Assembly (NCBI GenBank): GCA_027483175.1 | Contig: JAIXVE010000107.1 | Coordinates: forward strand, 1 to 38,604 | Reading direction: 5' to 3' | From: Verrucomicrobiaceae bacterium | Lineage (GTDB): Bacteria > Verrucomicrobiota > Verrucomicrobiia > Verrucomicrobiales > V1-33 | DNA length: 38,604 nucleotides | In this document: positions 1 to 38,604 of the stretch, piece by piece | Position numbering within the stretch: position 1 is the first letter of the stretch | How the letters are laid out: each line of letters opens with the position of its first letter | Made by a program: the position numbers and the translations under genes | Notes under the pieces: model-generated | What the model saw: only the letters and a program-made list of their open reading frames with translations | Told to the model about the DNA's origin: nothing | The model's database searches: none

Positions 1-339
1 CACGCCTGACAAGATTTCAATCACAAGATGCCCCATTCCGCACCGGAACCCATCCCTTCCACCCGCCATCCCACCACCAGCCACACTCACGCCTCCTTCA
101 TGTAAGGCCGCCCCATCACACCATCCCAATGCCCCCTCCAGCCAACATCTCCAATCCACCCCCTCACAACACACCCTATCTCAAATCCCCCGCCTCCCCC
201 TTGGCCCAAAGGGTCAACCCATACCACACTGGGACATCGCCCCAGGTAAACCCCAACAACATCATCCCGCGGCCTGTAGGGCCACCACATACCCCACCCC
301 TCCGAACCCACGCCCCGCACGCTCTCACAAATGCCCCAA

Positions 340-420
340 AGGGGACCAAATGTGATAGCCTGGGGCATGGCCCCAGGACAATCCCCCAACAAAAACCCCA
401 AGCCCTGAAAGGGCGCCATA
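340..420. repeat. Dispersed-repeat-like intergenic element with stacked hairpins
   Basis: CCTGGGGC-ATG-GCCCCAGG (359-377, perfect 8-bp arms) followed by GCCCT-GAA-AGGGC (402-414); embedded in C-rich non-coding sequence. Family assignment to PVC/Bacteroidetes-type intergenic repeats is from memory. Confidence 0.5.
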
Positions 421-470
421 ACCCTTCGACGGACATCGCCCCGCACCAAAGAGCCTCACACCGCCCCTCA

Positions 471-580
471 CCAACGTAGAACGGACTTTCCAGTCCGTTA
501 CCCCAAAAACACACGACCTCCGGCACCCGGCGGTCACTTTGCCCCTTCAGGGTGGTGCACTTTGGGTGACCGCTGCCAGG
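471..580. repeat. Copy A of a local dispersed repeat family (hairpin AACGGACT-TTCC-AGTCCGTT plus CACCCGGCGGTCACTT...GGTGGTGCACTTTGG)
   Basis: Near-identical segment recurs at 1384-1500; its right half recurs at 3612-3672. Perfect 8-bp hairpin at 480-499. Confidence 0.8.
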
Positions 581-742
581 CGCCCCCATCCGCAAAAATC
601 CCCATCAAGCCACACCCGCAAAACTAAAAACGCCTCAATCACCCAACCCCTCACCTAGCCCCGTCAGTGGAACGCCGTGCCGCCTCCATTCCATCCCTCA
701 ATCGCCCCCGCCATCACTCCGACCAGCCACCTGAGAATCAGT

Positions 743-937
743 TCATTCGTTGATCTCCGCAAGGACATCATCAAGCGACCTCGTCGCCTCCGATGCCGCA
801 GATACCCGCTCCTCGCGCAGAACCCGGAGATCCTCCAAGTCTTCCAGTGCCTCCTGGATCTGCAGAAATTCCTCGTAAGGAAGGACAACAAACTCCTTCC
901 TTCCATCCTTTTCGATGATCTGTGGGTGAATGCTCAT
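743..937 (-). CDS. Phd/YefM-like antitoxin of a type II TA module
   Basis: 64 aa, MSIHPQIIEKDGRKEFVVLPYEEFLQIQEALEDLEDLRVLREE; overlaps the toxin gene by 4 nt (ATGA). Confidence 0.8.
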   Translation of the reverse strand: MSIHPQIIEKDGRKEFVVLPYEEFLQIQEALEDLEDLRVLREERVSAASEATRSLDDVLAEINE

Positions 938-1185
938 GATCTGTAGGCTTCCTTCCGGTGGAGTATGCGATACACGATGATTTCGCCATCCGCGATCTCA
1001 AAAAGTGCCCGCCAATCGCCAGATCTCATCCGGTATTCCGGGTGATGATTGGTCAGGCGCTTCACGTCCCCGGAAAGATCCTCCTCAAGGAGCCTCAGTC
1101 GCTCAACGAGTCTCTTACGATCTTGAGAGGGCATTTCCTTCAGATCCTTCTCCGCTTTGGGTTTGAGTGTGACGCGATATCTCAC
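934..1185 (-). CDS. RelE/ParE-family toxin
   Basis: 83 aa, MRYRVTLKPKAEKDLKEMPSQDRKRLVERL...YRMRSGDWRALFEIADGEIIVYRILHRKEAY, typical RelE/ParE pattern. Confidence 0.85.
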   Translation of the reverse strand: MRYRVTLKPKAEKDLKEMPSQDRKRLVERLRLLEEDLSGDVKRLTNHHPEYRMRSGDWRALFEIADGEIIVYRILHRKEAYRS

Positions 1186-1194
1186 AAAGAAAGT

Positions 1195-1296
1195 TCATCC
1201 CTTTTTCGAGACTTCATACCTCGGTAGACGCGCCCCGTCCGCGGTGCCGTAAAGCACCACGTCATCAGGAACTGAACCGCCGCTCAGAGAATCCAT
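1195..1296 (-). CDS. Possible small ORF or gene remnant directly upstream of the toxin
   Basis: Manual translation MDSLSGGSVPDDVVLYGTADGARLPRYEVSKKG*; ends 9 nt before the toxin start; below the ORF-track cutoff. Confidence 0.3.
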   Translation of the reverse strand: MDSLSGGSVPDDVVLYGTADGARLPRYEVSKKG

Positions 1297-1383
1297 CTCC
1301 GTAGCTATACTCCACCTCACGCCGGATGTCCACGCCCAAACCCCCGCAATTCCCGGGACTGCAGCCCCCATCCGCCACCCCTC

Positions 1384-1500
1384 ACCAACGTAGAACGGAC
1401 TTTCCAGTCCGTTCCCCTAACCCAGAACCTCACACACCAACTCCGACACCCGACAGTCACTTCGCCGTCCAGAGTGGCGCACTTTGGAATGGTCAGCTGA
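1384..1500. repeat. Copy B of the dispersed repeat family
   Basis: CTCACCAACGTAGAACGGACTTTCCAGTCCGTTC with 9-bp perfect arms (1393-1414), then CACCCGACAGTCACTTCGCCGTCCAGAGTGGCGCACTTTGGAATGG. Confidence 0.8.
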
Positions 1501-1626
1501 TCGGCCCTGTTAGCCCATAACTCAAGAAATGGACCCGTTCCTCGCCCTCCCCCGCAGAGCGACTGAGTCTTCACCTTTTCCCAAAAAACCAGAAATTGCC
1601 AGCTCTATGCCGACCTGCACCATCCG

Positions 1627-1996
1627 GTGCCAAAACGGCGCCCTTCACCATTGATCGCACCAGCCACCCCGTTACCATGAGTGTGTGAACACGCTCAGCA
1701 GAAGTACCGGCGGCAAGGTGGTTCGCGACAATCTGCGTTTCCCTGAAAGCACAGCCAAACGACTCAGGGAAGCTTCGGCGATCCGTGGCCAGTCGGTCGA
1801 CGCATTCGTTCTGGAACTGGTTTCCCGGGAAGCCGACCGTGTGCTCGAAGAGGAGAAGTATTGGAACCTGTCGGTCGAAGCTGCTGAAAAGATTCAGCAG
1901 CTGCTCGCCAGGCCCCCAGCCATGAATGCAGCCGCAAAGAAAGCTGCCAAGCACCTCGCCGCACATGTCCGCATTCGACCTTGAGGTGCTGACGGA
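1627..1996 (+). repeat. Duplicated ~370-bp segment, copy 1 (carries a DUF1778 gene)
   Basis: Aligns without visible gaps to 3200-3569, including ~58 bp upstream of the CDS. Confidence 0.85.
1685..1984 (+). CDS. DUF1778 (TacA-type) antitoxin, orphan
   Basis: 99 aa, GTG start; LRFPESTAKRLREASAIRGQSVDAFVLELVSREADRVLEEEKYWNLSVEAAEKIQQLLARPPAMNAAAKKAA; no GNAT toxin downstream. Confidence 0.7.
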   Translation: MNTLSRSTGGKVVRDNLRFPESTAKRLREASAIRGQSVDAFVLELVSREADRVLEEEKYWNLSVEAAEKIQQLLARPPAMNAAAKKAAKHLAAHVRIRP

Positions 1997-2213
1997 GGTG
2001 CTTGACCGAGGGGATCCGCCGCGGCCAAAAGCTTCCCCGCGCTCAACCCGCTGCGCGCGAACTCCTGCACGACTCAATCTTCCGCCGGTGTCACGAAGGC
2101 CCGGCCCTCCGAGTCCTGCGCATGAACGTATCAAAATCCATAAACAAGGCCACAGAATCGACCGGCGGAGCTATCCGCAGACGACCCAGTGTGTCTAATC
2201 TCGAAGCTTATCA

Positions 2214-2876
2214 CTATCGAGGACCCTCTGCCGCGCACTCTGCGATGGCATTCCTTACCGCCTCCGAAGAAACCGTCGCCATCGATCCCATTGAGCAGGT
2301 TGAGTGAGAGCGGTACGAAACAGCCATATTACGGAGCGCACATCTGAGTATTTGTTTGTGATGTGAATCCATGTTTTTTACAGCCGACACCAGCAAGCAA
2401 ATCCAAGTATTCAAATACTGATTCCTGTATGGCTGAAGCGGCAGCGAAGTCTGAACCGATCTCGCGTTCTCGTTAAGATAGCTCAGGACTGCCTTTACCG
2501 ATCTCCCATTGTGCTCATATTCGGAGATTTCAGGCAAATCCGAGCAGATTAAACCGCAGACAATTTGTATGCGGAGCGCCGACAATTCGGTGCTCCCAAG
2601 CCTATCCATGCAGCCCTTAAAATCAGATGTTTCACTAGAACTTTCATCTCCAATCACGTAAAGGACTTTTGCAGCATACAGAATGCATAGCCAAACCCAC
2701 TCAATTTGATCGACTTCACCCCTGTATCTATCGATCTTCACACTGAAGGCTTTACCGTCAGGCGTGGTCGCTGTAAACGCCATGATTGCTTTAGCAGTTA
2801 GAGCTTTTGCCGCAACCCAGTACATAGCTGCCACAACCACAATCAAAAACAATAAAATACCGAAGAATACTTGCAT
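2214..2876 (-). CDS. Hypothetical membrane-anchored protein
   Basis: 220 aa, N-terminal hydrophobic helix MQVFFGILLFLIVVVAAMYWVAAKAL; no family recognised. Confidence 0.6.
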   Translation of the reverse strand: MQVFFGILLFLIVVVAAMYWVAAKALTAKAIMAFTATTPDGKAFSVKIDRYRGEVDQIEWVWLCILYAAKVLYVIGDESSSETSDFKGCMDRLGSTELSALRIQIVCGLICSDLPEISEYEHNGRSVKAVLSYLNENARSVQTSLPLQPYRNQYLNTWICLLVSAVKNMDSHHKQILRCALRNMAVSYRSHSTCSMGSMATVSSEAVRNAIAECAAEGPR

Positions 2877-3199
2877 TGGCTTTGATGAAGTTCGTTTTTC
2901 TCCAGTTTTTGGCTCTTGGCTCTAGCCTATCCGCGGAAGCGGATGGATTAAATCGTGAAATCCGGTTTTAGTCAATGATTCTTTCATCCGGATGACACCA
3001 AATAAAGAAATTTATCGCCTCCGCTCTCGCTGATGGACCCGCCGCCGCGGGTCCCGGCATCGAGGTGGTTCCTGCTGCCGCCAACTTCGAGCGGACAAAG
3101 TCCGCCTCCACTATGGTGATCGAAGACCCGGATGAGGCTGAAACCACGCCTCCCTCTAGCTCCGACGATGCCAAGTCTATGGGCGGCCTACACCAGTCA

Positions 3200-3569
3200 G
3201 TGCCTGTACGGTTCCCTTCACGGTTGATCGCAGCGGCCACCCAATTACCATGCCCGTGTGAAGACGCTCAGCAGAAATACCGGCGGCAAGGTGGTTCGCG
3301 TGAATCTGCGTTTCCCCGAAAGCTCAGTCAAACGACTCAAGGGAGCTTCGGCAATCCGTGGCCAGTCAGTCGCCGCATTCGTTCTGGAAGTGGTTTCCCG
3401 GGAAGCCGACCGCGTGCTCGAAGAGGAGAAGTATTGGAACCTGTCCGCCGAGGCCACCGAGAAGATTCAGCAGCTGCTCGCCAGCCCCCCGACCATGAAT
3501 GCGGCCGCGGAGAAAGCTGCCATCGACCTCGCCGCACACGTCCGCATTCGATCTTGAGCTGCTGACGAA
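3200..3569 (+). repeat. Duplicated ~370-bp segment, copy 2
   Basis: See 1627-1996; offset 1573 bp. Confidence 0.85.
3258..3557 (+). CDS. DUF1778 (TacA-type) antitoxin, orphan paralogue
   Basis: 99 aa, same length and nearly the same sequence as 1685-1984; GTG start. Confidence 0.7.
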   Translation: MKTLSRNTGGKVVRVNLRFPESSVKRLKGASAIRGQSVAAFVLEVVSREADRVLEEEKYWNLSAEATEKIQQLLASPPTMNAAAEKAAIDLAAHVRIRS

Positions 3570-3611
3570 CGAGCGAGCCCAAAAAGCGTTCCGCTGCGGC
3601 ATGCCTGGCGC

Positions 3612-3672
3612 ACGAACTCCCGTACCCGGCGGTCATCTCACCGTCCGCGGTGGTGCACTTTGGAGCGGAACC
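3612..3672. repeat. Copy C (partial) of the dispersed repeat family
   Basis: CGAACTCCCGTACCCGGCGGTCATCTCACCGTCCGCGGTGGTGCACTTTGGAGCGG. Confidence 0.65.
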
Positions 3673-3798
3673 ACCATCGTAGCGTGCCACCATCCGCCGG
3701 TTCACGCTTACTGCCGCAGAAATCCACCGCTGGGAAACTCCTTTCGCGGCAAGAACTTGAATGGCCTGTTGATCGGAGATGTTCAGGATGCGCCGCAT
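3672..3798 (-). pseudogene. Helix-turn-helix fragment, transposase/IS21 IstA-like N-terminus
   Basis: MRRILNISDQQAIQVLAAKGVSQRWISAAVSVNRRMVARYDGG then runs into repeat copy C. Confidence 0.45.
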
Positions 3799-3854
3799 AC
3801 CCCAACATCCCGATTCATACCGGCCCGGGCAGAGGCGCTTCGCGCTCCGGCAAC

Positions 3855-3920
3855 GGTGCACTTTGACACCTCGAAAACTGACCATCGGTGGCGCACTTTT
3901 GGTGACCGCGGACCGCGGGT
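3855..3920. repeat. Copy D (degenerate) of the dispersed repeat family
   Basis: GGTGCACTTTGACACC and GGTGGCGCACTTTTGGTGACCGCGG resemble the right end of copy A (GGTGGTGCACTTTGGGTGACCGCTGCCAGG). Confidence 0.45.
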
Positions 3921-4002
3921 GCCAGAAGGCTTTGGTGACCACCGATCACACGACCGCTGCCAGCCGCACCCGTTGCCCGCATTCATTCAGCTCCGGATCC
4001 CG

Positions 4003-4248
4003 TCATCCCGGAGTCGCCTGATTCCGCAACAGTATCAGCCCTTCAAGCTTCCGGAACCCCTCGGTCGAAAGGATCTCTTCAGGGTACAAACGGGCTGCAT
4101 CTGCCAAAAACCCAAGCAGGTCGTCGGCAAGAAGATCGAAAGGCATGACCACACTGCGGACTTCACCCCCTTCGTCAAAGGACACCGACACGAGTCGGCG
4201 ACCCGAATCCTGATCAATGTATTCTCGAATGTTGCGTGCAATGTTCAT
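4003..4248 (-). CDS. Small hypothetical protein
   Basis: 81 aa, MNIARNIREYIDQDSGRRLVSVSFDEGGEVRSVVMPFDLLADDLLGFLADAARLYPEEIL; protein-like composition. Confidence 0.55.
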   Translation of the reverse strand: MNIARNIREYIDQDSGRRLVSVSFDEGGEVRSVVMPFDLLADDLLGFLADAARLYPEEILSTEGFRKLEGLILLRNQATPG

Positions 4249-4406
4249 CTACAGATGTGAGGTGAGAGGCTTCATTGGCGAGGAGCGCCCGCTTCTGAAA
4301 TTCAATGCCAGAGTGTTTTGGGGAAGAAGAAGCCCGCCTCTCCCCCGGCCCCGAAACGCGCCAAAAACACCTTGCGGAAATCATCAGCGGCGTTTAAAAC
4401 TATGTT

Positions 4407-4901
4407 ATGCTCCAGTCTATTCCTTGGCCGGAAATGTTTATCGCATCCACAGCCCCTTGTCAAATACTTTTGGCAAGTCCACCGGAATCAATTGCAGCGC
4501 CTGCTTCCGTTTCAAAACGGGAGTCTCTACACACCACAAGGTTTTTGGCTCACGACCGAAGACTTCCGTCGGAGCCTCAAGGACTGGAAGACAGCAGACA
4601 ACACTTTGAACGGATCCTGAAACGCTATAACGACCATGTTACCACCCATCAAGTCGGCGGTGTCGTTGTGGAGGGGGCGCTAGACATTATGGATTCGACG
4701 CTCACTCTGGCCGAAGGCGGCGGCGCGGTCGCCGCGCCATTCACAAGAGGTACTTCCCTCGCTGTCAGTGGAACGGCCTATCTTTTACGCAAACAAATCG
4801 AGTACACGAAAGACGTTTACAAGGAGCAAGGCCGCGAGACTCTATCAAGACGATTAGCCCGAGACCTGAAACAGTTCCAGGCGGCAGACCCTCAATTATG
4901 A
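4407..4901 (+). CDS. Hypothetical protein (start uncertain)
   Basis: C-terminal half QHFERILKRYNDHVTTHQVGGVVVEGALDIMDSTLTLAEGGGAVAAPFTRGTSLAVSGTAYLLRKQIEYTKDVYKEQG is protein-like; N-terminal part is doubtful. Confidence 0.45.
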   Translation: MLQSIPWPEMFIASTAPCQILLASPPESIAAPASVSKRESLHTTRFLAHDRRLPSEPQGLEDSRQHFERILKRYNDHVTTHQVGGVVVEGALDIMDSTLTLAEGGGAVAAPFTRGTSLAVSGTAYLLRKQIEYTKDVYKEQGRETLSRRLARDLKQFQAADPQL

Positions 4902-5021
4902 GCTTGCACAGGTTGCACTTTCGATTACTCTCGATAAGTTCATTAAATACTTCGCCAATTACGCGATATTTACGAAACCACTCTACCGCAAATTGCTTAC
5001 GAGCAAACACGCAGCATCAAC

Positions 5022-5558
5022 ATGAAGACAACTTTTTTCTGGGATTTCATCGATTTAAGGTTCCGCGATTTGGCCTGCCTAGTCGGCGCGCTCCGAATTC
5101 TTAACAGTGCAACATTCTGCGGAATCATCGCCCTCGCGTTCTTGGCGCTCAGCACAACGGCGACCTTCGCTCAAGTTGGACTAAAGGTCGAGGAATTTGA
5201 TGCGAAAATCGGAACGCCCGTCAAGGAGCATCGCGAGAATGTCCCTGCGCCGACAAACATTTATCATAAGGATGGATTACAGCTCCAAGCTGCCCTGAAG
5301 AATGGCTCCATAACAGGATGCATTTATCACAAAATTACAGCTGTCGGTGCAGCAAAAAAACCACTTTCTGAAAGTGATATTAAACGCATCCTCGAATGGA
5401 ATGCAATCACAGCAGAAGACATGGAACTTGTCATCGAAAAGAAAGGGAAGAAGGTGTTCTCCGCGAAAGGTAAAAAGTTTTTGGTTGTCAACGACACTGT
5501 GGGTAATATGTACACCGTATTGGATTCGGCAGCAGCGGCGGAGTACTATTCCAAATAG
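5022..5558 (+). CDS. Hypothetical secreted protein
   Basis: 178 aa with hydrophobic segment ending in ATFAQVG, then soluble domain. Confidence 0.65.
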   Translation: MKTTFFWDFIDLRFRDLACLVGALRILNSATFCGIIALAFLALSTTATFAQVGLKVEEFDAKIGTPVKEHRENVPAPTNIYHKDGLQLQAALKNGSITGCIYHKITAVGAAKKPLSESDIKRILEWNAITAEDMELVIEKKGKKVFSAKGKKFLVVNDTVGNMYTVLDSAAAAEYYSK

Positions 5559-5645
5559 GGTCGATCGCCACTAATTCCGGCCACCTCACAAGGAATTCAT
5601 CTCACGTGTGCAGCGATGATTCCCACGGCTCCGCAAGACAGCTAG

Positions 5646-5833
5646 CTAGCACCACCATAGAATTCGGCTTAAACTATCACTAAACCAATCAGCGCAACCT
5701 CGATGGATCAGGTCCCAACACATTCCTGATTTATTTCCAGCATTGACCTTAGCAAGTTTCGCTGCCGCAGCTGACACATCCTCTGAGAACTTGCTGGTAG
5801 CGAACAAAAAACCGCAACCGTGTCAGCAACCAT
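5646..5833 (-). pseudogene. Frameshifted fragment of an unidentified gene
   Basis: Manual translation MVADTVAVF / FATSKFSEDVSAAAAKLAKVNAGNKSGMCWDLIHRGCADWFSDSLS across an A6 run near 5806-5811 (plus strand). Confidence 0.35.
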
Positions 5834-5903
5834 CTAATGTCCGGGAGTTTCTTGTGAAGAATCAGGAACATATTGCCTCAGAGAACCTCGATCGGTTAAA
5901 ATA

Positions 5904-6206
5904 ATGAAACCGTCTGTCACCACACTACTGCCAATTCCACTCTTGCTGCTTGCCCTAGCTCCGACGAATCCATACGCTTACTATACATTTTTGAGGATTG
6001 TCTGCTGTGGATGCTTCGGATACGCAGCATTCCTCCAGCGCAGCCAAGGTCGCAATTCATGGACATTCGCCTTTGTTGGACTTGCAGTAGTTTACAATCC
6101 AGTTTTTCGCATTCATCTGGATCGCACTTTTTGGAGCATTGTGAACATTGCGACCATAGTTTTCCTCATAGTCGCTTACAAGAACCTCCATCGCAGAGCG
6201 CCATGA
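5904..6206 (+). CDS. DUF6804-like small membrane protein
   Basis: 100 aa; YYTFLRIVCCGCFGYAAF...VVYNPVFRIHLDRTFWSIVNIATIVFLIVAY. Confidence 0.7.
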   Translation: MKPSVTTLLPIPLLLLALAPTNPYAYYTFLRIVCCGCFGYAAFLQRSQGRNSWTFAFVGLAVVYNPVFRIHLDRTFWSIVNIATIVFLIVAYKNLHRRAP

Positions 6207-6632
6207 ATCATGTTTTTCTATGCTTTTTCAAAAAGCCGAAATTTTTGATTGTCACATTCTGGCGCGCATGGGCGGAACAGGCCCTTAAACGCACCCTCGG
6301 GTCAATTTCTTGTCATACCCATCAAGCAACACGAAGTTTACACAACATTCCATCGCCAATTAGCATGGCCCTGATGGAAATCCCTCCATTGCCTGGACCG
6401 TCCACAACCGGAACTCGTCACGAGGCGAACGCAGTCCCGCTTGGATTCCTGCGAAGATTTGCACTGGTTTATTTGTGGCGGCCCTGATTTGTCCGCCGCC
6501 ACTGAAAGCGGCCTTTTCCGTCACGGCTAATGTCCAAACCCCTACCTCTGTTTTCCGTTTCATGTCTGAGCGAAACACCCTCCGGTGATGCAATGGAAAC
6601 ACGTAGTATGCCGAAATCAGACTCCGGTGATC

Positions 6633-6848
6633 TCAGCTGAATATGTACCTCAGAAGATCGATGGGCCAAATAAGAGCTCTCACGCTTGATTCCATCGACT
6701 TATCGAAAAACCAGGCAAAGAAACCGTGCTGCTGTATAAATTTCCAGCCGTGGTACGTGCCAGAAATCACGCACCCGATAGGGTAAATTACTTTAACTAG
6801 GTCAAAAAAAACCCTTCCGATCTCGCTTTCGTCTTTGTTATTAATCAT
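6633..6848 (-). CDS. Small hypothetical membrane protein
   Basis: 71 aa; coupled by ATGA overlap to an upstream truncated ORF (6845-6991). Confidence 0.5.
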   Translation of the reverse strand: MINNKDESEIGRVFFDLVKVIYPIGCVISGTYHGWKFIQQHGFFAWFFDKSMESSVRALIWPIDLLRYIFS

Positions 6849-6991
6849 TTTTTAAACCTTAAATAAGAGGGCGGTTTCGGTTGTCCAGCTCCATATTCAA
6901 TGAAAGAACCATCCCAATCATTTGATTTAATGTTGACGTCGAGCCCTCCGTTACAAATCTTCACCACACTTTTCCTCAAAATGCAAACAAT
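6845..6991 (-). pseudogene. 3' remnant of a gene truncated near the IS630 fragment
   Basis: Manual translation IVCILRKSVVKICNGGLDVNIKSNDWDGSFIEYGAGQPKPPSYLRFKK*; TGA overlaps ATG of the 6633-6848 gene. Confidence 0.5.
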
Positions 6992-7000
6992 TTATGCTGT

Positions 7001-7330
7001 AACCCGAAAGTGATGAGCTGGATCATATGGTGCAACCAGCGTCACCGCAAGCTGCACGGGGTGGTCCGCATGGCATTGCACTTCCCGCTAACCTCATCCT
7101 CATGGATGAATCTTGTCGAACGATTCTTCCGCGAACTGGCAATCGATTGCGTGCGCGATGGCAGCTTCAGAAGCGTCGGCGAGCTGGCGGCCTCGATAGA
7201 AGCCTATCTAAGGCAGCGCGATCATAACCCGAAGCGATACGTCTGGAAAGCCGAAGGAGCGGATATACTCAGGAAGTTGCACCGAGCAAAGGAATCTCTC
7301 ACCAAAGTCTGCGAATCAAAACCGTACTGA
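7001..7330 (+). mobile_element. IS630-family transposase, C-terminal remnant
   Basis: NPKVMSWIIWCNQ...LHFPLTSSSWMNLVERFFRELAIDCVRDGSFRSVGELAASIEAYLRQRDHNPKRYVWKAEGADILRKLHRAKESL matches the DDE_3 C-terminal region; N-terminal catalytic part missing. Confidence 0.9.
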
Positions 7331-7665
7331 AGACCTATTTCACGCCCGGCACATAAGATGTTTGCGAATGCTCACAGAATTCCTGCCGATTGCTCGGTGC
7401 GCAGATTCCCTGCACCGACCTCCTCGGAGTGACCCTCATGCCGAACGACCACAAGAACGGGCAGTTTCATAGCGGGCAAGGTAATGCGCCCTCCTGGCGC
7501 TTTGTCCAGAGGACCCTGAGGATCAAACCTCGGTGGGCCCTCCCCCGGAGTCTACTTTCCACCATTCCTCCACGACAGAAGATAACGGGCACGTAACCCC
7601 AGTTCGTGATCCGCCGTTTCACGAGCCAATGCCGCAGATTCCTCCGCAAACGCACAGCCCCCCCC

Positions 7666-8964
7666 TCACCCCCCAATCTCCGCCAGCCTTGCCGCCAGCA
7701 GCCGCACCGCGAGCGCTTCCACCGCCGGCTGGCCCAGCCGTTCCACCACCTCGAGCGCAAAGCCCAGCGACATCATGTGTTCCGCCGCTTCCCGCGGAAT
7801 CCCGCGGCTCAGCAGATAGAACACCTCTTCCTCGCTCAAGCGCCCGCTTGTCGACCCGTGCGAACACTTCACCTGGTCCGCATTGATCTCCAGACCCGGC
7901 ATCGAATTCGCTTCGCACTCGCCGCTCAGCAGCAGATTCCGGCACTTCTGATAGGCATCCGTGTAATGCGCCCCCTCGTCCACTCGGATCAGCCCCGCGA
8001 ACACCGTCCGCGCCTTCCCGAACAGGATGTTCTTGTAGAGCAGATCACTCCCCGTGTGCGCACTCAGATGATCCTGCAGCGTCCGCTGATCAACCTCCTG
8101 CGTGCCCGCCGCCAGAGACACGCTCAGCATGTCGCTCCGACCACCCTCACCCGCCACCTCACTCAGGACCTCCGTCCTCACAGAACCAGAGCCCAGCTGA
8201 AACGCCGCATGCTTCACCTGCGCATCCCGCTCGCTCCGCAGCGTCGAAAAATGCATCGCCTTCCCGCCCTCAGGATGCCCGTTGAACTGCACGTAATTCA
8301 CCGCCGCACCCCGCGCCGCATGAATCTGCGCCGCCCCGCACGACCACACCGGCCCCGTCCCTGCCGCCACATGATGCTCCACCACCGTCACCCGCGAATT
8401 CTCACCAGCCAGGATGATCGTCCGCGGGAAACCCGTGGCCTGCGCCTCCGTCAGCCAGTGCACAATCTCCACCGGTGCGCCCACCTCCACGCCCGCCGCC
8501 GTCACAATCACCACCGCATCCGCCAGTTGCGCCTGATGCAGCGCCGCAAACTTCTCGCCGCCCAATCCCGTCGTCGGCACCCCTAGCAACGCACGCAGCC
8601 GCTCCCCGTGCCGTCCGAGCGCCTCGCGCAGCGTCAGCACCTCCAGCCCCTTCACCTCCGCGCCGTCCTTCACCACCACCGCATCATTCACCGTCACGAC
8701 CCGCGCCGCCGTCTCCTTCAATCCCTCGAAACCCGGATCCTCACCCCCAGGCAGCCGCCGGAACCCGTCAAACTCCAGCAACCCCAGATTCGCAAACCGC
8801 CAGTGTTCATCCTTCCGGCTCGGCATCGCCAGATTCGTAAACCTCTCCCATGCCTCCCGCTGGGATTCAGCAAACCATTCCGGCAATCCAGCATGGTTCC
8901 ACATCGGAGCATCAAGAAACACAGAAGGCACGAAAGTAGGGGGTTGATTGAGTACAGTGGACAT
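7666..8964 (-). CDS. sufD: Fe-S cluster assembly protein SufD
   Basis: 432 aa; ...LLSGECEANSMPGLEINADQVKCSHGSTSGRLSEEEVFYLLSRGIPREAAEHMM SufB/SufD C-terminal signature. Confidence 0.95.
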   Translation of the reverse strand: MSTVLNQPPTFVPSVFLDAPMWNHAGLPEWFAESQREAWERFTNLAMPSRKDEHWRFANLGLLEFDGFRRLPGGEDPGFEGLKETAARVVTVNDAVVVKDGAEVKGLEVLTLREALGRHGERLRALLGVPTTGLGGEKFAALHQAQLADAVVIVTAAGVEVGAPVEIVHWLTEAQATGFPRTIILAGENSRVTVVEHHVAAGTGPVWSCGAAQIHAARGAAVNYVQFNGHPEGGKAMHFSTLRSERDAQVKHAAFQLGSGSVRTEVLSEVAGEGGRSDMLSVSLAAGTQEVDQRTLQDHLSAHTGSDLLYKNILFGKARTVFAGLIRVDEGAHYTDAYQKCRNLLLSGECEANSMPGLEINADQVKCSHGSTSGRLSEEEVFYLLSRGIPREAAEHMMSLGFALEVVERLGQPAVEALAVRLLAARLAEIGG

Positions 8965-9005
8965 CGAAAAAAAAGGTCAGCGCAAGTCAGGTTCCAAAGT
9001 TCGCT

Positions 9006-9218
9006 TCACGAAAGCACCTCTCGCTTGAACAGCAGCAGCACCTCCACAGTGCGCCCCGTCGTGTTGCTCGTCTCCAGCGTCGACACCAGCTCCCAGCCAA
9101 GCGACCCCAACCGGTTCAGCTCCGCGGCAATCTCATCCGTATCCACCCGGCCGCCTCCCCACCAGCCGATCGCCCCGCTGACCCCCGGCGTGATTACCTT
9201 GTACTCCCACCGCTTCAT
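9006..9218 (-). CDS. DUF4177-like small protein within the suf operon
   Basis: 70 aa, [12 protein letters not shown]...DEIAAELNRLGSLGWELVSTLETSNTTGRTVEVLLLFKRE; TGATG overlap with sufB stop. Confidence 0.75.
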   Translation of the reverse strand: MKRWEYKVITPGVSGAIGWWGGGRVDTDEIAAELNRLGSLGWELVSTLETSNTTGRTVEVLLLFKREVLS

Positions 9219-10651
9219 CAGCCCACACTCCCCTCCATCTCAAGGTCGATCAGCCGCTTCAGCTCCACGCTGTATTCCATCGGAAACTCCCGCACCAGGT
9301 CGTTGATGAACCCATTCACCGACAGACTCATCGCCTCGCCCTCGCTCAGCCCGCGCTGCTGCATGTAGAAAATCTGCTCCGCACTCACCTGACTCACACT
9401 AGCCTCGTGCTGGCACGCATGCTCGTTCCCGCGCACCGTGATCGCAGGATACGTGTCCGTCCGGCTGCTGCTGTTGATCAGCAAGGCATCGCACTCCGTG
9501 TTGTTCTTGCACCCTTTCAGATGCTTCGGAATGTGCACCTGTCCGCGGTACGTCGAACGACCCGTCCCCAGACTGATCGACTTGCTCACAATGTTAGAAG
9601 TCGTCTCGTCCGCTGCGTGAATCATCTTCGCCCCGGTGTCCTGGTGCTGCCCGTTCCCTGCCAGCGCAATACTGATCACCTCGCCCCGCGCCCGCCGTCC
9701 CTTCATGATCACCCCGGGATACTTCATCGTCAGCCGGCTCCCGATGTTGCAGTCAATCCAACGGATCTCCGCATCCTCGTGCGCAATCCCCCGCTTCGTC
9801 ACCAGATTGAACACATTCGCCGACCAGTTCTGCACCGTCACATACTGAATCTTCGCCCCCTTCATCGCCACCAGTTCCACCACCGCGCTGTGCAGCGTGC
9901 TCGTCTCGAACTTCGGAGCCGTGCAGCCCTCCATGTACATCACCTCAGCACCCTCATCCACAATGATCAGGGTCCGCTCGAACTGCCCGAATTGCTCGCT
10001 GTTGATCCGGAAGTACGCCTGCAGCGGATGCTTCACCTTAACACCCTTCGGCACGTAAATGAACGACCCGCCCGAAAACACCGCACTGTTCAGCGCACTG
10101 AACTTGTTATCCCCCGTCGGAATCACCTTCCCGAACCACGGCCGGAAGATCTCCGCATGCTCCTTCAACCCCTCCGTGCTGTTCACAAAGATCACCCCCT
10201 GATCACTCACCGCCTTCTGAATGTTCGAATACGCCGCCTCACTGTCGAACTGCGCCTCCACCCCGGCCAGAAACTTCCGCTCCTGCTCCGGAATCCCCAA
10301 CCGCTCGAACGTCCGCTTCACATCGTCAGGCACTTCATCCCACGACCGCTTCGGCTGCGAACCACTGCTCAGATAATAACGGATCTTCTGGAACTCGATC
10401 GCCTCCAGATCCTTCGTCGCCCAGTTCGTCGGCATCGGCTTCTCGTTGAATACCTTCAACGCACGCTTCCGGAACTCGCGCACCCACTCCGGATCGTTCT
10501 TCACATTGCAGATGTAATCAATCGTCTGCTCGCTCAGCCCGAACCCCGCATCGTACGTGTGATTCTCAGGATAGGAAAAATCTCCCACACTGCGGTCAAT
10601 ATCGACCGCCGACATGGTTTCCTGATCAAGTTCAGTGGATGGCGAGGACAT
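9218..10651 (-). CDS. sufB: Fe-S cluster assembly scaffold SufB
   Basis: 477 aa; [67 protein letters not shown]. Confidence 0.97.
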
Positions 10652-10683
10652 TTCTTTAATTTGGTCAGTGGTTGTTTCCGCGT

Positions 10684-11427
10684 TCAGGCCGCCTTCAGCA
10701 GCCAGTCATAACCTTTCTCTTCCAGCTCCAGCGCCAGCTCCGGCCCCCCCGTCCGGATGATCCGCCCGTCCGCCAGCACATGCACCACATCCGGCCGGAT
10801 GTAATCAAGGAGCCGCTGATAGTGCGTGATCACCAGCACCCCAAGCTCAGGCCCGCGCATCGCATTCACCCCGTCCGCCACAATCTTCAGCGCATCAATG
10901 TCCAGCCCGGAATCCGTCTCGTCCAGAATCGCATACTTCGGCTCCAGCATCGCCATCTGCAGAATCTCATTCCGCTTCTTCTCCCCGCCCGAAAACCCCT
11001 CGTTCACACTCCGCGCCGTAAACGACCGGTCCATCTTCAGCATGTCCATCTTCTGATAGAGATGCTGATAGAACTTAACCGCATCAATCTGCTCCCCCTT
11101 CGGCAGCCGCGCCTGCAGCGCCGCACGCAGAAAATTCGCATTGCTCACCCCCGGGATTTCCACCGGATACTGAAACGCCAGAAACAACCCCTCGCGGCTC
11201 CGCTCATCAATCCCCATCTCCAGCAGATTCCGACCATCCATCAGCGCCTCGCCCCCGGTCACCTGGTAATCCTCATGCCCGGCCAGCACCTTGCTCAGCG
11301 TGCTCTTCCCGGAGCCATTCGGCCCCATGATCGCATGCACTTCGCCCTTCGGCACCTCAAGGCTCAGCCCTTTGAGAATTTCACGGTCGCCGATCGTGGC
11401 GTGCAGATTCTTGATTTCGAGTTTCAT
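10684..11427 (-). CDS. sufC: Fe-S assembly ATPase SufC (start probably MKLEIKNL)
   Basis: Walker [10 protein letters not shown], signature [13 protein letters not shown], Walker [13 protein letters not shown]. Confidence 0.96.
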
Positions 11428-11448
11428 GATCATCAGAAAATTCAACGT

Positions 11449-11934
11449 TTACTTCCCTGCCCTCGCCGCCTTCTCCCCCCGCACCGACTTCGCACACTTC
11501 GGACACAACCCCCGGATCGACACCTCCATCCGGCTCACAATCGTCCCCCGCGGCAACTCCAGCGCCGCACCCGCAGGCCCGTCAATCTCCACATCCGTCA
11601 CCGCCCCGCACTGCTCACAGTGAAAATGCCCGTGGTCATTCAGATTCGGACAATACCGCGACGGCGCACGGTCAAGATTCACCTGCTTCACCAGCCCGCT
11701 CTGCGTCAGCGCTTCCAGACAATTGTAAACCGTCGCCAGCGAAATGTGCGGCACCCGGTCCTTCACCCGAATGAACAACTCCGTCGCCGTCGGATGATCC
11801 CGCTGCGTCCGCAGCACTTCGTACACCTCACGCCGCTGCCGCGTCAGCCGATACGCCGGCCCCAGCCCCGGCATCTCAGCAGGAACAGTGGTAGCAGCAA
11901 TCGGTGGACGGGAAGACATGGGGGCTTTGCGCAT
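11449..11934 (-). CDS. Fur-family transcriptional regulator
   Basis: 161 aa; RLTRQRREVYEVL...HPTATELFIRVKDRVPHISLATVYNCLEALTQSGLV...HFHCEQCG...GLCPKCAKS; GGGAG 8 nt before the ATG. Confidence 0.92.
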   Translation of the reverse strand: MRKAPMSSRPPIAATTVPAEMPGLGPAYRLTRQRREVYEVLRTQRDHPTATELFIRVKDRVPHISLATVYNCLEALTQSGLVKQVNLDRAPSRYCPNLNDHGHFHCEQCGAVTDVEIDGPAGAALELPRGTIVSRMEVSIRGLCPKCAKSVRGEKAARAGK

Positions 11935-11949
11935 ACTTACGTCTCCCGG

Positions 11950-11974
11950 CTTATCAAGAATTATTCCAAATAAG
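11950..11974. promoter_or_regulatory. Candidate Fur/PerR-type operator, 25-bp nested dyad
   Basis: CTTATcaaGAATtATTCcaaATAAG: 9 of 12 symmetric pairs match; 16 nt upstream of the fur-like start, in the divergent intergenic region. Confidence 0.65.
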
Positions 11975-12064
11975 ATTTTTTTCGCCCGCTCCCCTCACGC
12001 CCCCATTTCGCCTTTCCCGCCCCGCTTCCCCCACCCTATACCATCTCCCCCAGCTCCCGCTCCC

Positions 12065-13204
12065 ATGAACCCGCTCACCGATCCCTTCGAGTCCGCCCGC
12101 CGCGACGCCGGCGTCCTCCGCTGCCCCTTCAAAGGCGAGGACATCCTCATGCTCCTCCGCCACGAAGACGTCCGCTCCGCCGCCAAGGACTGGAAAACCT
12201 TCAGCTCCGACGCCCCCTTCCGCGTCCCCATCCCCTCGGAAGAAGACGTCCGCAGCATGCGCCAGCTCCCCATCGAAACCGATCCCCCCGAACACTCCGC
12301 CTACCGCAAAATCGCCGACCCCTTCTTCCAGCGACCCAAAAACCCCGACTTCATCGCCCGCGTCGAACACCTCATCAACTCCCACCTCGACGCCGCCCTC
12401 CAGCTCCCCTCACTCGAAGTCGTCCACTCCTTCGCCCTCCCCATCCAGTCCCACGCCCTCACCTATCTCCTCAACGTCCCCGAATCCGAAGCCGCCACAT
12501 GGATCGGCTGGGGCATCCACGTCTTCAAAGTCTCCGGCACCCTCAAAAAAGGCGTCGCCCTCGAAGACTACCTCCACGCCCAGTTCGATCGCGCCGAGCA
12601 ATCCCCAGGCGACGACTTCTTCAGCGCCCTCACCACCGCCGAATACCAGGGCCGCCGTCTCACCCGCGACGAAATGATGGGCTTCGCCAACCTCGCCTTC
12701 GCCGGCGGCCGCGACACCGTCATCCACACCATCGCCTGCGCCCTCGGCTGGCTCGCCGAACACCCCGAAGCCCTCGCCTTCCTCCGCGAAGACCCCGCAC
12801 GCATCACCCACGCCAGCGAGGAATTCTTCCGCGTCTTCATGCCCCTCACCCACATCGGCCGGGTCTGCCCCCAACCCACCGAACTCCACGGCCAATCCGT
12901 CCCCGCAGGCAGCCGCATCTCTCTCTGCTGGGCCTACGCCAACTTCGACGACGCCGCCTTCCCTAACCCCTACGAGGTCCGCCTCGACCGCAAACCCAAT
13001 CCCCACCTCTCCTTCGGCTTCGGCACCCACCTCTGCATGGGCGCACCTCACGCCCGGCTCATCCTCCGCACGCTCCTCCGCCTCGTCTCCTCCCGCATCA
13101 GCCGTCTCTCCATCATCCACGCCGAACCACGCACCGAACACGAAGCCCTCTTCTCCCGCACCCTCGGCTACGATTCCCTAACGCTCCGCTTCGAGCCGCT
13201 CTGA
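12065..13204 (+). CDS. Cytochrome P450
   Basis: Heme-ligand motif FGFGTHLCMGAPHAR, I-helix FAGGRDTVIH, ExxR-like EEFFR; ATG at 12065 preferred over 11888. Confidence 0.93.
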   Translation: MNPLTDPFESARRDAGVLRCPFKGEDILMLLRHEDVRSAAKDWKTFSSDAPFRVPIPSEEDVRSMRQLPIETDPPEHSAYRKIADPFFQRPKNPDFIARVEHLINSHLDAALQLPSLEVVHSFALPIQSHALTYLLNVPESEAATWIGWGIHVFKVSGTLKKGVALEDYLHAQFDRAEQSPGDDFFSALTTAEYQGRRLTRDEMMGFANLAFAGGRDTVIHTIACALGWLAEHPEALAFLREDPARITHASEEFFRVFMPLTHIGRVCPQPTELHGQSVPAGSRISLCWAYANFDDAAFPNPYEVRLDRKPNPHLSFGFGTHLCMGAPHARLILRTLLRLVSSRISRLSIIHAEPRTEHEALFSRTLGYDSLTLRFEPL

Positions 13205-14344
13205 TCACACCGACTCCAGAAACCGCCGGTAGAATCCCACGCCTTCCTCCAGTGCCGCCACGCTGATCCATTCGTCAGCCGTGTGCGCCTGCGCAATGTC
13301 CCCAGGCCCCGCCGCCACCGACGGAATCCCCCCGATCTCCGCCAGCCACAGCGCATCGCAGAACCACGTCGCCCCGGCCGTCCCGCTCCCCGCCGCCGCC
13401 AGCTTCACCACTAGCGGATGCCCCGCATCCGTCTCCAGTGGCGCACACACCGGATCACTCTCGATCCTGACCACTCCCGCGTAACCGCTCGACTCCAGAA
13501 ACTCCTCCAGCAGCCGCCTCACCCCATACCGATGCACCCCCGGCGTAAACCGGATGTCCAGCCACACCGTGCAGTGATCCGGCACAATGTTCGTCCGCGT
13601 CCCCCCGCGGATCATCCCGATGTTGATCGTGCTGTCTCCTAACACCCCATGCCGGAACTCCGGAGCTGCCAGCCGCTCCCGGAATCCCGCATCCAGCGCC
13701 GCCACCACCGGCAGCATCAGCGTCACCGCATTCACCCCCCGCTCCGGCGTCGACCCGTGCACCGCCTTCCCCTCCGTGTGCAGCCGCAGCCACCACGATC
13801 CCTTGTGCGTGTGCACCGCCGCACACCCCGTCGGTTCCCCCACCACCGCAAAATCATACTGCCCGGCATACCGCTCCGCAAAATGCCGCGACCCATGCTG
13901 CGCCGTCTCCTCACCCATGAACCCCGCAAACGTCACCTCCGCCCCGAGATCCGCTATCCCCGGCCCGATCTCCTCCAGCGCCGCCAGCATCGCCGCCATC
14001 GTCCCCTTCGTGTCACACGCCCCCCGACCCCACACCCGCCCGTCCCGCACCTCCGCTCCAAACGGATCAATCGTCATCCCGCTCACACTAACCGTATCCG
14101 TGTGCGGCCCCAGCAGAATCCTCGGCTTCCCCGCCCCGCCACGCGACGGAAACCTCGCCACCACATTCGGCCGCCCCGGCAGCACTTCATCATACCACAC
14201 CTCCGCTCCCAGCCTCCGGCAGAATTCCCCCGCGTACTCCGCACAGGCCAGCTCCCCAGTCTGCGCCGTCCCCGCCTCCCCGTCCGGATTGACGCTCGGT
14301 ATCGCAATGAGATCCTGAAGAATGCGGACAACCCTGGAATTCAT
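13205..14344 (-). CDS. M20-family deacylase/peptidase (ArgE/DapE-like)
   Basis: 379 aa; LLGPHTDTVSVSGM, GRGACDTKGTMAAML, FMGEETAQHGSRHF, VVGEPTGCAAV. Confidence 0.92.
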   Translation of the reverse strand: MNSRVVRILQDLIAIPSVNPDGEAGTAQTGELACAEYAGEFCRRLGAEVWYDEVLPGRPNVVARFPSRGGAGKPRILLGPHTDTVSVSGMTIDPFGAEVRDGRVWGRGACDTKGTMAAMLAALEEIGPGIADLGAEVTFAGFMGEETAQHGSRHFAERYAGQYDFAVVGEPTGCAAVHTHKGSWWLRLHTEGKAVHGSTPERGVNAVTLMLPVVAALDAGFRERLAAPEFRHGVLGDSTINIGMIRGGTRTNIVPDHCTVWLDIRFTPGVHRYGVRRLLEEFLESSGYAGVVRIESDPVCAPLETDAGHPLVVKLAAAGSGTAGATWFCDALWLAEIGGIPSVAAGPGDIAQAHTADEWISVAALEEGVGFYRRFLESV

Positions 14345-14349
14345 ATCGT

Positions 14350-15309
14350 TCAGCGTTTCAGTCGTTCCTTCATCTCACGGTACCAGGCCACAAACTTCGG
14401 CACCCCTTCGCTCACCGGCGTGTGCGGCGCATAACCTAGCAACTCCTTCGCCTTCGTCACATCCGCATACGTCAGCGGCACATCCCCAGGCTGCAGCGGC
14501 AGATTCTCAATCTCCGCCGTCTTCCCCAGCGCCCGCTCCACCGCCACAATCAACTCACTCAGCTTCGTCGTCTGACTCCCCCCGAGATTGAAAATCTCAA
14601 ACATCGCCCCCTCATACCGCGACGACGCCAGAATCCCATCCACAATGTCCTCGATGTACGTGTAATCCCGCGCCGTCGACCCATCCCCGTACCGCGGCAC
14701 CGGCTTCCCTTCGTCAATCAGCTTCGTGAACTTCGAAATCGCCAGGTCAGGCCGCTGCCTCGGACCATACACCGTGAAAAACCGCAGACACACCGTCCGG
14801 ATCCCATACAGATTCGTGTAGTTCGAACACAACTGCTCCCCAGCCATCTTCGTCATCGCATACGGCGAAATCGTGTTCACAATCAGATCCGTCTCCGCAA
14901 ACGGCACCTTCTTGTTGATCCCGTACACCGACGAACTGCTCGCAAACACAAACCGCCCGCAGCCGTGCCGCCGCGACGCCTCCAGCAGGTTGAACGTCCC
15001 ATTGATGTTCGTCGCCAGATACAACTCCGGCTCCATGATCGACGGCCTCACCCCAGCCCGCGCCGCAAGGTGAATCACCAAGTCAAACTTCCCAGCCGCA
15101 AACACACGGTCCACCAGCCCGCGATCCCGAATGTCCCCCTCCACCACTTCCGCCCCACCGCCAAACGCCTCCACATTCGCACGCTTCACCGCCGGATCAT
15201 AAAAATCATTGAACTCATCCAGCACCGTCACCCGCGCCCCCTGCCCAAGCAGCCGCTCGACCGTATGCGATCCAATGAAGCCGGCGCCGCCGGTGACTAA
15301 AACGTTCAT
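14350..15309 (-). CDS. NAD-dependent epimerase/dehydratase (UDP-sugar 4-epimerase type)
   Basis: 319 aa; VTGGAGFIGSHTVERLL, SPYAMTKMAGEQL (YxxxK), FTVYGPRQRPDLAI. Confidence 0.93.
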   Translation of the reverse strand: MNVLVTGGAGFIGSHTVERLLGQGARVTVLDEFNDFYDPAVKRANVEAFGGGAEVVEGDIRDRGLVDRVFAAGKFDLVIHLAARAGVRPSIMEPELYLATNINGTFNLLEASRRHGCGRFVFASSSSVYGINKKVPFAETDLIVNTISPYAMTKMAGEQLCSNYTNLYGIRTVCLRFFTVYGPRQRPDLAISKFTKLIDEGKPVPRYGDGSTARDYTYIEDIVDGILASSRYEGAMFEIFNLGGSQTTKLSELIVAVERALGKTAEIENLPLQPGDVPLTYADVTKAKELLGYAPHTPVSEGVPKFVAWYREMKERLKR

Positions 15310-15403
15310 CCAGGGCGCTTACCCCTCACCCCCCAAAGGGTCAAGGAGAACCGCACCCCCCCTCCCCCCCTCCGAACCAGCGCGCCGCAGGCTCTGGACT
15401 GCT

Positions 15404-15439
15404 GGGAGAATCACAGCTCTCCCTGCGCACGGAGTGCGC
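15404..15439. repeat. Tandem hairpins in intergenic repeat
   Basis: GGGAGA-atcacagc-TCTCCC (15404-15423) then GCGCAC-GGA-GTGCGC (15425-15439), both perfect 6-bp arms. Confidence 0.7.
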
Positions 15440-15624
15440 CTACCAGCCCTCCGTACTCGCCCCTCTCCGACCAAGCCCCCTCCAAACCCGCCCTCCCCAC
15501 AAGCCCCCTTTTACTATTTACTATTTCCAATTTCCCCCCCTCCCCACCAGCCCTACCAGCCCAAGAAACCATTCGTGCCCATCCGTGAAATCCGTGGTTC
15601 AATACCCCCTCTCCCCACAAGCCC

Positions 15625-15662
15625 ATCTCAAATCTCAAATTTCAAATCTCAAATCTCAAATC
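15625..15662. repeat. Heptanucleotide tandem repeat (ATCTCAA)x5
   Basis: atctcaa atctcaa atttcaa atctcaa atctcaa atc, one mismatch. Confidence 0.9.
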
Positions 15663-15670
15663 CCCCCCCC

Positions 15671-16054
15671 ATGACCCGCGCCCTCATCGCCATCCTCGCC
15701 CTCCAACCCCTCCACCTACCCGCCGCGCCCCCGGAACCACCACCACCGCCCGAATACCGCGTCGTCGCCATCGCCGGCCGCTTCGCCGCCTACGTCGGCC
15801 CCCAGCCGCTCATCCTCTCCAGCAAACTCAGAGAAAAATCCCCGACCACCTACGAAGCCGCCATCCTCGCCTTCGGCCCCGCCTTCACCCACCAGCAATC
15901 CTCCTCCGGATCATGGGAATGGCACTTCGATGACGGTAAATCCTACCGCGTCCCCGGCAATTGGTCCGGCCCCCTCACCTCCCCCATCACCCTCAAACTC
16001 CTCGAATCCTCTCCCCCACCACCACCCAAATCCCCAACCCCGCCACCACACTGA
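15671..16054 (+). CDS. Hypothetical secreted, proline-rich C-terminus protein
   Basis: MTRALIAILALQPLHLPAAPPEP... signal-like start; ends PPPPPKSPTPPPH. Confidence 0.45.
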   Translation: MTRALIAILALQPLHLPAAPPEPPPPPEYRVVAIAGRFAAYVGPQPLILSSKLREKSPTTYEAAILAFGPAFTHQQSSSGSWEWHFDDGKSYRVPGNWSGPLTSPITLKLLESSPPPPPKSPTPPPH

Positions 16055-16080
16055 CAACACCACAGCCGCCCTCTCTCCAC

Positions 16081-16638
16081 TCACCGCCGCCGCGCCGCCA
16101 ACTCCCGATACCACCGCAACGCCTCCGCCTCGACTCGCCTGATCCAGTCCGCCTTGCAATCCCCGTAGGCATGGGAATCGCTCGCATGAAGCCCCGCACA
16201 ACGCAGCTTCTCACCCTGATACTCCCCTGCCACCGCCTCATGTGCCCTCAAATACTCCCGAAACGCTAGGTGCCGTTCCACATGCGGCGACCCCTCCCGA
16301 AAACAGTGCACCTGCGCCACCCGCGCCCCTGACACATCGTCCTTCGTGAAGTATCGACGACCCTCCATCCCTAGCTCTCCCCATCCACGATACCCCAATC
16401 CCTCCAGACACGTCGCCGCCCCGTCAATCACCGAAAGCTCGGCCACCACCACCATCAAATCAACAATCGGCTTCGCCGCCAGCCCCGGAACCGCCGTCGA
16501 TCCAATGTGGTGCACCTCACAAACCTCCCCACCAACCGCATCCTTCCACAACCCCATCTCCCGCCGCGCCCTCACCAGCCATTCCCCTGAATAAGGAACC
16601 ATCTCAACTCGGATCGGCGGCGGCATGGCAGGCGGCAA
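16081..16638 (-). CDS. GrpB-family protein
   Basis: 185 aa; VHHIGSTAVPGLAAKPIVDLMVVV, HLAFREYLRAH, YGDCKADWIRRVEAEALRWY. Confidence 0.88.
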   Translation of the reverse strand: MPPAMPPPIRVEMVPYSGEWLVRARREMGLWKDAVGGEVCEVHHIGSTAVPGLAAKPIVDLMVVVAELSVIDGAATCLEGLGYRGWGELGMEGRRYFTKDDVSGARVAQVHCFREGSPHVERHLAFREYLRAHEAVAGEYQGEKLRCAGLHASDSHAYGDCKADWIRRVEAEALRWYRELAARRR

Positions 16639-16667
16639 TTCTCAGTTAGTCCCCATCAGAAATCCCC

Positions 16668-16718
16668 GCACCCCGCCAAGGGGTGCCGGCCTGTAGCCGG
16701 AGGTTGAGCGCGGCACCC
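16668..16718. repeat. Overlapping mutually exclusive hairpins upstream of the grpB-like gene
   Basis: GCACCCC(16668-16674)-GCCAA-GGGGTGC(16680-16686); GGGTGCC(16681-16687) also pairs with GGCACCC(16712-16718). Confidence 0.65.
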
Positions 16719-16951
16719 GCGACACCACCGGATTGCCGCCCCCAACCCACGCACGCTCCCCCACACGATCGGCAGCACCCAATCGCCAAACCAACAACAG
16801 CACAACTCTCATCACAACACCACCCCTGCCACAACCCACCCCCCCCGTCACCACAAATCACCCTCCCCAACACGCCCTCTCCCCAAAGCCCGGCGGGTGA
16901 TTGCCTTCGTCCTCCTGATGGATGTCAGCAAAGGTTTCGATGGCATTGCCA

Positions 16952-17947
16952 TCAGGGCAACTGCACAGCCACCCTGGCAAAGCCGCGCTGGGTGGTGGCG
17001 CGGTCCAGCACTTGGCTGGCTACGATGCGTTCCCAACACGCATCAATAGGCGTGACCGTGACCGGCCCGGTCATGGGAATGAAGGTCCCAGGCTCCAGGT
17101 TGGTGGAATACTCAGGCGTGTAAAGCAGCCCGCTCACCGTGTTCCGCAGATACTCGACTTCCAGCGTGACGCTGGTGGCATTCTCCGTGATCCGGTAATC
17201 GGGCAGTCCGGCAGTGCCGCCCGTGCCGAAGATCAGCTGGCGCACGTCGGATCCGAGGGGATTGAGGTTGAAGGCATACTTCGTCAGATTGTTGACGCCG
17301 TCGTGGAATGGCGTTGCCAACGCCTGCGCATCCGGGCCGGATAATCCCGCGGCCCAGGCATTGAAGAGCGCCTGCGGGGAAGTGCCGGTGCCGCGGATCG
17401 TCAGGCCCCAGCTCACCAGCGTGCTCACATTGCCGCCGGAAGCATCCACGAGGAACAGGGTCCATTCGCCGTTGGGATCCAATCCTTGGAAGCTGCTGAG
17501 AAATGCGGTGCGGGGATTGGAATCCAGCACTTCCAGCGGATCGGTCTCCCGGGCGTCCGGCTGCAAGCTTCCGGTGAGCAGCGCCGTGCCAGTGGCGGCA
17601 TGGGCATCGGTCACGGCGTCATCGCTGAACGTCACCCGCAACCCGGTATCGCGGGCACCGGCTTCGGAAAACGCGGTGCGGCCCGGGCGGTTGAGCAATA
17701 CGGAGTAGCCGGTGTCGTGCGAGAGCCACGCATGGAGATCGCCATTCCAGCCGCCGGAAAGCTGAACCTTTACCTCCAGACTGGTGATGGAGGCGAAGGG
17801 TGATGACACGGTGCGGGTGTCGGCGAGGCCGGTGGAGTCGTCATCCGGGATGGTTTGGCCGGAGGCCCACTGGATCACGGTTTCCGTGGCCCCGGCGGTG
17901 AGGACGCCGCAGGCTAGGGAGAGGGCGAGAAGAGCGATAGATTTCAT
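16952..17947 (-). CDS. Secreted protein with proprotein-convertase P-domain-like region
   Basis: 331 aa with signal peptide; ...SLEVKVQLSGGWNGDLHAWLSHDTGYSVLLNRPG...DPNGEWTLFLVDASGGNVSTLVSWGLTI. Confidence 0.82.
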   Translation of the reverse strand: MKSIALLALSLACGVLTAGATETVIQWASGQTIPDDDSTGLADTRTVSSPFASITSLEVKVQLSGGWNGDLHAWLSHDTGYSVLLNRPGRTAFSEAGARDTGLRVTFSDDAVTDAHAATGTALLTGSLQPDARETDPLEVLDSNPRTAFLSSFQGLDPNGEWTLFLVDASGGNVSTLVSWGLTIRGTGTSPQALFNAWAAGLSGPDAQALATPFHDGVNNLTKYAFNLNPLGSDVRQLIFGTGGTAGLPDYRITENATSVTLEVEYLRNTVSGLLYTPEYSTNLEPGTFIPMTGPVTVTPIDACWERIVASQVLDRATTQRGFARVAVQLP

Positions 17948-17986
17948 AGCTGGAAGGAGGGTGGGTGGTTTGAGGGTCCAGTGGTT

Positions 17987-20900
17987 TTAAAGCTGCCGGA
18001 TGCGGAACATCGAATTGATCGGCGGTGGCGTCGACGTGACGAACTTCACATCGCCAACCCGGTCCGCCGTCGCCGTGCCGAGCACATTGAAGTTCACCCC
18101 GTCCGTCGTCTGCTGGATCGAGTAGGTCCGCCGCGCAATCCCGCTGAAGCTCACGCTCACATTCCCGTCCGGCAGCTTCGTCACCCTCGGCGCGTTCTTC
18201 GGATTCAGCCCCGGATCCGTCGCCACCACCACCGTCACCTGCCCGGTAATGATGCGGAATCCGTCACTGAACCTCACCTCAAAGGTATCCGTTCCTGCCA
18301 GCGGCACCGGCTGCGTGAAGACAAGAGACTTCTCCACTCGGGCGATGGCCGCTCCTTTGGCACTGAGGAGGGGAAATGAGGTGAGATTCACCGGGTCCCC
18401 GTCGGGATCCGTCACCTGCTGGAGCAGTTTATCCAATAGGAGAGTCGCCGGCTTGCCCTCCACGGTTTCGATAGTCAGCGGAGTGTAAACCGGCGCGCTG
18501 TTGGGCAACACTTGACCGGTGACCGGGAAGGTGAAGGTTCCCAGCACCGGATCATTGGAAGCGATGCCCACCGTGCCGCCGAAGGTGCCGATGGCATTGG
18601 CCGTCAGTTGGATTTGAATTTCCCCAGTGCCGCCTGCGGGAATGTTGGCGTTCAGGAACGCGACCCGGTAGCCGGGCGGCACGGAGACATTGCTGATAGT
18701 TAGGGGTGCAGTGCCGGTGTTCCTGACGAAGAAGATAATGGTCTTCGGGGAAGTGACCCGGGTAACCCCGTATTCCACCGGCTGCGCCTGACCGCTCGTC
18801 ACCGCCGGGAATCCCGGAGCGCTGGATCGCTGCACCGCGATGGCGGGCTGCTGGTCATTCGAGCCGATGAGCTTCAGGAGGACGAAATCCTGACTGTTCG
18901 CACCGGGACCGCCGGCGTGCCCGGCCACGTAGAGGTCTCCGGCGGCATCGACGATCACCTTGTAGGCGCTGGCCCCGGGACCGACGGGAATCATCACCCG
19001 TCCAGCGGTGCCGAAGGTGGAGTCCGGCAGGCCATTGGGCAAATAGCGCAGCACCGCGATCTCATCACCCGCCCGCCCGGCGACCACCACTCTGCCGTCC
19101 GCCTGCACAGCCACGCTGTTCGCCTGCTCTTTGTTGACTCCCGCAACGAGGTCCGTCAGCACAGCCCCGGTGGCCGCGAAGGTCACGTCGGGATCCAAAG
19201 TTCCTGACATTTGCCCGGCAATGAATCCGTGGCCGGTATCACGATCCAGCCCGGCCGTGCGGCGGGCCGCGAAAACAGGTTTTCCGGCGGTTTGCAAGGC
19301 CAGCGCCGACACGGTTTCGAACTCCGGCGCGGCACCCTCTGCCGGGTAGTCGGCAGGAGCGATCCCCGGGAAGGTGCCCACGTCCAACTGCACCCCACCG
19401 GAACTGGTTCTCCAGACACTGAGGCGACCCGTGGTGGTGGCCCGCCCGCCGATGAAGATTTCACCGGCCGCATTCTGTACCAGACACTGCCCGGCACCGG
19501 GACCGGGCAGCCGCAGCAGCCCGGCGGGCGAAGCAAATCCGGTGTCCAAGCTGCCGTTTTGATTGAACCGGCGGATATAGGCCCGGGTTCCCAGGATTTC
19601 CTGCAGACTGCCCGCCACCAGAATCTTGCCGCTCGCCGTGACCGCCACATCGCCAGTGGTGAACGCCGCCGCTGCCGACCCGTCCAGCGCTACCCCACCA
19701 GTGCCAAACGTGGCGTCCGGGGCACCGTCCGGCAGCAGCCGCATCAGCGCGAAGGTCCGGTCCGGACCGCTGAGGAACTCTGGCGGGCATGCTGCCGCGA
19801 GAATGCGACCGTCCTGCACGGCCAACCCGGTGATCGAAACGCCCGCCGCCGGGAACCCGGCCACGGTGCCCGTCGCCCAGCCGCTGTCGCCGAAGGATGG
19901 ATCGACCGAGCCGTCGGGCCGCAGACACAGAACCGCGTAGTCCGTGAGGACGCCGCTGGTCGTCCGACCCGCGAGCACGAAGCGCCCGTCCTCCAGTTGT
20001 GTCATCGCATAGGCCCGGTCATCGGAATCGTTGAAATCCGCCCGCACCACGCCGCCGGTGCCAAAGCGCAGGTCCAGCGACCCCGGCGTCATGTTCTGCA
20101 CGCCGCCCGTCACCGGAAACACAAACTCGGGATTCGCGGAATCGTTGGTGCTCACCGTCACCGGCCCGCTGAAGGTGCCCGGAGCCTCCGCCGTGAGGTG
20201 CAGGAAAAACGTGGCTGATTCCTGCGGTGCCAGCGGATCCGCCGGGACCGCCACCACCGCATAGCCTGGAGGAGCGGTGATGCCCGTCACCGTCAGCGGC
20301 AGGGCCCGCACGTTCTGAATGGTGAACGCCCGCGTCACTTGCTGCCCCGGCAGCGTGATCCCGAAATCCACCGCCGCTGCCTGCCCGTCCGCCAGCTTCG
20401 GACTGCCCGTGTCCGGTCCGTCATGCACGAAGACCTCCGGCGGGGTGATTTCAAAGATGTAGGCCGCACCCGAGTCGGTGGCGTTATTGTTGCTGCCATC
20501 GCCATTGATGCCCGTGGCGTTGCTGTCTTCAAAACGCGCACCGGCCACCAGCACCCCGCCGTCCAACGCTACAGCGAAACCAAATTGATCGAAGGCCTCG
20601 GTGTTGCTTGCCTTCAGAACCGCTTGTTGCACCCAGGCACCACCTGAGTGTTCGAAGAGATAGGCGGCTCCGGAATCCGGAGCACCTTGGTCCGGGCCAT
20701 TACCGTTGATTCCGAAGGAAGCGCTGCCTTCTACGCGGGCCGCCACAAGCACGCGGTTTCCGGAAACAGCCACCGAGCCCCCAAACAGATCTCCCCCGGA
20801 TGGACTGGACGCTTTCAGGTAAGCTTCCTGAACCCAGCTTCCGGTGTCGCGGCGGAACACGTAGGCCGCTCCACTGAGGGTCGCTTTCCCCAGATTCTGC

Positions 20901-23900
20901 GGCCCGTTGACGCCGGACGCTCCGCCGTCCTCACGCTCGGCTCCCACTACCAGCAAATCGCCCGAGAGCGCAACCCTTGCCCCAAACTCATCGCGCAGGC
21001 CGGGATTGGAAGCCTTGAGATATGCGCTTTGATTCCAAACACCACCGACCCGCTCGAATAAATACACGGCACCCGCGTTTTCCAACAAATTGTTGTTCTG
21101 GCTGCCGCCAACTCCAGCGCTGGCCCCATCCTCCCTATATGCCCCCACTGCCAGAGTGTTCCCGGATAGCGCGACTGCGACCCCGAAGCGATCCCCCCGG
21201 TCCGTGTTCGATGCTTTCACGTAGGCCGACAGTGTCCAGCTGCCGCCACTCCGCTCGAAAATATAGGCAGACCCTGAATCCGGGGCTGCATTCGACGCGC
21301 TGTCACCGCCAACACCGGTAGCATCGGAGTCCTCCAAGTCCGCGCCTACCACAACCGTGTCCCCCGAGATGGCCACTGCTCCTCCAAAACGGTCCTCCAC
21401 ATCGAGACGCGGTGGAGTGAGCAGCGCCTGCAAAGCCCAAGTGGTGCCCGTTCGCTGAAAGACGGCCACTGGCGCGTTGAGCACATTGCCCACCACCACG
21501 GTGTCGCCGGAGATGGCAACAGCGCTGCCAAAGTCACGCCCGGTCTGTATGCCCGGCGGAGTCCGCAATACGGCCTGAGGACTCCACTCACCGGAGCCGC
21601 TGTCTTTGACAAAGACATGAACTTCCTCGCGCAGGGACAGATTCGTTTGGCCACTCAATGGGGCACTTACCACCACGGTATTTCCACTCACCGCCACTGC
21701 CCGGCCCAAGTTGGAGCCGATTCTGGCCACGTCCGCCTTCGCATACGCCGTTTGTGCTATCATAAGCGGTGTCATGCCTGTGCCGGTCAGGGGGACACTG
21801 AAGGGGTTTTCGTCGGAATCGGTGCTGGCGATGCTCAGGGTGGCGTGGTAGGCGCGCAGGGCATCAGGTTGGAACTTCACGCGCAAGGCGCTGCCGTCAC
21901 CCGCGGCCAGCGAGGAGGCAAAGCCCTGGGTGTCCAGCACGAAGAAGGCTGCATCCGGGCCGGTGATGGTGGCGGCGATGGAGCCGAGGCTGGTGAGCGT
22001 GCCGACGTTTTCCACAATGAAGCTCCGTGCCGGGAAACTCACGCCAATAGGCTGGGCGCCAAAGTCCAGCGGGGCTCCATCCACCAGTTCCGTGTCCAGC
22101 GGATGCTGCACGGAGATTTCCGCGCCGATGCCACGGCCAGTGATCGTGAACGACCGGTCGGGCGCGTTGTCGCTCTCGAAGACGATTCTGGAACTGCGAT
22201 TCCCCAAGGCCTGCGGGATGAAGCCGACCTCTACGGCCACAGATTCGCCAGGTGCCAAGTCGTCATCGGTGACGAGCGCTGTGCTGGCGGCGCTGGCATC
22301 GTTGTTGGGAGCGATGGGATTGCGGATGCCGACGTTAAAAACATGGCCAGGGCCGGGATTCCGCAGGGTCACCGTGCGGGTCGCGGTGGTGCCCAGTGCG
22401 AGATCTCCGACATTGAGGGACGTGATGATGGTGCCTTGCGAGTTTTGCACAACCAGCCTGCCCTCATTCGCATTCACCGTAATGGTTACATCCTCCTCAA
22501 TGCCCTCGCCCAGATGCTCGGCGCGGAGGCGGACGGCGAGGCTCCGGGTGGCGGAGCGCAGCAGCGGGCGCGCGGTGACGAGCTGGTTGCCGGTCACGGA
22601 CAGCGCATCATTCGGCGTGGCGCTGACGATGGAGAAGGTGGCCGTGGCCTCCGGATCAGCGGGATTGATGACCGTGCCCAGGTTCGCGATCACAGTTCCG
22701 GCGGGCACATTTTCGAGTACGGCGGTGCCGCTCAGCGTGATGTCGGTCACAGCCACATCACCCACGGTGATGGCGAGATCCTGCTCGAAGCTCTCCCCAT
22801 TCGCATCCGTGGCCTTCACGCGAATGCTGCGGGTCGGAGCGTCCTCAAAATCGAGCGCGGTGGCGGCGGTTTTCACGGTGGTGCCGTCGAGGGTGAAGCG
22901 CGCATTGTCCGCCGCACCCGCCAACAATTCCCAGGTGCTGATGGCCGTGCCTGCCGGGACTATGGTGGTGACGGAGAGATCACCCACCGGGGCGTTGGCC
23001 TTGCCTTCGAGGATGGATGAGGTCGAAAGCGCGAGAGCGGTCGGGCCTTCGTCCGTTACGGAGACCGCTAAGGTCTGCGATGCCGATTCACCGCCCAGGT
23101 TGGTCGCTTTGACGAGCACATTGAACGGCCCGGGAGCGGTCTCGAAGTCGAAGTTGGCTTTGTTGGTGACGAGGTTCGAGTCGCTCACGGTAAAGGCCAG
23201 GGGCGCGGTGGTGCTGCCATCCACGGACACGACGGTGAAGGTGACGGGATCACCGCCGCCCGGCGGGTTGGTGGCGCTGAGCGCTCCGATCACATGGCCC
23301 GCCTGCTTGTTTTCCGGAAAGGTGTTGCTGGAAAGCGCCAGCGCTGTGGGATTCGGCACGTCCTGCACCTGGATGGTGAAGGTCTGCTCCAGGAAGCCGC
23401 CACCGTTGTTGGTGACGCGGAGCCGCACGCTGTAGGAAGTTTTGGTTTCGAAATCGAGGCCTGCCTTGGCCTGAAGTTGGTTGCCGGCGATTTGGAACTG
23501 ACCATTTCCCGTGTCCCCCGCGCCCGCCACGAGTGTGAAAGTAAACGTAGCCGCCGCATTCGGATCGGTGGCGCTGAGCAGGCCCACCACGGTGCCGAGT
23601 GGGGCGTTCTCCACGATCTGGTTGTCACCCAGCGTCAGACTGGTGGGGGTGGTCCGGAAGTCGGAGAGGATGACCTTGTCTGCGTTGAAGGCTTTAGGCT
23701 CGATGGCGGTGGTGTCGCCGTAGTTCACCTTGAAGGTTGCTTTGCCGTCTGCCGAAGCAATCCGTGCCCCATTGGGCGCGTTGGCGAAGCTGCCATTGAT
23801 CCTCGCCCCTGAGCCATCCACCACGGTGAAGGTATCACCAGCGGCCGGAAGGTAGCTCCCGGGCAGGTTCACCTCCAGGGTTACGCCGCCCACGTTAAAA

Positions 23901-26869
23901 ACTGCCGAGCCGCCCTCTAAGAGCTGGTCATGCTGTATGCCCGGCGTGGTGCCGCTGATGTCGAATCTGAATTTGCTATTCGTATTGAGGAGTATGAGAT
24001 CGCCGGTGATGGCCAGCGTGCCAGTGGTGGTGCCGATGCCAGGCTCAAAGGTGACTCCATTGGTGGTAGAGACCGAGACCGCTCCTGTGATCGTGCCGCT
24101 GCCCTGTATCTTGCCGCCCCGGATGGCAAAGGTGCCACCGCTCACACTGCCGCCATTGAGCACCAGTGCCCCGGCGGTCTGGGTGTAGGACGTGTTAAAA
24201 CGGATCGTGCCGCTGTTCGCGTTGACGGTGCCGCTGTTGTTGAAGTCTACTGAATAGACGTTTCCGATGATGGTTTCACCTGTGCCGCCGCTCTTGGTGA
24301 ATATGCCTTCGTTGTTGAAGGTTGCCGTGCTGTTGTAGGTGGCATTGGTGATGTTGCCATTGAAGGTGGTGATGAACTCCGAATCACTCCGATTGTTGAT
24401 CACGTTGCTATTGGTGTTTCCCCGGAATCCGATTTCTCCCCCCGTCCAATTGGCCGTCATCGTTGGGCCCACGCCATCGCCCAAGTTTAGCACGCGGCCA
24501 TAAGCGATCTCTCTGTTATCACCGTCAAAGGTCACACCACCTTTGGCGTTCACACTGCCCACTCCGTTGATTTTGCCATTACAGAAGAAAGGGCCGTTGA
24601 TGTCCAGCGGGCCACCATCAAGCGTGCCGGTGAACGTGAGAGTGGTATCCAATGTCGTCGCCCCACTGGCGGTGATGGCACCCGCGAACACTGTGGTGCC
24701 CGCACCGGTGAAAGTGGTGCCCGCGTTGAGGTTCATGGTGCCTAGGATGAGCGCTGCACCGCTGGCGATGACGAAGTCCCCTGTATTGGTGCCAGAACTG
24801 CCGACTCCTGTGGCGATGACCAGATTTCCGGAGTTTACCTGGATCAGGCCGCTGTTGCTGAAAACAAACGGATTGCTGTTGCCGCCAAGGGTGGTCGTGC
24901 CGGTTCCGTTCTGGTTGAAGGTGCCTTCATTGTTGAAGGCGACGGCGGCTCCGTTGAAATTGCTGTACATGGAGTTGTCCGCTGTGGCGTTGATGACCGA
25001 GTCACTCCGGTTATTGATCGTGGAGCTGGTTCCCATGACGATGTTGCCGCTCGACCATGTGGTCGTCGAGCCTGCATCGGGACCCGCGCCGTCGCCGAGA
25101 TTCAACACCGCGCCTTCGATGATCTGTCTTCCGTCCCCGTTGAATGTCACATCACCTGTGGCCGTGACGTTGGCAGATCCAGTGAGCACGCCCGTCAAGG
25201 TGAGGTTGCCATTTGCAGTCAAAGGGCCCGGGCCCGTCAGCATGCCGGTGATGTTCAGGCTTGAGTCCACCGTGGTTGCCGCGGCGGCGTCGATGACTCC
25301 GGAGAACAACAGGGTTCCGGCTCCCGTGTAGGTGGCACCGGCGGCCAGGGTTCGGGTCCCCGAGAATCCGCTTCGGAAATCGAGCGTGGCACCGTTGGCG
25401 ATCTGGAAAGCGCCCGAAAGGGTTCCGCCCGTGCTCTCCAGGGCGAGGGTTCCGGAATTCACCTGCACGGTGCCGCTGTTGTTGAATGAGAACGTGGATG
25501 AGCCGTTATTGACACCGCCGATGATGGCGGTTCCTGCGCCGCCATTCTTGGTGAAGGTCCCCTCGTTGTTGAAAACCATCGAGCCACCGCGGTTGATGTT
25601 GCCGAAGCTTCCGCCGTCGAAGCCGACGATGAAGTTCGAGTCACTCTTGTTATTGATCACCAGGCCGCTGTGGACCAGTGGATCGCCCGAACTCCATGTG
25701 GTGTTCACCACAGGGCCGGAGCCGTCCCCAAGATTGATGGTGCGCCCGGCCATTTCAAGGGGTCCGAATGCCGCGCCGCCGAGGGCATTGATGGCTCCCG
25801 AGCCATTCACCATGCCTCCGCCCAGCGTCAAAACATCGTTGGCCGTGAGATCGAAGCCTCCGCCGGTATTGGTGCCGCCGTTCATGGTGAACTTCTGGAT
25901 GGCGATGGCCTGGTCCACCGTCAGCGCGCCGCCGCTCTGCACGGCGTCATAGGTGGAGGCACTGTTGTTGGGAAAGGTGCCGGGCGCGGTTGGGGTGGAC
26001 CATTTGGTGGGGTCGCTCCAGTTCCCCGTGGTGCTGTTCCAGGCGGAGGTGTGGTGCGTTGGGACCGTGACCGTGGCGGGAGCGAGGAACTCCGCTGGCG
26101 TCAACGCGGCGGAAGTTAAGCGAAACTCGTCGATATAGCCGTCGAAGTTCCTTCGGTAGGAGGATCCGGGGCCGAGGAAGTTCCCTGCACCGATGTAGAG
26201 CGGTTGATCACCGTAGAAGAGATTGGGCCACACGCCCTGGGTGATGGAATCCAGCACGCCGTCCACATAGAAGCGGAGCTGATCCGTGGAGCCGGACACA
26301 TCACGATCCATGACCAGCGCGATATGATGCCACTTCCCGTCATTCACCAAGGCAGGACCGCCAAATCCCACACCAGCCCCTCCCCCAAAGCTGATAGAGC
26401 CTCCAACATTTCCGGAGAGACCGTAATCAAACTCAAACCCACCCAGGAAGCTGCCACCCTCTGCAGTGTTGAGCTTGACAGCAAACGTTGAGAAGCCAGG
26501 GCTGCCGTAGTCATCGTAGGGCGCGTCAACCTTGATGAACATCTCCACCGTGAAGTCACCCTGCTGGTGCAGCAGGGCGTTGTTGGGGATCTGCGCGAAG
26601 TTCATATCCCCGAGCGCATCGAGAGAGAAGTTCCCCGTGGCTGGAAGGGACGCACGGTCAGTGCTGTAGCTTAGTGTTCCTGCCGAGGTGCCGTGAAGCA
26701 GGTTGGGGCCGCTGTCCAAAATCGTGCCGACGGCCCCCGGACCATCTTCGAACCGGTAATGGGCGACCACATTTGACGGAGCCTGGGCAACCGCTATGCT
26801 TGCACCTGAGAAAAACGCGGCAAGGGTGCAAGAAAGGATAGCTGTTAGCCGGGACGGTTTGATCCTCAT
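17987..26869 (-). CDS. Giant secreted multidomain protein: LamG-like, beta-helix repeats, cadherin-like, choice-of-anchor D, 7 FG-GAP blades, delta-60 repeats
   Basis: ORF opens at 27040 but MRIKPSRLTAILSCTLAAFFSGASIAVAQA signal peptide begins at 26869; repeats of FGxAVAISGDTVVVGA and LDxxFGTGGVV..DGRxVVAG. Confidence 0.88.
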   Translation of the reverse strand: MRIKPSRLTAILSCTLAAFFSGASIAVAQAPSNVVAHYRFEDGPGAVGTILDSGPNLLHGTSAGTLSYSTDRASLPATGNFSLDALGDMNFAQIPNNALLHQQGDFTVEMFIKVDAPYDDYGSPGFSTFAVKLNTAEGGSFLGGFEFDYGLSGNVGGSISFGGGAGVGFGGPALVNDGKWHHIALVMDRDVSGSTDQLRFYVDGVLDSITQGVWPNLFYGDQPLYIGAGNFLGPGSSYRRNFDGYIDEFRLTSAALTPAEFLAPATVTVPTHHTSAWNSTTGNWSDPTKWSTPTAPGTFPNNSASTYDAVQSGGALTVDQAIAIQKFTMNGGTNTGGGFDLTANDVLTLGGGMVNGSGAINALGGAAFGPLEMAGRTINLGDGSGPVVNTTWSSGDPLVHSGLVINNKSDSNFIVGFDGGSFGNINRGGSMVFNNEGTFTKNGGAGTAIIGGVNNGSSTFSFNNSGTVQVNSGTLALESTGGTLSGAFQIANGATLDFRSGFSGTRTLAAGATYTGAGTLLFSGVIDAAAATTVDSSLNITGMLTGPGPLTANGNLTLTGVLTGSANVTATGDVTFNGDGRQIIEGAVLNLGDGAGPDAGSTTTWSSGNIVMGTSSTINNRSDSVINATADNSMYSNFNGAAVAFNNEGTFNQNGTGTTTLGGNSNPFVFSNSGLIQVNSGNLVIATGVGSSGTNTGDFVIASGAALILGTMNLNAGTTFTGAGTTVFAGAITASGATTLDTTLTFTGTLDGGPLDINGPFFCNGKINGVGSVNAKGGVTFDGDNREIAYGRVLNLGDGVGPTMTANWTGGEIGFRGNTNSNVINNRSDSEFITTFNGNITNATYNSTATFNNEGIFTKSGGTGETIIGNVYSVDFNNSGTVNANSGTIRFNTSYTQTAGALVLNGGSVSGGTFAIRGGKIQGSGTITGAVSVSTTNGVTFEPGIGTTTGTLAITGDLILLNTNSKFRFDISGTTPGIQHDQLLEGGSAVFNVGGVTLEVNLPGSYLPAAGDTFTVVDGSGARINGSFANAPNGARIASADGKATFKVNYGDTTAIEPKAFNADKVILSDFRTTPTSLTLGDNQIVENAPLGTVVGLLSATDPNAAATFTFTLVAGAGDTGNGQFQIAGNQLQAKAGLDFETKTSYSVRLRVTNNGGGFLEQTFTIQVQDVPNPTALALSSNTFPENKQAGHVIGALSATNPPGGGDPVTFTVVSVDGSTTAPLAFTVSDSNLVTNKANFDFETAPGPFNVLVKATNLGGESASQTLAVSVTDEGPTALALSTSSILEGKANAPVGDLSVTTIVPAGTAISTWELLAGAADNARFTLDGTTVKTAATALDFEDAPTRSIRVKATDANGESFEQDLAITVGDVAVTDITLSGTAVLENVPAGTVIANLGTVINPADPEATATFSIVSATPNDALSVTGNQLVTARPLLRSATRSLAVRLRAEHLGEGIEEDVTITVNANEGRLVVQNSQGTIITSLNVGDLALGTTATRTVTLRNPGPGHVFNVGIRNPIAPNNDASAASTALVTDDDLAPGESVAVEVGFIPQALGNRSSRIVFESDNAPDRSFTITGRGIGAEISVQHPLDTELVDGAPLDFGAQPIGVSFPARSFIVENVGTLTSLGSIAATITGPDAAFFVLDTQGFASSLAAGDGSALRVKFQPDALRAYHATLSIASTDSDENPFSVPLTGTGMTPLMIAQTAYAKADVARIGSNLGRAVAVSGNTVVVSAPLSGQTNLSLREEVHVFVKDSGSGEWSPQAVLRTPPGIQTGRDFGSAVAISGDTVVVGNVLNAPVAVFQRTGTTWALQALLTPPRLDVEDRFGGAVAISGDTVVVGADLEDSDATGVGGDSASNAAPDSGSAYIFERSGGSWTLSAYVKASNTDRGDRFGVAVALSGNTLAVGAYREDGASAGVGGSQNNNLLENAGAVYLFERVGGVWNQSAYLKASNPGLRDEFGARVALSGDLLVVGAEREDGGASGVNGPQNLGKATLSGAAYVFRRDTGSWVQEAYLKASSPSGGDLFGGSVAVSGNRVLVAARVEGSASFGINGNGPDQGAPDSGAAYLFEHSGGAWVQQAVLKASNTEAFDQFGFAVALDGGVLVAGARFEDSNATGINGDGSNNNATDSGAAYIFEITPPEVFVHDGPDTGSPKLADGQAAAVDFGITLPGQQVTRAFTIQNVRALPLTVTGITAPPGYAVVAVPADPLAPQESATFFLHLTAEAPGTFSGPVTVSTNDSANPEFVFPVTGGVQNMTPGSLDLRFGTGGVVRADFNDSDDRAYAMTQLEDGRFVLAGRTTSGVLTDYAVLCLRPDGSVDPSFGDSGWATGTVAGFPAAGVSITGLAVQDGRILAAACPPEFLSGPDRTFALMRLLPDGAPDATFGTGGVALDGSAAAAFTTGDVAVTASGKILVAGSLQEILGTRAYIRRFNQNGSLDTGFASPAGLLRLPGPGAGQCLVQNAAGEIFIGGRATTTGRLSVWRTSSGGVQLDVGTFPGIAPADYPAEGAAPEFETVSALALQTAGKPVFAARRTAGLDRDTGHGFIAGQMSGTLDPDVTFAATGAVLTDLVAGVNKEQANSVAVQADGRVVVAGRAGDEIAVLRYLPNGLPDSTFGTAGRVMIPVGPGASAYKVIVDAAGDLYVAGHAGGPGANSQDFVLLKLIGSNDQQPAIAVQRSSAPGFPAVTSGQAQPVEYGVTRVTSPKTIIFFVRNTGTAPLTISNVSVPPGYRVAFLNANIPAGGTGEIQIQLTANAIGTFGGTVGIASNDPVLGTFTFPVTGQVLPNSAPVYTPLTIETVEGKPATLLLDKLLQQVTDPDGDPVNLTSFPLLSAKGAAIARVEKSLVFTQPVPLAGTDTFEVRFSDGFRIITGQVTVVVATDPGLNPKNAPRVTKLPDGNVSVSFSGIARRTYSIQQTTDGVNFNVLGTATADRVGDVKFVTSTPPPINSMFRIRQL

Positions 26870-27131
26870 GACGGGAGGGGGGGCGGGGAGGCGGAGAGAC
26901 TCGGAAAGGCGGGAGAGAGGTTCCGGATTCATGATGGAATGGCTGGATGGCGAGGTGGGTGTCGCTCTTTCCTTTCCCTTCCGTGCCGCCAGGTTGCGCC
27001 GAATCTGAAAATAAATCTCCGGGGCGCGGAAGGCAGCCAAGCGCGCGGCTTCCCCGGGGTGGAATTTCCCGCCAGGGGATTCCTCGCTGGTGACGGTGCC
27101 GGGCCGCCGCCGTCCTATCCCATCGGGAGGT

Positions 27132-30100
27132 TCACTCCTCCCAGCCGAGGCCCAGCTTTTTCAGTTCGGTCAGGAGGGCGTCGAGATTCCACTCGTAGAG
27201 GCGGTGGTTGCCATTGAGGAGGAACAGACGGCGGCTGTCGGCGCTGAAGGTCACCGCTTTGATGTCACGGCAGCGCGGGGTATACAATTCGATGAGCTTC
27301 CGCCCGTCCGGAATGCTCCGGATAGCGAGACGGTCGGTGTGTTCCTCGACAGCGGCGAGCCGGGAGTCCGGGCTGATGGCGGCGTGGCCAAAGTCGTTGC
27401 CGGACACGACGCAGACACTTTGCCACCGCTGCTTCCAGTCCGTCGTGGACAGCAGGCGGAAATTTCTCCGGGAGCGGGTGAGCATCCATTCTTCGTCCTG
27501 ACTGAAGAGGGCTTTGCCGGCCCATTCGCCAAAATCGAGGTGCTGCAGTCGCTTCCCGGAGGTGCCGTCATAGACCGGCAATACTTTCCAGGACAGGGTG
27601 CTGCCACTGAAGCGCAGGCCCGCGCTCCATTCCCCGCGACGGTCCCATGGGGGAAACAGAATGACCATGCGCTGTGGCCCGGCAGAATCCCCTTCCCAGA
27701 GCGAAGTCAGGCCCGCGCTCTGACGCAAAATGGAGCGGGTACCACGAGCATCCATCTGCTGGATCATCCAGTTCCCGGTGCCCGGGACCAGCACCGGCCC
27801 GCCCAGTTGCAGCGTCTGGTCCTTCCAGGTCAGACTGCGGCGATAAATGCCATCGCCCTTACGCTGGGAGGCGAAAAGGTTGGCACTGTCCGGCGCAAAG
27901 ACCGCCGTGACCTCCTTGCTGGCGGGATCGAATGGCCACTCCGCAGCCTCGCGCTGGAGCCGGGTGTCCCACAGCAGCACGCGGTTGTTCAGGCAGGTGG
28001 CGAGAAGCCGGCCATCCCGGCTGACCTCGATCTTTCCCCCGGGCCGCGCGGTGAGATCACGCGTGGTGAGGAACTCCCGGAACACCGCATCGGGCTGGAA
28101 CTCCCGCCGGTTCATAAAGGCATCCGTGCGGCTGATCATGAGGGCCTTCCCGTCCGGGGTGCTGCGCAGCGGCCCCGGACCGCCCGTGATCTGCTGGATC
28201 AGCTCCCCGTCGCGCATGTCCCACAGGCTGGTGATGCCGTCGTTGTTGACGCTCACCGCCGTCCAGGTGCCGGGCAGGGAGTCGATCCTGAGGCATGCGC
28301 CGCCGCTGGCGCGGAAGGTGGCGGCGACCCGATTGTCCCGGATCACGGAAACCTCCGGCGACCGGTCCCGGGCCGCCAGCAGGCCCATCCAACTCCAGTG
28401 CATCGGACGCCTGACTCCCGGCAGGTCGATATGGCTGAGTTGCCGGCCATCGCTGATTTTCCAGAATTCCACCCCATCCGCAGTGGCGAGGGCCAGCCTG
28501 TCCGAGAGTGGGGACCATGTCAGCCCGCGCAATTCCGTCGTTAGGGTCGTGACGGTGCTCTCCCGATCCTCCGTGAACCAGCGGACTTTCAATTCCTTCC
28601 GATCATTGAGCCATGCCACTGCCGGCTCTTTGGGCGAGAGGGCAAAGGGACGCCAATGGGTGGACGGCGCCGCATCCAGCTCCCCGACCCGCCGTTTTTC
28701 CACGGTGTCCCAAATCTCCACCGCCCCGCCATTCACCAGGACCGCCCAGCGACCGGAATCCGATATCTCCATTTGGAGCAGCGAAGGGCCGTCCATGTCG
28801 AGAGACCAAAGCTCGTTGGTCTCCGGTATCGTGCGCAAACTGAGCCGGCGCTTCTGGCCCGTGCGGTCGAGATTCCGGTAGAAGAAGAGGCGGGAGAGGT
28901 CCGCCGTGACGAGCGAGACCTGCCCGAAACTACGGATTTCCTTCCAAGCCATGCGGGAACCCACCTGCCGCAGCTCCGGAAGCGTCAGGACGGAAGCGGC
29001 CACGCTGGCTGCCCGCACCGAGGGAGCCTGCCGCGCCGATTCCTCAAGGAGTGGAAGGAGCACCTCGCGGCGGTTCACGTTGGCCTCCCCGAGCCGCGCC
29101 GCCGCCTGCTCCGCCAGCGCAGTGGCCAGACCTTCACGCAGTTTCAGATTTTTCGCCTCCATGTCGGCGTTAAGGCTGGCGAGCATGAAATTCCGCCAGA
29201 CCACGATGCCGATCACGCCGACGGTGAGCAGCAGCAACGCGGCCCATGCGGGATGCCGTCGCAGCCAGCGCCACACTTGCTCCCGCAACGGCTGCCGGCG
29301 GGCCAGGATCGCATCGCCCCGGAGCCAGCGGCGCAGATCATCCGCCAGTGCTCCGGCGCTGACGTAGCGGCGGGCGGGCAGCTTTTGCAGGGCCCGGCTG
29401 GTGATGATCGCCAGATCGCGCGGCACTTCCCTCGGCAGCGCGCCCGGTGCTTCTTCACTCAATTGCCGCAGCACCGTCGCCAGATTATCCCCGTGGAAGG
29501 GCGGATGTCCGGCCAGCAGTTCGTACAGCATGATCCCTAACGACCAGACATCGCTCGCGGTGCTTGCCGCGTCCTTGCCGCCGCGGGTCAGTTCCGGTGC
29601 CATGTAATTAGGCGTCCCCATCAGAGCCAGGGTCCGCGTCAGGTCGGACTCGCTCCCGAGAAGTTTGGCCAGTCCGAAGTCGCTCACGAACGGCTGCCCG
29701 CTTTCATCGAAGAGGATATTGCCCGGTTTCAAATCGCGATGCAGCACCCCGCGGGTGTGCGCAAACTGCACCGCCTCCGCCACCGTGGCGAGGAGTTCCG
29801 CAATGACCCGCCACTTTCCCCCGTAAGCCGCGATGCGTGCCGCAAGGGTGCCGCCCGTGGCCAGCTTCATGGAAAAAAACGGGGTGCCGTCCTCTTCGCC
29901 GGATTCATACACGGGAAGGATGCCGGGATGCTCCAGCCGCGCCATGGCCTCCGCCTCAAGCCGGAACCGCTGCCGCGCCTCCGGCGAATGCAGTTCCCCT
30001 CCCGGCAGAGCCTTGAGCGCCACCTCCCTCGACGGGTCTTTCTGTTGAGCCCGGTAAACCACTCCCATGCCGCCGCGGGCCAGCAATTCCAACAGTTCAT

Positions 30101-30263
30101 ACTCCCCCAGCCGGCCGATCCCGCCGTCGGGCGGTTCCGGCCCGAGCGCCCCCAGCAGCAGGCAGGCCGGGCACTCGCGTCCGGAAGCCCCATCCATAGC
30201 ACTGCCGCAACCGCTGCAGTGCGGGGACAGCGCGCCGGGATCCTCGTTTTCAGTTTCCGCCAT
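27132..30263 (-). CDS. Transmembrane Ser/Thr protein kinase with C-terminal WD40/propeller-like region
   Basis: 1043 aa; ARGGMGVVYRAQ, HRDLKPGNILFDESGQPFVSDFGLAKLLG, GTPNYMAPE; TM AALLLLTVGVIGIVVW; N-terminal CSGCG...CPACLL. Confidence 0.93.
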   Translation of the reverse strand: MAETENEDPGALSPHCSGCGSAMDGASGRECPACLLLGALGPEPPDGGIGRLGEYELLELLARGGMGVVYRAQQKDPSREVALKALPGGELHSPEARQRFRLEAEAMARLEHPGILPVYESGEEDGTPFFSMKLATGGTLAARIAAYGGKWRVIAELLATVAEAVQFAHTRGVLHRDLKPGNILFDESGQPFVSDFGLAKLLGSESDLTRTLALMGTPNYMAPELTRGGKDAASTASDVWSLGIMLYELLAGHPPFHGDNLATVLRQLSEEAPGALPREVPRDLAIITSRALQKLPARRYVSAGALADDLRRWLRGDAILARRQPLREQVWRWLRRHPAWAALLLLTVGVIGIVVWRNFMLASLNADMEAKNLKLREGLATALAEQAAARLGEANVNRREVLLPLLEESARQAPSVRAASVAASVLTLPELRQVGSRMAWKEIRSFGQVSLVTADLSRLFFYRNLDRTGQKRRLSLRTIPETNELWSLDMDGPSLLQMEISDSGRWAVLVNGGAVEIWDTVEKRRVGELDAAPSTHWRPFALSPKEPAVAWLNDRKELKVRWFTEDRESTVTTLTTELRGLTWSPLSDRLALATADGVEFWKISDGRQLSHIDLPGVRRPMHWSWMGLLAARDRSPEVSVIRDNRVAATFRASGGACLRIDSLPGTWTAVSVNNDGITSLWDMRDGELIQQITGGPGPLRSTPDGKALMISRTDAFMNRREFQPDAVFREFLTTRDLTARPGGKIEVSRDGRLLATCLNNRVLLWDTRLQREAAEWPFDPASKEVTAVFAPDSANLFASQRKGDGIYRRSLTWKDQTLQLGGPVLVPGTGNWMIQQMDARGTRSILRQSAGLTSLWEGDSAGPQRMVILFPPWDRRGEWSAGLRFSGSTLSWKVLPVYDGTSGKRLQHLDFGEWAGKALFSQDEEWMLTRSRRNFRLLSTTDWKQRWQSVCVVSGNDFGHAAISPDSRLAAVEEHTDRLAIRSIPDGRKLIELYTPRCRDIKAVTFSADSRRLFLLNGNHRLYEWNLDALLTELKKLGLGWEE

Positions 30264-30265
30264 AC

Positions 30266-31009
30266 TTATCCGTTCCCGTTTGGCGGACCGGAGTTGCCCG
30301 GCTCTGAATGATTGATCAGCAGTTTGGCCAGATAGCGAAGTTCCTCATCCACTTCATGCGGGGCGGAGACGGTGACCGAAACTGCCTGCCGCAACAATTC
30401 CCGGAACCGCTGCCGCAACCGGTGGATGGCCGCCTTCAGCGCCGAAAGGCTCAGGCCGAGTGATGCCGCCGCTTCCTCATAGGCAGGCGGAACCCCGGTG
30501 CCCGGCAGGTAAAACCGCAGCAATTCGAATTCGCGTTGCTGGTCTCTGGCCAAGAATTCCGCCTGCACCGCCTTCAGCGTGGAGTCCACCAGCGACAATG
30601 CCCATTCACGGTCGAACAGGCTGTCGGATGTCGATTGATCATCCATCATCTCCGGGCTGCTGTCATCGAAATCCTCCAGACTCAGCGGCGCGACGCCCCT
30701 GCCCCGTTTCAGAGCCTGCTGGCTCCGCAGGTGATGGTCCATCACGTGCCGAAGCGTGCCGAGGAGGAAATTGCGGAAACGGCCCTTCAGCCGGTCCGCC
30801 CGTTTCCATAAGCGGGATTCCACCAGCTTCAGAAGAAAGGCCTGGGTCAGGTCTTCAGCGTCCTCAAGGGGCAGGCCGCTGGCCTTGAGAAAAGCAAGCA
30901 CCGGCCTTCGGTAGGCATGACAGAGGTTCGCCAGCGCCTCCCGCCCAGCGGTGTCGCCATTCAACGTGGCATCCGCCAACAGGGTCCATCGGGTGGTGGG
31001 AAATGACAT
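30266..31009 (-). CDS. ECF-type RNA polymerase sigma factor
   Basis: 247 aa; MSFPTTRWTLLADA...EDAEDLTQAFLLKLVE...EEAAASLGLSLSALKAAIHRLRQRFRELL; 2 bp from the kinase gene. Confidence 0.9.
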   Translation of the reverse strand: MSFPTTRWTLLADATLNGDTAGREALANLCHAYRRPVLAFLKASGLPLEDAEDLTQAFLLKLVESRLWKRADRLKGRFRNFLLGTLRHVMDHHLRSQQALKRGRGVAPLSLEDFDDSSPEMMDDQSTSDSLFDREWALSLVDSTLKAVQAEFLARDQQREFELLRFYLPGTGVPPAYEEAAASLGLSLSALKAAIHRLRQRFRELLRQAVSVTVSAPHEVDEELRYLAKLLINHSEPGNSGPPNGNG

Positions 31010-31457
31010 CGCTTCTTCACCATCTATCCCCTAAACCTCTCTCGGCGCAAGACGCCACAACGCCGGGCCGACTCATCGAGGCGTCCAACAGTTCTCTCGT
31101 GCCCATGCCAGCGAATCCGGTGCCCGGAAAAATCCCACCGGTCCGACGCACCACTTCACACTCGCCGGCCACCGCCCCGAGCACCTCCATCATCGCCAAG
31201 ACCTCCTCGAGTCACCCGGCAGGCCTCACACCTGGAATTGTGAATGCCCCCGGCTTCGCCACCACCTTGATCATCACCAATGCCAAGTCACCATGGAAGT
31301 CGTTGCCAATTCCGTTGGCTCGGAAATCATGAGCGAAAGGCAGTCATATCCATTGAATCTCAGGACGTTGGAAGAAAAGGACACCCGGCCGAACGCCCCG
31401 GTTGAAAATGGATATTCGACCAGATATAGTGAAATAATAAACTCTTCGCCAGAAAAC

Positions 31458-31901
31458 ATGAAACCCAAAACGAAAACTGATTGGGAAGCTCGATTTGCTT
31501 GTGAGAAGCCCTTGCAAGTAAAGACGATTGATAAGGCCTTCGCGGGGATTCCAGCAGGAGCCACAATGCTGATTGTCACTCCAAAGATGGTTGATGAGGT
31601 CATTCGGAATGTGCCTATGGGATCGGTCGTCGATCAGTCCACCATTCGCAGGGTATTGGCGAAGAAGCACAAAGCAGACTATGCGTGCCCCGTTACGACG
31701 GGAATTGCACTGAGGGTTGTTTCGGAAAGAGCCTATCTGCGATCTCAATGTGAATCGAATCAATCCGACGTCACACCATTCTGGCGAGCCGTGGATCCGA
31801 GCAGCGATCTGGCTGAGAAGCTGGCGTGCGGTAGATCATACATTCTCCAGAAGCTGAACGAAGAAGTGGCCGAACCATCCGCTCCATCCCTCGGCGGGTA
31901 A
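31458..31901 (+). CDS. MGMT-family / alkyltransferase-like DNA-binding protein
   Basis: DWEARFACEKPLQVKTIDKAFAGIPAGATMLIVTPKMVDEVIRNVPMGSVVDQSTIRRVLAKKHKADYACPVTTGIALRVVSE...TPFWRAV; recognised from pattern memory. Confidence 0.65.
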   Translation: MKPKTKTDWEARFACEKPLQVKTIDKAFAGIPAGATMLIVTPKMVDEVIRNVPMGSVVDQSTIRRVLAKKHKADYACPVTTGIALRVVSERAYLRSQCESNQSDVTPFWRAVDPSSDLAEKLACGRSYILQKLNEEVAEPSAPSLGG

Positions 31902-31909
31902 CGTTCCTG
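31868..31909 (+). other. attC-like site 1 (tentative)
   Basis: GGCCGAAC-C-ATCCGC...GCGGGT-AAC-GTTCC; two-block dyad overlapping the end of the MGMT-like gene. Confidence 0.35.
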
Positions 31910-31962
31910 TTTGAATTCGGGCTTTCCCGCCGTTCATGCGCTAGCTGTTCTCTCCGATTCGA

Positions 31963-32370
31963 GTGTATCTCGAAACTTCCTTTTCCGCCGTCATGGATTT
32001 CCTGCCACCCAAAGACTTGGAGGATTTCATCATCACTGAGGTGCTCCGAACCGAAATTGATCAGATGATGGAAGATGGGCAGCGATTCGATGTGACTACC
32101 ACGTTTGTCGCTCATCACCAGCGTCGAGGCAGCCACAGCCTGGACACGACCAGGAGAGCCTCGCCAGCCACGATGACAGTGCGTTGTCGGAAGTCAGACA
32201 TTGCTGGCTGGAGCGATTTGGTCTGCGATTTTGCCGCTGAGCCCACCACGCCATCTGGCACAGGCAAATATTGGAGGCTCACTGCCAGCGTCCGGCAAGA
32301 CGAGAAGGGCTTCTATCTCACTCGACGCCAGTTCTCGCCTTCACGTGACGCTCCGGGGAGAGATGCGTGA
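31963..32370 (+). CDS. Hypothetical protein
   Basis: 135 aa; start uncertain. Confidence 0.45.
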   Translation: MYLETSFSAVMDFLPPKDLEDFIITEVLRTEIDQMMEDGQRFDVTTTFVAHHQRRGSHSLDTTRRASPATMTVRCRKSDIAGWSDLVCDFAAEPTTPSGTGKYWRLTASVRQDEKGFYLTRRQFSPSRDAPGRDA

Positions 32371-32408
32371 CCATTGATCTGCAGACAAACCACAGTGAGC
32401 TTTACCAA

Positions 32409-32543
32409 GAGCGAACAATCCGTTCGCTCACCGCCCGCAACCACGCCATCCCAGCGGTCCGGGCAGAAGACGAGTCACGCGCCACCCTCAAAACAAATCT
32501 TGCCCCCGCCTCCTGACCGGATACACTGCTTCACGTTCGCTCC
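32409..32543 (+). other. attC-like site 2 (tentative)
   Basis: GAGCGAAC-A-ATCCG ... CGGAT-...-GTTCGCTCC; GAGCGAAC also pairs locally with GTTCGCTC at 32422-32429. Confidence 0.35.
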
Positions 32544-32544
32544 A

Positions 32545-32703
32545 ATGATGAGATCGCTCGCAAGTTTTCTGACGGTATTCGCACTATGGCTCAGTGGGAG
32601 TTGCACCAGTTCAGCAGCGTTTGTCTATCACAGTGGAATCACGACCGAGGTCTATGCGGGACAGCCAATGACAACTCGGGCAGCTTTGCTTGAACGTCGC
32701 TGA
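32545..32703 (+). CDS. Short lipoprotein-like ORF
   Basis: MMRSLASFLTVFALWLSGSCTSSAAFVYHSG, lipobox LSGSC; 52 aa. Confidence 0.4.
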   Translation: MMRSLASFLTVFALWLSGSCTSSAAFVYHSGITTEVYAGQPMTTRAALLERR

Positions 32704-32708
32704 AGAAG

Positions 32709-33281
32709 ATGCGCCGACGCCATGTTATCCTTGTAAGCCTTGCCGCCCTATTAATCGGCGGATGGTTGCTCGCACCGCGCATCGCAGTTTGGTCGATGGT
32801 GCTGGCCACCAAAAAAGGTGAAGAATCTTCGCAGGCGGCGCGGGACCGAATAGTCTTCTTTGGAGAGCGGGCGATTCAACCGACCATCGCAAGTATTGAG
32901 GAGCATTCTCCCTGGCAGCGTCGATACTGCTACCTGCCAAGCGCCCTTCAGAAAATCGGTGGATCGGCCCATCAGGACCTCCTTGCTGCGATCGATCAGC
33001 AGTACGACCCAAAGAAGCGTGCCCATCTCATCTCCGCCCTACAGTCCGCCTTCGATGACTACTCACGATTGGACACGATTATCCAGGATCATGAGGCAGG
33101 AACCATCTCTGAGATTGCTTTTGTCTTCATGGAGTCCGGTATCAGGCGTTCTTTCCCTGATGCGCCAGAACTGCTGACGGAGGGTTGGGCCCTCAATTCT
33201 GCCTTCAAGGCCTACTGGAAAAGACGCAGCGAACAAGACGTGGGTGGACAACCCGCTGCCCCGCCGAGAGTCGGAAATTGA
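32709..33281 (+). CDS. Hypothetical membrane-anchored protein
   Basis: 190 aa, N-terminal TM helix ILVSLAALLIGGWLLAPRIAVW. Confidence 0.6.
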   Translation: MRRRHVILVSLAALLIGGWLLAPRIAVWSMVLATKKGEESSQAARDRIVFFGERAIQPTIASIEEHSPWQRRYCYLPSALQKIGGSAHQDLLAAIDQQYDPKKRAHLISALQSAFDDYSRLDTIIQDHEAGTISEIAFVFMESGIRRSFPDAPELLTEGWALNSAFKAYWKRRSEQDVGGQPAAPPRVGN

Positions 33282-33359
33282 ACCCTAATGCAAACCTTTA
33301 CTCTGAATCGACCCGGCGCTCCCCGTAGCGGGTGCCACCAATTCGACTTTCGCGAGAAA

Positions 33360-33779
33360 ATGAGCACTGAGATCGTCGATACTTGGAATGCCGTGCTCGC
33401 CAAAGAGGCGAAGTCGGGCGTCACCAGCCTCTCTGAGCAGGAACGGACCATTTATTTCGTGAATCGCTTCATCCGTGATTTCTCCAATGGCGGCCTGATC
33501 GGCTTTCTCTATAACCTCTCACCTGAGTGGAGATTGCTCGAATCCTTTGAAGAAGCAATCCGAAGGGTCGGGTGTGAGTCGATCGCTGCGGTGATTGCTG
33601 ACGTCCGGATGGTCTTTCAGAACGCCGGCGAGCTCGAAGAAAGGAAAGAGACATGGTCCGATTACCTCTCCCGCCTCGACCCGTCTGGCAGGCTTCTCTC
33701 GCTCGATTCAAAGTTCACGGGAGCAGATGAGGAGCTATGGGGGCGGCTGGAAGATTTCACGAAGGAATTGAACAAATGA
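33360..33779 (+). CDS. DUF4375/DMP19-like protein
   Basis: SLSEQERTIYFVNRFIRDFSNGGLIGFLYNLSPEWRLLESFEEAIRRVGCESIAAVIADV. Confidence 0.75.
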   Translation: MSTEIVDTWNAVLAKEAKSGVTSLSEQERTIYFVNRFIRDFSNGGLIGFLYNLSPEWRLLESFEEAIRRVGCESIAAVIADVRMVFQNAGELEERKETWSDYLSRLDPSGRLLSLDSKFTGADEELWGRLEDFTKELNK

Positions 33780-33783
33780 AGAG

Positions 33784-33833
33784 GGCGAACCAGGCGGCAC
33801 AGACACCTCCGGGCCTGACCTTTAACGTTCTCC
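33784..33833 (+). other. attC-like site 3 (tentative)
   Basis: GGCGAAC-CAGGC...GCCTG-ACCTTTAAC-GTTCTCC. Confidence 0.4.
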
Positions 33834-33864
33834 AGGACAAGATTCACAACCAACCACAACAACC

Positions 33865-34242
33865 ATGGGATTAATGAACGCAATATTCGGCACCGCCTCA
33901 CAGATCGACCCAAACGAGCTCGCCTCTGAATTCGGACCACTCCTGATCGATGGAGAAGAGATCACGGGCGCATTTAAAGTCGTAAGAGATTTATTCGTCT
34001 TCACCCAATGCAGGCTCATCATTGCAGACAAACAGGGAATCACTGGCAAGAAGGTGGAATATCACTCGATACCCTACAAATCAATCAGCCAATTCTCTGT
34101 TGAGACCGCTGGACGCTTTGATCTGGATGTGGAACTCAAAATATACATCTCCAGCAATCCAATCCCTCTGAAGAGGGAATTCAAGAAGGGCACTGATATT
34201 ATTCAGATCCAAAAGCTTTTAGCGAAATACATCATGCAATAG
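33865..34242 (+). CDS. Bacterial PH-domain protein
   Basis: 125 aa; EEITGAFKVVRDLFVFTQCRLIIADKQGITGKKVEYHSIPYKSISQFSVETAGRFDLDVELKIYIS. Confidence 0.92.
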   Translation: MGLMNAIFGTASQIDPNELASEFGPLLIDGEEITGAFKVVRDLFVFTQCRLIIADKQGITGKKVEYHSIPYKSISQFSVETAGRFDLDVELKIYISSNPIPLKREFKKGTDIIQIQKLLAKYIMQ

Positions 34243-34315
34243 AATGAGAACGCGCCTCACCACGTCTCCGCTAGTGAGTGAGCCATCACTTCCACGCTCA
34301 GCCCAGAATAAAGCC

Positions 34316-34999
34316 ATGACCACTCCCGACAGTGCCATTCCTAGATCTTGGATCACAGCAGGCTATTCACGACTTTGGGGCACCAAAGGGACTTACTCAT
34401 CGGTCGCCTATGAACGCCTTCCATCACTCCCTGCCGTTGACGCATCATTCTCTTGGTTGGCGAGCGTGCCCGATCGTGACTACAGCTCGACCTTGGACAG
34501 CGATGAGAACAAACTTCAGAGTTTGCCCCGCATCCAGGAGGAGCTATCCCGTCTTGGATTCGCCCTTCCAGAGGACTTCGTGACGTTCCTTGGCAGGCAG
34601 GACATTCATGGACGCATCCCGACTTGCACGAATTGCTACCTGGAGTTGTCAGAATCCGTAACCGAATTGCCGGGTTTTCCGGGCAGTTACGTCGTAAGGT
34701 TCATGAACGACTCGCAGTGTTGTGTTCTTTGGCATCTTCTGTTTCAGCCCTCCAGTACAGTGCGCGTGCTTGCATCGTCGTTCTTTCTGGAGCGGGACAT
34801 CTTCGACGCGATGGAGTATGCGGCGGACGATGATCAGCCCTTAGCCTATGAGGACGCACTTTCCGACGCCTGCATCTGTGCCGAGTCGTTCGGCGAGTTT
34901 ATTTGCCGATTCGGAATCGAGAACATGATTTGGTTCGCCACACACGATAATGAGACTCTTTCACCGGTCGAACAGCGATACCTCGACGAAGCCAAGTAG
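34316..34999 (+). CDS. SMI1/KNR4 (SUKH)-like protein
   Basis: EELSRLGFALPEDFVTFLGRQDIHGRIPTCTNCYLELSESV...FPGSYVVRFMNDSQCCVLWHLLF. Confidence 0.6.
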   Translation: MTTPDSAIPRSWITAGYSRLWGTKGTYSSVAYERLPSLPAVDASFSWLASVPDRDYSSTLDSDENKLQSLPRIQEELSRLGFALPEDFVTFLGRQDIHGRIPTCTNCYLELSESVTELPGFPGSYVVRFMNDSQCCVLWHLLFQPSSTVRVLASSFFLERDIFDAMEYAADDDQPLAYEDALSDACICAESFGEFICRFGIENMIWFATHDNETLSPVEQRYLDEAK

Positions 35000-35040
35000 G
35001 GCCGCACAGAACGGATGCAGGCAAAGGCTCGGAGGACGCG

Positions 35041-35181
35041 GGGAAGCTGACCTTTGATCCGATGTTTTTCACATCCGTCAGGCTCGAGGGCGGCACCATC
35101 GCATGGCCAAATGGCGCTGACCTTGCTCCTGAATACGTGGCAAAACGACTTGTCGAACAAGGCGTCGCTCCTGACTCCTGA
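35041..35181 (+). pseudogene. DUF2442-like C-terminal fragment
   Basis: Manual translation KLTFDPMFFTSVRLEGGTIAWPNGADLAPEYVAKRLVEQGVAPDS*; not in the ORF track (<60 aa). Confidence 0.6.
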
Positions 35182-35255
35182 CCCGCCGCCCCGCCGTCCG
35201 TCAATTCGCGGGCCCTTTTACTTTCGCGTAGCTGCGCGCATCGCTGGCTCGCTTG

Positions 35256-36626
35256 TCAGGGACCGATCAGGCGCCGGGCATCCTCTGACTGCGTCGCCAG
35301 CCAGTCGGCCGCCTCTTCCGGACGTTCTTCGCTCCATTCCCTGAACTGACGCTTCACGACTCCCGGCATTTGGGGCGCGGCTCCCGCGGCAAGGGCCGCC
35401 GTCAATCCCGCGGCAGGATCCGTCACCGCCAGCTTCATCGCTTGATTCAGCAATCCGGTGTCTTTCACCGACCCGGGCGGGAGAAGGGACATGGCCTTCC
35501 TGAGCATGGGTTCCGGAACGCCGAATGGGTCGCCGCTGTTCAGTAGGCTAGCCGTGAAGCTCAATTCCTGCCAGCGGCTGTGCGTCTCCATCAGAACGCC
35601 CAGCTTTGCGTCATTTCGAATGCTGACACACCCGGTAGCGGTCGCGATCACATACGCCGTACGATCCCGTTCTTCCCGTTCCGGAATCGATCGAAGCGCA
35701 GCGATCAAACCCTCCCGGTCGCGATCCCAAAGATCACCGAGTCGGCGCGCGATGGCCTGTCCACTCATCCCATCGTACCCGGAGGACAGCCCTATACCGA
35801 AGAATGGCTGATCGGTGCTCATGTCGAAAGCAGCCGCCCGACTGAGCGCCCCGCAAAGTCTCGCCGCAGCCACATAGTAACTGGCAGGCGGGGTAAGCGA
35901 ATGCAGGCGCTGAATGCCCCTGTTTCCGGCGACACGCGCCGCTTCAGCCTCCTTTCCGTCCGTTGATGAAACCGCCGCTGTAGCTTTGTTGACCTCAGCA
36001 ACAGCCCGGTCGAAGGCAGCTGCTGTCCTTGGATTGGCTGGTAGCCGCTGCTCGGCCTGACAAAAGGCCGCCGTATTGTTCCACGGCTCCGCCAGCGGCT
36101 TCCCTTCCAGCAAGGCCTCCTGAGGGCTCATCCCTGTGGCTGCCTGGAAACGCCGCACGGTTTCGTCCGGGCAGTGCCGACAGGCGAGACCGAGACCGGA
36201 AGGATACTTCGCAAGGATGAAATCGAGCGCTGCACCCGGAGCTTTGCGCAGCCAAACGTCGAGCAGAACCTGGAGCATTTCACTGCCGTGGGTCTCTCCG
36301 GAAAAGGCTAGTGCCGCCTCGCATTCACGGGCCAGTTCCTTCGTGCTCAGGCGTTCCACCGCAGCCATGACTCCAGCGACTTTGGAGGGTTCCGGCTCGC
36401 TGCTTTTGCTGGTGAAGAGGAATTCCTCCATCTGCACTGCCGCCGGGCTGTGCTTCTGGAACACCAACTCTCCGCCGGGAGCGGGAGTGACGACGGACAG
36501 CGCCCGCGCCGGCCGGGCCAGTGGAACCGGTGGCGTCGGCTCATGGTCATAGACTCCAGCCAGTCCTAGCACCACAGCGGTCGCGGCGGCAGAAAAGAGA
36601 AAAGGTGCCAGTCGGATCAGTTTCAT
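35256..36626 (-). CDS. Hypothetical membrane-anchored helical-repeat-like protein
   Basis: 456 aa; N-terminal TM LAPFLFSAAATAVVLGLAGVY; 2 bp downstream of the sigma-factor gene. Confidence 0.8.
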   Translation of the reverse strand: MKLIRLAPFLFSAAATAVVLGLAGVYDHEPTPPVPLARPARALSVVTPAPGGELVFQKHSPAAVQMEEFLFTSKSSEPEPSKVAGVMAAVERLSTKELARECEAALAFSGETHGSEMLQVLLDVWLRKAPGAALDFILAKYPSGLGLACRHCPDETVRRFQAATGMSPQEALLEGKPLAEPWNNTAAFCQAEQRLPANPRTAAAFDRAVAEVNKATAAVSSTDGKEAEAARVAGNRGIQRLHSLTPPASYYVAAARLCGALSRAAAFDMSTDQPFFGIGLSSGYDGMSGQAIARRLGDLWDRDREGLIAALRSIPEREERDRTAYVIATATGCVSIRNDAKLGVLMETHSRWQELSFTASLLNSGDPFGVPEPMLRKAMSLLPPGSVKDTGLLNQAMKLAVTDPAAGLTAALAAGAAPQMPGVVKRQFREWSEERPEEAADWLATQSEDARRLIGP

Positions 36627-36628
36627 GG

Positions 36629-38599
36629 TCAGGGTAATGCTCGCAGGGCCTCACGCAGCGGCTTGAAGACATCGTTTGCACTGCTTTCCAGAAACGACGC
36701 CACGCCAGCAGGGTCTGCGGTTTTCCACATGCGGAACCACGGCCCCACCCTCGACTCAGCCGGCGTCTTCACATATTCCTCGCGCTTCGCGTTGTCGGAA
36801 ATCAAGTCTCCCATGAATCGCCTGTTGAGGAGCTCAGCCACCTCCGCCGCCCCGTTCCTCACCAGATCGGGGTGAGCTTCCAGCCACGGCAGCCACGTGT
36901 CAGGATCTGTCAGCGACCAATTGCCGGCAATGCTGAGCATCTCGGGAGCCCCGGCGGGATGATCGTAAATCATGTCCGCGGCTTCCATGACTTCGTGGCG
37001 GGAGTTTGCAGAATTGAGCGCACGCCCCAGTGCCGGTGATCGCGCTGAAGGCGGCTGATCCAGCCCCCAGGTGAGGAGGCCGCGCCATGACTTCTTTGCC
37101 CATTCCGTGCAGAGGGCATCGCAGGTGCGCCTCAAGGCATCGCCGCGCAGGCACTCACTCAACGCCGTCGCACAGCGCAGAAAATCCTCCTCCGATTCAA
37201 CAAAACGAATGGCTGCCTCCGCCCACCAGCGGTGTTTCGCCCGCTGCAGACCTTCCAGACTTTCCTCCAAGTACTGCTCCCGGTTTGCCAGATCCACGAA
37301 CCCATCGGCATCCAGCCTGCCCAGCCAACCGGCGGCGCTTCGGGCAGCATCGTCGCCGGGATACTCACCATTGAGAATGCGCCGGCAGAGCGCATCACGC
37401 GGCCCCTGCGGCAGCGCACGCAGCCCTATGTGAAGATGGGAATTCGCCCGCTGCACGAACCAGGACGGAGCAGGCGGCAGCATCAGTTCGTAGAGCGCCT
37501 CCACGTTGTGCTGCGCGAGACTTTCCAGCCACGTGGCATAGAGAAACCGCCCGCGGTTTCCAGTCAGGGAGAAATTCTCCTCTTCCAGCAGCTCCAGCAA
37601 CCGCCGCAGTGCCTCCGGCTGGTCCGCGACAGCCACAGACTGGGCCAGCGCAAGCTGCCGGTAATGCGTTGCCGGCGGCGCATAATCCCCAGGCTCAGCA
37701 ATGCACAGCGCCACGAGCTGCTGCACGATTTCCTCAATGGCCGCCGCGGCAGGCCGGGACGGAAACATCCGCACAGAGGCTTTCGCGGGACGCCCCACGG
37801 CCCGGTTGGCCTGCCCCGCGGTGACATGGCTGGAAACACGCTGGAGTGACGGGGCACTGCACAGCAGCACCGCCCCCACACCGGCGACCATCGGTGCAGC
37901 CATTGCCGTCCATCTCCACACCCGCGCCGCCGTGCCGCCCACCATCGGGCGCACACTCTGCAGAATGGCCGAGGGAACCCCCGGAGCCGCGGCCTGCGCC
38001 GGATCGCGCAAAGCAGCCACGATCGCTGCCACGCTGAGCGCCCCCGCTGCTCCGCCACGACTCAACCGGGAGCGCATCCGCTCCAGCGCCCGACTCACCC
38101 GCTTCTGTGCCGCATCCTCCGAAATGCCCAGCACCGCACTGACCTCGCGCAGGCTTCGCCCTTCCAGATAGCGCAGCGTCACCACTTCCCGGTCCGCCCG
38201 CGGCAAGGCCGTCAGGCAGTCATCGAGGTCCGCCAGCAACTCCACCTGCGGACCCGACACCGGGCGTTCATGCAAATCGGCCGCCACCTGTTCCCGGGCC
38301 CGCCGACGGCGCTCCGCCTTCAGGTAGTCAGCCGCCGCCATGCAAGCCCGACGGTGCAGCCACCCGCCCAGCCGCTCATCCTCAGGCAACGACGGACCGC
38401 GCTTCGCCAGCGCCGCAAACACATTCTGCGCCACATCCTGCGCCGCCGCCGGCTCCCCCGTCTTCCGCAGCGCAGTGCTGTACACAAGCCCGGCATACCG
38501 CTGCACAATCCCCGCAAACGCACGCTCCGACCCGTTCCGCCGGTACGCTCCCAGCAGGACGGACACCGGCTCCACAGATTCACTCACAGGCGCACTCAT
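36629..38599 (-). CDS. ECF sigma factor fused to TM segment and large C-terminal domain
   Basis: LRKTGEPAAAQDVAQNVFAALAKR, LPRADREVVTLRYLEGRSLREVSAVLGISEDAAQKRVSRALERMR, then TM AMAAPMVAGVGAVLLCSA and ~400 aa. Confidence 0.9.
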   Translation of the reverse strand: MSAPVSESVEPVSVLLGAYRRNGSERAFAGIVQRYAGLVYSTALRKTGEPAAAQDVAQNVFAALAKRGPSLPEDERLGGWLHRRACMAAADYLKAERRRRAREQVAADLHERPVSGPQVELLADLDDCLTALPRADREVVTLRYLEGRSLREVSAVLGISEDAAQKRVSRALERMRSRLSRGGAAGALSVAAIVAALRDPAQAAAPGVPSAILQSVRPMVGGTAARVWRWTAMAAPMVAGVGAVLLCSAPSLQRVSSHVTAGQANRAVGRPAKASVRMFPSRPAAAAIEEIVQQLVALCIAEPGDYAPPATHYRQLALAQSVAVADQPEALRRLLELLEEENFSLTGNRGRFLYATWLESLAQHNVEALYELMLPPAPSWFVQRANSHLHIGLRALPQGPRDALCRRILNGEYPGDDAARSAAGWLGRLDADGFVDLANREQYLEESLEGLQRAKHRWWAEAAIRFVESEEDFLRCATALSECLRGDALRRTCDALCTEWAKKSWRGLLTWGLDQPPSARSPALGRALNSANSRHEVMEAADMIYDHPAGAPEMLSIAGNWSLTDPDTWLPWLEAHPDLVRNGAAEVAELLNRRFMGDLISDNAKREEYVKTPAESRVGPWFRMWKTADPAGVASFLESSANDVFKPLREALRALP

Positions 38600-38604
38600 C
38601 ACCC

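Follow-up and report, generated by a model that had tools for sequence, protein, structure and literature searches.

A chromosomal cassette array in a Verrucomicrobiaceae genome, probably one of many attI/Pc-headed integron platforms served in trans by a single integrase

The window analysed here, a stretch of 38,604 nucleotides from a Verrucomicrobiaceae bacterium, carries at 31.04-35.19 kb a block that is, on sequence comparison, an integron cassette array whose own integrase gene has been reduced to remnants. The locus is very probably a chromosomal integron platform, one of at least two dozen, served in trans by the single integron integrase (IntI) encoded on C220 of the same genome. This source genome, evidently a MAG, comprises 5.86 Mb in 365 contigs, and a blastn search of the block against it gave matches in about 30 places.

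Layout of the array in the window

The array is made up of intI remnants, an attI/Pc module of about 150 bp and, following it, some six cassettes that carry small genes and attC sites (Table 1). A first-pass annotation of this DNA had described small plus-strand ORFs of unrelated families between two minus-strand gene blocks, which is what lies at 31458-34999, and had proposed a cassette array; it overlooked the intI remnant, the attI/Pc module and the truncated attC. Its proposal was supported on all three of the points by which it was to be judged: further attC copies exist in the genome, one attC family shows covariation, and synteny with a sister species (G003) differs cassette by cassette, a single one having been inserted exactly at attI and two others replaced. 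The gene labels were upheld in part: DMP19, bPH_1 and a weak SUKH/SMI1 match stood, and MGMT/Atl and lipoprotein found no support, no convincing Pfam family being found for any of the first four ORFs of the block.

Table 1. Features of the cassette array (window coordinates)
Feature	Position	Strand	Basis
intI remnant, C-terminal part (IntI residues ~353-382)	31044..31127	-	blastn and tblastn vs intact C220 intI
intI remnant, N-terminal part (IntI residues ~3-42)	31129..31247	-	blastn, tblastn vs C220 intI
attI/Pc module	31303..31444	+	module alignment; model match 31303-31459 at 124 bits
Predicted cassette promoter Pc, TTGAAA - 17 bp - TATAGT	31402..31430	+	consensus scan, 68 modules
Cassette 1 gene, 147 aa, no convincing Pfam family	31458..31901	+	~97% identity in sister species
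Cassette 1 attC, family C, core G^TTCTCTC at 31947/31948	31869..31953	+	model 72 bits, alignment, covariation
Cassette 2 gene, 125 aa from inner ATG	31993..32370	+	kept in sister species
Cassette 2 attC, family B, core CACG^TTCGC	32458..32543	+	copies elsewhere in genome
52-aa ORF, cassette remnant, at this position only in this species	32545..32703	+	sister comparison
Cassette gene, 190 aa, apparently membrane-anchored	32709..33281	+	96-99% in sister species
Cassette gene, DMP19-like	33360..33779	+	Pfam PF14300 E=2.8e-13
Putative short attC, core AACG^TTC at 33827/33828	33787..33833	+	sequence only; folding z -0.20
Cassette gene, bacterial PH domain (bPH_1)	33865..34242	+	Pfam PF08000 E=1.2e-47
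Cassette gene, SUKH/SMI1-like, below Pfam cutoff	34316..34999	+	only this species has it here
Family-A attC, 5' half, truncated	34992..35035	+	blastn vs family-A copies on C250, C220
Fragment 90% identical to C365:6057-6180, array end	35066..35189	+	blastn

The two intI pieces match the two ends of the C220 integrase gene in reverse orientation (blastn) and are joined across an internal deletion of about 930 bp, with the breakpoint at 434|1367 of the C220 reference. The stretch 31229-31467 matches the sequence adjoining intI on C220 as well as many other loci (blastn). Crossover at the window attI is predicted between 31444 and 31445 (AAACTC^TTCGCC), with a C at the crossover base instead of the G of other copies (AAACTG^TT), and the ATG of the cassette 1 gene follows 11 nt past the end of the module.

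Copies elsewhere in the genome were also found for 31871-31944, 32416-32546, 33226-33353, 34992-35035 and 35066-35189 (blastn), and they revise the sites that had been drawn from the window. The motif GAACMAKSCG occurs, as claimed, at 31872, 32413 and 33787 and a fourth time at 35155, against 0.94 copies expected by chance, four being reached in 1 of 100 shuffles. The dyads at the three claimed positions, folded alone, do not exceed shuffled DNA in stability (z -0.4, 0.5 and -0.2) and therefore by themselves prove nothing, and comparison with the other copies showed the pairing drawn for the first two to be wrong. Site 1 is a genuine attC, but it does not end at the ACGTTC at about 31904, continuing instead to about 31953. 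Site 2 is likewise an attC, but the GAAC arm drawn upstream of it belongs to an intI-derived piece (32416-32466, blastn) that has replaced the 5' arm. At site 3 the short dyad stands, and a blastn search of its own genome gave no repeat copies. The attC copies of the window are degenerate in other places as well, site 1 having lost some of its L' arm and only half a site being left at 34992. Scanned against Rfam, the window and six contigs gave zero matches. A different repeat at 15363-15490 (CCCAACGGGACACCGAATACCAGCCCAGAGCAACGCTCTGGG type) is multicopy and frequently lies upstream of attI modules; being an intergenic palindromic repeat that occurs outside cassette arrays, it was ruled out as an attC.

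Three attC families (A, B and C), with R''-L''/L'-R' pairing, were collected. Family C, to which site 1 belongs (n=14 in the genome), has 13 compensatory cells versus 5.2 in shuffles (0/500), a signal that vanishes when the partners are slid. Family A (n=21) pairs well and varies little, its compensatory change is slight, and the hairpin of one copy has a folding z of -2.4. The core is mostly GTTCGSC, with some GTTAGGC, a near-canonical variant of GTTRRRY; the GTTC-type core proposed earlier describes most junctions (G^TTCGSC), while others have the canonical GTTAGGC. Contig C250 has the layout of a textbook array, in which an attI-like repeat precedes four attC copies of a single family at intervals of 500-700 bp.

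One intact integrase gene and many attI/Pc modules

The locus had been called integrase-less, which is correct locally, where only remnants are left, and incorrect for the genome as a whole. An ORF on C220, the only intact intI found, scores 307.6 bits against TIGR02249 and is the sole integrase of the genome above the curated cutoff of 265. Its best solved relative is Vibrio IntI4 (2a3v, E=5e-53), with which it aligns over the catalytic domain including the IntI-specific stretch, the catalytic R, H-R, H and Y being matched, and its nearest named relatives come from Verrucomicrobiaceae/Verrucomicrobiales MAGs. An N-terminal extension of about 125 aa, without a Pfam domain, is conserved in another genus, at 72% identity overall; the integron integrase with this extension is at L016:1210-2535, and other members of the order have IntI ORFs of 440-540 aa. 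A second integrase, on C53, was ruled out as an IntI, since it reaches 99 bits, below the cutoff, and adjoins a transposase that we take to be IS91-like. At L010:158-2587 a tyrosine integrase and an IS91-like transposase lie beside one attI module, and are a possible vehicle for moving platforms. A second intI may be absent from the assemblies, which are all fragmented MAGs.

Upstream of intI lies a module of about 150 bp that ends AATAAACTG^TT(CGSC), about 109 bp from the 5' end of the gene in the source and sister species and about 119 bp from it in another genus. A model of this module matched 37 places in the source genome, 34 in the sister species and 23 in a third species (G002, genome 75% complete); 26, 24 and 16 of these, respectively, are strong, near-full-length modules, defined as matches of 65 bits or more. 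In another genus, G009 had six matches and G010 and G011 a single one each, and there were none in seven other members of the family. A full intI stands beside the module only on C220, G3_C311 and G011:C133; in the two well-sampled species, one module per genome adjoins an intact intI. Scraps of intI flank about one third of the modules of the source genome, often with both ends present and the middle gone (tblastn), and the deletion 434|1367 is common to the window locus and the unrelated locus C132, in more than one species.

When 37 module copies from two species are aligned, they agree up to the core and diverge just after it, and the strong modules of three congeners share the same core end, followed by differing sequences. 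RNAalifold found no conserved pairs in the 37 copies, as expected of a double-stranded attI, and the repeat at 31.3 kb was thereby ruled out as an attC hairpin. Most modules carry a sigma-70-like pair at a fixed position, the predicted Pc; in a consensus scan of 68 modules the commonest form was TTGCAA-17-TATAGT/TATGGT at about -45. The distance from the module end to the start of an ORF is about 10-27 nt in most platforms. First cassettes elsewhere include SUKH, DUF4160, barstar, GNAT, Imm21 and DUF7668 proteins, so that functions like those of immunity proteins come up repeatedly in the small number to which a name can be given. Several modules stand in tandem, with 70-300 bp of homologous upstream sequence, and weak or partial modules are probably dead.

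Similar arrangements were seen further afield. G009 (L196-L201) has its six attI modules together with 16 family-A attC sites, and no clear integron integrase was found in this genome, which is 86% complete. On L196, about 470-1040 bases past the module end and behind the first cassette of G009, lies a cassette 94% identical to one of G002, which suggests that a cassette has been shared between the two genera. In a different family, the attI-side sequence of the intI at G029:C8 (L118:150-390) is repeated about eight times in the genome, possibly a parallel case of an integron with many platforms.

Cassette turnover at platforms without a local integrase

The window locus has an orthologue in G003 at about 96% identity, with 96% in the right flank and 95-96% in the left flank beyond a 14-kb gap. 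The orthology seemed one-sided at first, lacking an upstream match, which is explained by about 14 kb (16.9-31.0 kb) absent in G003; the missing segment, 16877-31035, includes kinase and sigma-factor genes (27132-31009), and in G003 the integron lies close to the homologue of position 16877. G003 carries an extra cassette of about 1.06 kb, placed precisely at the junction of the attI core with cassette 1, so that the window junction AAACTC^TTCGCCAGAAAACATG corresponds to AAACTG^CTCGCT...(cassette of about 1.06 kb)...CACG^TCCGCCAGAAAACATG in the sister. A different cassette of 519 bp follows the second attC in G003, and a 1.7-kb set of other cassettes takes the place of the SUKH cassette; these two replacements adjoin attC sites. 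Since the two species have the intI deletion 434|1367 in common at this locus, the exchanges occurred after the local loss of intI.

The same pattern is evident at other orthologous modules without intI, whose sequences share 80-99% identity as far as the CTG^TT core and bear no relation to each other directly past it; most flanks of these platforms match closely. Flank, module and downstream identities are 92%, 99% and 53% for C238/G3_C535, 96%, 91% and 44% for C214/G2_C29, and 97%, 83% and 50% for C319/G3_C69, the downstream values being taken over 100 bp, where about 50% is the random baseline of the alignment. The loss of identity exactly past the core indicates that cassettes turned over after intI had been lost locally. 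C204 and G3_C430 differ by a core-to-core segment consisting of a cassette and a second attI module. Turnover is uneven, as several orthologous pairs have kept their first cassette (C345/G3_C106, C289/G3_C562, C222/G3_C487 and C132/G3_C381).

These comparisons bear on three other readings of the locus. That the arrays are nothing but static relics of old intI-attI copies that lost their integrases, and thus ordinary CALINs, we regard as improbable. CALINs are common (PMC9024848), and the internally deleted intI remnants, the partial modules and the mutated core of the window attI would all agree with decay, but cassettes differ core-exactly between congeners at platforms that had lost intI before the species split, the window locus included, and sequence similarity has been kept over about 26 full-length modules in the source genome. 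Less probable still is that the module is a dispersed promoter-type repeat unused by IntI, with cassettes moving between its copies by homologous recombination. Such a repeat would account for the promoter-like pair at a fixed spacing and for the tandem copies with homologous upstream sequence; however, the module adjoins the 5' end of intI in three genomes of two genera, the exchange at the window locus starts at the crossover point and stops at an attC core, and the downstream sequences are without homology, so that homologous recombination would have no second anchor. That this is no integron but a hotspot for small, unrelated genes, its palindromes due to chance, is hardly credible and is already refuted by the comparative sequence data: the window dyads do fold no better than shuffled DNA, but the sites belong to multicopy families, lie beside an attI and an intI remnant, and bound cassette insertions.

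Proposed function and comparison with known systems

We suggest that the single IntI of C220 acts in trans on the dispersed modules that are without an intI. It would recombine the folded attC of circular cassettes into the double-stranded attI at the core CTG^TTCGSC, and would also excise cassettes; the Pc of each module (TTGCAA-17-TATAGT) would transcribe the newest cassette, from a start codon about 10-25 nt downstream. The core-exact differences between species point to site-specific recombination. Against the reading stand the fragmentation of the MAGs, the weak or partial modules, the C at the crossover base of the window attI, the uneven turnover, the slight compensatory change in attC family A, and the six modules of G009, a genome in which no clear IntI was found. 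The modules may have multiplied by more than one route: tandem modules with a common upstream sequence suggest spread in part as attI-ended cassettes, and the internal intI deletions that unrelated loci have in common suggest that already deleted intI-attI units were copied. Only tentatively do we propose that the attI/Pc module is itself mobile and moves across the chromosome, either as the 3' end of an attI-ended cassette or as an intI-attI element with an internal deletion, and that the result is a distributed integron fed in trans; if so, one integrase would feed many promoter-bearing capture sites, and many first-position cassettes would be expressed at once.

Dozens of attI/Pc platforms with one integrase would break the one-promoter bottleneck, as many cassettes could hold the first position simultaneously, and loci resembling CALINs would be live capture sites. 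This would also explain why attI is retained where intI has been deleted. With this system the action of an integrase in trans could be tested directly, in a phylum, the Verrucomicrobiota, from which integrons are known (PMC8618304) and in which they are little studied.

Integrons typically have one attI for cassette entry and expression (PMC9024848), and full-text searches of the openly licensed literature found no genome with multiple or duplicated attI sites; here, 37 module matches, 26 of them full-length and strong, stand against one intact intI. The arrays resemble CALINs, which can be mobilised in trans (PMC12444791), in being cassette arrays without a local integrase. A CALIN, however, consists of attC sites only, whereas each array here is headed by an attI/Pc module, in the window together with an intI remnant, and could in principle still capture and express cassettes. 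In the attI-type or delta-attI cassettes of class 1 and 2 integrons, a copy of attI forms the 3' end of a cassette inside the array, and core-to-core gain and loss occurs as between C204 and G3_C430 (PMC12901181). The present modules differ in being whole units of about 150 bp with a predicted promoter, many per genome, which are found also at separate chromosomal loci.

Integrases also reportedly insert cassettes off target at attG sites (Loot et al. 2024); there IntI likewise acts at loci besides its own attI, but the attG targets are loose genomic consensus sites, whereas here the targets are conserved copies of attI. With sedentary chromosomal integrons such as that of Vibrio, the system shares a TIGR02249 integrase, a divergent attI with a predicted Pc adjoining intI, and cassettes of small ORFs with attC hairpins, in one orientation and inserted exactly at the core. 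It is set apart by the N-terminal extension of its IntI and by the prevailing GTTCGSC core and, where the sedentary chromosomal integron has one platform with one attI, by dozens of short platforms dispersed over the chromosome, with a single intact intI.
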